Source of the DNA: an uncultured Clostridia bacterium
GTDB taxonomy: Bacteria > Bacillota > Clostridia > Oscillospirales > Oscillospiraceae
Assembly (NCBI GenBank): GCA_946629065.1
Contig: CAMOXK010000006.1
Span: 1 to 52,925, forward strand
DNA: 52,925 nt
Reading direction: 5' to 3'
In this document: positions 1 through 52,925 of the stretch, in pieces
How the letters are laid out: every line of letters starts with the position of its first letter
Position numbering within the stretch: position 1 is the stretch's first letter
The notes under the pieces: model-generated
The model's input: the letters and a program-made list of their open reading frames with translations, nothing else
Databases searched by the model: none
Told to the model about the DNA's origin: nothing
Made by a program: the position numbers and the translations under genes

Positions 1-53
1 TCGGTAGTTCCCATTTTTGCGTTTCAAGCTGTCGACACTTTGTCGACAGCTTG
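1..53. repeat. Right end of a terminator-associated repeat element (truncated by window edge)
   Basis: This is the end of an element whose fuller copy lies at 8330-8492. Bases 1-53 align with about 8440-8492, nearly identical over the last 30 bases. Both end in a perfect inverted repeat with 13-bp arms (CAAGCTGTCGACA, 3-nt loop, then its complement), here at about 25-53. The element stops exactly where a terminator-type hairpin starts at base 54, as in the second copy. The left end lies outside the window. Confidence 0.75.
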
Positions 54-85
54 ATATCCCCGGAATCTTCGGATTCCGGGGATAT
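54..85 (-). terminator. Terminator hairpin of the HMA gene, U-tract displaced
   Basis: A perfect 14-bp stem (ATATCCCCGGAATC) with a TTCG loop lies downstream of the HMA gene. Read on the minus strand the hairpin is not followed by a T-run. It runs straight into the repeat element ending at base 53. A second hairpin copy with the T-run is predicted just outside the window. Confidence 0.6.
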
Positions 86-117
86 TGTCGTAATGAGGAT
101 GAATCAGCCCAGGGCGA

Positions 118-372
118 TCATCTCCATCCGAACAGGCCCTTCTTTTCACAGGGGGCGGACTTCACGCCCAGGCAGCTGTAGCCCGTGGCGTCGATGGCGG
201 CCTTCAATGCCGCGGCGTCGGGGGCAGCCTCGGAGAGGAAGCTGGCTTCGCCCCTGCCGTGCGAAGCGGAGACCTTTTTGGCGCCGGGCACGGATTTGCG
301 GATCACCTCCTGGATGTGGGCCTCGCACATGGAACACATCATCCCGTCGATCTTTACCGTGGTTTTGATCAT
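118..372 (-). CDS. Small heavy-metal-associated (HMA) domain protein
   Basis: The product is an 84-residue, single-domain HMA-fold protein. The metal-binding motif GMMCSMC places two cysteines at residues 13 and 16, as in CopZ-type chaperones and the N-terminal domains of P-type ATPases. The predicted role is binding a soft or transition metal ion in the cytosol and passing it to a transporter or regulator; which metal cannot be read from the sequence. The start is the ATG at 372, because AAAGGAG lies a few bases upstream; a GTG at 381 would sit on top of that site. The promoter region carries a perfect palindrome at 389-406, which suggests metal-dependent repression. The gene appears to be a single unit convergent with nothing visible in the window. 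Confidence 0.85.
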   Translation of the reverse strand: MIKTTVKIDGMMCSMCEAHIQEVIRKSVPGAKKVSASHGRGEASFLSEAAPDAAALKAAIDATGYSCLGVKSAPCEKKGLFGWR

Positions 373-388
373 GGAACACACTCCTTTA

Positions 389-416
389 AGTTAGATTTAT
401 CTAACTACATAGTATA
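389..416 (-). promoter_or_regulatory. -10 box and palindromic operator of the HMA gene
   Basis: The minus-strand -10 is TATACT (complement of 411-416). Immediately downstream lies a perfect palindrome, AGTTAGAT-TT-ATCTAACT (389-406), between the -10 and the ribosome site. A repressor bound here would block initiation. The shape resembles operators of DtxR/IdeR/MntR-type metalloregulators, but the repressor is not in the window, so the assignment is inferred. Confidence 0.6.
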
Positions 417-500
417 GCACAGGCTTTCCGAAAAGGGAAGCCCCCCCTCCTGTGAATGGGGAAGGTTTTCCCGCGGGATGGGGAGCGCGTTGGATTTTTC

Positions 501-529
501 TTGTAATCCCAGGGAGCGCATGATAAAAT
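501..529 (+). promoter_or_regulatory. Probable promoter of mgtE
   Basis: TTGTAA (501-506) and TAAAAT (524-529) are separated by 17 bp. Transcription would start near 536, giving a leader of about 65 nt before the TTG start. Confidence 0.5.
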
Positions 530-549
530 AAACCATTAACAGAAATCAG

Positions 550-586
550 ACCGTTGGGGAGGCAGCCCGGCTTTCCCCGCAACGGT
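550..586 (+). promoter_or_regulatory. Hairpin in the mgtE leader, just before the ribosome site
   Basis: ACCGTTG (550-556) pairs with CAACGGT (580-586), and GGGA with TCCC inside the same arm. The hairpin ends 3 nt before the GGAGGTGA ribosome site. There is no T-run and the sequence does not match the M-box magnesium riboswitch as known to me, so any control role is inferred. Confidence 0.35.
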
Positions 587-602
587 GTCGGAGGTGAGCG
601 AC

Positions 603-2012
603 TTGGAGGAAAACGAGATCCTGGAGGCCATGGACTATGAGGCGATCCAGGAAAAGCAGTATGACGAGCTGACGGAGCTGCTGGAGAAGAAGGATCGGAA
701 GACCCTGCAGCAGCGTCTGGAGGAAATGAACGAGTTCGACGTGGCGGAATTCCTCACCGAGATCGACGATAACCGCATGCCCATGGTCTTCCGCCTGCTG
801 TCCAAGGAGACGGCGGCGGAGGTCTTTGCCAACCTGGAGGCCCCGGAGCAGGAGCGCATCATCAACGCCGTCACCGACCAGGAGTTGTCCGGGATCATCG
901 AGGAGCTGTACGTGGACGACGCGGTGGACATCATGGAAGAACTGCCCGCCAATGTGGTCAAGCGCGTCATGCGCACCGCAACTCCCGAGACCCGCAGCCT
1001 GATCAACCAGTATCTCCGCTATCCGGAGGACTCCGCCGGCAGCATCATGACCGCCGAGTTCGTGGACCTGAAGAAGTACATGAGCGTGAAGGAGTCCATC
1101 GCCCGCATCCGCCGCATCGGCGAGGACAAGGAGACCATCTACGTCTGCTTCGTCACCAACGCCCACCGGAAGCTGGAGGGCATCGTCACGGTGAAGGATC
1201 TGCTGCTCCACGACGACGACATGGTCATCGAGGATCTGATGGACCGGAACGTGATCTTTGCCACCACCACCGAGGACCAGGAGAGCGTATCGGAAAAGTT
1301 CTCCGACTACGACCTGATGGCCATGCCCGTGGTGGACAAGGAAGGACGCCTGGTGGGCATCGTCACCGTTGACGACGTCATCGACGTTATGGAACAGGAG
1401 GCCACCGAGGACATCGAAAAGATGGCCGGTATGACCCCTTCCGACAAGCCCTATTCCCGCACCCGGCCCCTGGAGATCTGGCGCAACCGCATCCCCTGGC
1501 TGATGTTCCTGATGCTCTCCGCCACCTTCACCAGCATGATCCTCACCTCCTTTGAAAGCCGCCTGGCCGCCGTGGCGGGCCTGGTGCCCTTCATCCCCAT
1601 GCTGATGGGTACCGGCGGCAACTCCGGCGCCCAGTCCGCCACCGCCGTGATCCGCAGCCTCTCCCTGGGCGATATCGAGCCGCGGGACGCGCTGGCGGTC
1701 ATCTGGAAGGAGTGGCGGGTCGCCGCCCTCTGCGGCCTGACCCTGTCGGTGATCAATTTCGGCAAAATGCTGCTGGTGGACGGGCTGCTGCTGTCTAACC
1801 CCCACATCACCGTGGCCGTGGCGGCAACGGTGAGCCTCTCCATCCTCTTTATCGTCATGTTTGCCAAACTTGTTGGCAGCCTGCTGCCCATCGGGGCGGA
1901 GCGAATCGGCCTGGACCCGGCGGTCATGGCAAACCCGCTGATCTCCACCCTGACAGACGCGGTCTCCCTTCTGATCTATATTTTCATCGCCAAGATGATC
2001 CTGCATATCTGA
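603..2012 (+). CDS. mgtE: Magnesium transporter MgtE
   Basis: The product (469 residues) is an MgtE-family magnesium channel of the cytoplasmic membrane. It has the standard order: a helical superhelix N domain (about residues 20-125, with repeated LEEMNEFDVAEFL-like helices), two CBS domains (about 130-255, including the GIVTVDDVIDVMEQE signature), and a five-helix membrane domain from about residue 290. The membrane part contains the GTGGNSGAQSAT pore motif diagnostic of MgtE. In this family the N and CBS domains bind magnesium and close the pore when it is plentiful. TTG at 603 is preferred as start because GGAGGTGA (590-597) lies 5 nt upstream; a GTG at 585 has no such site. The next gene follows after 12 bp and is probably co-transcribed. 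Confidence 0.93.
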   Translation: MEENEILEAMDYEAIQEKQYDELTELLEKKDRKTLQQRLEEMNEFDVAEFLTEIDDNRMPMVFRLLSKETAAEVFANLEAPEQERIINAVTDQELSGIIEELYVDDAVDIMEELPANVVKRVMRTATPETRSLINQYLRYPEDSAGSIMTAEFVDLKKYMSVKESIARIRRIGEDKETIYVCFVTNAHRKLEGIVTVKDLLLHDDDMVIEDLMDRNVIFATTTEDQESVSEKFSDYDLMAMPVVDKEGRLVGIVTVDDVIDVMEQEATEDIEKMAGMTPSDKPYSRTRPLEIWRNRIPWLMFLMLSATFTSMILTSFESRLAAVAGLVPFIPMLMGTGGNSGAQSATAVIRSLSLGDIEPRDALAVIWKEWRVAALCGLTLSVINFGKMLLVDGLLLSNPHITVAVAATVSLSILFIVMFAKLVGSLLPIGAERIGLDPAVMANPLISTLTDAVSLLIYIFIAKMILHI

Positions 2013-2024
2013 GGTATCTTCGCC

Positions 2025-2951
2025 ATGGATTATTCTGTCCTTCTCAACAAAATGCTGATCTTTCTGGTGCTCATGATCATCGGCTATGCCCTGGCCCGCC
2101 GGGGAAAGCTGGACCGGGGCGCCGTCAAGGCCATCAGCGCGCTGACGCTGAACATCTTTCTCACGGCCAGTATCCTCAATTCCACCCTCAGCGTGGATGT
2201 GGATATGGACTGGGGTGAGCTTGGCAGGGCCTTTCTGCTGGTCTGGGTGGTGATGATCCTGGGCTATCTGGTGGCCTGGCTGGTCAGCCTACCCATGCCC
2301 GTGGACCGGGAGCACAAGCCCCTCTTCGAGCTGCTGATGAGCATGGGCAACACCATGTTCGTGGGTCTGCCCATTGTGGACGCCCTGTTCCCCGGCGGGG
2401 AAGCGGTGTTCTATCTCTCCCTTTCCTGCCTGCCCTTCAATGTGCTGCTCTTCACCTATGGCGCCTGGCGGCTCCAGAGCGGAAGGGAGAACGCCCGTCT
2501 CCGGCCCCGGGACATTTTCAGCATCCCCACCCTGGCGGCGCTGCTGGCGCTGGTGCTCTTCCTGCTGAAGCTGCCGCTGCCGGCTGCCCTCCGGGGCCTG
2601 ATCTCCACCGTGGCCGGCGGCACCACCCCGCTGAGCATGCTGGTGATCGGCGCGTCTCTCGGCAGCGTGAGCCTGCTGGACGCCTTTCGCAACAGGCAGC
2701 TGTATCTGGCAAGCTTCGTCCGCCTGATCGTGATCCCGCTTCTGACCTGGCTGGTCTGCGGCCTCTTCACCCAGGACCCGGTGCTGCGCAGCACCATGAT
2801 GATCGTGGCGGCCTGCCCGGGCGCTGTGATGGTCACGGTAATGGCCAATCAATACGACCGGGACGCGGTGTACACTGCCGAGGGCACCCTGCAGAGTACT
2901 GCCCTCTCCATGGTGACGATCCCCTTTCTTGTTTGGCTTTTGGCCAAATAA
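2025..2951 (+). CDS. AEC-family (auxin efflux carrier-like) transporter
   Basis: This 308-residue, roughly ten-helix membrane protein belongs to the AEC/PIN-like family (PF03547). It has two five-helix halves, the typical N-terminal helix FLVLMIIGYALARRGKLD, a mid-protein GNTMFVGLPI segment, and a C-terminal PGAVMVTVMANQYDRD segment. Bacterial relatives export or exchange small organic acids such as malate; the substrate here is unknown. A GAGGT ribosome site lies 8 nt before the ATG. It sits 12 bp after mgtE, so the two probably share a transcript. The stop codon is immediately followed by a GTGAAA-type inverted-repeat element. Confidence 0.88.
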   Translation: MDYSVLLNKMLIFLVLMIIGYALARRGKLDRGAVKAISALTLNIFLTASILNSTLSVDVDMDWGELGRAFLLVWVVMILGYLVAWLVSLPMPVDREHKPLFELLMSMGNTMFVGLPIVDALFPGGEAVFYLSLSCLPFNVLLFTYGAWRLQSGRENARLRPRDIFSIPTLAALLALVLFLLKLPLPAALRGLISTVAGGTTPLSMLVIGASLGSVSLLDAFRNRQLYLASFVRLIVIPLLTWLVCGLFTQDPVLRSTMMIVAACPGAVMVTVMANQYDRDAVYTAEGTLQSTALSMVTIPFLVWLLAK

Positions 2952-2952
2952 A

Positions 2953-3062
2953 GTGAAAAGTGAAAAGATAAAAGTGAACAGTTATGGTATCACGCCTCCG
3001 GCGCGATGAATTGAATCCGTCCCCGAAGGGGACACCACAATTCTTCACTCTTCGCTATTCAC
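2953..3062. repeat. 110-bp MITE-like repeat with GTGAA-type inverted ends
   Basis: The left end GTGAAAAGTGAAAAG and the complement of the right end GTGAATAGCGAAGAG are imperfect terminal inverted repeats. The interior has a GTCCCC-gaa-GGGGAC hairpin near 3018-3032 and a GC-rich dyad at about 2990-3005. It starts one base after the transporter stop codon and ends before the ribosome site of the next gene. Elements of this look are, from memory, widespread between genes of gut clostridia. Confidence 0.65.
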
Positions 3063-3088
3063 CCTTCTCTTTTTCCGGAGGAAAAACC

Positions 3089-3709
3089 ATGCATATTCCG
3101 TCTTCGCAGAGCCAGGATGTGGCGCTGCTGGATTTTGAAGAGGCCCTGAGCCGCTCCGGCAGGTCCGGGGGCTACGACGCCGAAAAGTGGCTCTACGTGC
3201 CGGATTTTTACACCGAATACCGTTATATCCTGGGCACCCGGGGGCAGAATCCCCTGATCTGCATCGGGGTGAACCCCTCCACCGCCGCGCCGGAGGACCT
3301 GGACAACACCCTGAAATCCGTCTCCCGCATTGCGGCGGGAAACGGATTTGACAGCTGGGTGATGTTCAATGTCTATGCCCAGCGGGCCACCCGGCCCGAT
3401 GACATGGACCGGGTGCGCAACGAGCAGCTCCACCGGGAGAACATGCGGGCCTTTGCCTGGCTCCTGGCGGGGGCGGCGGCCGGCGGGCAGCAGCCCGCCG
3501 TCTGGGCCGCCTGGGGCGCTGTGATCGAAAAGCGGGACTATCTCCCCGCCTGCGTGCGGGATATGGTTGCCCTGGGACAGCAGTACGGCGCCCGCTGGCT
3601 CTGTGCCGGCGCCTGCTCCAAGAAGGGGCACCCCCATCATCCGCTGTATCTGCGCAAGGACGAGAAGGTCCGGGATTTTGACGTGGAGGGCTATCTGCAA
3701 AGCCTATGA
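3089..3709 (+). CDS. DUF1643 domain protein
   Basis: The product (206 residues) matches the DUF1643 family: an N-terminal segment YRYILGTRG..PLICIGVNPSTA followed by DNTLKSVSRIA and WVMFNVYAQRAT. The biochemical role is unknown; the family turns up both in genomes and near restriction or phage genes. The ATG at 3089 follows a good CGGAGGA ribosome site. An upstream extension to 2984 would run through a repeat element and is rejected. Its stop codon overlaps the ATG of the nitrilase-family gene (ATGA), so translation is probably coupled. Confidence 0.8.
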   Translation: MHIPSSQSQDVALLDFEEALSRSGRSGGYDAEKWLYVPDFYTEYRYILGTRGQNPLICIGVNPSTAAPEDLDNTLKSVSRIAAGNGFDSWVMFNVYAQRATRPDDMDRVRNEQLHRENMRAFAWLLAGAAAGGQQPAVWAAWGAVIEKRDYLPACVRDMVALGQQYGARWLCAGACSKKGHPHHPLYLRKDEKVRDFDVEGYLQSL

Positions 3710-4527
3710 GAAACACCTTGAAGCTTGCGATCCTGCAGCTGCGCACGGAGCTGGACCGGGCAGAGACCATGGAGAAGACCGCCCGCATGCTCCGGGAGGC
3801 GGCGTCGCAGGGCGCGGAGATGGCCGTGCTGCCGGAGATGTTCAACTGCCCCTACGCGGGAAAGTACTTCCGGGACTTTGCGGCCCTGGGCCATGAGGAG
3901 ACGGTGAAAGCCCTCTCGGACCTGGCAAGAGAAAACCACATCTGGCTGGTGGGCGGCTCCGTTCCCGAGCGGGAAGGGGAGAAGCTCTACAACAGCTGCT
4001 TCATCTTTGATGATAGCGGAGAACTTGTGGCCCGGCATCGGAAGATCCACCTCTTCGATATCGACGCGCCGGGCATGCGCTTTCGGGAGTCTAACACCTT
4101 CACGCCCGGGCAGGAGATCACCGTCTTCGACACGCCCTGGGGCAAAATGGGGGCGGCCATCTGCTTTGACGTGCGCTTTCCCGAGCTCTTCCGGGCCATG
4201 GCGAAGCGGGGGGCAAGGCTCATCCTGCTGCCCGCCCAGTTCAACAGCACCACCGGTCCCGTGCACTGGGAGAGTACCCTGCGCATCCGGGCGGTGGACA
4301 ACGAGCTGTTCCTGGCGGCTGCCTCCGCCGCCCGCTATGAGGGCTTTTCCTACGAGTGCTGGGGCCATTCCCTGGTGTCCGACCCCTGGGGCACCCTGAT
4401 TGCCGCGGCGGATGAGAAGGAACAGATCCTGTACGCGGATCTCGATTTTGCCCGGGTGGAGGAGGTGCGGCGGCAGCTGCCAACCTTCCTGCATCTGCGG
4501 GAGGATGTTTACGAGGTGGCAAAATGA
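3706..4527 (+). CDS. Carbon-nitrogen hydrolase (nitrilase superfamily, omega-amidase-like)
   Basis: This 273-residue cytosolic protein has the full catalytic set of the nitrilase superfamily: Glu44 (LPEMFNCPY), Lys113 (HRKIHLFD) and Cys153 (AICFDVRFPE). The IHLFDID and RFPELFR segments are closest to the Nit2/omega-amidase branch, which hydrolyses alpha-ketoglutaramate or alpha-ketosuccinamate, or to Nit1, which repairs deaminated glutathione. Either would be metabolite repair. It overlaps the genes on both sides by 4 bp, forming a tight three-gene unit. The exact substrate is inferred. Confidence 0.88.
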   Translation: MRNTLKLAILQLRTELDRAETMEKTARMLREAASQGAEMAVLPEMFNCPYAGKYFRDFAALGHEETVKALSDLARENHIWLVGGSVPEREGEKLYNSCFIFDDSGELVARHRKIHLFDIDAPGMRFRESNTFTPGQEITVFDTPWGKMGAAICFDVRFPELFRAMAKRGARLILLPAQFNSTTGPVHWESTLRIRAVDNELFLAAASAARYEGFSYECWGHSLVSDPWGTLIAAADEKEQILYADLDFARVEEVRRQLPTFLHLREDVYEVAK

Positions 4528-5087
4528 GTATCTATGAGGAGATCGACCGCTACGAGCCCTTCAACGAGCAGGAAGCGCGGGACAAGGCCGTGACCCTCCG
4601 CTTTCTGGAGCAGAACGAGGATGCCTTTCTGCGGGAAAACCGCATCGCCCACATGACGGCGTCTTCCTGGGTGGTAAATCCTGCTCGGGATAAGGTGCTG
4701 ATGGTGTATCACAAGATTTACGACTCCTGGTCCTGGACCGGGGGCCACGCCGACGGGGAAGAGGATCTGCTGGCGGTGGCCCTGCGGGAGGTGACGGAGG
4801 AGACCGGCGTCACCCATGTGCGCCCGGTGTCAAAGGACATTTTCTCTCTGGAGACCGTCACCGTGGACGGGCACGAGAAGCGGGGAGAATACGTCTCCAG
4901 CCATCTGCATCTGAACGTGACCTACCTGCTGGAGGCGGACGACACCGAGCCTCTGCGCATCTGCGAGGACGAAAACAAGGGCGTGGCCTGGTTCGGGCTG
5001 GACGAGGCCCTGGCGGCTTCCACCGAACCCTGGTTCGTGAAACGGATCTACGGAAAGCTCAATGAGAAGCTGAAAACGACGCTGTGA
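4524..5087 (+). CDS. NUDIX hydrolase
   Basis: The product (187 residues) carries a perfect Nudix box, G-x5-E-x7-REVTEETG, at about residues 74-96, which binds magnesium and cleaves a nucleoside diphosphate linked to another group. The N-terminal stretch (INPYEPFNEQE, FLRENRIAHMTASSWVV-like) resembles clostridial Nudix proteins annotated as acting on general NDP-X substrates. It is the last gene of the overlapping DUF1643-nitrilase-NUDIX unit. Its stop codon lies inside the terminator stem. The substrate cannot be read from the sequence. Confidence 0.88.
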   Translation: MSIYEEIDRYEPFNEQEARDKAVTLRFLEQNEDAFLRENRIAHMTASSWVVNPARDKVLMVYHKIYDSWSWTGGHADGEEDLLAVALREVTEETGVTHVRPVSKDIFSLETVTVDGHEKRGEYVSSHLHLNVTYLLEADDTEPLRICEDENKGVAWFGLDEALAASTEPWFVKRIYGKLNEKLKTTL

Positions 5088-5108
5088 TGAAGATCACAGC
5101 GTCGTTTT
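5073..5108 (+). terminator. Intrinsic terminator overlapping the NUDIX stop codon
   Basis: A perfect 16-bp stem starting AAAACGACGCTGTGAT with a GAAG loop is followed by a T-rich tail (5104-5117). The left arm includes the last codons and the TGA stop. Confidence 0.85.
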
Positions 5109-5209
5109 CAGGTTTTTCGTATTTAGGGGCCGGCGGATTCCACCTTCTGAGCATCGGCGAAGGGTCCCGGCGCCCGGTTGGTTCTGCCGCAGCAGTGGAA
5201 GAAGCAACT

Positions 5210-5350
5210 TGCTTCCCCCCTCGGGGGAAGTGGCCGAAGGCCGATAGGGGGGGATAACCATAGGATGACACCCCTTCCGGTATCGGGCTGCGGGCAGCCC
5301 GATACCACCTCCCCCAGAGGGGGAGGCAAGGAGGGGCGGATTTCATCCGC
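5210..5350. repeat. Dispersed intergenic repeat with a variable hairpin
   Basis: GC-rich non-coding DNA between a terminator and the convergent dCMP deaminase gene. It contains CCCCTCGGGGG and CTCCCCCAGAGGGGGAG dyads around a strong hairpin GGTATCGGGCTG/CAGCCCGATACC (about 5278-5307). The same modular pattern recurs at about 8615, 35244, 49230 and 49340. Confidence 0.55.
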
Positions 5351-5361
5351 CCCCTCTACGC

Positions 5362-5844
5362 TTACAGCAGGAAGATGCTGTCGTCGTTCTCCACCCAGTC
5401 GGAGACGGGAATGGTGCGGTACTCCGTGGGGGTCTGGCGGATCACCACCCGGTCGATGCCGGCGTTGATGATCTGCCGCTTGCACATGGAGCAGCTCATG
5501 GCGTCGCCCATCAGCTCGCCGGTTTTGGCGTCCCGGCCCACCAGATAGATGGTGGCGCCGATCATGTCCCGCCGGGGAGCGGAGATGATGGCGTTGGCCT
5601 CGGCATGGACGCTGCGGCAGAGCTCATAGCGCTCCCCGGAGGGGATGTGCAGATTCTCCCGCATGCAGTAGCCCAGGTCCGAGCAGTTGCGGCGGCCCCG
5701 GGGCGCGCCGTTGTAGCCGGTGGAGATGATCTCGTCGTTGCGCACGATGATGGCGCCGTACTTCCTTCTCAGGCAGGTGGAGCGCTCCAGAACGGAGTCG
5801 GCAATGTCCAGGTAGTAATTCTGTTTGCTGGTGCGGCTGTCCAT
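5362..5844 (-). CDS. Deoxycytidylate (dCMP) deaminase / ComEB-type deaminase
   Basis: The product (160 residues) is a zinc-dependent deaminase converting dCMP to dUMP, the precursor of dTMP. Zinc and catalytic residues are visible: His80-Ala-Glu82 and Cys118-x-x-Cys121. The usual PCxxC is SCSMC here. The substrate-side motif GYNGAPRG and the C54/C60 pair that often forms a second metal site in this family are also present. The ATG at 5844 gives the family's normal N terminus; an in-frame extension to 5940 runs through the promoter. The gene is divergent from queH, and its promoter lies at 5881-5909. Confidence 0.92.
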   Translation of the reverse strand: MDSRTSKQNYYLDIADSVLERSTCLRRKYGAIIVRNDEIISTGYNGAPRGRRNCSDLGYCMRENLHIPSGERYELCRSVHAEANAIISAPRRDMIGATIYLVGRDAKTGELMGDAMSCSMCKRQIINAGIDRVVIRQTPTEYRTIPVSDWVENDDSIFLL

Positions 5845-5880
5845 GGCGATAACCCTCTTTTCTACAGATTTTCTGCCCCT

Positions 5881-5909
5881 ATCATACCCCATGCGGCCCC
5901 GGTCGTCAA
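5881..5909 (-). promoter_or_regulatory. Promoter of the dCMP deaminase gene
   Basis: On the minus strand, TTGACG (complement of 5904-5909) and TATGAT (complement of 5881-5886) are separated by 17 bp, close to the SigA consensus. Confidence 0.7.
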
Positions 5910-5969
5910 TGATTTGGTTTTGTTCAATCATTTGTAGCATTTTTGATTTGTATGTGATATAGTGGGGCC

Positions 5970-6596
5970 ATGAATCGAAATTATCAGAAGGAATTGGACA
6001 GAATCATCCAGAAACGGGGCCAAAAAGTGCCCCGGGTGCTGCTGCACGCCTGCTGCGGCGTCTGCTCCGGCGCGGTGCTGGAGTATCTCACCCAGTATTT
6101 TGACGTGACGGTGCTCTGGTATAACCCCAACCTCTATCCCCAGGCGGAGTTTGACCGCCGCTTCCAGGCCCTCGTGGAGATGATCGAAAAGATGGGCCTT
6201 GCCGACAGGGTCAGCGTCCTGGCGGAGCCCTGGAAGCACGAGGATTACGATAAGCGTGTCATTGGCCTGGAGCAGGAGCCGGAGGGCGGCGCCCGGTGCA
6301 CCGAGTGCTTCCGTCTGCGCCTGTTGGAGACGGCCCGGCTCGCCAGGCACTACGGCTACGACTACTTCTGCACCACCCTGACCCTCTCCCGCCATAAGGA
6401 CGAAAAGCGCATCAACAGCCTGGGGGAGGAGATCGCGCAGGCCATGGGGGTAGCGTGGCTGCCCTCGGACTTCAAAAAGCAGGGACGGGAGATGCGCTCC
6501 CGGGACCTGGCAAACGAGCACGGCATCTACCAGCAGCTTTACTGCGGCTGCGAATTTTCGCTCCACAAGCGGGAAGAAAAAAGTGATAATCAGTAG
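5970..6596 (+). CDS. queH: Epoxyqueuosine reductase QueH
   Basis: The product (208 residues) is a DUF208/QueH protein, the non-B12 enzyme that reduces epoxyqueuosine to queuosine in tRNA. It has the vicinal cysteine pair Cys28-Cys29 in LLHACCGVCSG, the later CTECF cysteines and the family block FCTTLTLSRHKD. QueH binds an iron-sulfur cluster through conserved cysteines. A possible -10 (TATAGT, 5958-5963) lies only 6 nt before the ATG and no strong ribosome site is seen, so initiation may use a very short leader. The next gene is the queuosine-precursor transporter queT, so both act in queuosine supply. Confidence 0.92.
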   Translation: MNRNYQKELDRIIQKRGQKVPRVLLHACCGVCSGAVLEYLTQYFDVTVLWYNPNLYPQAEFDRRFQALVEMIEKMGLADRVSVLAEPWKHEDYDKRVIGLEQEPEGGARCTECFRLRLLETARLARHYGYDYFCTTLTLSRHKDEKRINSLGEEIAQAMGVAWLPSDFKKQGREMRSRDLANEHGIYQQLYCGCEFSLHKREEKSDNQ

Positions 6597-6673
6597 GGGA
6601 CGGCGTCCTCGACGTCCCGCCCTCTGGCGCTGAGCTTTCGCAAAAGCGGAATGGAGCGCGTTTCTTTTGTATA

Positions 6674-6790
6674 AAAGCTGGTTTCCACACCCAGCTTTGA
6701 CCCAACGGTCGAACCAAAAAATGGAGCCGCAATGGCGGTTTGTGTTTTGGCGGTTTCCTCCGTTGGCAAAATAAAAAATGGAGGTAAACC
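6674..6790 (+). promoter_or_regulatory. Candidate preQ1 riboswitch (class III-like) controlling queT
   Basis: The leader folds into AAAGCTGG/CCAGCTTT (6674-6698), CCAACGG (6702-6708) with CCGTTGG (6760-6766), and CCGC-aatg-GCGG (6727-6738). CCTCC (6757-6761) can pair with the ribosome site GGAGG (6780-6784) and overlaps the CCGTTGG arm, so ligand-stabilised folding would switch translation. PreQ1-III riboswitches are known upstream of queT in Ruminococcaceae. I assign the class from gene context and this pairing, not from a covariance model. Confidence 0.7.
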
Positions 6791-6796
6791 CCAAAC

Positions 6797-7339
6797 ATGA
6801 ACAAGCAAAGACCCAACGCAGTTTTCCGCCTGGCCGTCATGGCCGTCATCGCCGCCGCCTACGCGGCCCTCACCATCATCCTGGCCCCCATCAGTTACGG
6901 ACCGGTGCAGTTTCGCGTCAGCGAAGCGCTCACCGCGCTGCCTTTCCTGATGCCCGGTGCCGTCTGGGGCATCTTTGCCGGCTGCGTCCTGGCCAATCTC
7001 TATACCGGCAGCGTCCTGGACATCGTCTTCGGTTCGCTTGCCACCCTGCTGGCCGGCCTGCTCACCGCCTGGTTCGGCAAAAAGGGCAACACCGTCAAGA
7101 ATCGGATCCTGGGCTGCCTGATGCCGGTCCTCTTCAACGCCGTCATCGTGGGCGCGGTGCTCACCTGGGGCTATCAGATCCAGCAGTTTGAAAGCCCCCT
7201 GGCCTCCTTTGGCTTCAACGCCCTGACTGTGGGCATCGGCGAGGTGGGCGTTCTCTATCTCATCGGCTACACCCTGATCCGGCAGCTGCCGAAGATCAAG
7301 GCCATTCGTACAGTTATCGACCGTTTCAATCAGAACTGA
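6797..7339 (+). CDS. queT: Queuosine precursor transporter QueT
   Basis: The product (180 residues) is a QueT-family (PF06177) membrane protein, the S component of an energy-coupling-factor importer for preQ0/preQ1-type precursors. About five to six hydrophobic helices are visible. Family motifs include YAALTIILAPISYGPVQFRVSEAL near the N terminus and NLYTGSVLDIVFGSLATLL. No ATPase or EcfT gene lies nearby, so it presumably uses a shared ECF module encoded elsewhere. The start ATG follows GGAGG after 12 nt, and this ribosome site is the one sequestered in the riboswitch model. With QueH upstream this is a salvage rather than a de novo queuosine locus. Confidence 0.92.
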   Translation: MNKQRPNAVFRLAVMAVIAAAYAALTIILAPISYGPVQFRVSEALTALPFLMPGAVWGIFAGCVLANLYTGSVLDIVFGSLATLLAGLLTAWFGKKGNTVKNRILGCLMPVLFNAVIVGAVLTWGYQIQQFESPLASFGFNALTVGIGEVGVLYLIGYTLIRQLPKIKAIRTVIDRFNQN

Positions 7340-7417
7340 GCCTCTTGCGGGACCCTCATCCGGCGCTTCGCGCCACCTTCCCCCAAGGGGGAAGGCTATA
7401 AGGAAAGGAGTATGGAA

Positions 7418-8293
7418 ATGCGCGTTCGGAAAGCCATCATCCCCGCGGCGGGTCTGGGGACCCGTCTGCTGCCCAACACCAAGAGCATCCCCAAGGAGAT
7501 GCTGCCCCTGGTGGACAAGCCCGTGATCCAGTACATCGTGGAGGAGGCTGTGGCCGCCGGCGTGGAGCAGATCCTCATCATCACCAACCGGGGCAAGAAC
7601 CCCATCGAGGATTACTTTGACTATGCCCCCGACCTGGAGGAGCGCCTGATTCAGGACGGCAAGAAGAACGAGGCCCGCGTGGTCCGTGAGGTCGCGGATA
7701 TGGCGGACGTGTTCTTCCTCCGCCAGAAGGAGACCAAGGGCCTGGGCCACGCCATTTGGCGGGCCAGGAGCTTTGTGGGCGACGAGCCCTTTGGCGTTCT
7801 TTTGGGAGACGATATCATGCTCAGCGAAAAGCCGGTGCTCAAGCAGCTTGTGGAGGCTGCCGAGGCCAACTCCTGCAGCGCCATTGCCGTGCGGGAAGTG
7901 CCGGATGAGCTGATCGTGAAGTATTCCTCCGTGAAGCTGGAGGAGAAGCTGGGGGACCGGGTCTATCGCATCAGCGACATGAACGAGAAGCCCACCCTGG
8001 CCGAAAAGCTCTCCCAGTACGCCATCCTGGGCCGCTATGTGCTGACCCCGGGCATTTTCGATATCCTGGAGCACACCGCTCCCGGCCGCAACAACGAGAT
8101 CCAGCTCACCGACGGCATGAAGGAGCTGGTCCGCCACGAGCCCATGTGCGCCGTGGACTTCGAGGGCCGCCGCTACGATACCGGCAACCTGAAGGGCTAT
8201 CTGGAGTCCATTATCGATTTCGCCCTGAAGAATGAGGAGGCCGGTCCCTGGCTGCGCCAGTTCATCCTGGACAAGGCCGAGCAGCTCCGGTAA
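7418..8293 (+). CDS. galU: UTP-glucose-1-phosphate uridylyltransferase
   Basis: The product (291 residues) makes UDP-glucose from UTP and glucose 1-phosphate for cell-wall polymers, glycolipids and galactose use. The nucleotide-binding signature AIIPAAGLGTRLLP (residues 6-19), the KSIPKEMLPLVDKP block and the FGVLLGDDI metal-binding aspartates are all present, and length is normal for GalU/GtaB. The ATG at 7418 is preferred over 7412 because AAAGGAG ends at 7410, leaving 7 nt. A short dispersed GC-rich repeat lies just upstream (about 7350-7398). The gene ends in a terminator that has been duplicated by an inserted element. Confidence 0.93.
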   Translation: MRVRKAIIPAAGLGTRLLPNTKSIPKEMLPLVDKPVIQYIVEEAVAAGVEQILIITNRGKNPIEDYFDYAPDLEERLIQDGKKNEARVVREVADMADVFFLRQKETKGLGHAIWRARSFVGDEPFGVLLGDDIMLSEKPVLKQLVEAAEANSCSAIAVREVPDELIVKYSSVKLEEKLGDRVYRISDMNEKPTLAEKLSQYAILGRYVLTPGIFDILEHTAPGRNNEIQLTDGMKELVRHEPMCAVDFEGRRYDTGNLKGYLESIIDFALKNEEAGPWLRQFILDKAEQLR

Positions 8294-8306
8294 AGGACAA
8301 ACAAAA

Positions 8307-8329
8307 AAGCACCCCCACCGGGGGTGCTT
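8307..8329 (+). terminator. First copy of the galU terminator hairpin (no U-tract)
   Basis: AAGCACCCCC-acc-GGGGGTGCTT directly follows galU but is followed by the repeat element instead of a T-run. An identical 23-bp copy at 8493-8515 keeps the T-run. The first copy alone is probably a weak terminator. Confidence 0.7.
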
Positions 8330-8492
8330 CAGACTGTAGACAAACCTGTGCGGCCAAGCTTGGACACGCATGGGGGGATTGTGAAGGGGGGAGGGGATGC
8401 CCCCCTTCACGTTCAATCTATGCCAAAATGGGAACTTTTTCGGAAGTTTCCATTTTGGCTTTTCAAGCTGTCGACACTTTGTCGACAGCTTG
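8330..8492. mobile_element. 163-bp MITE-like element inserted in the galU terminator
   Basis: The element lies exactly between two identical 23-bp terminator hairpins. Its ends are inverted repeats: CAGACTGTAGACAAA on the left and CAAGCTGTCGACAAA as the complement of the right end (12 of 15 match). Inside are a near-perfect 16-bp hairpin GCCAAAATGG.../...CCATTTTGGC (about 8423-8459) and a 13-bp-arm hairpin at 8464-8492. It encodes no plausible protein. The 23-bp direct repeat looks like a target duplication. A second copy ends at base 53 of the window, also exactly against a terminator hairpin. IS families with long or palindromic target duplications, such as IS1182 or IS1202 groups, are possible partners, but this is inferred. 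Confidence 0.7.
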
Positions 8493-8519
8493 AAGCACCC
8501 CCACCGGGGGTGCTTTTTT
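8493..8519 (+). terminator. Second copy of the galU terminator hairpin with U-tract
   Basis: This repeats the 23-bp hairpin of 8307-8329 and is followed by TTTT. It should be the functional terminator for galU, after the inserted element. Confidence 0.8.
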
Positions 8520-8529
8520 CATGCCCGAA

Positions 8530-8700
8530 AGACCGTAGGGGCGGCCTTTGGCCGCCTCTACGAGAGGCGGGGGAGCGGGTGCTTCGTGAGGCGCCCCTAC
8601 GGAGGGGTGGGAACGACTCCCTCAGTCACGGCGGCAGGCCGCCGTGACAGCTCCCTCCCGGAGGGAGCCAAAAGGCGGGCTGCTGCAGGGAACGGCCGCC
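8530..8700. repeat. Dispersed GC-rich intergenic repeats
   Basis: Non-coding DNA between galU and the convergent anti-sigma gene. It contains GTAGGGGCGGCCTTTGGCCGCC-type dyads and a modular copy GACTCCCTCAGTCA [hairpin GTCACGGCGG/CCGCCGTGAC, 8625-8648] TGACAGCTCCCTC. The flanks recur elsewhere in the window with other hairpins in the middle. Confidence 0.55.
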
Positions 8701-8725
8701 GGGGACGAGATCCCTCGCCTCGCCC

Positions 8726-10546
8726 TCAGCGAAACCGGGTGAAGTCGATGTTCCAGGCGATGGCTTGGAGGGAATAGAGGTCCGGGTGGTTTGGTACAAT
8801 GAGCACATAGTGCTCCGGCGCCTCATAGAGGATGGCGGCGATATCATAGGGCTCCTCCCCCGGCAGGGACAGGCTCACCACCGCGCCGCACCGGGTCTCA
8901 AAGAGCCATTCCTCCCGGCCCTCCCCAGCACTGGGCAGACGCAGATTGGCAAAGAAGCTGCCCTTTTCCCAGCAGCGCAGCCGGTAATAGGGGGTGTCCA
9001 GGGCAAAGCCCGTGTCATAGAGCAGCAGGTCCTGGGGCTCAATGGCATCGAAGGGCGCGAGACCCAGGCGCTGCCACACCTGCTCCATGCTGAGCTTTTC
9101 CGTATAAGCGTCAAAATCCGGGACGCCGCCGTTATAGCCCCGGGGGTACACATACCCGTTGTGGATCCAGCACCAGTCCCCGGGACAGCGGAGGCCAGTC
9201 TCCGCCGCGATTTTTTCATAGGCCTCCCGCAGGGCGGGCTCCGTCGCCTCGGTGCAGCCCACCGGGCAACCGTCCCGGGCCATGGGGCTCCCTTTCCAGG
9301 AAATATACCAGTCCAAAAAGGCGCGGCTGGCCTTCGCCTCCGGCCTTTCGGCAAAGGCGGAGAGGGTCAGGGCGGGCTTCTCCCCGGCATAGACCAGCTT
9401 TTCCAGCAGGAAGTTTTCCTCGGGCGTTCCGTTGCAGGCGGCGGAGAAGCAAAAGGCCTCGGCAAGCTTCTCCGCCTGCTCCCGGCCGCCGGGCACCTGG
9501 CTGCTCAGATTGAGGAAGGCGTCCTTCCCGGTATAGTGGATCAGGACCGCGTGGTACAGATCCTCCGACTCCGGGTTCAGGGACAGGTTCTGCCCCTCCC
9601 GGGCGTAGTCGATGACCACGGTGTCGCCCCCGGCGGTGGTATAGCTCCACTCCTCAAAGTCCTCCTCGTCCCGGATCAGGGTCAGGTAGGCGGGGATGGT
9701 GCCGGGCACATAGCGGCTCAGACTCCAGATGCATTCCCTCCCCTCCAGAAGCAGGCTGCCCTCGGACTTGTAGGCTCCGTCCTCGAACACATAGCCTGGA
9801 GAGACCCAGCCCTCACCCAGAAAGAAGGGTGCGGTGCCGGTGAGGCGGTAAAACTCCGCCTCGGTGGGCGGGAAGACCATGGAGCTGTGGAGCCGGAGAC
9901 CATAGCGGTCCCGAATCTCCAGCAGCTTTTCCGCCATGGGCACGTCGGAGGCCAGATAGATGTTGCTCCCCAGCAGCGCCTGGGCTCCCGCGTCGTCGCA
10001 CCAGTCCCAGGCCCCGCCGCCGGCGGCCACGGAGGCCCGGCTCCTCTCCTCCTGATACTGCAGCTGGAAGGAGAACCACTCCGCCGCCGCCTGATACTCG
10101 GGGCTGTCCCGGTAGCCGGTGGGCAGCAGGATCACCGCCTCCGCCGGCTCCAGATGGGAGCTGCCGTCCTCTTCGATGACGGCAAGGGTGGTCTCATACC
10201 CGGTGTGCACCGCCCGCTCCCGCAGGCCGAACCAGCCAAGGGCGTAGGCCGTCACGGAAAAGAGCGCCGCCAGGGCCGCGGCGATCAGCGCCGTGCGCAA
10301 AAGCTTCACCGGGACATGCCGCCGCGCCTTTTTGGGCGCCGGGGCCTCCGCCTCCTCCGCAAAGAGAGGCGGCGTGCCGCTGTAGTCCCGGAGAAAGGAC
10401 TGAAAGGAGCTGTCCACATCCGGAAGCGTCCCGGAAGTCCGGGCGGTGTAGGCGTCCATCAGAGCCAGCCACTCCTCGCTGTTGCCCTCCGGCTCCAGGG
10501 CGCGGATCCGCTCCTCCAGCTCCTGCAGACTTTCCTTATCGTACAT
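8726..10546 (-). CDS. Putative anti-sigma factor, single-pass with a large extracytoplasmic domain
   Basis: The product (606 residues) is not matched to a named family with confidence. It has an acidic cytoplasmic N terminus of about 80 residues, one transmembrane helix (about residues 82-102, ALIAAALAALFSVTAYALG), and an extracytoplasmic part of about 500 residues rich in aromatic and acidic residues. The ATG at 10546 has AGGAGGGAG upstream and overlaps the end of the ECF sigma gene by 11 bp, so the two are translationally coupled. That arrangement and topology are typical of anti-sigma factors whose outside domain senses a signal and whose inside tail holds the sigma factor. The very large sensor domain is unusual and its ligand is unknown. 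Confidence 0.6.
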   Translation of the reverse strand: MYDKESLQELEERIRALEPEGNSEEWLALMDAYTARTSGTLPDVDSSFQSFLRDYSGTPPLFAEEAEAPAPKKARRHVPVKLLRTALIAAALAALFSVTAYALGWFGLRERAVHTGYETTLAVIEEDGSSHLEPAEAVILLPTGYRDSPEYQAAAEWFSFQLQYQEERSRASVAAGGGAWDWCDDAGAQALLGSNIYLASDVPMAEKLLEIRDRYGLRLHSSMVFPPTEAEFYRLTGTAPFFLGEGWVSPGYVFEDGAYKSEGSLLLEGRECIWSLSRYVPGTIPAYLTLIRDEEDFEEWSYTTAGGDTVVIDYAREGQNLSLNPESEDLYHAVLIHYTGKDAFLNLSSQVPGGREQAEKLAEAFCFSAACNGTPEENFLLEKLVYAGEKPALTLSAFAERPEAKASRAFLDWYISWKGSPMARDGCPVGCTEATEPALREAYEKIAAETGLRCPGDWCWIHNGYVYPRGYNGGVPDFDAYTEKLSMEQVWQRLGLAPFDAIEPQDLLLYDTGFALDTPYYRLRCWEKGSFFANLRLPSAGEGREEWLFETRCGAVVSLSLPGEEPYDIAAILYEAPEHYVLIVPNHPDLYSLQAIAWNIDFTRFR

Positions 10547-11030
10547 GCACGCTCCCTCCTTTCTCCTGGGCTGCCAGCTCCTGGCGCAGTCGTTTCTTGC
10601 ATCGGTACAGCCGTTTCCGGCAGGCCTCAAAGCTCATGCCGCAGAGCCGGGCCGCCTCGGCAATGGAATAGCCCTCGCAGTACACCGCCCGCAGGAGCTT
10701 CCATTCTTCCTTGCTCATGTGCTCCCGCAGATCCCCGTCCTCCGCCTCCGGCGGCGGGGCGGAGAGCTGCAGCTCCTCCAGGGGCACCGTGCGCCGGGCG
10801 ATGGCAGCCCGCTCCCGCTGGGCGTGGAGCACGGTATATCCCGCCGCCCGGATCAGCCAGCCCTGGGGGTTGGGACTTTGCCGCAGCTCCTCCAGCTTTT
10901 CCTGGGCCAGCACGAACACGTCCTGGGCGATCTCCTGGGCCAGCTGCTCGTCCTGCAGCCGCAGCCGGGCAAAGGCAAAGATTTTCGGGTACATTTCCCG
11001 ATACAGGGTTTCCAAAAAGCTGTCGGTCAC
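10536..11030 (-). CDS. ECF-type RNA polymerase sigma factor
   Basis: The product (164 residues) has the two ECF domains. Region 2 spans about residues 8-75 (YPKIFAFARLRLQDEQLAQEI..., then NPQGWLIRAAGYTVL). Region 4 spans about 105-155, with the helix-turn-helix YSIAEAARLCGMSFEACRKRLYRCKKRL. It would direct RNA polymerase to a small stress or envelope regulon when released by the anti-sigma factor encoded immediately downstream. The start is a GTG (11028-11030) with GGTGGAG close upstream. It is divergent from a lipoprotein gene, a likely target; no clear ECF promoter could be read in the 121-bp gap. Confidence 0.85.
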   Translation of the reverse strand: MTDSFLETLYREMYPKIFAFARLRLQDEQLAQEIAQDVFVLAQEKLEELRQSPNPQGWLIRAAGYTVLHAQRERAAIARRTVPLEELQLSAPPPEAEDGDLREHMSKEEWKLLRAVYCEGYSIAEAARLCGMSFEACRKRLYRCKKRLRQELAAQEKGGSVHVR

Positions 11031-11151
11031 AGCTCCACCGCCTTTCGCTTTCGGGCCTAACGCGAAAAAAGGATTTCATCATCGTTTACTCGTGTCCCCT
11101 TTTTGCGTCTCTGATGGTATATGCCATTGGGGACCCCGAAAGGAGACAAAA

Positions 11152-13335
11152 ATGAAGAAAAAAATCAGAAGAATGATAAGTGTTTTGCTGCTGGCCGCGT
11201 TCTGCCTGCCGCTTTGCGCCTGCAGCCCGGCGCCCGCCATCGGCACCGGGCGGGGCGCCCAGGTGGAGATCGCCAAAGAGGCAAAGAAGGTCATCGTGAA
11301 CCGCCTGGCCTCCACCCAGGTGCAGCCGCCGGAAGCCTGCAATCTGGACTGGCAAAGCGGCCTGGTGCCCTCGAATGGGCGGCTCTATGTCCACGCCCAG
11401 GGCATCGACCAGCCCCACCGCATCTGTTCCTATGATATGGAGGGCGGTGACCTGCGTCTGCTGGAGGCCTATGACGGCGAGACGGTCAAGGGCCTGGGCG
11501 CCTCCGACCGGGGGACGCTCTATGTGCTGAATAACCCCTATAACGAGTCCTCCCGGCAGTTTGACTATGTGCTCCGGGAGCTGGACGAAACCGGCGCGGA
11601 GCTGCAGCGGCTTTCCCTGGGCGGCGGGGACTACCCGGCGGATTTCTTCCCCTTCTGGCTGCAGGCCGCGGGAGATACCGTCTACCTGCTGGGAAACGGC
11701 TGGCTCTCCGTCTTTTCCGCGGAAGGGGGGCTTCACCATATCTGCGATGTGCAGACTCCTTCCTCCCAGAACATGGCCCTGCTGCCGGACGGGCGGCTGG
11801 TGCTGGACGGCTGGGAAAACGAGTCCTTTGTGCTGACCTTCTTTGACCCGGAGACCCGGAGCTTCGGCGGCAGCGTCCCCCTGGAGCACTCCGGCACCCT
11901 GCTCTGCGGCGGGGAGCGCTGGAATGTGTATCTCAGCGACGGGATCAGTGTCTTTGGCCTGGACCTTGCAAGCGGGCAGCTGGAAAAACAGTTCGAGTGG
12001 CTCTCCGTTGGCATCGTGGGCCGGGAACTGCTGGAGGCGCCGGGAGAGGGCTTTTTCGCCGCCGACGGGGAAAACCGCCTTTTCCGCATGCGCATGAGGG
12101 AGCTGGAGGCCGATGAAAACGGCGAGCTGGATACGATGACCCTGGTAGTGCCGGATCGGCTCTTCCTGAGCCCACGGCTGGAGGACGCCATCCTGGACTG
12201 GAACCGGGAGCACCCGGAATGCAGCATCCTGGTGCGGGACTATTTCACCGGCGAGCATTCCAACGACTGGCAGCAGCAGGAGCAGGCGGAGCGGGCGGCG
12301 GAGGAGGCCATGGCCCTGGACATCATCACCGGCCAGGTGCGGCCGGACCTCTTCGCCCTGGACAGCCTGAATGCCGCCTCCCTTGCGGTGAGCGGGAAGC
12401 TGGAGGACCTGTACCCCTACCTGGACGGGGACCCGGAACTGGGCCGGGAGAGCTTTTATCCCAATGTGCTCAAGGCCCAGGAGATCCGGGGCGGCCTCTA
12501 TGAGGTGGTGACGAACTATCAACTCCTGACTGTGACCGGGGAGGCTGAGGCGCTTGCAGGCACGGAGAACAGCTGGGAGGGACTTCTCCGCCGGGCGGAG
12601 GAGCGGGGCTCCCGCCTTTTCACCGCCGAGACCCGGAGCCGGATGGATCTGCTGGATCTGCTGGTTCAGGTCTCCGGCAAAAAACTGGTGGACTGGGACA
12701 GAGGAGAGGCCCATTTTGACACGCCCTGGTTCCAGGCCATCCTGGAGGCGGCGGCGCAGCTTCCCGCCCAGGGGGCTGACCCTGCGGAGTACTACGCCCG
12801 CCAGCCCGACCGCAGCGAGGGGGAGGGCCTTTTGTACATCGAGGACCTGGGGGATCTGTGGCAGGGGGCCTGCGCCGTGGACGACTACCGGCCGGGGAGC
12901 TGTGTTATCACAGGCTTCCCGGAGCTGGGCAGCGTTCTCTATCCCGCCAGCGCCATCGGCCCGGCCTCTCTGGGCATGTCCTCGTCCTCCGCCCACAAGG
13001 CGGAGTGCTGGGCCTTCCTGCGGCAGTTTTATCTCCACCCCCCGGCCTACGGCTTCTCCGGCCTGCAGGGGAGCCTGGAGGAGGAGATCCAGCGGCAGCT
13101 GCAGCAGCGGGACCGGGACGGCCTTACCGACCGCTGGCCCCACGCGGAGGAAGACATGCGTCTATTTGCCGCCGCCTTCACCGGTTCTACTGTGCTGGCA
13201 CGGCAGGACGACACGGTCCGGGACATTGTCCGCTCTGAGGCGGAGCCCTTCTTTGCCGGGGAGCGGAACGCCCAGGACTGCGCCGCGCGGATCCAGGAGC
13301 GGGTGAAGATCTACCTCTCCGAGCAGTGCCCATAA
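11152..13335 (+). CDS. Lipoprotein with propeller-like N half and solute-binding-like C half
   Basis: The product (727 residues) begins with a lipoprotein signal peptide: KKKIRR, a hydrophobic core, and LCAC with Cys24 as the likely lipid site. Residues about 45-320 show repeated short beta-type units (GGDLRLLEAYDG, GGLHHICDV, DGRLVLDGWENESFVL), as in a beta-propeller. Residues about 330-700 resemble family 1 extracellular solute-binding proteins (DAILDWNREHPECSILVRDY, DLFALDSLNAASLAVSGKLEDLYPYL). No permease or ATPase genes lie nearby, so it may sense or bind a ligand at the surface rather than feed a transporter. An AAAGGAG site precedes the ATG. It is divergent from the ECF sigma/anti-sigma pair. 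The domain calls come from sequence style and need a structure search. Confidence 0.7.
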   Translation: MKKKIRRMISVLLLAAFCLPLCACSPAPAIGTGRGAQVEIAKEAKKVIVNRLASTQVQPPEACNLDWQSGLVPSNGRLYVHAQGIDQPHRICSYDMEGGDLRLLEAYDGETVKGLGASDRGTLYVLNNPYNESSRQFDYVLRELDETGAELQRLSLGGGDYPADFFPFWLQAAGDTVYLLGNGWLSVFSAEGGLHHICDVQTPSSQNMALLPDGRLVLDGWENESFVLTFFDPETRSFGGSVPLEHSGTLLCGGERWNVYLSDGISVFGLDLASGQLEKQFEWLSVGIVGRELLEAPGEGFFAADGENRLFRMRMRELEADENGELDTMTLVVPDRLFLSPRLEDAILDWNREHPECSILVRDYFTGEHSNDWQQQEQAERAAEEAMALDIITGQVRPDLFALDSLNAASLAVSGKLEDLYPYLDGDPELGRESFYPNVLKAQEIRGGLYEVVTNYQLLTVTGEAEALAGTENSWEGLLRRAEERGSRLFTAETRSRMDLLDLLVQVSGKKLVDWDRGEAHFDTPWFQAILEAAAQLPAQGADPAEYYARQPDRSEGEGLLYIEDLGDLWQGACAVDDYRPGSCVITGFPELGSVLYPASAIGPASLGMSSSSAHKAECWAFLRQFYLHPPAYGFSGLQGSLEEEIQRQLQQRDRDGLTDRWPHAEEDMRLFAAAFTGSTVLARQDDTVRDIVRSEAEPFFAGERNAQDCAARIQERVKIYLSEQCP

Positions 13336-13404
13336 AAAAGTGGGGACCTGACAAAAGCGCTTGAACGGATGTAGGGGCTGCCGCCCTCGGCAACCCGCAT
13401 AAAC

Positions 13405-13453
13405 AAATCTCCGACGAATACAGGAAGGAAAAACTCGTATTCGCCGGAGATTT
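13405..13453. terminator. Bidirectional terminator between convergent genes
   Basis: AAATCTCCG(A)CGAATAC pairs with GTATTCG(C)CGGAGATTT around a 15-nt loop. T-rich tracts follow on both strands. It serves the lipoprotein gene and the convergent PAP2 gene. Confidence 0.7.
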
Positions 13454-13572
13454 TCTTTATTCTTGGCTTTTTCTGCCGGGACGTCCGGGAGGCCGTCCCC
13501 TACAAGCCGGTCTTTCCACGGCTTTCAGGGATTTCTATATCCCCTTGTGTTTTACGTATGGAAAGTAAGGCA

Positions 13573-14526
13573 TCAGCCTTCCGTCTTCTCCTTCCAGAGC
13601 TTGCCGGTATAGCGGAAGAGCAGGGGGTAGACCCCGATATCCACAAAGATCACCACCGCGTAGCGGAGGCTTCGGATCAGGTGAGCGGTGAGATCCCCGG
13701 CGTCCAGCAGCGCTTTCGGGAAGGGGAGCTTCAGGAGCGTATTCAGCCCAAAGTAGATCGCGGCGCCGCCCAGAGTCCGCAGAAGACAGCGCGGTACATT
13801 GCGGGTGCTTTCGAAGCGAACGAAGCGTTCCTCAAAGGGCTCCGCCAGAAGAAAGCCCAGCAGCATGCCGAAGGCGGTGTAGTAATCGCTGCTGGTGCAG
13901 TAGAAAAAGCCGGGCAGTGCCGTGAGTAGCAGCACGGCGTAGAAGGCCGGGCGGGGCAGCCTGCGGCGCAGCCAGGGCACCAGCAGCACCACGATCAGGC
14001 CAAGAGCCCAGCCGCAGAGCACATCGGTGGGGTAGTGGGCGCCAACCACCACCCGGGAAAAGCCCACCAGCAGCGGCAGCACGACGGCCAGCGCCCGCAG
14101 GAGGCGGTTCTTCTTCTCGTGGGCGGCCAGCGAACCGTAGAGGGACACGGCGCTGGAGGAGTGGCCGCTGGGGAAGGAATAGCCCTGGGCCGCCACGTCC
14201 ATGATATCCGCGTCCGGTTCGATCTTGCGCAGCAGTTGGATTTTGTCGCTGGCAAAATAGGGCCGCAGCCGCAGGGCGATGTTTTTGATCATCGGGTTCC
14301 ACACGCAGGCCACCAGTACGTTGACACCCACGTACTTGCCGAATTCCTTGTTCCAGCCCCAGTACAGAAAGCCCATGACCAGCACCAGAAGCAACTGCTC
14401 TCCAAAGGCGGAGAGGCTGCTCAAAATCGAAAGCAGAGCTCCCTCGCTGCCGATGGCGCTCTGCAGCCACTCCATCAGCCGGATCTCCCAGTCAAAGAAG
14501 AAATTGTTGCCGAGTACCTCTGTCAT
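13573..14526 (-). CDS. PAP2-superfamily membrane phosphatase
   Basis: The product (317 residues) is a multi-pass membrane phosphatase with all three PAP2 motifs: K-x6-RP in KNIALRLRPYF, PSGH in YSFPSGHSSSAV, and SR-x5-H-x3-D in SRVVVGAHYPTD. Relatives dephosphorylate lipid phosphates such as phosphatidic acid, diacylglycerol pyrophosphate or undecaprenyl pyrophosphate, with the active site facing outside. About eight helices are visible. The ATG at 14526 has an AGGAGATG site; upstream in-frame codons lie beyond it. Its promoter abuts a palindromic repeat, and on the other side is a divergent lipid acyltransferase gene, which may mean a shared role in lipid metabolism. Confidence 0.9.
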   Translation of the reverse strand: MTEVLGNNFFFDWEIRLMEWLQSAIGSEGALLSILSSLSAFGEQLLLVLVMGFLYWGWNKEFGKYVGVNVLVACVWNPMIKNIALRLRPYFASDKIQLLRKIEPDADIMDVAAQGYSFPSGHSSSAVSLYGSLAAHEKKNRLLRALAVVLPLLVGFSRVVVGAHYPTDVLCGWALGLIVVLLVPWLRRRLPRPAFYAVLLLTALPGFFYCTSSDYYTAFGMLLGFLLAEPFEERFVRFESTRNVPRCLLRTLGGAAIYFGLNTLLKLPFPKALLDAGDLTAHLIRSLRYAVVIFVDIGVYPLLFRYTGKLWKEKTEG

Positions 14527-14554
14527 GAAATCATCTCCTATTTGATATGAGACT

Positions 14555-14583
14555 ATTTTAGCGCCCTTTGACCGTAGATGCAA
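14555..14583 (-). promoter_or_regulatory. Promoter of the PAP2 gene
   Basis: On the minus strand, TTGCAT (complement of 14578-14583) and TAAAAT (complement of 14555-14560) are 17 bp apart. The -35 box ends exactly where the palindromic repeat begins. Confidence 0.7.
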
Positions 14584-14744
14584 GGTAAACGCTGATCAAA
14601 TCGTCATCGGCATCTTGCGGATAATTTCCGCCCTGATTTCGTCACTTTTTCTTGCAATACACAAAGTATTCCTGCGAAAAACTGCCTTCATCAGAACGCA
14701 AATTCTCTCGCAATCTGCTCTCGCCGATTTCATCAGCGTTTACC
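14584..14744. repeat. Long palindromic repeat, copy A
   Basis: The outer 20-bp arms GGTAAACGCTGATCAAATCG (14584-14603) and their complement (14725-14744) match at 19 of 20 positions. The middle (about 14636-14700) is nearly identical to copy B at 32404-32562, including TTGCAATACACAAAGTATTC. The outer arms of the two copies differ in sequence but both stay paired. The element sits exactly between two divergent promoters. Confidence 0.75.
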
Positions 14745-14755
14745 AAGGCTTTCTC

Positions 14756-14784
14756 TTGCATCCGGGCCGCACATGGGCTAATAT
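14756..14784 (+). promoter_or_regulatory. Promoter of the acyltransferase gene
   Basis: TTGCAT (14756-14761) and TAATAT (14779-14784) are 17 bp apart. An AGGAGG ribosome site follows near 14799. Confidence 0.7.
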
Positions 14785-14813
14785 GGGGAAAAAGGCGAGA
14801 GGAGGCTTCCGCC

Positions 14814-16070
14814 ATGAAGATCAAAACCAAGGCCCTTTCCTATGAACAGGTGATGGCCTTGCCCCGTCCCGCGCATAAGCCGCCCCAAAAGCCCAGCCGA
14901 GCCCTGGGCGCCCTGATCCGCCTGGTGGGGGCCGGAGATTTGAAGGAGACGAACTTCATCTGGCGGGCCGAGCGGATGGAGGAATTGGGGCCGGGGCCCT
15001 ATCTGATCCTGATGAATCACTCCAGCTTCATCGATCTGGAGATCGTGAACCGGATCTTCTATCCAAAGCCCTACTGCATCGTCTGCACTTCCGACGGCTT
15101 TGTGGGCAAGGAGGGGCTGATGCGCTCCATTGGCTGTATCCCCACCAACAAGTTCGTCACGGATCTGAATCTCCTCTCGGATATGGACTGCGCCATCCGC
15201 AAGGGCTGGAGCGTACTGCTCTATCCCGAGGCCAGCTACAGCTTTGACGGCACAGCCACGCCCCTGCCGCGAAAGCTGGGCGTCATGCTCAAGCGCCTGG
15301 GCGCCCCGGTGGTGGGGATCCTGACGGAGGGCGCCTTCACGAGGGATCCTCTTTACAACTGCCTGCAAAAGCGAAAGGTCCCTGTCAGCGCCACGGTGCG
15401 GGGACTTCTCACCCGGGAGGAGATCCGGGAGAAGAGCGTGAAGGAGCTGGACGAGATCCTGGATCGGATGTTCCGCTTTGACCACTTCGCCTGGCAGCGG
15501 GACAAGGGGATCCGCGTTGCCGAGCCCTTCCGGGCGGACGGGCTGGAACGCATCCTCTACAAGTGCCCTCACTGCGGGGGCGAGGGGAAGACCCTGGGAA
15601 AGGGGATAAAGCTGCGCTGCGAGAGCTGCGGGAAGGAGTATGAGCTGGATGAACTGGGCCAACTCCGCTGCCTGAACGGGGAGGCAGCCTTTTCCCATAT
15701 CCCGGACTGGTACGCCTGGGAGCGCTCGGAGGTGCGAAAGGAGCTGGAGGAAGGGCGCTATCTGCTGGATGTGCCGGTTGAGATCGGCATGCTGGTGGAC
15801 TTCAAAGCCATCTACATGGTGGGGGAAGGGCGCCTGCGCCACGACCGGGAGGGCTTCCTCCTCACCGGCTGCGAGGGGAAGCTCCGCTTTGAGCGGCCCG
15901 CCCGGCTGAACTACAGCCTCTATGCCGACTACTACTGGTACGAGCTGGGGGACATCATCTGCATCGGGGACCAGGAGATCCAATACTACTGCTTCCCGCC
16001 CAAGGGCACGCCTGTGGCCAAGGCCAGGCTTGCCACCGAGGAGCTCTACAAGCTGCAGAAAAAGAAATGA
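14814..16070 (+). CDS. 1-acyl-glycerol-3-phosphate acyltransferase-family protein with a zinc ribbon
   Basis: The product (418 residues) has the acyltransferase signature H-x4-D in LMNHSSFIDLEI (about residues 67-76) and the later LLYPEASYSFDG block matching the family's EGTR-type motif. The domain (about 40-240) would acylate a glycerophospholipid or related acceptor at the membrane face. It is longer than PlsC (about 240 residues). Residues about 250-275 hold a CPHC...CESC zinc ribbon, and the rest is a beta-rich tail of unknown role. The ATG follows AGGAGG. In-frame sequence upstream runs into the palindromic repeat and is not coding. The acceptor is unknown. Confidence 0.82.
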   Translation: MKIKTKALSYEQVMALPRPAHKPPQKPSRALGALIRLVGAGDLKETNFIWRAERMEELGPGPYLILMNHSSFIDLEIVNRIFYPKPYCIVCTSDGFVGKEGLMRSIGCIPTNKFVTDLNLLSDMDCAIRKGWSVLLYPEASYSFDGTATPLPRKLGVMLKRLGAPVVGILTEGAFTRDPLYNCLQKRKVPVSATVRGLLTREEIREKSVKELDEILDRMFRFDHFAWQRDKGIRVAEPFRADGLERILYKCPHCGGEGKTLGKGIKLRCESCGKEYELDELGQLRCLNGEAAFSHIPDWYAWERSEVRKELEEGRYLLDVPVEIGMLVDFKAIYMVGEGRLRHDREGFLLTGCEGKLRFERPARLNYSLYADYYWYELGDIICIGDQEIQYYCFPPKGTPVAKARLATEELYKLQKKK

Positions 16071-16118
16071 GTTCTGCCTGCCGAGGCAAGCAAAGGCACC
16101 CATGGCCCGGCCGGCAGC

Positions 16119-16167
16119 AAAAAGGAAGATGACCCCGCGCTTTTGCGCGGTGGTCATCTTCCTTTTT
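16119..16167. terminator. Bidirectional terminator between acyltransferase and glmS
   Basis: AAAAAGGAAGATGACC plus CGCG pairs with CGCGG plus GGTCATCTTCCTTTTT around a CTTTTG loop. There are A-runs on the left and T-runs on the right, so it works for both convergent genes. Confidence 0.85.
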
Positions 16168-16181
16168 CGTATGAGTGCTGT

Positions 16182-18005
16182 TTATTCCACAGTGACGGAT
16201 TTGGCCAGGTTTTTCGGCTTGTCGATGTCGCAGCCCTTCTCTCTGGCCGCGTAGTAGGCCAGCAGCTGCAGCGGCACCACGGCCAGCGCCGCGGAGAACA
16301 CCGTCTCGATCTGGGGAATGAAGATCACGTCGTCCGCCTGGGAGACGATCTTCTTGTTCCCGCGAAAGGCCAGGGCCAGCACCTTTGCCCCCCGGGCCTT
16401 GACTTCCACGATGTTGGACAGGGTCTTGTCGCAGAGCGCCTCGTTGCAGCAGACGGCGATCACCGGCTGTCCCTCGTCGATGAGGGCGATGGTGCCGTGC
16501 TTGAGTTCCCCGGCGGCGTAGGACTCGGCGTGGAGGTAGGAGATCTCCTTCATCTTCAGCGCCCCCTCCAGCGCCACGGCATAGTCGGTGTTGCGCCCGA
16601 TGAAGAAGAGGGATTGGCTGGCGTAGCGCCCCGCCAGGGCGGGGATCTGGTAATTCATGTCGATGGTTTCCTGCAGCCTCTTGGGCAGAAGCTTCAGGGA
16701 GCGCAGCAGCGCGGCGTACTGGGCCTGCTCCACCCGCCCCAGCTTCTTTCCCACATAGAGGGCGAAGAGGTAGAGGATCGCCAGCTGCGTGGTGAAGCCC
16801 TTGGTGGTGGCCACGGCGATCTCCGGTCCGGCCCAGGTATAGAGAGTGTGGTCGGCAAGCTTGGCGATGGTGCTGCCCACTACGTTCACGATGCCGATGA
16901 TGGTGGCGCCGTGGGCGCGGCACTCCTTGAGCGCGGCGATGGTGTCGGCGGTCTCGCCGGACTGGGAGATCACCAGCACCAGCGTGTGCTCATCCACCAT
17001 GGGCTCCCCGTAGCGCAGCTCGCTGGCCAGCTCCACCTGGACCGGGATATGGCAGAGCTTTTCGATGGCATAGCGCCCGGAGCAGCCCGCGTAATAGGCC
17101 GAGCCGCAGGCGGTGATGACGATCTTGCTGACAGAGCGCAGCGTTTCCTCCGAGAGCTCAAAATCGTCCAGGCGGATCTCCCCCTCGTGAAGCCGGGGGG
17201 CCAGGGCCGCCTTCACGGCGGCGGGCTGCTCCATGATCTCCTTGAGCATGAAGTGCTCATAGCCGCCCTTCTCCGCCGCCTCCACGCTCCAGGTCACGCG
17301 GCTGATGGGCTTTTGCAGGCGCTGACCGGTGCAGTCGTAAACCTCGATGGAACCGGGCGTGAGCGCGGCGATCTCGCCGTCCTCCAGATAGATGACGTTT
17401 TTCGTGTGGGCCACCAGAGCGGTGACGTCAGAGGCAAAGTAGTTCTCCCCCACGCCGATGCCCAGGATCAGGGGGCTGGCCTCCCGCACCGCGTAGAGCG
17501 TGTCCGGCGCGTCCGCGCAGAGGATGCCCAGAGCGTAGGAGCCCTCCAGCCTGGCCGCCGTCTTCATGACGGCGGCTTTGATATCTCCGTCGTAGTATTT
17601 TTCCAGCAAGTGGACGATGGTCTCCGTGTCCGTCTCGCTCTGGAACACATAGCCGTCGGAGATCAGCTCCTCCCGCAGGGCCAGATAGTTCTCAATGATC
17701 CCGTTGTGTACGATGGCAAAGCGTCCGTCATTGGACAGGTGGGGGTGGGCGTTTACATCCGTTGGCGCCCCGTGGGTGGCCCAGCGGGTGTGCCCGATGC
17801 CGATGCTGCCGGGGACGGCTGCGCCGTTTTCCGTCTTTTCGCAGAGTCTGGCGATCCGGCCGCTGACCTTCTCCACCCGGATCCCATCGGCGTCCATCAC
17901 GGCGATGCCCGCCGAGTCATAGCCCCGGTATTCCAGCTGCTTCAGACCCTTCAGCAGGATCGGAGCAGCGCTTTGTTTTCCGACAAATCCAACGATTCCG
18001 CACAT
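16182..18005 (-). CDS. glmS: Glutamine-fructose-6-phosphate aminotransferase
   Basis: The product (607 residues, full family length) makes glucosamine 6-phosphate from fructose 6-phosphate and glutamine, the first step to UDP-GlcNAc and peptidoglycan. The N-terminal nucleophile domain starts MCGIVGFVG with Cys2 free after methionine removal. Two SIS domains follow (GCSGRYAIEKL..., SQSGETADT), ending in the canonical KPKNLAKSVTVE. The ribosome site AAAAGGAGG precedes the ATG. It lies 15 bp downstream of glnN, so glutamine synthesis and a glutamine-consuming enzyme share one transcript. This leaves no room for a glmS ribozyme in front of the gene. Confidence 0.96.
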   Translation of the reverse strand: MCGIVGFVGKQSAAPILLKGLKQLEYRGYDSAGIAVMDADGIRVEKVSGRIARLCEKTENGAAVPGSIGIGHTRWATHGAPTDVNAHPHLSNDGRFAIVHNGIIENYLALREELISDGYVFQSETDTETIVHLLEKYYDGDIKAAVMKTAARLEGSYALGILCADAPDTLYAVREASPLILGIGVGENYFASDVTALVAHTKNVIYLEDGEIAALTPGSIEVYDCTGQRLQKPISRVTWSVEAAEKGGYEHFMLKEIMEQPAAVKAALAPRLHEGEIRLDDFELSEETLRSVSKIVITACGSAYYAGCSGRYAIEKLCHIPVQVELASELRYGEPMVDEHTLVLVISQSGETADTIAALKECRAHGATIIGIVNVVGSTIAKLADHTLYTWAGPEIAVATTKGFTTQLAILYLFALYVGKKLGRVEQAQYAALLRSLKLLPKRLQETIDMNYQIPALAGRYASQSLFFIGRNTDYAVALEGALKMKEISYLHAESYAAGELKHGTIALIDEGQPVIAVCCNEALCDKTLSNIVEVKARGAKVLALAFRGNKKIVSQADDVIFIPQIETVFSAALAVVPLQLLAYYAAREKGCDIDKPKNLAKSVTVE

Positions 18006-18020
18006 GATCTGTTCCTCCTT

Positions 18021-20114
<2,094 letters not shown>

Positions 20115-20140
20115 ACGCGTCCCCCCTGAAAAAAGGATAA

Positions 20141-20159
20141 GAGAGGCTCCCGGCCTCTC
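20141..20159 (-). terminator. Attenuator-like hairpin in the glnN leader
   Basis: GAGAGGC-cggga-GCCTCTC (read on the minus strand) is followed after 6 nt by TTTTTT (complement of 20129-20134). It lies between the promoter and the ATG of glnN. It could attenuate transcription, but the stem is short (7 bp), so this is tentative. Confidence 0.35.
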
Positions 20160-20170
20160 AATTCAGAGTC

Positions 20171-20208
20171 AGTTTACGGCAGAAAAAGCCGGATTGCAAG
20201 CGTTTTCA
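20171..20208 (-). promoter_or_regulatory. glnN promoter with overlapping cre-like site
   Basis: On the minus strand, TTGCAA (complement of 20194-20199; the box is the same read on either strand) and TAAACT (complement of 20171-20176) are 17 bp apart. TGCAAGCGTTTTCA (20195-20208) overlaps the -35 box and matches the CcpA cre consensus except at one position. A second copy in inverse orientation lies at 20276-20289. Confidence 0.6.
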
Positions 20209-20275
20209 TATCTGATGAAGCATTACCATATCTATAGCATATGATAAACCGGAGGCGCAGGCTATGGCGGAAGCT

Positions 20276-20313
20276 CGGAAACGCTTGCAGGAAGCGGAGA
20301 GCAGGACTATAAT
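20276..20313 (+). promoter_or_regulatory. LysR-gene promoter with overlapping cre-like site
   Basis: TTGCAG (20285-20290) and a perfect TATAAT (20308-20313) are 17 bp apart. CGGAAACGCTTGCA (20276-20289) overlaps the -35 and is the inverted counterpart of the site at 20195-20208 (12 of 14 positions). Between them are AT-rich partial dyads (CATATCTATAGCATATG, about 20227-20243) that could bind the LysR protein. Confidence 0.65.
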
Positions 20314-20335
20314 TCCAGCAAAGGGGGCAAGAACG

Positions 20336-21286
20336 ATGGACTTGCGCGCACTGCATTATTTTGTTGTCGTTGCCGAGGAGCGGAACATCACCCGGGCGGC
20401 GGAGCGTCTGAAAATGAGCCAGCCGCCGCTTTCCAACCAGATCAAGGGGCTGGAGGAGGAGCTGGGGGTGCAGCTTTTCATCCGTGGCAAGCGCCAGCTT
20501 ACCATCACGGATGCGGGGCTGCTGCTGTACCGCCGGGCACGCCAGATCCTGGAGCTCTCCGAGCAGACACGGCAGGAGGTGCAGTCCACCGAGGGTCTCT
20601 CCGGAGATCTGAACATCAGCCTTGTAGAGGGCCGGGGCCCCTATCTGCTGGCCCGCTGGATCGCGGGCTTTCGCCAGGAATTCCCCAGGGTGGCGGTGCA
20701 TCTCTGGAACGGCAGCGGTGACGAGGTCATCGAGCGGGTGCAGCGGGGCCTGGCGGATCTTGCCCTGGTGGCCAAGCCCTACAATGCCGAGCTGCTGGAG
20801 GGCTTTCCCGTGGGCCGGGAGCCCTGGGTGGCCATGATGTCCCGGGAACACCCGCTTGCGCAGGAGGAGGGGAACTTCCTGCCTCTGCGGAAGCTGGTGG
20901 GACAGCCCCTCTTCATCCCCAACCGCCGCTCCCGGGCTGAGGCCATCCGCACCTGGTTTTCCGAGCTGGGGGAGGAGCCCACCATCGCCGGGGACCTTTC
21001 CAATTACATCGACGCCGTGGCTCTTTCCGAACAAAACGCCGGGATCTGCATCTACCCCATGACCACCTATAACGTCAGCAATCTGATCACCGCCAAGATC
21101 ATCACCGAGAGCGCCCGCCAGGTGGAATACGCCCTGGCCTGGAAGCGCAACGACCGGCCCCATGATCTGCGGCAGGAATTCATCAACTATGTGCAGGACT
21201 GTATGGAGGCCGAGCGCCTGGGCACCCAGCCCTACCGTATGCCGGAGCAGGAGTACTTCCCGCCGGAGGACACGAAGTATCTTTGA
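20336..21286 (+). CDS. LysR-type transcriptional regulator
   Basis: The product (316 residues) has the LysR N-terminal winged helix-turn-helix (MDLRALHYFVVVAEERNITRAAERLKMSQPPLSNQIKGLE, here given across its 40 residues in parts: HTH core ITRAAERLKMSQPPLSNQI) and a two-lobed effector-binding domain from about residue 90. The effector is unknown; LysR regulators next to glutamine synthetase sometimes sense nitrogen status, as GltC does. Start: the ATG at 20336, preceded by AAGGGGG at a slightly long spacing, gives the normal LysR N terminus; the upstream in-frame ATG at 20264 lies before the promoter. Confidence 0.92.
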   Translation: MDLRALHYFVVVAEERNITRAAERLKMSQPPLSNQIKGLEEELGVQLFIRGKRQLTITDAGLLLYRRARQILELSEQTRQEVQSTEGLSGDLNISLVEGRGPYLLARWIAGFRQEFPRVAVHLWNGSGDEVIERVQRGLADLALVAKPYNAELLEGFPVGREPWVAMMSREHPLAQEEGNFLPLRKLVGQPLFIPNRRSRAEAIRTWFSELGEEPTIAGDLSNYIDAVALSEQNAGICIYPMTTYNVSNLITAKIITESARQVEYALAWKRNDRPHDLRQEFINYVQDCMEAERLGTQPYRMPEQEYFPPEDTKYL

Positions 21287-21297
21287 TCTTCCTCCAA

Positions 21298-21390
21298 CCT
21301 TGGCGGCGGAGCCGACTGCCGTTGACTTCCCCTGAAAGGGAAGGTGCACAGTCGCGCCGCAGGGGCGGCCTTTGGCCGCCTCCTTTTTCC
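21298..21390. repeat. Dispersed GC-rich intergenic repeat
   Basis: CTTGGCGGCGGAGCCGAC..., CCCCTGAAAGGG and GGGGCGGCCTTTGGCCGCCTCC dyads fill the first part of the LysR-pyrG gap. They match pieces of the other intergenic repeats. The remainder (about 21390-21510) shows nothing recognisable. Confidence 0.45.
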
Positions 21391-21514
21391 GCTCCCGCTC
21401 TGTCTCCCTCATAATTCCAAATTCCGAATTCCGCATTTCCCACCCTCCCGGCGCTGCCATACGTCTGCCCTATGCCCTTCCATACGGGATCCCTATTCCT
21501 GCGATTTCCCACGC

Positions 21515-21544
21515 TTGACATTCTTTTTTCCCTTGTGCTACAAT
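21515..21544 (+). promoter_or_regulatory. Promoter of pyrG
   Basis: A perfect TTGACA (21515-21520) is followed after 18 bp by TACAAT (21539-21544). The transcript would start near 21551. Confidence 0.8.
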
Positions 21545-21573
21545 TCTCCCGTCTTGAATAGCGACTGAAATGT

Positions 21574-23280
<1,707 letters not shown>

Positions 23281-23334
23281 CCGAAGTCACCGGTGTGGCA
23301 ATCCGTTTTTCAGCGATCATGTGGAGGAACCATC

Positions 23335-24870
23335 ATGCAAAAGATCCTGATTCTTGATTTCGGCGGCCAGTATAACCAGCTGATCGCCCGGCGCGTCCGG
23401 GAGCAGCATGTGTATTGCGAGCTGCGTCCCCACACCATGTCCCTGGAGGAGATCCGACGCTTTGACCCCATCGGCATCATTTTCACCGGCGGGCCCTACA
23501 GCGTCTATCTGCCGGATGCGCCCAAGCCGGACCCGGGGGTGTTCTCCCTGGGGGTGCCGATCCTGGGCATCTGCTACGGCTGCCAAATCCTGGCCCAGTC
23601 CCTGGGAGGACTTGTCACCGCCGCCCAGGACGCCGCTGCACGGGAATACGGCAAGACCGAGACGGTCTTTGATCCCACCTGTACCCTGTTCCGGGGACTT
23701 CCGGAGAAGAGCGTCACCTGGATGAGCCATGGGGACTACATGGCCCGGGTGCCGGAGGGCTTCCGCCTGGCCGCCCATTCCGCGGCCTGCCCCACCGCCG
23801 CGATCTGGGATGCCAAACGCGCCTTTTACGGCGTGCAGTTTCACCCGGAGGTCAACCACACGGCCTTTGGCCGGGAGATGCTGCGCAATTTCCTCTATGC
23901 CGTCTGCGGGGCGCAGGGGGACTGGACCATGACGGACTATCGGCGCCGCAGCGTGGAAGCGCTGCGGGAGCGCGTGGGCGGCGGCCGGGTGCTGCTGGCC
24001 CTCTCCGGCGGAGTGGATTCCTCGGTGCTGGCCGCGCTTTTGAGCGAGGCCGTGGGCAGACAGCTCAGCTGCGTTTTTGTGGATCACGGTCTGCTACGCA
24101 AAAACGAGGGGGACGAGGTGGAGGCCGCCTTCTCCTCCCGCACGCTGGATTTCCGCCGCGTGGACGCCGGTGCCCGCTTTCTCGCACGGCTGCGGGGCGT
24201 GCAGGACCCGGAGGAGAAGCGCCACATCATCGGGGAGGAGTTCATCCGCGTCTTCGAGGCCGAGGCCAAAACCATCGGCGCGGTGGACTTTCTCGCCCAG
24301 GGGACCATCTATCCGGATGTGATCGAATCCGGCCTGGGACAGTCCGCCGTCATCAAGAGCCATCACAACGTGGGCGGCCTGCCGGATTCTGTGGATTTCC
24401 GGGAGATCCTGGAGCCGCTGCGCCTGCTCTTCAAGGACGAGGTGCGTCAGCTTGGCCGGGAGCTGGGCCTGCCGGAGAGCCTGGTGTCGCGCCAGCCCTT
24501 CCCCGGTCCGGGCCTTGCCATCCGCGTCATCGGGGAGGTGACGGAGGAGAAGCTCTCTCTGCTGCGTCAGGCTGACGCCATTTTCCGAGAGGAGATGGCG
24601 GGCGCCGGCCTGGACCGGACGGCGGGACAGTATTTCGCGGTGCTGACCAATCTCCGCTCCGTGGGCGTCATGGGCGACGGGCGCAGCTATGACTATGCCA
24701 TTGCCCTGCGCAGCGTCCAGACCTCGGACTTCATGACCGCGGACTGGTCGCGCCTGCCCTATGAGCTGCTGGACCGGGTCTCCGTCCGCATCGTCAATGA
24801 GGTGAAGGGCGTCAACCGCGTGCTCTACGACATCACCTCCAAGCCGCCTGCCACGGTGGAATACGAATGA
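23335..24870 (+). CDS. guaA: GMP synthase (glutamine-hydrolysing)
   Basis: The product (511 residues) aminates XMP to GMP. The class I glutaminase domain has its nucleophile in [11 protein letters not shown] and the dyad in [10 protein letters not shown]. The ATP-pyrophosphatase domain has the loop LSGGVDSSV. The C-terminal dimerisation domain ends in the invariant [13 protein letters not shown]. The ATG at 23335 follows GTGGAGGAA; an upstream in-frame codon at 23293 lacks a ribosome site. The gene lies downstream of pyrG and ends in a strong terminator. Confidence 0.96.
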
Positions 24871-24915
24871 AGAGAAGTCGGATCGTCTCCGCCCGCGCAG
24901 CAGAAGCAATGGCAT

Positions 24916-24962
24916 AAAAAGATCGGTGAATTCGCAGCTTGAGCGAATTCACCGATCTTTTT
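24916..24962 (+). terminator. Terminator of pyrG-guaA
   Basis: AAAAAGATCGGTGAATTCGC pairs perfectly with its complement around a 7-nt loop and ends in TTTTTT. The A-run makes it usable from the other strand too. Its core GGTGAATTCGC/GCGAATTCACC is shared with the terminator at 49124. Confidence 0.88.
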
Positions 24963-25018
24963 TCCTGCAGGGAGGGAACCTGTACCGCCTCCGCCTTGCA
25001 GGAGTTCGCGGCGCCGAA

Positions 25019-25828
25019 TCAGTCCTTCTTCCTGCTCATGATCCGCAGGATGCGGATGAAGAGGTTTGCGATGTCCATGTAAATATCCAGCGCGCAGTCC
25101 ACCGCGTTGTCCACAGTCTTGGCAAACTGCTGGGAACGATACACGTCGTAGCCGATGTAGAGGCTGAAGAGCCCGGCCACCAGCCAGTCCGACACCGACT
25201 GCTCCACGCGGAAAAGGAGAAGCAGGATCTCGCACAGGAGCAGGCCCAGCAGCACCCCCGCCAGGGCGCCGCCCAGCTTGGAAAAGAGCTGGGGGAAGGC
25301 CAGGGCCGCGCCGGTCATGCCCAGGGTGACCACCAGGGTGTAGAGAAAGGCGTAGGTCACAACGGCGCTGTCCACGCCGCCGTAGGCTTCCACCGTGGTG
25401 GAGAGCACCAGGCCGAAGGGGATCACCACCATGTTGTAACCCAGAAAGCTCACCAGGGGCTTGTTGGATCTGCCGGCGATAAAGATCCCGGCGAAGGCCA
25501 GCACCGCGTAGCCGATCAGGAAGACGACGGGGTTCACATAGCGGAAAACATCGCCCACCGTGTAGCACAGGACCACGTTGATGAGCAGGCCCCAGACCAG
25601 TACGCCAAGCAGGATGCCGTTATAGGCTCTTGCGCTGATGATCTGATCCTCGGAGACATAGGCCTCCAGCCGGGCCTTGCGGGCGGCGGCGCCCAGCACC
25701 AGGCCGGTGTTGGTGGCGGCCTCCAGCCCCTGCTCCCGCTGCACGGCGGCGGCGTTCAGCGTGGCGCCGCACTCGGTGCAGAACTTGCTCCCGTCCTTGA
25801 CTTGGGCATTGCAATAGGGACAACGCAT
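25019..25828 (-). CDS. Bax inhibitor-1-like membrane protein with N-terminal zinc ribbon
   Basis: The product (269 residues) begins with a zinc ribbon, CPYCNAQ...FCTECGATL (residues 3-24). About seven transmembrane helices follow and end in a YRSQQFAKTVDNAVDCALDIYMDIANLFIRI segment (given here as its family-typical parts SLYIGYDVYRSQQF and DIYMDIANLFIRILRI), characteristic of the BI-1/YccA/UPF0005 family. Family members form pH-gated calcium leak channels or interact with FtsH. The ribbon is an addition common in Firmicute versions. GAGGTG lies 6 nt before the ATG at 25828; the two upstream ATGs at 25834 and 25858 are less well placed. Function in this organism is unknown. Confidence 0.85.
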   Translation of the reverse strand: MRCPYCNAQVKDGSKFCTECGATLNAAAVQREQGLEAATNTGLVLGAAARKARLEAYVSEDQIISARAYNGILLGVLVWGLLINVVLCYTVGDVFRYVNPVVFLIGYAVLAFAGIFIAGRSNKPLVSFLGYNMVVIPFGLVLSTTVEAYGGVDSAVVTYAFLYTLVVTLGMTGAALAFPQLFSKLGGALAGVLLGLLLCEILLLLFRVEQSVSDWLVAGLFSLYIGYDVYRSQQFAKTVDNAVDCALDIYMDIANLFIRILRIMSRKKD

Positions 25829-25893
25829 ATCCATCACCTCAAACGTAAATTTTTCCATGCAATTATATCATCGGCGGAGAGGACGCGCAAGGC

Positions 25894-26634
25894 TTATCCG
25901 ACAAAGCACTCCTCGATCAGCGCCGCCGTCTCCGCCCACTGCTCGGAGGGGGAAATGAGGGGATCACCGTCCCCCTTCTGGGCACCGTAGCTGCCGAACT
26001 GGGCGTGATTCCCGCCAGGGATCACCTGGAGCACCGCGTCCTCAGGGAGATATCGGGTCCCCGCCTCCAGCTTTTCCCGGTTCAGCACTCCGTCCTCCGA
26101 GCCATAGAGCGAAAGCACCGGCAGGGAAGGATCCAGCGTCTTTGTAGGGTAGGCCGCCAGCAGAACCAGACCCCGGAGCCCGTCACCGTGCTTTGCTGCA
26201 AAGTCCGCCGCGATGGCGCCGCCCAGGGAGTGGCCGCCCACATACCAGTTTTCATAGGCGAAGGCCGCCATCACCTCCGCCGCCCGATCCGGGGCCAGCA
26301 CCGCCAGGCGGAAGGGCACTTGCAGCAGAAACACGTCCATCTGCCCTTCGGCGATTTCCCGGAGCAGGGGCGCGTAGGCCGTCTCCTCCACCTTGCCGCC
26401 GGGGTAGAAGATCAGCGCGTCCGTCTCCGATGGCCCGTCAAAGAACCAGCCGGTCTCCGTCCGGGTGACGGTCACCGCTCCGTCGGAGCGGAGAGCTGCC
26501 AGGGCGGTCTCGTCCGCCGGGTAATAGACGCTCACATAGCCGAAAAAGATCCCGGTGAGCAGCAGGATCAGGAGAAAAGTCAGCAGCAGGGCCCGCAGAC
26601 CCCGTCTTTTCTTTCGCTTTGGCTGCGCATCCAT
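25894..26634 (-). CDS. Membrane-anchored alpha/beta hydrolase
   Basis: The product (246 residues) starts with a basic segment (KRKKRRG) and one transmembrane helix (about residues 13-35), so the catalytic domain probably faces outside. The alpha/beta-hydrolase nucleophile elbow is YVGGHSLGGAIAADF, the acid lies in LSLYGSEDGVL, and the histidine in VIPGGNHAQFGSYG. It most resembles the small hydrolase group PF12695. The start is ambiguous: an AGGAGG site lies 9 nt before the ATG at 26634 and 3 nt before the one at 26640; the first is preferred. The substrate is unknown. Confidence 0.82.
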   Translation of the reverse strand: MDAQPKRKKRRGLRALLLTFLLILLLTGIFFGYVSVYYPADETALAALRSDGAVTVTRTETGWFFDGPSETDALIFYPGGKVEETAYAPLLREIAEGQMDVFLLQVPFRLAVLAPDRAAEVMAAFAYENWYVGGHSLGGAIAADFAAKHGDGLRGLVLLAAYPTKTLDPSLPVLSLYGSEDGVLNREKLEAGTRYLPEDAVLQVIPGGNHAQFGSYGAQKGDGDPLISPSEQWAETAALIEECFVG

Positions 26635-26709
26635 GGTCATACGCCTCCTTACCAAGCTGTTGATCGCTAAGAAAAGCGCTGCCGCGGCAGCTTTCCGACC
26701 CGTTCAGGG

Positions 26710-28335
26710 CTATGCCGGATCCAAACGCCAGACGTGGGTCTCCGCCTCGTCAAAAAGCGCGCCGGGGGCTGAAAAGTCAGCCGAGAGCGGGCGCTCTTCC
26801 CCGATGAAAACGCCATTCGTTTCCGGAAGGATGCACTGGATCATGCTGGGGACGGTGCAGCGGGAGACCACGATGCCCTCTCCGTTCAGGACGGTGAGGA
26901 TGCTTTGCTTTTCATTTACGCCCAGGATCCGTCCGTCCGGCAGGACGGAGCGGACGTAGACCGGAACCTCCAGCGGGACCTTCCGGACGGTCCCGTCCAG
27001 CAGGTCGTGCAGGTAGACGGATCTCATATCATAATATCGCTGCTCCCAGAGAAGGCGGCCGCAGAAGTTGTTCTCCCGGAAAAAAGCGTCCCCCTTATAG
27101 TTGGGCCAGCGGGCGGTCTCCTCCAACTCGTCGTTCAGCAGGACCAGGTCTTTTGTGATTCTCTCGCAGTATACAAAGCGCTTCAGATCCTTCGAATACG
27201 CCAAATGATGTACTTCATTCCCATGCGGAATGCTCCGCGTGCGCAGCAGCTTCCCGGTTTCGCCGTCGATCTGCCAGATTCTGGCGCCTGCCACAATGCC
27301 GCCGTTGATACCGGAAGCAAACAGTGTGACGACGCCGTCTTCGGCGCTGTGGATATGCTCGAGGCTCTGCTCTCTGTGCATCTCCGGTTCAAAGCGCCAA
27401 CGCTCAGTCCCGTCCCGCCCCAGGCAAAGGACACCTCCCTTGCCGCCGCGGCAGAACCAGCTGCTTCCGCTCCCCTGCTCGGAAAGTATGTGCGCGAACA
27501 GCAGAACCATGTCGCCCTGACGCGTCTGCCAGACGGCCCGACAAGGGATTCCCGTCAGCATTTCCATCTCCCAATGGTCCCCGGTCCTGCCGTTGTAGAA
27601 AAGGACGCCGTGCCGATGCCGCCGATAATCGGTATAGCAACAGGCTGCCTGTCCCGGGGCTTCCGGGACCAAATAAGGCGCCAGAGACATTACAGATATA
27701 CTCGGGACGAGGTCGTAGGCTTTCCATTCCGGCTGCAGCAAGTCTTCCCGCAGCCGCAGCCGCTCCGGCCATTCCTCCCTCGCCATCTCGGTAAGAACAA
27801 ATTGCTTGGGACGCTTGCGCAAGGCGGCCTCCCGGGCCTTGACCTCCCGCAGGGTCCTGTCGCTCCGGGGTACCCGGCGGGGCTGCGCTTCCTCCGGAAA
27901 GTCATAGAGCGCCGCGCCAACAGAGTCCTCCAGCAGGCGGACCTGCTCTGCCAGATCGAAGCAGCGGGAGGCGTAGCGGAAGGCCTTTGTGGCGGAAGTG
28001 TCGCCAAAGAGTTCGTCCAGCTTCTTTCCCAGCTTGACCCAGGACTCCTGGCTGAGGCAGGCGGCCTGTTTCCGCCCTTCCCGGAAGAAGCTGCAGAGAA
28101 AACGCTCGTCGTCAAAATAAGAAAACAGAAGGGCCGCGGCCTGGGGCGCTCCCTTGGTCAGGGCCTTGGCCAGCTTTTCAAGCCTCTGGGTCTCCACGTG
28201 CTCTGGGTCATAGACCGGCACGAGGCTGAGCCAGGGGGCGTTTTGCTCCCGCAGCAGGTCTCCGGGAGCCAGCTTCTTTACCAGCGTGTCGCGCTCCACA
28301 GCGTACAGGTGCAGAGTACAAAAGGTCATTCCCAT
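26710..28335 (-). CDS. Unrecognised protein with a propeller-like C-terminal half
   Basis: I do not recognise a family for this 541-residue protein. The first 230 residues are mainly helical and charged, with no signal peptide or membrane segment, so it is probably cytosolic. From about residue 245 there are repeated short strands separated by turns containing W-x-x-D/E and DG pairs (GGVLCLGRDGTERWRF, ARIWQIDGETGKLLR, AYSKDLKRFVYCER, SVLPDGRILGVNEKQS), suggesting a PQQ- or WD40-like propeller. AAGGAGG lies 7 nt before the ATG at 28335, and a promoter is at 28440-28468. It is a single-gene unit divergent from degV. Confidence 0.65.
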   Translation of the reverse strand: MGMTFCTLHLYAVERDTLVKKLAPGDLLREQNAPWLSLVPVYDPEHVETQRLEKLAKALTKGAPQAAALLFSYFDDERFLCSFFREGRKQAACLSQESWVKLGKKLDELFGDTSATKAFRYASRCFDLAEQVRLLEDSVGAALYDFPEEAQPRRVPRSDRTLREVKAREAALRKRPKQFVLTEMAREEWPERLRLREDLLQPEWKAYDLVPSISVMSLAPYLVPEAPGQAACCYTDYRRHRHGVLFYNGRTGDHWEMEMLTGIPCRAVWQTRQGDMVLLFAHILSEQGSGSSWFCRGGKGGVLCLGRDGTERWRFEPEMHREQSLEHIHSAEDGVVTLFASGINGGIVAGARIWQIDGETGKLLRTRSIPHGNEVHHLAYSKDLKRFVYCERITKDLVLLNDELEETARWPNYKGDAFFRENNFCGRLLWEQRYYDMRSVYLHDLLDGTVRKVPLEVPVYVRSVLPDGRILGVNEKQSILTVLNGEGIVVSRCTVPSMIQCILPETNGVFIGEERPLSADFSAPGALFDEAETHVWRLDPA

Positions 28336-28439
28336 TGCATTGCCCTCCTTCGAAAAGCCTGTGATCTGTCCTCGAGGGCCCCTTTGTTCCACGCATCGGG
28401 ATCCCTCCAAGCCATGTTTTTCCATGGACTTCTGTCTCC

Positions 28440-28468
28440 ATTGTACAGGAAAAGACTGCCTGCCGCAA
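28440..28468 (-). promoter_or_regulatory. Promoter of the propeller-like gene
   Basis: On the minus strand, TTGCGG (complement of 28463-28468) and TACAAT (complement of 28440-28445) are 17 bp apart. Confidence 0.6.
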
Positions 28469-28500
28469 GAGCCTTTGTGGGGCGGTGAAGCTGCTTTTCC

Positions 28501-28529
28501 TTGCAAATCCGGCTCTGCTGTGCTATTCT
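28501..28529 (+). promoter_or_regulatory. Promoter of degV
   Basis: TTGCAA (28501-28506) and TATTCT (28524-28529) are separated by 17 bp, 37 bp before the ATG. Confidence 0.6.
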
Positions 28530-28566
28530 GTGGGGCGTGTAATCGAATGGAAAGGAAAATAACAGA

Positions 28567-29454
28567 ATGGCTGACTACATCATTGCGACTTCTTCCACCT
28601 CCGACCTGCCCCGCACCTGGCTGGAGGCGCATCAGATCCCCTTCATCCCCTATACCTACACCGTGGGGGACAAGCTCTTCGAGGACGACTGCCGGGAGGA
28701 GAGCCGGGACGCGGTCTATGCCGGCATGCGCAAGGGCGACCGGCTGAAGACCTCCATGATCAACGAATTCGTGTATTACGACTTTTTCAAGAGCCTGCTG
28801 GAGACCGGCAAGGACGTGATCTTCCTGGACATGTCCCAGAAGATGTCCGTCTCCTTCGTCAACGCCAACAAGGCCGCCGAGGAGATCCGCCTGGAGTATC
28901 CCCAGCGGAAGCTCTATGTGATGGACACCCTCTGCATCTCCGGGGGCCTTGGCCTGCTGGTGGAGCATATGGTGGAGCGCATGGAGGCGGGCGCCAGCTT
29001 TGACGAGGTCATCGCCTGGGGCGAGGAGAACAAGCTGAAGATCGCCCACCGCTTCACCGTGGACGACCTGAATTATCTGAAGGCCGGCGGCCGGGTCTCC
29101 AACGCGGCGGCCCTGGTGGGCTCCATGCTTGCCATCAAGCCCGTGCTCTATGTGCCCGACCGGGGCACCCTGGACGTGGCCAAAAAGGTCCGGGGCCGCA
29201 AGGCCGCCGTCAAGGCCATCCTGGACGGGGCGCTCCATGACCTGAGCCAGGTGAAGGACCCCACGGGCCTGAAGGTCCACATTCTCCAAGCGGATTGCCG
29301 GGCCGATGCCGAGACGGTGCGGGACGGCCTGCGGGCCGCCTTTCCCCAGTTGGGGGAGATCACCATCACGGGCCTGGGTGTGGTCATCGGCGCCCACTGC
29401 GGCCCGGGCCTGCTCACGGTATTCTATCTCTGCAACGGCAGAACGCCGGAATAA
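28567..29454 (+). CDS. DegV-family fatty-acid-binding protein
   Basis: The product (295 residues) is a DegV/FakB-type protein, which binds a fatty acid so that FakA kinase can phosphorylate it for phospholipid synthesis. The N-terminal ATSSTSDLP segment holds the Thr/Ser residues that contact the carboxylate. RLKTSMINE, KAGGRVSNAAALVGSMLAIKPVL and the terminal GLGVVIGAHCGPGLLTVFYL are all family landmarks. AAAGGAAA precedes the ATG. No FakA gene is in the window. It is followed after 51 bp by the MBOAT gene, possibly on the same transcript. Confidence 0.93.
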   Translation: MADYIIATSSTSDLPRTWLEAHQIPFIPYTYTVGDKLFEDDCREESRDAVYAGMRKGDRLKTSMINEFVYYDFFKSLLETGKDVIFLDMSQKMSVSFVNANKAAEEIRLEYPQRKLYVMDTLCISGGLGLLVEHMVERMEAGASFDEVIAWGEENKLKIAHRFTVDDLNYLKAGGRVSNAAALVGSMLAIKPVLYVPDRGTLDVAKKVRGRKAAVKAILDGALHDLSQVKDPTGLKVHILQADCRADAETVRDGLRAAFPQLGEITITGLGVVIGAHCGPGLLTVFYLCNGRTPE

Positions 29455-29505
29455 ATCCATCCCCGCCGCCCTGCGGCGTCGGAATTCCTTTTTCGGGAGA
29501 CGACC

Positions 29506-30951
29506 ATGGTTTTTTCGAGCCTCTTGTTTCTCTATGCCTTCCTTCCCCTGTCCCTGCTCTGCTGTGCCCTTTGCCGGGGGATCCGGGCCAAAAATATCTG
29601 CCTGCTGCTGTTCTCCCTGGTATTCTACGCCTGGGGCGAGCCTCGCTATGTCTTTTTGCTGATGTTCATGGCCCTGGCGGACTGGTTCTGCGCCCTGCGG
29701 GTGCAGCAGGCGGAGGGGAGCGGGCGAAAGCTCTGGCTGGCGCTGGCCGTGGCGGTGGACCTGGGGCTCATCGGCTTTTTCAAGTACTCCGGCCTCATCT
29801 GCTCCATCTTCGGCCCGGTGCCGGAGCTGGTGGCAAGGATCGCCCTGCCTATCGGCATTTCCTTTTATACCTTCCAACTGCTGACCTATGTGATCGATGT
29901 GTATCGGGGCACCAGCACCGCCCGGGAGAGCTATTGGGACGTGCTGCTCTACGCGGCGCTCTTTCACCAGTGCATTGCCGGCCCCATCGTCCGCTATCAG
30001 GACATCGCCCACGAACTCTTTGAGGAGCGCTCCGGGCGGGAGGAGATCAGCGACGGGATCCTGCGCTTCTCCGCGGGCCTTGCCAAAAAGACCCTGCTGG
30101 CCAATCCCTGCGGCGCGGTGGCGGACGCCCTGCTGCTAAAGCCCGAAGTCCTCTCGGACCCCTCGCTTTTTGCGGAGAACCTGGCAAAGCTGCGGGAACT
30201 GAGCGTCCTTGGTGCCTGGCTGGGGGCCGCGGCCTTCATGCTGCAGATTTATCTGGATTTCAGCGCCTACTCGGATATGGCCATCGGCATGGGCAAGATG
30301 CTGGGCCTGCATTATCCGGAAAACTTCCGCCACCCCTATATGGCCCGCTCGGTCACGGAGTTCTGGCGGCGCTGGCACATCTCCCTCAGCAGCTTTTTCC
30401 GGGACTATCTCTACATCCCCCTGGGCGGCAACCGGGTGAAGCCCGCCCGGCACCTGCTGAACCTGTTTATCGTCTGGGCCCTTACCGGCCTGTGGCACGG
30501 GGCCAGCTGGAACTTTGTGCTCTGGGGCCTGTATTATTTCGTGTTCCTGGTGCTGGAAAAGAGCTTCCTGCTGCGCTGGTTGGACAAGAGCCGGGTGCTC
30601 TCCCATGTGTACTGCCTGCTGGCGGCGCTTTTCGGCTGGATCCTCTTCCACTTCACGGATATCCGCCTGGGATGGACTGTCTTTGCCGGCCTCTTCGGCG
30701 CCAACGCCAACCCCCTGTCGGACTTTGTGACCAGGACCCTGCTTGGCAACAAGATCTTCCTGCTGCTGGTCTCCGCCCTGGCCTGCACCCCGCTTGTAAG
30801 CTCCCTGGGGAAGCGCCTGGACCTCCGCTTCGGGGAGGCAAAAGCCTGGCGCATCCTGCGGGACTGCCTGCTGCCCGTGGCGCTGCTGCTCCTTTCCACC
30901 TGCATGCTGGTGGGGGAGAGCTACAACCCGTTTTTGTATTTCCAGTTCTGA
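29506..30951 (+). CDS. MBOAT-family membrane O-acyltransferase (AlgI/DltB-like)
   Basis: The product (481 residues) is a multi-pass O-acyltransferase. Family marks are the N-terminal VFSSLLFLYAFLPL and FSLVFYAWGEPRYVFLL, PIGISFYTFQLLTYVIDVYRG, FWRRWHISLSSFFRDYLYIPLGG (invariant Asn replaced by a WRRWH context) and the catalytic histidine in LTGLWHGASWNF. Members move acyl groups, usually acetyl or D-alanyl, across the membrane onto a surface polymer. The gene is followed 15 bp later by a DHHW/AlgX-like protein, the usual partner that places the acetyl group outside. The polymer is unknown; wall or exopolysaccharide is the best guess. Confidence 0.92.
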   Translation: MVFSSLLFLYAFLPLSLLCCALCRGIRAKNICLLLFSLVFYAWGEPRYVFLLMFMALADWFCALRVQQAEGSGRKLWLALAVAVDLGLIGFFKYSGLICSIFGPVPELVARIALPIGISFYTFQLLTYVIDVYRGTSTARESYWDVLLYAALFHQCIAGPIVRYQDIAHELFEERSGREEISDGILRFSAGLAKKTLLANPCGAVADALLLKPEVLSDPSLFAENLAKLRELSVLGAWLGAAAFMLQIYLDFSAYSDMAIGMGKMLGLHYPENFRHPYMARSVTEFWRRWHISLSSFFRDYLYIPLGGNRVKPARHLLNLFIVWALTGLWHGASWNFVLWGLYYFVFLVLEKSFLLRWLDKSRVLSHVYCLLAALFGWILFHFTDIRLGWTVFAGLFGANANPLSDFVTRTLLGNKIFLLLVSALACTPLVSSLGKRLDLRFGEAKAWRILRDCLLPVALLLLSTCMLVGESYNPFLYFQF

Positions 30952-30966
30952 GGGGAGGGCGTTTGC

Positions 30967-32403
30967 TTGAAAGAATCCAGAAAAACAGACCGCGCTCTCA
31001 GCAGACAGCAAAAGCGCGCCATACCCTTCTTTACCACCCTGGCGCTGCTCACGGTGATCGCCTTTATCCTGCCGCTGCGGCCAACCACCTCCATGGCGGA
31101 AAAGCGGGTGCTTACGACCTTCCCGGCCTTCTCCGCCCGGAGCTTCTGGGACGGCAGCTATTTTGACCAGATCGGCATCTGGTTTTCCGACACCTTCCCC
31201 GGACGGGAGTCTTATATCCGGGTGGCCCAGGATCTGGAGGCCGCCCAGGGACTGAACCGGAACGTGGTGGTGATCAAGGAGGACCAGGACGCGGATAATG
31301 ACCGGCTGGACGAGCTGCTGGCCGAGGCGGAATCCGCTCCCGCGGCCACGCCGACGCCCGCCCCCACGCCGACGCCTGCTCCGGACCCGGAGCCTGCGCT
31401 TTTGCCGGAGGCGGAAGAAACGGCAACCGAGGAGGTGAGCAGCCCCTCGCCGGAGCCTACGCCGGACGCCTGGGCCGAGGTGGAGCATTGGGACGGTCTG
31501 GACGCCGAGGATGAAATGCTCCGGGACGGCACCATGATCGCCCTGGGGAACATGGTCTTTACGGCCCAGGGCTTCTCCCAGGACGACACCGACAGTTATG
31601 TGGAGATCTGCAACGAATTCTGCCGGGAGCTCTCGGAAGAGGGCATCCGCTTCTTCAATCTGCCGGTGCCTACGGCGGTAGGCGTGATGGTGGCCTCGGA
31701 CTTTTTGCCCCAGATCAAATGCGCGGACCAGAGCAAGATGCTGCGCTATCTCTTCGCCCGGGAGGACGAGGCGATCTATAAGGTCAACGTGTTCAACAAT
31801 CTCCTGGCCCACAAGGATGAATACATCTATTACCGGGGGGATCACCACTGGACCGCCCTTGGCGCCTACTATGCCTATGAGGTCTTCTGCGGGGAGGCGG
31901 GCTTCACGCCGGTGCCGCTCAGCGAGTATGAGGAGGTCAACATGGGCCTCTTTCAGGGTACCCTCTACTGGCGTGCCGGCGCCCGGGATCTCTATGAGGA
32001 CGAGCTCATCGCCTATGTTCCGCCCGGCGATATCACCATGGACATCGTCACCTATCCCTCTCTGAAGGACCCGGTGCAGGACCGGAGCCAGAAGGACCCC
32101 AGCAGCAAGTACAATGTCTTCATCGCCGGGGACAATGACACCACCGTGCTTACCAATCCCGCCCTGCCCGAGGACAGCTGCTGCATCATCGTCAAGGACT
32201 CCTTTGGCAACCCCTTCACCATCTATCTGGCCCAGCACTATCACCGGGTGGTGATCCTGGACTACCGCCACGCGGATCAGACGATCCTGCAGTATGTGAA
32301 GCAGTATCAGCCTCAGGATGTGATCCTGCTCAACAGCATCGGCCTGACCCAGCGCCCCGGCTCCCAGAGCATCCTGACAACCTTCCTGAGAAACCAAAAG
32401 TGA
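30967..32403 (+). CDS. DHHW-family protein (AlgJ/AlgX-like partner of the MBOAT)
   Basis: The product (478 residues) has one N-terminal membrane anchor (about residues 20-38), then an extracytoplasmic domain. An Ala/Pro/Thr/Glu-rich linker at about 120-170 (repeats of TPTPAP) is probably flexible. The SGNH-like acetyltransferase signature is present: DHHW in YYRGDHHWTALG, and the likely nucleophile serine in IVKDSFGNPF. It should accept acetyl groups from the membrane acyltransferase upstream and transfer them to a polysaccharide. The start is TTG (30967) with GGGGAGGG 7 nt upstream. A palindromic repeat begins right after the stop codon. Confidence 0.88.
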   Translation: MKESRKTDRALSRQQKRAIPFFTTLALLTVIAFILPLRPTTSMAEKRVLTTFPAFSARSFWDGSYFDQIGIWFSDTFPGRESYIRVAQDLEAAQGLNRNVVVIKEDQDADNDRLDELLAEAESAPAATPTPAPTPTPAPDPEPALLPEAEETATEEVSSPSPEPTPDAWAEVEHWDGLDAEDEMLRDGTMIALGNMVFTAQGFSQDDTDSYVEICNEFCRELSEEGIRFFNLPVPTAVGVMVASDFLPQIKCADQSKMLRYLFAREDEAIYKVNVFNNLLAHKDEYIYYRGDHHWTALGAYYAYEVFCGEAGFTPVPLSEYEEVNMGLFQGTLYWRAGARDLYEDELIAYVPPGDITMDIVTYPSLKDPVQDRSQKDPSSKYNVFIAGDNDTTVLTNPALPEDSCCIIVKDSFGNPFTIYLAQHYHRVVILDYRHADQTILQYVKQYQPQDVILLNSIGLTQRPGSQSILTTFLRNQK

Positions 32404-32562
32404 GGCAGCGCCGCACGATCCGCCTCGGCGCCTTTCGGACAATCTGAGCTCTGATCTCGTCACTTTTTCTTGCAATACACAAAGTATTCCTGTAAAAAAG
32501 TGCCTTTATCAGAACTCAGATTTTCTCGACATTCGCTCTCGCCGAATCGTACGGTGTTGCCT
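32404..32562. repeat. Long palindromic repeat, copy B
   Basis: Right after the DHHW stop codon, GGCAGCGCCGCACGATC (from 32404) pairs imperfectly, with G-U pairs, with GATCGTACGGTGTTGCC-like sequence ending at 32562. The middle (about 32455-32525) is almost the same as copy A at 14584-14744. The outer arms differ from copy A but remain paired. Confidence 0.72.
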
Positions 32563-32563
32563 G

Positions 32564-32608
32564 AAAAAACGGATACTCCCCCGAGACACCGGGGGAGTAT
32601 CCGTTTTT
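32564..32608. terminator. Bidirectional terminator between the DHHW gene and spoVT
   Basis: AAAAACGGATACTCCCCC pairs perfectly with GGGGGAGTATCCGTTTTT across an 8-nt loop. A-run and T-run on the two sides serve both convergent genes. It overlaps the last base of the spoVT stop codon. Confidence 0.88.
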
Positions 32609-33150
32609 CAGCTTTCCATCTGCTTGCCGAGAAAAAGAGCCACGGTCTGGGCCAGCTTGTATTCCACTTCTGTGCCGGGGATACTGCCCCGGGGCGTCAC
32701 GAACAGTACGCAGCCCATCACGTCCCCCTCGGTGAGCACCGGCGCCGCCACTGAGAGGCAGAACTGCTCGTCCTCGGAGCTCACTGGGAGGCTGCTGCCG
32801 CCGCTCTGGTGCCGGTAGGTTTTGCGCCCCTCCATGATCTCCCGCAGCTGGGAGCTGAGGGGCTTTTCCAGCAGTTCCTTCTTCGCCCCGCCCGCCACCG
32901 CGATCACCGCGTCCCGGTCGCAGACCGCGGCGATGCCGTCGGTGACCCTGCGCAGACTGTCGCAGATCTGGGCGGCAAAGTCCGACAGCTCCCCGATGGG
33001 GGAGTATTTCTTGAAGATCAGCTCCCCATCCTTATCCGTGAAAATCTCCAGCGGGTCACCCTCGCGGATGCGCATGGTGCGGCGGATCTCCTTGGGGATG
33101 ACCACTCTCCCCAGGTCGTCGATGCGCCGCACGATCCCTGTTGCTTTCAT
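32608..33150 (-). CDS. spoVT: Stage V sporulation protein T
   Basis: The product (180 residues) is the AbrB-type regulator SpoVT, which acts in the forespore and modulates SigG-dependent genes. The N-terminal swapped-hairpin DNA-binding domain MKATGIVRRIDDLGRVVIPK-EIRRTMRIREGDPLEIF is almost identical to known SpoVT; a GAF-like C-terminal domain follows (about residues 58-178). AGGAGG lies before the ATG. A SigG-like promoter is visible at 33189-33217. Its presence argues that this organism, or its recent ancestor, sporulates. Confidence 0.95.
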   Translation of the reverse strand: MKATGIVRRIDDLGRVVIPKEIRRTMRIREGDPLEIFTDKDGELIFKKYSPIGELSDFAAQICDSLRRVTDGIAAVCDRDAVIAVAGGAKKELLEKPLSSQLREIMEGRKTYRHQSGGSSLPVSSEDEQFCLSVAAPVLTEGDVMGCVLFVTPRGSIPGTEVEYKLAQTVALFLGKQMES

Positions 33151-33188
33151 ATGAAAAATCCTCCTGCGTTTCTATCTCATGTCAGGGA

Positions 33189-33217
33189 TAGTATTTGCAG
33201 GAGGATATTTGTTATGC
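33189..33217 (-). promoter_or_regulatory. SigG-like promoter of spoVT
   Basis: On the minus strand, GCATA (complement of 33213-33217) and AATACTA (complement of 33189-33195) are 17 bp apart. The Bacillus SigG consensus is roughly GHATR, 17-18 bp, CATNHTA. One mismatch in the -10. Confidence 0.5.
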
Positions 33218-33252
33218 GGAGATCTTCGAAGGGAGGTTTGCGGATTCATTCG

Positions 33253-34077
33253 TTATGAATCTTTTGTCGCGCCGACATCCGCAAGGAACTCTTCCAGATG
33301 GAAAGAGGCGTCTTTCTTTGCGATATATGCGGCGGAAGCGCGGAGGTTTTCCAGACACAGGAGTCTGCGCTGCTCCGGTGCGGCCCGGACAAAGTCGGCC
33401 CAATCGATCCGCAGACGCAGATCGGCACAGCGTTTTTTCAGCGATACATACCGCCGCTCCGGAACCGTTGGATCGGAAATACAGAATGGGATGATCGCAA
33501 TCCTGTCGAGCTGGGAGGAATAGCGCTTATCCATCTCGTTCAGCGCGGCCTGGATCGGGTTCAGAATTTCCATGATCTTTACCGCGGCGCCCTCACCTTC
33601 CGTCGAGAGAATAACAAAGTACTGCCGCCTGGCCAACTCTTCTCCCGGCGCGAGGGTGATTTTCACAGCCTTCCCACCGCGCCAGAAATTGCGGACCTCA
33701 ACAATCGGACCGCTTGCCTCGCCCAAATGGTATATGTTTAGATTGGAACGGCTGAGAACATAGTCCAGCTCGGGCAGGCGATCCAAGCGGATCCCGTCCT
33801 CATCCGAGTCGGTCTCTTCATAGTCCAGCACCAGAGTTTTCAGGCCTTTTGCCGCGTAGAGCGGCTCAAAGCCTGCAGGACCGGGATCCCCGCCTGTGAG
33901 AAGCAGGGCCTCCGGAGCGGGGAGGTGCGGCAGTTTTTCCAGATCAGAGAGGGAGAGGCTCAGGTTCCTCGCAGGGAAATGGTTTGCCGACAGGACTGCC
34001 CAGTCTTCGGGGTCAAAGGCCTCTGTATTCAGAAAGCGCAGCGTTTTGCCGTTTACGGTTTTCTCAAGGGTTTCCAT
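33253..34077 (-). CDS. Unrecognised cytosolic protein (downstream partner)
   Basis: I do not recognise a family for this 274-residue protein. Residues about 28-110 have leucine-rich-repeat-like spacing (LSLSLSDLEKLPHLPAPEALLL..., then LKTLVLDYEE). The C-terminal half is helical and ends in a basic, aromatic-poor segment. No signal peptide or membrane helix is seen. The ATG at 34077 has GGGGAGCG upstream and overlaps the end of the preceding gene by 14 bp, so the two are translated together. The context gives no safe function; an immunity- or adaptor-like role is only speculation. Confidence 0.65.
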   Translation of the reverse strand: METLEKTVNGKTLRFLNTEAFDPEDWAVLSANHFPARNLSLSLSDLEKLPHLPAPEALLLTGGDPGPAGFEPLYAAKGLKTLVLDYEETDSDEDGIRLDRLPELDYVLSRSNLNIYHLGEASGPIVEVRNFWRGGKAVKITLAPGEELARRQYFVILSTEGEGAAVKIMEILNPIQAALNEMDKRYSSQLDRIAIIPFCISDPTVPERRYVSLKKRCADLRLRIDWADFVRAAPEQRRLLCLENLRASAAYIAKKDASFHLEEFLADVGATKDS

Positions 34078-34810
34078 GTTCGCTCCCCACACTTGTGAGA
34101 CCCAGCTTTTCAAGCCTCGTGCGGACAGAGGCGCGGGTGCGCTTGAGCTCGGCGGACATGTCCTTGATGTCAAGGCCCGTCTGAACCGCCTGCCGCAGCC
34201 AGGCGTCCTCCTCCGGTTCCCAGGGCTTGCTCTGGTTTTCATGCAGCGGGGTGGCGTTGATGGCAATGATGGCGTCCAAGTTGTCCAGGATGAACTGCTG
34301 GGCCTGCCGGTCATAGACCACGGCGGTGTAGTCGCCGTTCTGTCCGCTCCGCTGCTGCGTGGAAATGCCCAGCTTCCAGCCCGCCTCGGTGGGGCGCTTG
34401 TTCTTGTTGCCGCCGGGACCCTCTTCCTCGAACAGCAATCCGGACTGGAGCAGGAACCTGGTGATGCTGGTGGTTTTCAGCTTCTGCATGGCCTCCAGGT
34501 CCACCAGCTCATTGAGCCGCTGGGCGATCTGGCTGGCGCTGAGGGGCCAGTCCCCAAAAGCATAGCGGCCGCGCGCCTCGAAGGGCAGGGCATAGGGCGC
34601 GAGCTCTCCCTTTTTCGGAGGCGCGCCGATCACACCGCCGTTTTCGATCACCTGCCGCAGCACGTCCGATACGTAGAACAGGCAGCGGGAAATGCGGACA
34701 TTGTTGATGATGTCATTCTCCGGCACCTCCCGGTTCGTCAGAGGGTCGATGCCCCTTGCCAGCTTGTCCAGATAGTCCTTCGCATGCTGCATGATCTCAA
34801 GCTCTGTCAT
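34064..34810 (-). CDS. Unrecognised protein with a SANT/Myb-like C terminus
   Basis: This 248-residue protein starts with a helical segment, DYLDKLARGIDPLTNREVPENDIINNVRISRCLFYVSDVL (landmarks: GIDPLTNREVPEND and VRISRCLFYVSDVL). From memory, similar short N-terminal segments occur in several clostridial nuclease- or helicase-associated proteins, but I cannot name a family. Residues about 205-245 (KPWEPEEDAWLRQAVQTGLD...) resemble a SANT/Myb-like helix-turn-helix, so DNA binding is plausible. GGAGGAGG precedes the ATG at 34810. Its stop overlaps the next gene, making a two-gene unit. Confidence 0.65.
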   Translation of the reverse strand: MTELEIMQHAKDYLDKLARGIDPLTNREVPENDIINNVRISRCLFYVSDVLRQVIENGGVIGAPPKKGELAPYALPFEARGRYAFGDWPLSASQIAQRLNELVDLEAMQKLKTTSITRFLLQSGLLFEEEGPGGNKNKRPTEAGWKLGISTQQRSGQNGDYTAVVYDRQAQQFILDNLDAIIAINATPLHENQSKPWEPEEDAWLRQAVQTGLDIKDMSAELKRTRASVRTRLEKLGLTSVGSEHGNP

Positions 34811-34904
34811 ATGCGAACCTCCTCCGTTTCCGAGTGAAACCGACATTAACTGAATATACGCTTACAGCATGATTATAATCGTAAAGGAAGGAAAATTCAA
34901 CTGT

Positions 34905-35075
34905 GCTGTAGGAGCGGATATCATCCGCCCGCGTCCATCGGATACCTGGCGGAGAATGGCGGGCGGCCGAGGGCGGCCGCCCCTACGGCGCAGACCCACG
35001 TTGCCACCGTAGCGCCGAGCATCGCTCGGCGACTTGCCTCCCCCTTCTGGGGAGGACGGAAGGGGTATGCCGTAG
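34905..35075. repeat. Dispersed GC-rich intergenic repeats
   Basis: The 34811-35556 gap has no gene. Its first part holds GTAGGAGCGGATATCATCCGCC, GGGCGGCCGAGGGCGGCCGCCC and CGAGCATCGCTCG dyads like those in other gaps. The rest is described in the following entries. Confidence 0.5.
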
Positions 35076-35089
35076 CCCAACCGCGCAAA

Positions 35090-35181
35090 AACACCCCGAG
35101 GGCTTGTGCCCTCGGGGTGCCGCGCTAAGGATTCAGTTGTGCCGGATTAGGTGGGGCGAGGAACCGTCCCCTTGTCCCACA
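35090..35181. repeat. Terminator-plus-palindrome repeat, copy 1
   Basis: ACACCCCGAGGG-cttgtg-CCCTCGGGGTG hairpin, then GGATTCAGTTGTGCCGGATTAGGTGGG and a GGGGCGAGGAACC/CCCCTTGTCCC dyad. Copy 2 at 35321 is about 90% identical over its whole length. Confidence 0.75.
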
Positions 35182-35222
35182 GCGCGCAGCGCTGTCATCC
35201 TGAGGAGGCGCAGCCGACGAAG
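35182..35222. repeat. CTGTCATCCTGAG-type repeat
   Basis: CTGTCATCCTGAGGAGGCGC...CGAAGGATCTT is a short sequence that, from memory, recurs between genes in many gut bacteria. A second copy, in the other orientation, is at 49588-49622. Confidence 0.5.
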
Positions 35223-35243
35223 GATCTTGTCCCCGCTTTCCTT

Positions 35244-35306
35244 GGCTCCCTCTCTGAGGGAGCTGTCATCCGGCGTGTCACGTTCCGCCGGATGACTGAG
35301 GGAGTC
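35244..35306. repeat. Modular repeat with variable hairpin (inverse orientation)
   Basis: Read on the minus strand: GACTCCCTCAGTCA, a hairpin CATCCGGCG/CGCCGGATG, TGACAGCTCCCTC, then a GAGGGAGCC arm. Flanks equal those at 8615-8668, but the hairpin sequence is different and still fully paired. Confidence 0.6.
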
Positions 35307-35320
35307 CTCTCCGCGCATCA

Positions 35321-35412
35321 AAACACCCCGAGGACGTTTGCCCTCGGGGTGCCGTGCTTTGGATTCAGTTGTGCCGGATTAGGTGGGACAGGGAACCGTC
35401 CCCTGTCCCACA
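35321..35412. repeat. Terminator-plus-palindrome repeat, copy 2
   Basis: Near-identical to copy 1 at 35090. Its GGGACAGGGaaccgtCCCCTGTCCC arm is a stronger palindrome than in copy 1. Confidence 0.75.
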
Positions 35413-35493
35413 CTTGACTCTCCCTCATTCAAACGACCAAACGGGGCTTGCGAGCCCCTTTTGGAATTCCCCGGGGATGCCGTTTTCCTCCCT

Positions 35494-35560
35494 CTTGCAG
35501 TGTCGTGCCAAGGAATCATTGTGCCTTGTCAGGCGGAACAGGGAACTGTCCATGTCTCAC
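35494..35560. repeat. Terminator-plus-palindrome repeat, decayed copy 3
   Basis: GTCGTGCCAAGGAATCATTGTGCC...CAGGCGGAACAGGGAACTGTCC... aligns with the second half of copies 1 and 2 with several changes. It runs up to the stop codon of the next gene. Confidence 0.55.
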
Positions 35561-36375
35561 GTTGATAGCAGCTCTTTTGGTAATTGCGTCTTTAGTTCGT
35601 CCGGCAGCATCATGATGATCTGGCCTTCTGCCTTCCAGAACAGGCCTGCCCTCCTGTAGCCACCCAAAAGATCAAAACGATTGCCGTCCTCTGTCACCAG
35701 ATAGCAGTGTGTAAGCTTTTCTCCGCTGTTTGCTGTATCTGTATAGATGGGTTCGATTTCCAGAACCTGGTCATAGCGGAGCACTGTTTCCTGCGGCGAA
35801 AGGAATGGTCTGTACATAATCTTCTCAGAATCCGCGATTCCGTGATTCGCCAGCATCATGAGCCGGAACGGAAAAACGATCAGTGAGGCAGCAAGCAGGA
35901 TTGCGGAACACTTCTGCCGTGCCCTTGTACGACTGTCCTTGGGAAAAACAGTGCAAAGTGAAAAGCAAATGTCTACAGGCCGTCGCCTGAGAACGGGAAG
36001 ATACCAGGAAACCAATGCGTCATATGCAATAAGAAAAAGCAGGGAAATGTACGCACCATCGTCTAAACCGTAGAATAACACTACGTTTTTTTGCCCTTTG
36101 GAGAGCAGTGCAGTGCCAAGAAATTCCGTGATGGTATTCAGGATAAACAGGAGTGCCATGTAGAAGACGAGCGTGCGGCCTCGACAACTTGCACCGGAAT
36201 AAGTTCCGCGAGAAAAGCTATCCGGCGTGAGGCGATACCATTCGGAGCGCCGATATGCTTCATACCCGGGAATCCTGTCGTAAATTCGATGATTCGCTCG
36301 GATTCTTCGCAACTCCATCACATGCCAGAATATCCAGGCAAGATAGAAACACGATACGAGTATGTAAAAAATCAT
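35557..36375 (-). CDS. Unrecognised membrane protein, AT-richer than neighbours
   Basis: The product (272 residues) has an N-terminal helix (IFYILVSCFYLAWIFWHVM) and three more hydrophobic segments at about residues 68-90, 105-128 and 158-180. A soluble C-terminal tail of about 90 residues follows (LRYDQVLEIEPIYTD..., GNRFDLLGG). The tail looks like a small PH-like sensor domain, which is a guess. Codon use is clearly less GC-rich than in flanking genes, suggesting recent arrival. GGAGAG precedes the ATG. It lies 50 bp downstream of the two-component genes on the same strand and could be their output or sensor partner. Family unknown. Confidence 0.65.
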   Translation of the reverse strand: MIFYILVSCFYLAWIFWHVMELRRIRANHRIYDRIPGYEAYRRSEWYRLTPDSFSRGTYSGASCRGRTLVFYMALLFILNTITEFLGTALLSKGQKNVVLFYGLDDGAYISLLFLIAYDALVSWYLPVLRRRPVDICFSLCTVFPKDSRTRARQKCSAILLAASLIVFPFRLMMLANHGIADSEKIMYRPFLSPQETVLRYDQVLEIEPIYTDTANSGEKLTHCYLVTEDGNRFDLLGGYRRAGLFWKAEGQIIMMLPDELKTQLPKELLST

Positions 36376-36425
36376 AGGTAGTTCTCTCCGATGCTATTGC
36401 AGTCAGGCCTGTCCCGATTCCGCGC

Positions 36426-37730
36426 TCAGCCCGGCTTTTTCAGGAAGAAGTTTGCGTGGAAGAGGCCTTCCTCCGCGAAGATCACAAGCTCCCCGCCGTA
36501 GCGGGCGACTGAGGCGCGGACGCTCTTGGTGCCGAAGCCGTGGTTTTCCGCGTCGGGCTTTGTGGTTTTGGGCAGGCCGTTTTCCAGAATGGGCGCGCTG
36601 TCGCAGGTGTTGAGGACGTGGAAAAACAAGCAGTCGCCGGTATCGGTCATCTTGATGGAGACGATGCGGCGCTTGCTCTCCGGGATCGCCGCCACGGCGG
36701 TGAAGGCGTTGTCCAGCAGGTTTCCGAAGATCGCGTAGAGATCGATGGGCTGCACGAAGGAGAGGGCTTTGCCGTCCAGCAGATAGGTAAAGCGGACCTT
36801 TTCCTGCTCGCTTCGCAGCACCGCGTCGGAGAGAACGGTGTCCAGCGCTTCGTTCCCCGTCTCCACAAGCCGGTCGTAACGTTCCAGCTCCGAGCGGATC
36901 TGGGCCGTCATACCCGGGTCGGGACTTCGGCCGCTGCCCTCCCAGCGATCCAGCAGCTTTTTCAGATCGTGGGCGCGGATGTTCACCCGCTCGATGATCT
37001 CCCGCTTGAATTCGTACTGCTCCTTCTGCTTTTGCGCGGCCTCCCGCACCCGGTCCGCCTCCCGCACGACAAGGCGGGTGTGCTGGATGCTGAGGAGGAG
37101 CAGATACATGATGACGCAGGTCAGCAGCATGTGGATGCGGTAGGCGAGCAGGACTGCCGGGTCATCCGTCAGCTGCATGATCGCCAGGTTCAGCACCGAG
37201 AGAGGCAGCGGCAGCAGAAGCCCGGCCGCCAGCACCTCCGTAAAGCCCCGCAGGGGAATGAGCCTGCGGTAGCAGCGCTTCAGGGTCACAAACATCAGCA
37301 GATAGGCCGCCGCGTAAAGCGCGAATACCCCGAGGGTCACGGCGGGAGACTCCGCCGGGAACGGCCTGCCCGCGAGCCGGGCTGTGAGAAAGACGATCTC
37401 CGTCAGAGTGTAGAGCGTGTGCTGCCAGACCTGGCCGATGACGCAGATATAGGCCACCTCGTAGATCGAGCCCTCAAAGCAGAGGAGAAGCCCGGCGCCG
37501 ATGGCAAGATACAGAAGATAATAATACAGCGTTTCCGGAACCGCCGCGTGGGGCGATCCCTCCGGGATCAGCAGGATCAGCAGCGACAGCAGAAAAAAGC
37601 CGCCGGCAGACCCGCAGACCCGCAGCGCCAGCCTGTCCCGTTTCAGGGGGAGCAGGCAGCAGGACAAAATGCCGAAGAGCAGCGCGTAGACCGGGCTGCA
37701 GCGGGAAACGGCGTGAAGCAGAGCGTTCAT
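36426..37730 (-). CDS. GHKL-type sensor histidine kinase (AgrC-like)
   Basis: The product (434 residues) has six to seven transmembrane helices in the first 220 residues, a coiled linker, the phosphorylated His254 in RAHDLKKLLDRW, and a GHKL ATPase domain (FGNLLDNAFTAV, then HGFGTKSVRASVARYGGEL). This is the AgrC/class 10 kinase type, usually a peptide or small-molecule sensor. It overlaps the response regulator gene by 4 bp. There is no AgrB or AgrD-like gene nearby, so the signal is not the usual cyclic peptide made next door. The position next to glycosidase genes suggests a glycan-related or quorum signal. Confidence 0.9.
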   Translation of the reverse strand: MNALLHAVSRCSPVYALLFGILSCCLLPLKRDRLALRVCGSAGGFFLLSLLILLIPEGSPHAAVPETLYYYLLYLAIGAGLLLCFEGSIYEVAYICVIGQVWQHTLYTLTEIVFLTARLAGRPFPAESPAVTLGVFALYAAAYLLMFVTLKRCYRRLIPLRGFTEVLAAGLLLPLPLSVLNLAIMQLTDDPAVLLAYRIHMLLTCVIMYLLLLSIQHTRLVVREADRVREAAQKQKEQYEFKREIIERVNIRAHDLKKLLDRWEGSGRSPDPGMTAQIRSELERYDRLVETGNEALDTVLSDAVLRSEQEKVRFTYLLDGKALSFVQPIDLYAIFGNLLDNAFTAVAAIPESKRRIVSIKMTDTGDCLFFHVLNTCDSAPILENGLPKTTKPDAENHGFGTKSVRASVARYGGELVIFAEEGLFHANFFLKKPG

Positions 37731-38434
37731 GAGATCCCCCCGTGATACCGCAGCAGGGCGTCCACAAACTCCTTGCGGCGCCGCCGGCTGATGGGGACCC
37801 AGTCCGCCCCCAGCAGCAGGGTGTTGCCGTCAACGCCGGTGACATGGCGGGGGTTTATGAGGCAGAAGCGGGAGCACTGCAGAAAGCCCAGGGGCTCCAG
37901 CTGCTCGGCGGCAGCGCCGATGGTGTCGGTGGTGCGAAACTGCCCCTCCGTCGTGTGGTAGACCAGGTGATGCCCGAAAACCTCCACATAGCGGATGGCG
38001 TCCGAGGAGAGCCAGCGGTGGTCTCCGCCCTGGGAGATGCGGATGCGGAAGGGCCGGCGGGCGTCGATCTGGCGCAGGGCCCTGCCCAGCTTTACGGCAA
38101 ATTCCTCATAGGCCACGGGCTTGAGCAGATAGTCCAGCGCGTCCACGGAGTAGCCCTCCAACGCGTATTGGGCGATGCGGGAAATGAAAAGGATCACCAG
38201 GTCGCTGCCCCGTTCCCGGAGCGTGCGGGCAATGTCGATGCCGTTTGACCAGCGCATCTCCACATCGAGAAAGAGCAGATCAAAGCAGTCCGGCTTCTGC
38301 AGCAGCAGATCCTCCCCGTCCGGAAAGGACGAAACGGAATACTCCCTGGGCTCCGCGGCAAAGTATTGTTCCAGATACGTTTGGATCCGGGAAAGATCCT
38401 CCTCGTCGTCATCCACGACTGCGATCCGCAGCAT
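37727..38434 (-). CDS. LytTR-family response regulator
   Basis: The product (235 residues) has a receiver domain (residues 1-120, acidic pocket DDDEED, phospho-acceptor Asp57 in LLFLDVEM) and a C-terminal LytTR DNA-binding domain (about 135-235, IRYVEVFGHHLVYHT ... FLQCSRFCLINPRHV). LytTR proteins bind paired 9-bp direct repeats about two helical turns apart. Exactly such a pair lies in the divergent gap at 38523-38554 and another at 46437-46468. The ATG at 38434 follows AGAGGTGG and gives the standard receiver N terminus. It is the first gene of the unit and is divergent from the GH3 gene. Confidence 0.92.
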   Translation of the reverse strand: MLRIAVVDDDEEDLSRIQTYLEQYFAAEPREYSVSSFPDGEDLLLQKPDCFDLLFLDVEMRWSNGIDIARTLRERGSDLVILFISRIAQYALEGYSVDALDYLLKPVAYEEFAVKLGRALRQIDARRPFRIRISQGGDHRWLSSDAIRYVEVFGHHLVYHTTEGQFRTTDTIGAAAEQLEPLGFLQCSRFCLINPRHVTGVDGNTLLLGADWVPISRRRRKEFVDALLRYHGGIS

Positions 38435-38522
38435 ACGAAAACCACCTCTTTTCAAGCATTTACTATATCACAGAGCAGGGGGGCTTTTCAAGTTCAACAA
38501 AGATCGCCTGCGGATTTATTCG

Positions 38523-38554
38523 CCATTTGTGCGTTTTGAATGACCGTTTGCGCG
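38523..38554 (+). promoter_or_regulatory. Candidate LytTR-binding direct repeats upstream of the GH3 gene
   Basis: CCATTTGTGCG (38523-38533) and CCGTTTGCGCG (38544-38554) are direct repeats with 21-bp offset, the usual geometry of LytTR/VirR/AgrA sites. The second repeat ends 6 bp before the -35 of the GH3 promoter, a typical activator position. An almost identical pair lies at 46437-46468. Confidence 0.65.
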
Positions 38555-38560
38555 CCGATC

Positions 38561-38588
38561 TTCCAGACAGGAAAAAAGATGGTATTAT
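38561..38588 (+). promoter_or_regulatory. GH3 promoter
   Basis: TTCCAG (38561-38566) is a poor -35 and TATTAT (38583-38588) a good -10, 16 bp apart. A weak -35 next to activator repeats is what an activator-dependent promoter looks like. Confidence 0.55.
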
Positions 38589-38641
38589 GGTCGTAACCGT
38601 AATACGGACGGTAGATTCCAGAATTGAAAGGAAGGATTTGA

Positions 38642-41600
38642 ATGGCAAAGAGAGGACTCTGGCGCGGCCTTGCAACACTGATGGCATCGCTGCTGGTGTT
38701 CACCATGGCCGCGCAGGCAACCTCCAACGCTTGGGCCAACAAGGTCAACAGTATGCTCGGCACAAGCAACTATGAGGTTGTTGTCACAGACGACGCGGAG
38801 GACAATAACGGGACCTATTTTGCTTCCGATTATGCCTCCCTCAAGGACATGGTCGCCGCGCAGAAGGAATTTGCGGCTTCCGTGGCGGCGGAGGGCGTCG
38901 TCCTGCTGAAGAACGAGCAGAACGCGCTGCCGCTGAACAAGGGCAGCGAGAGCGTGACCCTCTGGGGCATGCACACCGATAACCCGGTCCTGGGCGGCAT
39001 GATGGGCTCCACCGCCTTCGTCAACTTCGAGGCCGGCCAGGTGCTCTACGGCATCAAGGAGGCCATGGCCGAGAAGGGCTTCACCCTGAACCAGAACTTC
39101 ATCGACCTGTACGCCAGCGCCGACATGGACCCCTACCGCATGGTCGCCATGTTCTTCGGCATGCCCATCCCGGGCCACATTCTGACCCCGGTGTTCACCA
39201 CCATGGCGGAGAACTTCTCCACCTACAAGGTGGGCGAGGCCCCTGCCAGCGTCTACACCGATGAGCTGCTGGCCTCCGCTGACGACACCGCCGCTCTGGT
39301 GCTCATCACCCGCGACAACTCCGAGGCTGCGGACTACTATCCCACCATGGTCCACGCCGACGATACCGACAGCTTTGAGCGTCCCCTGGCCCTGTCCCAG
39401 AACGAGCGGGACATGATCGCTCTGGCCAAGGAGCACTCCACCAAGGTCGTTGTCCTCATCAACAGCTCCTCCGCCATGGAGATCGAAGAGCTGAAGAACG
39501 ACCCTGAGGTCGACGCGGTCCTGTGGGTCGGCGACCCGGGCGTCAACGGCTACCTGGGCATTTCCGACGTGCTCTCCGGCGAGATCGCTCCCTCCGGACG
39601 GCTCATCGACACCTACTCCAGCAGCAGCGTTTCTTCCCCCGCCATGGTGAACTTCGGCGTGTATCTCTACACCGCCAACTCCTTCGCCGACAGCAGCATC
39701 TCCTATGACGACTGCGGCGACGCCTATCTGGTGGAGTCCGAGGGTATCTACCAGGGCTACAAGTACTACGAGACCCGCTATGAGGACGCCATCCTGGGCC
39801 AGGGCAACGCCGAGGCTACGGAAGGCTCCAGCACCGGCAGCGCCTGGAACTACGCCGATGAGATGTCCTATCCCTTCGGCTACGGCCTGAGCTACACCAC
39901 CTTCGAGCAGAAGCTGGAGTCCGTGGAAGCCACCGTCGGCGGCGAGGGCACGGCTGTCGTCACCGTCACCAACACCGGCACCGTCAAGGGCAAGGACGTT
40001 GTGGAGCTCTATGTGCAGGCTCCCTACACCGCAGGCGGCCTGGAGAAGGCCTCCCTGCAGCTCATCGGCTTCGGCAAGACCGGCGTTCTGGAGCCCGGCG
40101 CTTCCGAGTCCGTCACCATCACCTTCGACCCCCGCTACATGGCCAGCTATGACGAGACCGTCGTCAAGGCCGACGGCACCGAGGGCGCCTGGGTCCTGGA
40201 CGAGGGCACTTACTACTTCGCCATCGGCAGCAGCGCCCACAACGCCATCAACAACATCCTGGCCCACAAGCTGGGCAGCACCGACGCTCTTGTGACCGTC
40301 AACGACAACGAAGTCATCGACCCCGAAAATGTAAAAGAATGGAAATTGTCCGGCCGTGACGTGGAGACCTATTCCGAGAATGTCCAGAATGCTCTCCAGA
40401 ACATGGACCTGAATAAGATCATTTCTGGTTCCGTTGAGTACATTACCCGTGCCGACTGGACCCGTGGCTGGAAGCCTGTCATGGACGTCACCCCCACCGA
40501 CGACATGAAGATCGACCTTACGAACAATCGCAACGAGCTCACCGAGAACGGCAGCGGCGTCACCTGGGGCAACCAGAGCGGCCTGAAGCTGGTGAACCTG
40601 ATCGAGACCGATGAGGAAGGCCGCTATGTGGGCGTTGTGGATTACGACGATCCTCTGTGGCAGCAGCTGGTGGAGACCGTCACCCTGGACGAGGCCATCA
40701 ACTACATCGAAAACGCCGGCAACGGCATCAGCGCCATCGATTCCGTCGGCGTACAGGCCCACGGCATCCAGGACGGCCCCACGGGCTTTGCCAATGACCA
40801 GGTCGCGGCCTACTTCATCAAGTGGGTCGGCGGCAACACCAAGGAAGCCACCTACGTTGCCGAGAACGACGAGTGCGCCGCCTACACCATGAACGTGTTC
40901 CCCACCGAGCCCGTCGTGGCTTCTTCCTTCAACCAGGCGCTGGTGTTTGAAGAGGGCAAGATGTACGGCGAGGAGAGCCTCTGGTCCAACATCCCCGGCA
41001 CCCTGGCTCCCGGCATGAACCTGCATCGCGTTCCCTACTGCGCCCGGAACCATGAGTACTATTCCGAGGATCCCATGGTCACCAACCTCATGGGCACCGC
41101 CTTCTGTGCCGGCGGCAGCGCCAAGGGCCTGATGACCGAGCCCAAGCACCTGGCCTTCAACCACCAGGAGACCAACCGCTCCGGCGCCTCCACCTTCATG
41201 ACCGAGCAGGCCGCCCGCGAGAACGATCTGCGCGCCTTCATGGGCCCCCTGTCCTCCAACGAGGCCATGGGCGTCATGACCGCCTATAACCGTGTCGGCA
41301 CCGTCTACGCCAGCGCCCACAGCGGCCTGCTGGAGCAGATCGTCCGCAACGAGTGGGGCTTCAAGGGCTGGATCGTCACCGATATGGCCGCCGCCCCGGA
41401 TTACATGAACTGGCTGGGCTCCGTGAAGAACGGCACCTCCGGCATGCTGACCACCAACGCCACCACCTCCGCCAGCAAGTTCGGCTCCATGGAGTCCAAC
41501 AAGGCGAAGATCCTGAAGGATACCGAGTTCCAGGAGAAGATGCAGCTTGCCGTGAAGTCCTATCTGTACTCCATCGCCCGCAGCAATGCCATGAACGGCA

Positions 41601-41743
41601 TCACGGAGAACACCAAGACCAACTATGTGCTGACCTGGTGGCAGAAGGCCATCATCGGCGCTGAGGCCGCCACCGCAGCCCTGACTGTGGTGTTCCTGGC
41701 TGTTGATGTTTTCAAGAAGCGGAAGAACCAGACAGGGAGGTAA
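38642..41743 (+). CDS. Membrane-anchored, domain-permuted GH3 glycosidase
   Basis: The product (1033 residues) is a glycoside hydrolase family 3 enzyme with its domains in the reverse of the usual order. The GH3 C-terminal sandwich domain comes first (about residues 65-420, EGVVLLKNEQNALPL and GEIAPSGRLIDTYS), then a fibronectin-III-like domain (about 435-545). The TIM-barrel N domain comes last (about 650-960), with Lys835-His836 (EPKHLAFNHQETNR) and the nucleophile Asp914 in GWIVTDMAA. Hydrophobic anchors lie at both ends (about 8-28 and 1003-1022), so it should be tethered outside the membrane. Such reversed GH3 enzymes are known in rumen and gut Firmicutes. Substrate is a beta-linked oligosaccharide, precise linkage unknown. 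Codon use is strongly biased, suggesting high expression. AAGGAAGG precedes the ATG. Confidence 0.9.
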   Translation: MAKRGLWRGLATLMASLLVFTMAAQATSNAWANKVNSMLGTSNYEVVVTDDAEDNNGTYFASDYASLKDMVAAQKEFAASVAAEGVVLLKNEQNALPLNKGSESVTLWGMHTDNPVLGGMMGSTAFVNFEAGQVLYGIKEAMAEKGFTLNQNFIDLYASADMDPYRMVAMFFGMPIPGHILTPVFTTMAENFSTYKVGEAPASVYTDELLASADDTAALVLITRDNSEAADYYPTMVHADDTDSFERPLALSQNERDMIALAKEHSTKVVVLINSSSAMEIEELKNDPEVDAVLWVGDPGVNGYLGISDVLSGEIAPSGRLIDTYSSSSVSSPAMVNFGVYLYTANSFADSSISYDDCGDAYLVESEGIYQGYKYYETRYEDAILGQGNAEATEGSSTGSAWNYADEMSYPFGYGLSYTTFEQKLESVEATVGGEGTAVVTVTNTGTVKGKDVVELYVQAPYTAGGLEKASLQLIGFGKTGVLEPGASESVTITFDPRYMASYDETVVKADGTEGAWVLDEGTYYFAIGSSAHNAINNILAHKLGSTDALVTVNDNEVIDPENVKEWKLSGRDVETYSENVQNALQNMDLNKIISGSVEYITRADWTRGWKPVMDVTPTDDMKIDLTNNRNELTENGSGVTWGNQSGLKLVNLIETDEEGRYVGVVDYDDPLWQQLVETVTLDEAINYIENAGNGISAIDSVGVQAHGIQDGPTGFANDQVAAYFIKWVGGNTKEATYVAENDECAAYTMNVFPTEPVVASSFNQALVFEEGKMYGEESLWSNIPGTLAPGMNLHRVPYCARNHEYYSEDPMVTNLMGTAFCAGGSAKGLMTEPKHLAFNHQETNRSGASTFMTEQAARENDLRAFMGPLSSNEAMGVMTAYNRVGTVYASAHSGLLEQIVRNEWGFKGWIVTDMAAAPDYMNWLGSVKNGTSGMLTTNATTSASKFGSMESNKAKILKDTEFQEKMQLAVKSYLYSIARSNAMNGITENTKTNYVLTWWQKAIIGAEAATAALTVVFLAVDVFKKRKNQTGR

Positions 41744-41748
41744 GCAAA

Positions 41749-42141
41749 ATGAAAAAATCTCCGGCATACTATCTGACACTCGTCGCAACCGTGCTTGCGG
41801 TGCTGGCGCTCATCTTCTACCAGAGCAACAGCATCAAGAGAGGCTATGTGACCGTGCTCGCCATCTGCGCCATCGTGTTCGGCCTGCTGTATCTTGCCCT
41901 CTATGGCAAGCTGGGCGACAAGCACTGGTTTGGCTATGTGCTCACCCTGGCGGCTGTTGCGTCCATCGGCGCGGTGGGCTACAGCCTGGTCAATGAGGTG
42001 GAGGCCATCGGCTATCTGATGTCCGGCCTTCGCCAGTGGTCCGACATTCAGATGTGGGCCTACTTTGCCATCTGCGGCATCCTGGCCTGGCTGCTGCTGC
42101 TTGTGGCTTCCTTCATGAAGTCCGGCGAGCGCAAGGCGTAA
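41749..42141 (+). CDS. Small four-helix membrane protein following GH3
   Basis: The product (130 residues) has four predicted transmembrane helices (about residues 8-24, 36-53, 65-82, 101-120) and short loops, with no recognised domain. It begins 5 bp after the GH3 stop codon and is followed by a terminator, so the two are co-transcribed. The obvious guess is an anchor, chaperone or stability partner of the membrane-tethered GH3 enzyme, but no sequence motif proves this. Confidence 0.78.
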   Translation: MKKSPAYYLTLVATVLAVLALIFYQSNSIKRGYVTVLAICAIVFGLLYLALYGKLGDKHWFGYVLTLAAVASIGAVGYSLVNEVEAIGYLMSGLRQWSDIQMWAYFAICGILAWLLLLVASFMKSGERKA

Positions 42142-42148
42142 TCAACAA

Positions 42149-42178
42149 AGGGACTGTGAAAATCATTTCACAGTCCCT
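42149..42178 (+). terminator. Terminator of the GH3 operon
   Basis: AGGGACTGTGAAA pairs with TTTCACAGTCCCT across a 4-nt loop, followed by GTTTCT. The tail is only partly T-rich, so some readthrough into the esterase gene is possible. Confidence 0.7.
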
Positions 42179-42196
42179 GTTTCTATGGGAGCAAAC

Positions 42197-43240
42197 ATGA
42201 AAAGAAAGAAGAGCATCCTTTTGGTGCTGGTTGGCCTTCTTGTGATCCTGCTGATGCTTTGCGGGATCTATCACCGGTCCATCGCGCTGAGCCTGGACAA
42301 TCTGACTGTGGAACACTACGCGGATCCGGCTGTCGATCCCTGGGACGGCGGGAAAGCGTATCTCAATATCCCCTACGCCGACCTCTCGGAGAGCGAGTAT
42401 CTGAATCTCTATCTGCCCGACGGCGTTGAAAACCCGCCTCTCTATGTGCTCATTCACGGCGGCGGCTTCATTGCCGGCACGGCGGAAACAAGGCAGACCC
42501 AGCTGATGTACCGCTATTTTCGGGATCACGGCTATGCGGTGGCCACGGTGAACTATCGTCTTGCCCAGGAAGCGCCGTTCCCCGCCGCCATTGAGGACTG
42601 CAAAGCCGCGATCCGCTTCCTTCGGGCAAATGCGGAGGAATATGGCTACAACGCGGAGCGCATCGCCCTGTTCGGCGAATCCGCCGGCGGCTATCTTGCC
42701 ACCATGTGCGCCTTCACAAACGACGGAGTTTTTCATGATCTGCCCTTCATCGGGCAGACCGACGAAAACGATCCCAGCGCCAGGGTGGATGTGCTGGTGG
42801 ATTACTATCCCTTCGTCTCCCTGACGGGCCTGGACGCGGATCTGAAGGAGATCGGCTGCGCGAAGCTGTTTTTCAAGCTGGCCAATTCCTGGGCAAACGG
42901 CAAGCTGGACGGCTATGAGGATTTTGCCTCCTGCTGGCTGCGGAAAAACATCTCCGAGATGACGGCGGAGGAGCGGCAGATCGCGGACCCCTTCTGGTAT
43001 CTGGAAAAGAACGGGGCGGAGCTTCAGGACCTTGCGGTCTGGCTGATCCACGGTGACGCCGACATCACGGTGCCGATCCCCTCTTCGAACCGGCTCTATG
43101 CGAGCATGGAGAAGATCCTGGATCCCCAGCGGCTCGTTTACCGGGTGGTCCCGCACATGGGACACGCCAGCGATCCGCTGTACGCGGATACCGTCCTTCG
43201 GGAGATCGAAGCCTGGATGGCGGCGCAGCGCGATCGGTAA
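42197..43240 (+). CDS. Membrane-anchored alpha/beta hydrolase (carbohydrate-esterase-like)
   Basis: The product (347 residues) has one N-terminal membrane anchor (about residues 6-26). It is an alpha/beta hydrolase of the HSL/BD-FAE type: oxyanion loop LIHGGGFIAGT, nucleophile Ser162 in LFGESAGGYLATM, acid in LIHGDADITVP and histidine in VVPHMGHASDP. Such enzymes next to glycosidases usually remove acetyl or feruloyl groups from plant polysaccharides. The ATG at 42197 has GGGAG 5 nt upstream. It follows the GH3-operon terminator by 18 bp, so it may be fed by readthrough; no separate promoter was read. It ends in a bidirectional terminator. Confidence 0.85.
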   Translation: MKRKKSILLVLVGLLVILLMLCGIYHRSIALSLDNLTVEHYADPAVDPWDGGKAYLNIPYADLSESEYLNLYLPDGVENPPLYVLIHGGGFIAGTAETRQTQLMYRYFRDHGYAVATVNYRLAQEAPFPAAIEDCKAAIRFLRANAEEYGYNAERIALFGESAGGYLATMCAFTNDGVFHDLPFIGQTDENDPSARVDVLVDYYPFVSLTGLDADLKEIGCAKLFFKLANSWANGKLDGYEDFASCWLRKNISEMTAEERQIADPFWYLEKNGAELQDLAVWLIHGDADITVPIPSSNRLYASMEKILDPQRLVYRVVPHMGHASDPLYADTVLREIEAWMAAQRDR

Positions 43241-43264
43241 CGGAGTCTGCCCCCGTGCGGGCAA

Positions 43265-43297
43265 AAAACAGCAGTGGGAGTTTCCCACTGCTGTTTT
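43265..43297. terminator. Bidirectional terminator between esterase and GH43 genes
   Basis: AAAACAGCAGTGGGA pairs perfectly with its complement around a 3-nt loop, with A-run and T-run flanks for both convergent units. Confidence 0.88.
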
Positions 43298-43313
43298 GCG
43301 TTTTGAATCCCGA

Positions 43314-44777
43314 TCAGGCCAGGTCGAAGGAGAGAAAGTCGAAGGTACCGCCCTTGCCTTCCACGGAGAAATAGAGGGCTTCCTTTTCGCCCAGACCCTG
43401 GGGAAGGGCACCGGTGAAGCTCTTCTCGGTGGTGCAGGTCTCCACGGGGATGCGGAGGATGGGCTCGCCATGCTCCTGGGTGCGGACGGTGACGGCGCAG
43501 CCGTTGCCGTAGCCCTGCAGGGTCACGGTGAGGGTTTTGGTCTCGCGGAGATCGAAGTATTTGAAGCCCACGGTGCAGTCGGTGCAGAAGTTGGAGACAT
43601 ACTGGTCGGGACCCTCTTCCCGGTCGCCGCCCTTCTGGGTGAGGAAGGGATTGGAACCTTTTTTGTACTTGATCATGGACATGAAGCAGGTTCCGTTTTT
43701 GCCGTAGACATTACAGGCGGTATAGGCGGGATAATGGCCCTTGCCGGAGAGAGGACCGTTGTTGAGGCCGCAGGAGGTCATTTCGGCCTGGTAAAATTTA
43801 CCATTTTCGAAACGGATCTCCTCGGCGCAGGCCTGGCGGGAGGACTGCTTGCGGTTGGAGTGGCGGTGATAGAAGATGTAATAGTGACCCTCGATCTCGA
43901 TGAGGGAGCCGTGGGTGTTGCCGGTGCACATGCGGGCATGCTTCACATCCGGCACGCCGGGCAGGCCGATATCGCCGCAGGAGACCAGGATGCCGCCGAA
44001 TTCAAAGCCGTGGTCGGGATAGTCGGAGACGGCATAGCAGAGGTTGTGGCTGTTGAGGGAGCTGTAGATGAAGTAGTATTTGCCATTGAATTTGCGCATG
44101 GAGCTGGCCTCGCCGAAGGGCTGGGGCTCATAGGGCGTGCCCTTGGCCTCCTCGCCGGTGAGGACGCCGATGTAATGGAGCTCATCGGATTTGACGGTCA
44201 GCATGTCCGTGGTGTCGATCTCGAAGACCATGGGGCCCTTTTTGGTGGGCTGGGAGCCGTCCAGCAGGATGGGGTTGCCGCCGAAGGCAAAGCCGGTGTA
44301 GAGATAGAGGCGGCCGTCGTCATCCTTCAGGCAGCCCGGGTCGAACTGGAAGGGCTCGTTGCGCTTGCCGATGGGGGTGCCGTCGGGGTATTTCACATAG
44401 CCGTAGAACTCATACTTGCCGGCGGGCTCATCGCAGACGGCCACGGAGATCATCTTGGTGCCGCCCATGAAGTAGTAGAGATAGTAGCGCCCGTCATCGC
44501 CCACCACCATGTCGGGGGCGGCCAGACCGTTGGTGACCCGGATCCTGGGGGCGGCGGGGTCCTGCTCCCGCTTGAAGATGCAGCCGTGATAGGTCCAGTT
44601 GCCCAGATCGTCCACCGGAGCGGACCAGCAGACATAGTCGCCCAGGCAGAAGTTGATGCCGTTGAAGGTGTCATGGGAACCGTAGATGTAGACCCGGCCG
44701 TTTACGATATGGGGCTCGGCGTCCGGGACATATTCCCAGCTGGGCAGATAGGGGTTGAAGGCCTGCTTTGTTTTCAT
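43314..44777 (-). CDS. GH43-family glycosidase
   Basis: The product (487 residues) has the five-bladed propeller of glycoside hydrolase family 43 (xylosidases, arabinofuranosidases, and related). The catalytic base is Asp19 in YVPDAEPHIV, the pKa modulator lies in QFDPGCLKD, and the acid is the Glu of FGEASSMRKFNGKYYF. A C-terminal beta-sandwich of about 130 residues follows (FKYFDLRETKTLTVTL), probably carbohydrate-binding. There is no signal peptide, so it works in the cytosol on imported oligosaccharides. It lies 31 bp downstream of the GH78-like gene on the same strand, the second gene of that operon. Confidence 0.9.
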   Translation of the reverse strand: MKTKQAFNPYLPSWEYVPDAEPHIVNGRVYIYGSHDTFNGINFCLGDYVCWSAPVDDLGNWTYHGCIFKREQDPAAPRIRVTNGLAAPDMVVGDDGRYYLYYFMGGTKMISVAVCDEPAGKYEFYGYVKYPDGTPIGKRNEPFQFDPGCLKDDDGRLYLYTGFAFGGNPILLDGSQPTKKGPMVFEIDTTDMLTVKSDELHYIGVLTGEEAKGTPYEPQPFGEASSMRKFNGKYYFIYSSLNSHNLCYAVSDYPDHGFEFGGILVSCGDIGLPGVPDVKHARMCTGNTHGSLIEIEGHYYIFYHRHSNRKQSSRQACAEEIRFENGKFYQAEMTSCGLNNGPLSGKGHYPAYTACNVYGKNGTCFMSMIKYKKGSNPFLTQKGGDREEGPDQYVSNFCTDCTVGFKYFDLRETKTLTVTLQGYGNGCAVTVRTQEHGEPILRIPVETCTTEKSFTGALPQGLGEKEALYFSVEGKGGTFDFLSFDLA

Positions 44778-44808
44778 GCGCGTGATCCTCCTTGTCCGGT
44801 TTTTCCGT

Positions 44809-46365
44809 TTATTTCAATAAATACTTTTCGATGATATAGGCGGGGGTGCAGCTCCAGGCGTGGCAGTAGCTGTTGACCACGCTGCCGCCGTAGGGGGAGC
44901 GCTCCGGGTGCTCCGGATCCCAGCATTCCCAGAAGGTATCGGCACCGGCGTCCAGCATGCTGCCCCAGTAGTAGCGCAGATGCTCCTCAGCCTCTTTGCG
45001 CAGACCCACCCGCAGCAGGGCCATCACATAGTAGTGATGCATGTAGGGAGTGGACATGCGAGGGCCTTCCGCGAGGGAGAGGGTCTTTGCCATGGCGCGA
45101 AGGGCCTGCTCGGGGGAGCAGACATCGGCCAGCACCATCCAGACCTGGGAGGCAGCGGAGATCTGCCCGTTTGAGACAAAGCAGCCCTGCTCCTCACTCC
45201 AGAAGCGCTCCATGGCGGCCTTGCGCAGGGCGTCATGCTGCTGGAGAAGATAATTGGCCTGGGACCAGTCGTTCCGGCGGCGGGCAAGGCGGCGGGCATA
45301 GCGCAGGGCGTAGAGCAGCACGGCGCTGGCACAGGCGCTTTTATCCAGTTCATCGCACCAGTCGATGAAGGCGTCCTTCACGGCCTCGGCGCCAACGACA
45401 CCGGTGCTGTCCAGCTGGCGGAGGGCATACTCCACCTGCTGCATGGCGATGTCATAGAGATCGTCCAGGGCCTCGGGTTCGCCGGTGTCCTGGAGATACT
45501 CCTCCAGGGTGACGGTGTAAAGCAGGGCATAGTCGAAGAGGAAGGTGTCGTCCCCCTCCACGGTGGGCTTGGTGAACACATTGGCGCTGACACGCCCGTC
45601 GGGGAAGCGGCTGCCGCCGAAGAGATAGAGGCAGCGCTTGACCAGATCGAAGTTCCGGAAGGAGATGGCGTTGGTGAGGGCCATGAGCCGCAGATCGCCC
45701 ACCCAAAGGCGCCTGTCCCGCTTGGGCCCGTCCTCAAACTCCTCCTGCATGCAGTTGGCCAGGGTCTTGAGGCTCACGGCGTGGATCCGGTCCAGCTGCT
45801 CGTCCCCGCTCTGCAGGGGGCGGAGACCGGTCCAGTCGGCAGAGCTCTCGGTGCGGCACTCGGCATGGCGGACGATGAGCTTGTACTTGGGGGAGGTGTC
45901 CATCATGGTGATCTTGAGATAGCGGAAAGCGTAGCGCCGGGGCAGCACCAGGGTGCTGGGCAGCAGGTCCACATGGATATACTCCTCCTGGATCCAGCTG
46001 CGGGAAAGCCAGCCGTCATAGTCCTGGGAGTTCTCACTGAGCTCCTGGAAAGTCTCGGCAAATTTCAGCTTGAGAAAGGCCGGCGCGTCCGGATGGCTGC
46101 CGGTATAGCTGAGCTCCAGGGTCAGATAGCCCACCAGATGCTCGCCGAAATCCAGGCAGAGGTTTTCCCCCTTGCCCATGCTGAGATGGGGAAGCTGGCG
46201 GAGAACGATCTCCTGCTTTTCGGGGCTGTAGCGCTCCTTGAGCTGGAAGCCGCCGATGGGCTCCAGGATGCTGTGGCGCAGAGGTGGCGTGAGCTGCTCG
46301 GCCCGGGAGAGCAGCTTTTCGTTTGCCAGAGGATGGAAGTCTTCTATAATAGAAATGAGTGCCAT
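44809..46365 (-). CDS. GH78-like (alpha-L-rhamnosidase-type) glycosidase
   Basis: The product (518 residues) resembles the catalytic part of family 78 enzymes: a short N-terminal beta domain (about 1-180), then an (alpha/alpha)6 barrel with the signature EEFEDGPKRDRRLWVGDLR that carries the general acid, and later WCDELDKSACASAVLLYALR and TFWECWDPEHPERSPYGGS. It is shorter than classic rhamnosidases (about 900 residues) and lacks the accessory sandwiches, so another alpha-linked substrate is possible. There is no signal peptide. AAGGAG precedes the ATG. It is the first gene of a GH78-GH43 operon and is divergent from GH2, with LytTR-like repeats between. Confidence 0.82.
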   Translation of the reverse strand: MALISIIEDFHPLANEKLLSRAEQLTPPLRHSILEPIGGFQLKERYSPEKQEIVLRQLPHLSMGKGENLCLDFGEHLVGYLTLELSYTGSHPDAPAFLKLKFAETFQELSENSQDYDGWLSRSWIQEEYIHVDLLPSTLVLPRRYAFRYLKITMMDTSPKYKLIVRHAECRTESSADWTGLRPLQSGDEQLDRIHAVSLKTLANCMQEEFEDGPKRDRRLWVGDLRLMALTNAISFRNFDLVKRCLYLFGGSRFPDGRVSANVFTKPTVEGDDTFLFDYALLYTVTLEEYLQDTGEPEALDDLYDIAMQQVEYALRQLDSTGVVGAEAVKDAFIDWCDELDKSACASAVLLYALRYARRLARRRNDWSQANYLLQQHDALRKAAMERFWSEEQGCFVSNGQISAASQVWMVLADVCSPEQALRAMAKTLSLAEGPRMSTPYMHHYYVMALLRVGLRKEAEEHLRYYWGSMLDAGADTFWECWDPEHPERSPYGGSVVNSYCHAWSCTPAYIIEKYLLK

Positions 46366-46396
46366 AACAAACTCCTTACATTTTTACAAATACAAT

Positions 46397-46402
46397 ATTA
46401 TA
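46397..46402 (-). promoter_or_regulatory. -10 box of the GH78-GH43 operon
   Basis: A perfect TATAAT on the minus strand, 32 bp before the ATG. No good -35 is visible at 16-18 bp, again suggesting activator dependence. The direct repeats at 46437-46468 lie 35 bp upstream of it. Confidence 0.55.
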
Positions 46403-46436
46403 CGAAACGGAAAAAGAAAACAATTCACAGCAGAAA

Positions 46437-46468
46437 CTGTTTGCGTCATTTTTTGCGCCGTTTGCGGC
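46437..46468. promoter_or_regulatory. Candidate LytTR-binding direct repeats between GH78 and GH2 genes
   Basis: CTGTTTGCGTC (46437-46447) and CCGTTTGCGGC (46458-46468) are 21 bp apart, the same motif and spacing as at 38523-38554. Shared positions across the four half-sites are C-Y-R-TTTG-Y-G. They lie in the 280-bp divergent gap and could serve either direction. Confidence 0.62.
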
Positions 46469-46645
46469 AGGCCCCTTTTCTTGCAAAGCAATCCATGGTA
46501 AGAAAAAATAGAGAAAGACTATACAGAGCGTGTACTGCCCGCGCGGAGACCGCTTTTCCGGGCTGGCCTGGCCTGCCGCCTTCCGAGGCGAGGGCGGATG
46601 CGGATAAATGAGATTTGAAAAAATAAAATACAGGGAGGAAAAAGC

Positions 46646-49027
46646 ATGCAGTTTCAGCACTTTAACGACGGTTGGTTTTGCAGGCATCTGGAGGAGACGG
46701 GACCGGGACTCGCGGTTTCGATCCCCGACGACGCCATGCTGCGGGAGCCCCGCAGCGCCACCTCCATGGGCGGACTGAACGTGAGCTGGTTTGAGGGCAG
46801 GGATTATGCCTACACCAAGAGCTTTCCCCTTACCCCCGAGCAGCTGAAGGGCAGCCTGGTCCTGGAGTTTGAGGGCGTATACCGCAAGGCGGAGGTCTGG
46901 CTCAACGGCCAAAAGGCCGCCTTCCGCCCCTATGGCTATACCAATTTCTATGTGGATCTGAAGGGTTTTGTCCGCGAGGGCGAGAATACCGTGGAGGTGC
47001 GGGCCTTCAACGCCGACCAGCCCAACTCCCGCTGGTACTCCGGCGCGGGCATCTACCGGCCGGTGAAGCTCTGGACGGGTCCGGCGGAGCGCGTGGAGCT
47101 GAACGGCATCCGGGTGAAGACCCTGTCCCTGGAGCCGCCCACCGTGGAGATCCAGGTGAAGACCAGCGGTGAAGGGCCGGTGAAGCTGGAGCTTCTGGAC
47201 GGAGAGAAGGTCCTGGCCGCCGCAGAAGGGGAGGAGCGGGTCTTTACCCTTTCTGCGCCCGGGGCGGAGAGCTGGAGCGTGGAGCATCCCAGGCTCTACA
47301 CCTGCCGGGTGCGCTATGGCGAGGATACGGCGGAGACAAGCTTCGGCTTCCGCACCCTGTCCTGGGGAAGGGAGGGCCTCTGCATCAACGGAAAGCGGGA
47401 GATCCTCCGGGGCGCCTGCGTCCACCACGACAACGGCCTGCTGGGCGCAAAATGCGACCCCGACGCCCTGGAGCGCCGCATCCGCCTCCTGAAGGAAAAC
47501 GGCTACAACGCCCTGCGCTCGGCCCACAACCCCTGTTCCAAGACCGCGCTGGAGATCTGCGATCGGCTGGGCATGCTGGTGATGGACGAGTACATCGACC
47601 ACTGGTACATCCACAAGACCATGTACGACTATGTGGACTTCTTCTTCGACTGGTGGAAGCAGGACATGGCCGACATGGTGGACAAGGACTTTAACCACCC
47701 CTGTGTGATCCTCTACTCCACCGGCAACGAGGTGGCCGAGACGGCCCAGCCCAAGGGCATCCAGTTGGCCAAGGACATGACCGCCCTGCTCCACGAGCTG
47801 GACGGCACCCGGCCCGTCACTTGCGGCGTGAACATTTTCTTCAACTTCCTCAACCACATCGGCTTCGGCCAGTACTCCGACGAGAAGGCCGCCAAGGAGG
47901 CCGAGAAGGCCGCCAAGGCCAAGGCCGCCGGCAAGAAGGCCAAGGAAAGCAGCACCGGCTCCAAGTTCTTCAACGACATGGCGGGCCTCATGGGCGCGGA
48001 CTTCATGAAGCTGGGCGCCACGCTCCACATGAGCGACGTGACCACCCGGGAGTCCTTTGCCAATATGGACGTTGCCGGTTACAACTACGGCGAGAAGCGC
48101 TACAAGAAGGACCTGAAAAACTACCCCGACCGTCTGATCCTGGGCTCGGAGACCTTCTGCTTCGACGCCTACAAGTTCTGGGAGCTGGCAAGGGACAACC
48201 CGCGGCTCATCGGCGATTTCGTCTGGGCGGGCACCGACTACCTGGGCGAGGTGATGATCGGAAGCTGGGAGTACGGCGACTACGCCAAGAACTTCGACGC
48301 GAGCCTTGGCTGGATGAGCGCCGGCAGCGGCCGCATCGACCTGACCGGCAAGCCCCTGGGCGAGGCGCTCTACACCAAGGTGGCCTTCGAGCTGGAGAAG
48401 GGGCCCTTTATCGCGGTGCGCCCCATCTGCCACGAGGGCAAGCACAGCCCCTCCGCCTGGAAAATGACCAACGCCATGCCCTCCTGGAGCTGGCGGGGCT
48501 TTGAAGGAAAGAAGGCCACCGTGGAGGTCTATGCCAGGGCGGAGAGCGTGGAGCTGCTCCTCAACGGCCGGTCCCTGGGCAAAAAGGCCCCAAAGAAGGA
48601 TTGCCGGGTGATGTTCAAGGTGCCCTATGAAAACGGCGTGCTGGAGGCCGTGAGCTATGACGCGGCGGGCAGCGTGATCGGCCGGGACCGGCTGGAGACC
48701 GCCGGAGAAAAGACCGAGCTGCGCCTGGAGGCGGAGGAGAAGCGGGTGCAGCCCGGGCGCCTGGCCTTCCTGCGGCTGCGCTACACCGACGAAAAGGGGA
48801 CTGCCAAGCCCTGCGAGCGGGGCATGGTGAAGGCCACCGTGGAGGGCGGCACCCTGGAGGCCTTCGGCTCCGCCTGCCCCTTCTATGAGCAGAGCTATCT
48901 GGACGCCGAGAGCGACACCTACTACGGCGAGGCCCTGCTGATCGTCCGTGCCGGGGAGAGCGGGACCCTGCGCGCTTCCGTCAGCGACGGAAGGTACAGC
49001 GCCCAAGCGGAGCTGCCCATCGGCTGA
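46646..49027 (+). CDS. GH2-family glycosidase (beta-galactosidase-like)
   Basis: The product (793 residues) has the GH2 layout: sugar-binding sandwich (about 1-160), immunoglobulin-like domain (165-250), TIM barrel (255-560), then DUF4982- and Big-type sandwiches. The acid/base is Glu362 in YSTGNEVAE and the nucleophile Glu502 in ILGSETFCFD. An unusual Lys/Ala-rich insert lies at about residues 412-436 within the barrel (AAKEAEKAAKAKAAGKKAK); similar inserts are known to me from related gut enzymes. There is no signal peptide, so it is cytosolic. GGAGG precedes the ATG. Beta-galactosidase is the default; beta-glucuronidase or other GH2 activities cannot be excluded. Confidence 0.88.
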   Translation: MQFQHFNDGWFCRHLEETGPGLAVSIPDDAMLREPRSATSMGGLNVSWFEGRDYAYTKSFPLTPEQLKGSLVLEFEGVYRKAEVWLNGQKAAFRPYGYTNFYVDLKGFVREGENTVEVRAFNADQPNSRWYSGAGIYRPVKLWTGPAERVELNGIRVKTLSLEPPTVEIQVKTSGEGPVKLELLDGEKVLAAAEGEERVFTLSAPGAESWSVEHPRLYTCRVRYGEDTAETSFGFRTLSWGREGLCINGKREILRGACVHHDNGLLGAKCDPDALERRIRLLKENGYNALRSAHNPCSKTALEICDRLGMLVMDEYIDHWYIHKTMYDYVDFFFDWWKQDMADMVDKDFNHPCVILYSTGNEVAETAQPKGIQLAKDMTALLHELDGTRPVTCGVNIFFNFLNHIGFGQYSDEKAAKEAEKAAKAKAAGKKAKESSTGSKFFNDMAGLMGADFMKLGATLHMSDVTTRESFANMDVAGYNYGEKRYKKDLKNYPDRLILGSETFCFDAYKFWELARDNPRLIGDFVWAGTDYLGEVMIGSWEYGDYAKNFDASLGWMSAGSGRIDLTGKPLGEALYTKVAFELEKGPFIAVRPICHEGKHSPSAWKMTNAMPSWSWRGFEGKKATVEVYARAESVELLLNGRSLGKKAPKKDCRVMFKVPYENGVLEAVSYDAAGSVIGRDRLETAGEKTELRLEAEEKRVQPGRLAFLRLRYTDEKGTAKPCERGMVKATVEGGTLEAFGSACPFYEQSYLDAESDTYYGEALLIVRAGESGTLRASVSDGRYSAQAELPIG

Positions 49028-49123
49028 GAAGGCCGGTCCGCTATGGAGCGGCAGCCGGCGTGAAGGATCACGAAAAGGGGGAGGGGCTTGCCCCTCCCGG
49101 AAGGATAAAGCACTGTTATGAAA

Positions 49124-49172
49124 AAAACGGTTCGGCGAATTCGCAAATAATGCGAATTCACCGAACCGTTTT
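49124..49172 (+). terminator. Terminator of the GH2 gene
   Basis: AAAACGGTTCGG(C)GAATTCGCA pairs with TGCGAATTC(A)CCGAACCGTTTT around a 5-nt loop. The core GAATTCGC/GCGAATTCACCG is the same as in the guaA terminator at 24916. Confidence 0.85.
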
Positions 49173-49227
49173 GTTCTTCCCCCAGCGAGGGAAGGCTTTG
49201 GGCGGGCGCATCGTGATGCGCCCCTTG

Positions 49228-49375
49228 GCGGAGGAAACTCCCTCCGTCATCCGGCGGGCGTGACACGCCGGATGCCACCTCCCTCGGGGAGGGAGGCAAG
49301 GGGAGGCGAAGCCCCTACGGGCGTGAGATGGGGACACGTATCCCCCAGTCACCGTCGCAGGCTCCGGTGACAGCC
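49228..49375. repeat. Two modular repeats with variable hairpins
   Basis: ACTCCCTCCGTCA [hairpin CATCCGGCG/CGCCGGATG] TGCCACCTCCCTC (from 49228), then a related unit CCCCCAGTCA [CCGTCGCAGGCTCCGG] TGACAGCCCCC (49343-49378). They belong to the same family as 5275, 8615 and 35244. Confidence 0.55.
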
Positions 49376-49546
49376 CCCTTTAGGCAAGGGGGCCATTGCG
49401 GGCTGCCGAGGGCGGCAGCCCCTACAAGAGAAAGGGAGTCGAGGGCGGTACTCCCTTTAGGCAAGGGGGCCATTGCGGGCTGCCGAAGGCGGCAGCCCCT
49501 ACAAGAGAAAGGGAGCCGAGGGCGGTACTCCCTTTAGGCAAGGGGG
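49376..49546. repeat. 77-bp tandem repeat, two full units and part of a third
   Basis: Units start with CCCTTTAGGCAAGGGGG at 49376, 49453 and 49530. The first two differ at only two positions. Each includes a GGGCTGCCGA-GGCGGCAGCCC dyad. No ORF is supported, and the 77-bp units are not CRISPR-like. Confidence 0.85.
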
Positions 49547-49587
49547 GCAAGGCGGGAGCCGCCCTGGTGGGAAGGCGAAGGTCATGA

Positions 49588-49622
49588 GATCCTTCGGCTC
49601 CGCTGCGCTTCGCTCAGGATGA
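49588..49622. repeat. CTGTCATCCTGAGCGAAGCG-type repeat overlapping a stop codon
   Basis: Read on the minus strand: CTGTCATCCTGAGCGAAGCG followed by CAGCGGAGCCGAAGGATC. Same family as 35182-35222. It supplies the last codons and the TGA of the membrane-protein gene. Confidence 0.6.
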
Positions 49623-50285
49623 CAGGGTCGAGACCGCGGAACGTCTGCGGCGGGCGAGGAAGAGCAGGGCATGGGCCGCGGCATAGAACAGCAGGAGCAG
49701 GGCCAGCACGGCGTAAAAGACGCCGATCTGGATCGGGAAAAAGCGGCTGCCTCCCACCACAAGGCCGAACCAGCCGGCAGGGGAGCCGTAGTCCAGGAAA
49801 GGATAGGGGGCCAGCATGCCGGTGGGACCCCAGCGCAGGCCCAGCCTGCCAAGAGCGAGAATGAACAGAAAGTACAGAAAAGGCGGGATGAGGGCCAGGG
49901 CGGCGTGCCGCTTTCCGTAGGGGAAGGCGGCGTCGTTCCGGAAAAAGTCAAACATGGCCAGAGCGGGGTTCAGCAGATGCAGGCAGAAGCTGGCGCCGTG
50001 GTCCTGGGCGTAGGCCGCGGTCAGGCCGCCGGGGACCACAGGTCCCAGCACCGTGAGATAGACCAGAAAGGTGACAAAGATGGACAGCACCGCGCTGAAC
50101 TTGAGGCCTGGAAGAAAGCGGGCCTTGGGGAAGAGAAGCTGCAGCAGCACCACGGCGGCAAGAAAGAGATTGGAAAGCTGGGTAAAGAAGGTAAAGCCGA
50201 TGGGCCAGTGCAGCAGGTTCACCACGGCATAGGCGGTGGTGGCGAGGATCAGAAGCTTGGGAACAGGAAACTTGGGATGTTTCAT
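49614..50285 (-). CDS. Pr6Pr-like integral membrane protein
   Basis: The product (223 residues) has six predicted transmembrane helices. The segments FTFFTQLSNLFLAAVVLLQL, YLTVLGPVVPGG and SFCLHLLNPALAMFDFF fit the Pr6Pr/FAR-17a-like membrane family, with conserved histidines between helices. Its biochemical role is not known; eukaryotic relatives hydrolyse fatty-acid esters. GGTGAT precedes the ATG. The C-terminal codons TLSS and the stop come from a dispersed repeat, so the original end may have been different. Confidence 0.75.
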   Translation of the reverse strand: MKHPKFPVPKLLILATTAYAVVNLLHWPIGFTFFTQLSNLFLAAVVLLQLLFPKARFLPGLKFSAVLSIFVTFLVYLTVLGPVVPGGLTAAYAQDHGASFCLHLLNPALAMFDFFRNDAAFPYGKRHAALALIPPFLYFLFILALGRLGLRWGPTGMLAPYPFLDYGSPAGWFGLVVGGSRFFPIQIGVFYAVLALLLLFYAAAHALLFLARRRRSAVSTLSS

Positions 50286-50394
50286 TTGCGATCACCATGT
50301 GTTGTTTTTGAGGCATCTTACCATATTCCGGTTTTGCCCCGCAAGAAGGGAAACAGCCAGAAAGGACGCTTTTGTGGCTTTTGCCGAAAATGTT

Positions 50395-50422
50395 TTGCAT
50401 TTTCCGGCCTTTCTGCTATAAT
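50395..50422 (+). promoter_or_regulatory. Strong promoter reading into the MITE and second two-component system
   Basis: TTGCAT (50395-50400) and a perfect TATAAT (50417-50422) are 16 bp apart. Transcription would start in the left arm of the MITE-like element. Confidence 0.7.
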
Positions 50423-50423
50423 A

Positions 50424-50588
50424 ATACTACTTTCAAATAAGAAGCTTTAAAAAGGATTGCGAGACTTCAATTGCGCCAGACGAGGCGAAGGCCGCAGAGC
50501 ATAATGGAGATATATGTTCAAGGGCTTCAACGAAGTATGGCACAATTCTGGCCACAAGACTTTAAAGATTTCTATTTGAAAGTAGTAT
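50424..50588. mobile_element. 165-bp MITE-like element
   Basis: Perfect 16-bp terminal inverted repeats ATACTACTTTCAAATA (50424-50439 and complement at 50573-50588), extended by AGAAGCTTTAAA versus GAAATCTTTAAA. The inside is non-coding. Flanking target duplication could not be fixed. Its left end starts one base after the TATAAT of a promoter. Confidence 0.8.
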
Positions 50589-50632
50589 AAGCACAATACA
50601 GGCAGTCATTGGTTGTGAGAACTGTCAAGAAA

Positions 50633-50822
50633 CCTCGCTGAAGGGAAAAGAGATAGAGCAGCGGGGAAGCTCGAGGGGGCAAGGCCCGCCTCGAATACAA
50701 TAGCCCGCCGATTCGAAAAGCCTTGTTTTGCAAGGCTTTTCGAAAACAGCATTTTGTGTTCGGCCAAAATGCTCGGCGGGGAAGCGCAGTCAAAAAAGCC
50801 CTACACGGGGTCTTTTTTGACA
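50633..50822 (+). ncRNA. Highly structured leader ending in a terminator, upstream of the second LytTR system
   Basis: Five helices are read in order: CCTCGCTG/CAGCGGGG (50633-50666); TCGAGG/CCTCGA (50671-50694); a three-way junction closed by CCCGCCGA (50704-50711) and TCGGCGGG (50773-50780), holding a perfect 14-bp hairpin TTCGAAAAGCCTTG (50712-50744) and AGCATTTT/AAAATGCT (50748-50773); and AAAAAAG...CTTTTTT (50789-50821), an intrinsic-terminator shape. No ORF is supported. It may be an RNA control element or a dispersed repeat; both are open. Confidence 0.5.
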
Positions 50823-50843
50823 AGCTGACGGATGGGTGTGCTT

Positions 50844-51554
50844 ATGTACAGGATTGCTGTTGTGGACGATCAGCCGGAGGAGCGGAGCAGGCTGGAGGAT
50901 TACCTCCGCCGCTTTGCCGGCGAGCGAAAGCTCACGATCACGGTGGATCCCTTTGAGGGCGGCGAGAGTTTTCTTGCGGCCTTCGATCACAATTATGATA
51001 TCGTGCTGCTGGACATCGAAATGCAGGGCATCGACGGGATGGAGACTGCCAGGCGCCTGCGGGAAAAGGACGAGAAGGTCTGCCTGCTGTTTGTGACCTA
51101 TCTGGCCAATTTCGCGGTGCAGGGCTACAGCGTCCACGCACTGGATTTCCTGGTGAAGCCCGTGAGCTTTGAAAACTTCGGCATGAAGATGGAGCGTGCC
51201 CTCATCGCGGCGGACCGGGCCAGAAAAAAGGAGATCTTCCTCCCCACCGCGGAGGGCAACCGGCGCCTTCGCATCGACGAGCTCTACTACGTCGAGGTGA
51301 TGAACCATACCCTGCTCTACCACACGAAGGACGGGGTGCTCTCCGTGCGGGGCTCCATCCGCGAGTGCGAGGAGCGGCTGGCCCCCTATGATTTCGCCCG
51401 CTGCAACAAGAGCTTTCTTGTGAACATGAACGAGGTGACGGAGATCCGGCGCAGTGAGATCCGCGTGGGCGGGGATCTGCTGCCCATCGGCAGCTCCCGG
51501 CGGCAGGATTTCCTCCGGCAGCTGGCGGAGTTTATGGGGGAGATCGTGCTATGA
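50844..51554 (+). CDS. LytTR-family response regulator (second system)
   Basis: The product (236 residues) has a receiver domain (pocket VDDQPEER, phospho-acceptor Asp57 in VLLDIEMQ) and a LytTR DNA-binding domain (about 135-236, LYYVEVMNHTLLYHT, NKSFLVNMNEV). It is similar in plan to the regulator at 37727. The start is uncertain: the ATG at 50844 gives the standard receiver N terminus with GGATGGG upstream, while an ATG at 50832 lacks any ribosome site. The kinase gene overlaps by 4 bp. A long structured leader with a terminator precedes it, so expression may be attenuated. Confidence 0.9.
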   Translation: MYRIAVVDDQPEERSRLEDYLRRFAGERKLTITVDPFEGGESFLAAFDHNYDIVLLDIEMQGIDGMETARRLREKDEKVCLLFVTYLANFAVQGYSVHALDFLVKPVSFENFGMKMERALIAADRARKKEIFLPTAEGNRRLRIDELYYVEVMNHTLLYHTKDGVLSVRGSIRECEERLAPYDFARCNKSFLVNMNEVTEIRRSEIRVGGDLLPIGSSRRQDFLRQLAEFMGEIVL

Positions 51555-52864
51555 GCGGTATGGAAGAACGGTTCCTGCGGATCTGCTGCTCTTTCCCCTT
51601 CCAGCTGCTGCTGGCCGTGCACCTCTTTGCCGCCCCCACCTTCAAGCGGCGCAGCCGGTTCTGGCTGCGGGCAGTGGTCACGGCGCTGCCGCTGCTCCTG
51701 GGGATCGACTCCATCATCAGGGCCTTTTCGGTGGGCTTTTCCTTCGGTTTCAATGTTTTCAGCTATGGGCTGCTGCTGGTCCCGGTGCTCTGGTACTACG
51801 GGATGCTGCTCTTCTGCTACCACTGCACCCTGCGGGAGGCGCTCTACGCCGAGTCCTGCGCCCTGGCGCTGCAAAACGGCGTGTTCAATCTCTACTGGCT
51901 CATCATGGTCACGGCGGAGTTCGGGGAAAACAGCTGGAGCGCGTTCTGGGTCTACATGGGGCTGATCGTTCTCGTCTACGGCACCTGCCTGCTGTTGTTC
52001 TGGAAGTGGATGATCGACCGGGAGGGACACACCTTGCCGCGGCACCGGGTGATCCAGAACGCGGTGATCATCCTGGTCTTCGTGGTGCTGCTGAACCGGC
52101 GGGCCTCCGGCTCGCCCTATGAGGACTATGTGTACATGGCCTATTTCTTCACGGACGTGCTGGCCATCGCCATGCAGCTGGGCCTGCTGCACGAGACCGA
52201 TCTGAGCCTGAAAAACGAGATCATCGAGCATCTGCTGCTCTCCGAGCAGAAAAAGCAGCAGATGACCGCGGAGAATATCGAGCTCATCAACCGCAAGTGC
52301 CACGATCTGAAGCACCAGATCCACGCCCTGCGGCACATCAGCTCCAAGGACGAGCGCAACGCCTACATCAAGCAGGTGGAGAAGGCGGTGCTCTTCTACG
52401 AGAGCGCGGTGAAAACCGGCAACGAGACCCTGGACCTGATCCTGATGGAAAAGCAGCTCTACTGCAAGGAGCACGGCATCACCCTCACCAGCATCTGCGA
52501 CGGGTCGAAGCTCAGCTTCCTCAGCGCCATGGACCTCTACGCCCTCTTCGGCAACGCCCTGGAAAACGCCATCGAGAGCGTGAGCTCCGAGGCGCCGGAA
52601 AACCGCATCATCAGCTTCCGCTCGGCGGCGCGAGGGGGCTTCCTCTCCATCCACTTCGAAAACTACCTGGGACACGAGCTGAACATGCGGGACGGCCTGC
52701 CCCTCACCACCAAGGACGACGAGAGCTACCACGGATTCGGCATGCTGAGCATCCGGCACGTGGTGGAAAAATATGGCGGGACCATGAGCATCCGCACCGA
52801 TCAGCAGCGCTTTCGCATGAATATCCTGCTGCCGGTTCCGGAAGGGACGGAAAAAGAAGGATAA
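51551..52864 (+). CDS. GHKL-type sensor histidine kinase (second system)
   Basis: The product (437 residues) has about six transmembrane helices in the first 210 residues, a coiled-coil linker (EQKKQQMTAENIELI), phosphorylated His251 in NRKCHDLKHQIHAL and a GHKL ATPase domain (FGNALENAIESV, HGFGMLSIRHVVEKYGG). It is AgrC-like. Its ATG overlaps the regulator stop codon (ATGA). No peptide-processing or precursor gene is visible before the window ends. The signal is unknown. Confidence 0.92.
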   Translation: MSGMEERFLRICCSFPFQLLLAVHLFAAPTFKRRSRFWLRAVVTALPLLLGIDSIIRAFSVGFSFGFNVFSYGLLLVPVLWYYGMLLFCYHCTLREALYAESCALALQNGVFNLYWLIMVTAEFGENSWSAFWVYMGLIVLVYGTCLLLFWKWMIDREGHTLPRHRVIQNAVIILVFVVLLNRRASGSPYEDYVYMAYFFTDVLAIAMQLGLLHETDLSLKNEIIEHLLLSEQKKQQMTAENIELINRKCHDLKHQIHALRHISSKDERNAYIKQVEKAVLFYESAVKTGNETLDLILMEKQLYCKEHGITLTSICDGSKLSFLSAMDLYALFGNALENAIESVSSEAPENRIISFRSAARGGFLSIHFENYLGHELNMRDGLPLTTKDDESYHGFGMLSIRHVVEKYGGTMSIRTDQQRFRMNILLPVPEGTEKEG

Positions 52865-52869
52865 CAAAG

Positions 52870-52925
52870 TGGCTCTACGTCAATAGTTGGGGTAGAGTAA
52901 AAGAAGGAACCTAATACGAAGGAGC
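52870..52925. mobile_element. Possible left end of an ISL3-type insertion sequence (cut by window)
   Basis: Two bases or so after the kinase gene, GGCTCTACGTCAATAGTTGG begins. It resembles, from memory, the terminal repeats of ISL3-family elements. A purine-rich GAAGGA...GAAGGAG stretch follows at the edge, as before a transposase start. No transposase codons are in the window. Confidence 0.4.

What the first reader, a model, noticed from the sequence alone, without database searches (positions are those of the whole stretch)
38523..46468. One regulator motif in front of two separate glycosidase promoters
CCATTTGTGCG/CCGTTTGCGCG (38523-38554) upstream of GH3 and CTGTTTGCGTC/CCGTTTGCGGC (46437-46468) between the GH78 and GH2 genes share motif, orientation and an exact 21-bp spacing. 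LytTR regulators such as AgrA and VirR are known to bind direct repeats with this geometry. A LytTR regulator is encoded divergently from GH3, and the GH3 promoter has a weak -35 directly behind the repeats. LytTR systems normally control quorum, virulence or bacteriocin genes; control of a polysaccharide-degrading cluster would be new to me.
Basis: partly seen in the sequence, partly recalled or inferred. Interest (0 to 1): 0.82.

Follow-up and report, generated by a model that had tools for sequence, protein, structure and literature searches.

The report
LytTR operators controlling gut-bacterial glycosidase genes
Two pairs of short repeated DNA words, each exactly two helical turns apart, sit in front of sugar-cutting enzyme genes in an uncultured gut bacterium and are very likely landing sites for AgrA-like switch proteins; similar pairs, spelled differently for different switches, stand before many comparable genes in other gut bacteria, pointing to a widespread way of switching on fibre digestion.

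Summary
CCATTTGTG/CCGTTTGCG (38523) and CTGTTTGCG/CCGTTTGCG (46437) are each 9+12+9 bp on one strand, the only matches with up to 2 mismatches in the 2.37-Mb draft genome. They are conserved: both LytTR-A orthologues found have such a pair before GH3, and 7 of 12 GH78 orthologues have one beside GH78. In G032, with one LytTR of this subfamily, a pattern fitted to its sites matches perfectly at three places only, all glycosidase promoters; a one-mismatch pair before an esterase recurs in G090, the other LytTR-A genome. More widely, lag-21 repeats mark GH3 promoters beside this LytTR/GHKL subfamily (held-out: 20 of 79 at lag 21, 0-6 at other lags), though about half show no clear pair. I read them as LytTR operators, probably activating. 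Correction: a second LytTR/GHKL pair (LytTR-B, 50832) lies beside GH2, and the GH78/GH2 site occurs in B-only and A-only genomes, so "one regulator" is unproven. LytTR genes next to glycosidases were noted in print in 2010, 2016 and 2017; the papers I opened do not describe the operator. No binding or expression data.

The parts
38523..38554 (+). Operator 1: two 9-bp direct repeats CCATTTGTG and CCGTTTGCG, 12-bp spacer, upstream of GH3
   Evidence: equivalent pairs in L064 and L065
38561..38588 (+). Predicted GH3 promoter: weak -35 TTCCAG (38561-38566), 16-bp spacer, extended -10 TGG TATTAT (38580-38588)
   Evidence: read; similar operator-to--10 distance in relatives
38642..41743 (+). GH3-A, 1033 aa, GH3 domains in permuted order (C-terminal domain 86-418, N-terminal domain 751-917), one strong hydrophobic segment near the C terminus (1002-1025)
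37727..38455 (-). LytTR-A response regulator (receiver + LytTR domain), divergent from GH3-A
36426..37730 (-). GHKL sensor kinase A, about 6 hydrophobic segments, HATPase_c_5
41749..42141 (+). Small hydrophobic protein directly after GH3-A, no Pfam family
46437..46468 (+). Operator 2: CTGTTTGCG and CCGTTTGCG, 12-bp spacer, between GH78 and GH2, oriented towards GH2
   Evidence: equivalent pairs beside 7 of 12 GH78 orthologues
46476..46504 (+). Predicted GH2 promoter: weak -35 TTTTCT (46476-46481), 17-bp spacer, extended -10 TGG TAAGAA (46496-46504)
44809..46365 (-). GH78 (alpha-rhamnosidase-like), divergent from GH2
43314..44777 (-). GH43, downstream of GH78
46646..49027 (+). GH2 (best NCBIfam matches beta-galactosidase GalB and GalA, below their cut-offs)
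50832..51554 (+). LytTR-B response regulator, second candidate for operator 2
51551..52864 (+). GHKL sensor kinase B; the contig ends 61 bp later, where the four B-carrying relatives have another GH3 gene

Best explanation
Both repeat pairs are operators of LytTR response regulators. A GHKL sensor kinase in the membrane would detect an extracellular cue (probably a breakdown product of a plant polysaccharide) and phosphorylate its LytTR partner, which would bind the two half-sites, two helical turns apart on one DNA face, just upstream of a weak -35, and help RNA polymerase start GH3 (operator 1) and the GH2 unit (operator 2). LytTR-A is the likeliest reader of operator 1; operator 2 may be read by LytTR-B, LytTR-A or both. 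Shown here: the repeat pairs, their geometry, conservation, predicted promoter position and link to this LytTR/GHKL subfamily. Inferred: binding, phosphorylation, activation, the cue, and which regulator reads operator 2.
For: Exact pairs, unique in the draft genome. Both LytTR-A orthologues found among 148 relatives (60% and 57%) have CCGTTCGCG pairs at 21 bp before GH3. Four of four LytTR-B orthologues have a lag-21 pair before the GH3 that follows GHKL-B. GH78 orthologues: a pair with at most 2 mismatches to a degenerate half-site in 7 of 12, all 7 in the same orientation. G032 (94% complete): one LytTR at E <= 1e-40 in the LytTR-B search, the A orthologue; a pattern written from its sites has three perfect matches genome-wide, before GH43, GH78/rhamnosidase and GH3; a one-mismatch match before an esterase, not used for the pattern, recurs in G090, and that esterase was found in 2 of 101 genus genomes, G032 and G090. 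General test: dimer-motif likelihood peaks at lag 21 (156.6 against at most 111.9 at ten other lags); held-out score >= 10 in 20 of 79 at lag 21 against 0-6 at lags 14-20 and 22-30; best -10-like element 26-31 bp after the second 12-mer in 18 of 19 strong sites (shuffle expectation 5.9 for 24-34 bp, same tie rule). Glycosidase genes of four families within 5 kb: 31 of the 37 LytTR ranked closest, 0 of 23 more distant ones. Half-site similarity tracks DNA-binding-domain identity (r 0.46, 37 loci, permutation p 0.0002). Published LytTR sites are pairs of 9-bp direct repeats 10-13 bp apart, most upstream of -35 (PMC11347149 passages; PMC6193735 passages).
Against: No binding or expression data. 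Of 79 GH3 upstream regions 37 reach score 8 and 26 score 10, so about half show no clear pair. Lag 39 is a second, weaker peak that I cannot explain (11 of 32 and 15 of 57). 5 of 12 GH78 orthologues lack a pair, and G029 has one without an A or B orthologue. In B-carrying relatives the second half-site beside GH78 is weaker (CTTTTCACG, CATTTTACG). Operators are inherited with their neighbourhoods, so the correlation with LytTR similarity is not independent proof. In G032 two other one-mismatch matches (C23) look unrelated, the reversed control pattern also has two at that level, and a looser pair at C1:182793 had no obvious glycosidase after it. G032 and G090 may simply be close relatives.
Confidence: 0.85

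Rival explanations
1. Two regulators, not one (a version of the best explanation): LytTR-A reads operator 1 and LytTR-B, encoded beside GH2, reads operator 2; the likeness of the motifs reflects paralogy.
For: GH43-GH78, GH2, LytTR-B, GHKL-B and GH3 lie in this order in G019, with an extra gene before GH2; four B-carrying genomes without a detected A orthologue have the GH78 site; residues in the AgrA contact motif differ, FLQCSRF in A and FARCNKS in B (motif from a PMC4227749 passage).
Against: G032 has A, no B, and the GH78 site, on another contig than LytTR-A. Half-site letters do not separate A from B sites cleanly.
Confidence: 0.5
2. The sites are operators but used for repression, as for CoxC.
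For: A LytTR repressor with a site overlapping -35 is published (PMC11347149 passages).
Against: Here the 11-bp repeats end 6 and 7 bp before the predicted -35, and that -35 is weak, as expected at activated promoters.
Confidence: 0.1
3. The sites bind an unrelated regulator that happens to use 21-bp direct repeats.
For: No binding data.
Against: Motif and spacing fit published LytTR sites; the sites accompany this LytTR subfamily and vary with it.
Confidence: 0.05
4. Chance resemblance of two repeat pairs.
For: The pattern was written after the fact; 339 of 52,894 window positions have at least 8 of 11 identities at lag 21.
Against: Uniqueness in the draft genome and conservation in relatives.
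Confidence: 0.01

Closest known systems
AgrA, VirR, ComE-type LytTR response regulators with GHKL kinases
   Same: Receiver + LytTR domains, GHKL kinase, paired direct repeats just upstream of a weak -35 (PMC4227749, PMC2838878, PMC11347149 passages)
   Different: Neighbouring genes are glycosidases; AgrB was not detected in 11 genomes of the genus (control weak); several paralogues per genome with different half-sites
LytTR-GH3 neighbourhoods of Butyrivibrio proteoclasticus B316 (PMC2914790)
   Same: LytTR regulator close to a secreted GH3 with a C-terminal membrane helix (three cases); common function proposed (passages)
   Different: The two passages I read describe gene neighbourhood only; here repeat pairs, promoter geometry and a multi-site regulon are added. 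Three Pseudobutyrivibrio loci (L138, L141, L197) show candidate pairs
LytTR gene linked to cellulase genes in Cellulosilyticum ruminicola (PMC5733062)
   Same: LytTR gene next to polysaccharide-degrading genes, up on filter paper (1.5-fold) and xylan (11.5-fold) (passage)
   Different: Endoglucanase and cellobiohydrolase neighbours; no operator in the passage I read
LytTR Regulatory Systems (LRS, HdrRM/BrsRM; PMC6193735)
   Same: Direct repeats with 12-bp spacers, 4-11 bp upstream of -35 (passages)
   Different: LRS pair the regulator with a membrane protein (recalled, and as PMC11347149 puts it), not with a kinase
Hybrid two-component systems of Bacteroides PULs
   Same: PUL-encoded sensor and regulator
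   Different: One fused protein with an AraC-type output domain (recalled); here a separate GHKL kinase and LytTR regulator

Membership tests
LytTR two-component response regulators | Receiver domain plus LytTR DNA-binding domain | tested here: met
   Pfam PF00072 and PF04397 above cut-off for LytTR-A; LytTR-B has PF04397 above cut-off; D63 and K111 (numbering of the 241-aa fragment) invariant in 29 aligned sequences
LytTR two-component response regulators | Partner GHKL histidine kinase | tested here: met
   PF14501 above cut-off in the genes next to LytTR-A and LytTR-B
LytTR two-component response regulators | Operator of two 9-bp direct repeats 10-13 bp apart | tested here: met
   9+12+9 at both places; lag 21 preferred across 79 regions; rule from PMC11347149 passage
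LytTR two-component response regulators | Sites just upstream of a weak -35 | tested here: met
   promoters predicted, start sites not mapped
LytTR two-component response regulators | Binding and transcription activation | not testable with these tools
   needs gel shift and reporter assays
Agr-type quorum sensing | AgrB processing protein | tested here: inconclusive
   0 of 11 genus genomes match PF04647, but none of the 14 control genomes reached the cut-off either, and the genomes are incomplete
LytTR Regulatory Systems (LRS) | LytTR regulator with a membrane inhibitor instead of receiver and kinase | tested here: not met
   receiver domain and adjacent GHKL kinase present
Gram-positive polysaccharide utilization locus (gpPUL) | Clustered glycosidases with regulator and transporter | tested here: inconclusive
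   GH3, GH43, GH78, GH2, esterase and regulators present; transporter not looked for in the window; MFS_2 follows the GH78-divergent gene in G032

The most novel reading that the evidence does not exclude
A large LytTR/GHKL subfamily, spread over many Clostridia and present in a Bifidobacterium locus, is a dedicated fibre-sensing system: each copy controls its own membrane-anchored, permuted GH3 and partner glycosidases through a private pair of half-sites that has diverged with the regulator, so that several insulated copies work side by side in one cell, and some copies also run unlinked glycosidase genes in trans.
Probability: 0.55. Interest if true: 0.68.

Novelty: new variant of a known kind. 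Interest (0 to 1): 0.52.

Why it matters
In 2016 very little was known about fibre-degradation genes of gut Firmicutes compared with Bacteroidetes (PMC5320581, abstract start). A readable operator code tied to one regulator subfamily would let regulons be predicted from sequence in bacteria that have not been cultured, and would extend AgrA-like regulators from virulence and bacteriocins to diet. It also gives a natural set of paralogous regulator-operator pairs for studying how specificity diverges.

Tried and rejected
Rejected: chance; a single-genome curiosity; assignment of operator 2 to A or B by half-site letters, which did not separate. The shorter half-site pattern at 2 mismatches in eight genomes gave mostly background, control counts being of the same order. 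The u49 and u42 reading frames used as queries are on the wrong strand: the likely genes are 49614-50285 (-) and 42185-43240 (+). One search printed the wrong side for the minus-strand loci; redid those. No structure prediction, protein-database search or Rfam search was run: none would settle binding.

Limits. The 37 regions L064-L100 are all matches outside the window's own genome down to E 3.8e-33; L101-L123 are 23 of the 29 ranked next (6 not fetched). The border was drawn after looking. All 37 are from the window's genus, but only 9 of the 23 are, so part of the contrast may be taxonomic (within the genus: 0 of 9). Glycosidases were sought only with the four window enzymes as queries, and many loci are cut by contig ends; with both flanks of at least 5 kb the counts are 18 of 21, 0 of 17 and 40 of 48. 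Of the 57 GH3 regions at least two (L124 = L065, L168 = L089) repeat loci; one search removed near-duplicates (79 kept of 89). The PWM was trained on the same sequences; one search is the held-out version, where lag 20 (6) and lag 30 (4) are the next best. One search used 37 loci: outside -150 to -90, posterior under 0.6 or fewer than 6 identities were dropped, and two duplicates. The half-site consensus was written after seeing the sites. GH78 matches L215-L218 (42-51% identity) were left out of the 12.
Full report
Observation. Both repeat pairs are present letter for letter at the stated places. Each is 9 bp + 12 bp + 9 bp on the + strand. The pattern covering both has two exact matches in the window against 0.07 expected with up to 2 mismatches, and no further match with up to 2 mismatches in the 2.37-Mb draft genome, which is 67% complete; at 3 mismatches there is no excess over the reversed control pattern. 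Because the pattern was written from the finding, the fair test is conservation.

Surroundings. Left to right: GHKL kinase A and LytTR-A (minus strand), operator 1, GH3-A, a small hydrophobic protein, an esterase (BD-FAE), GH43 and GH78 (minus), operator 2, GH2, a membrane protein without a Pfam family (49614-50285, minus), LytTR-B and GHKL kinase B. GH3-A has its two GH3 domains in permuted order. The draft genome has three LytTR genes, two of them here. The contig ends 61 bp after GHKL-B. In the four relatives with LytTR-B orthologues a GH3 gene follows at this point, with its own lag-21 pair; a search of the draft genome with one of these GH3 proteins found nothing better than GH3-A (51%).

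Orthologues. A search of 149 genomes (the window's own, 90 of the same genus, 58 of the order) gave LytTR-A orthologues in two, G090 (60%) and G032 (57%); the next matches are at most 41% (list sorted and cut at about 6e-11). Both have CCGTTCGCG pairs at 21 bp between the divergent LytTR-A and GH3 genes. Of 12 GH78 orthologues in other genomes, 7 have a pair with at most 2 mismatches in the same orientation upstream of GH78: G019, G049, G046, G039, G032, G044 and G029 (shuffle fractions 0 to 0.027); 5 do not: G023, G020, G038, G083, G055. In the first four the second half-site is weaker (CTTTTCACG or CATTTTACG). Those four carry LytTR-B and no detected A orthologue; G032 carries A and no B; G044 has a partial LytTR 52% identical to B; G029 has neither, so it is an exception.

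G032 as a clean case. It is 94% complete and has one LytTR at E <= 1e-40 in the LytTR-B search, the A orthologue; one search lists no other G032 match down to about 6e-11. The pattern CCGTTYGNG-N12-YCGTTYGYG, written from its sites already seen, has three perfect matches genome-wide: before GH43, between GH78 and a divergent rhamnosidase followed by an MFS_2 transporter, and before GH3. That these fit is by construction; that nothing else does is the result. With one mismatch there are three more: one before an Abhydrolase_3 esterase with a hydrophobic N terminus and two near-identical copies on contig 23 that look unrelated; the reversed control pattern also has two matches at this level. The esterase site was not used to write the pattern. 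Its orthologue in G090, the other LytTR-A genome, has CCATTTGTG/CCGTTTGCG at 21 bp, the same half-sites as operator 1. That esterase was found in 2 of 101 genomes of the genus, G032 and G090, at E <= 1e-60. Common descent of these two species could explain part of this. The window's own esterase is a different protein, 29% identical over 97 residues.

General test. Of the LytTR hits I fetched 60. Of the 37 ranked closest to LytTR-A, 28 have GH3 and 31 have GH3, GH2, GH43 or GH78 within 5 kb; of 23 of the 29 ranked next, none has. All 37 but only 9 of the 23 are from the window's genus, so part of the contrast may be taxonomic. Of 80 named loci from a scan of one genome per species, 53 have GH3 and 58 any of the four. 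Upstream regions of GH3 genes favour direct repeats at lag 21: 21 of 32 regions with at least 8 of 10 identities in the first set and 22 of 57 in the second, against at most 11 and 15 at any other lag from 12 to 44 (both at lag 39, unexplained). A dimer motif fitted from random starts is most likely at lag 21 in 79 non-redundant regions (156.6 against at most 111.9 at ten other lags) and in the 53 from the second set (108.6 against at most 79.2), with consensus GCCGTTTGCG and GCAGTTTATG. In six-fold held-out scoring 20 of 79 regions reach score 10 at lag 21, against 0-6 at lags 14-20 and 22-30. Among 19 strong sites between -150 and -90 the best -10-like element lies 26-31 bp after the second repeat in 18 (shuffle expectation 5.9 for the 24-34 bp range; ties went to the offset nearest 27 in both). 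About half of the regions show no clear pair.

Specificity. Related LytTR proteins share half-sites and distant ones do not: mean half-site identity is 8.3 of 10 for DNA-binding domains above 70% identity (18 pairs), 7.0 for 50-70% (9 pairs) and 4.7-5.1 below 50% (37 loci, r 0.46, permutation p 0.0002). Of 8 within-genome pairs of paralogues 7 score 6.0 or less and one (G090) 7.0. Since promoters and regulators are inherited together, this supports but does not prove recognition.

Mechanism. The geometry matches published LytTR sites: pairs of 9-bp direct repeats 10-13 bp apart, most upstream of -35 and activating (PMC11347149, passages); 12-bp spacers and repeats 4-11 bp before -35 in S. mutans LRS (PMC6193735, passages); AgrA as a dimer on two direct repeats next to promoters with suboptimal spacing (PMC4227749, passages). 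Here the 11-bp repeats end 6 and 7 bp before a weak predicted -35. I therefore infer activation. The cue is unknown; AgrB was not detected in 11 genus genomes, but the control did not prove the search's power. The enzymes (GH3, GH43, GH78, GH2, esterase) suggest a pectin side chain or another branched plant glycan; that is inference.

Which regulator. Operator 1 lies in the LytTR-A/GH3-A intergenic region and is conserved there. Operator 2 belongs by gene order to the LytTR-B cluster (G019), yet G032 keeps it without B. I leave it open, with LytTR-B reading it (alone or with LytTR-A) about as likely as LytTR-A alone.

Prior art. PMC2914790 (2010; [quoted passage not shown] PMC5320581 (2016; passages) lists a LytTR regulator in Roseburia PUL Ros-7. 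PMC5733062 (2017; passage) reports a LytTR gene linked to endoglucanase and cellobiohydrolase genes, up 1.5-fold on filter paper and 11.5-fold on xylan. PMC10222030 (passage) only mentions LytTR abundance in rumen samples. In the open-licence PMC library I searched LytTR with: glycoside hydrolase and response regulator; polysaccharide utilization; direct repeat and 21 bp; GH3 and Butyrivibrio; AgrA, direct repeats and spacer; VirR, VirR box and ComE; CAZyme; xylan; glycosidase and regulon. No listed title, abstract start or opened passage describes LytTR operators at glycosidase genes; I opened passages of eight papers, and subscription journals are mostly not held.

Verdict. Real, conserved, and well explained as LytTR operators of a glycosidase regulon. 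New, as far as these searches go, are the operator, its promoter geometry and its divergence with the regulator; the regulator-GH3 neighbourhood itself was noted before.

Noticed in passing
window 38642-41743: GH3-A has its GH3 domains in permuted order and a hydrophobic segment near the C terminus; collinear near-full-length matches lie beside many LytTR of this subfamily.
   Followed up: partly
window 49614-50285 (-): Membrane protein without a Pfam family, divergent from LytTR-B, conserved at 70-81% identity beside LytTR-B in four of four relatives examined; a possible accessory sensor.
   Followed up: partly
window 52865-52925: The contig ends just after GHKL-B, where the four B-carrying relatives have a GH3 gene with its own repeat pair; no such gene was found in the draft genome.
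   Followed up: partly
L146 (Bifidobacterium moukalabense DSM 27321): A LytTR-GHKL-GH3 locus in an actinobacterium with a candidate pair CCGTTCGCG/CCGTTCCCG at 21 bp, about 240 bp before the estimated GH3 start; possible horizontal transfer.
   Followed up: no
L255 12825-12854 (G032): In G032 a repeat pair and a promoter-like sequence lie between GH78 and GH43, whereas in the window the two genes are 31 bp apart.
   Followed up: partly
window 42149-42178: A hairpin AGGGACTGTGAAA-N4-TTTCACAGTCCCT lies between the small protein after GH3-A and the esterase reading frame; if a terminator, GH3-A and the small protein form their own transcription unit.
   Followed up: no
G034 and G038 (L072, L078-L081, L084, L085, L087, L089, L090, L094, L097): Single genomes of the genus carry several LytTR copies of this subfamily (seven fetched from G034, five from G038), those with a clear site mostly having different half-sites.
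   Followed up: partly
GH3 upstream regions: Lag 39 is a second, weaker peak of direct repeats (11 of 32 and 15 of 57 regions); no explanation found.
   Followed up: no
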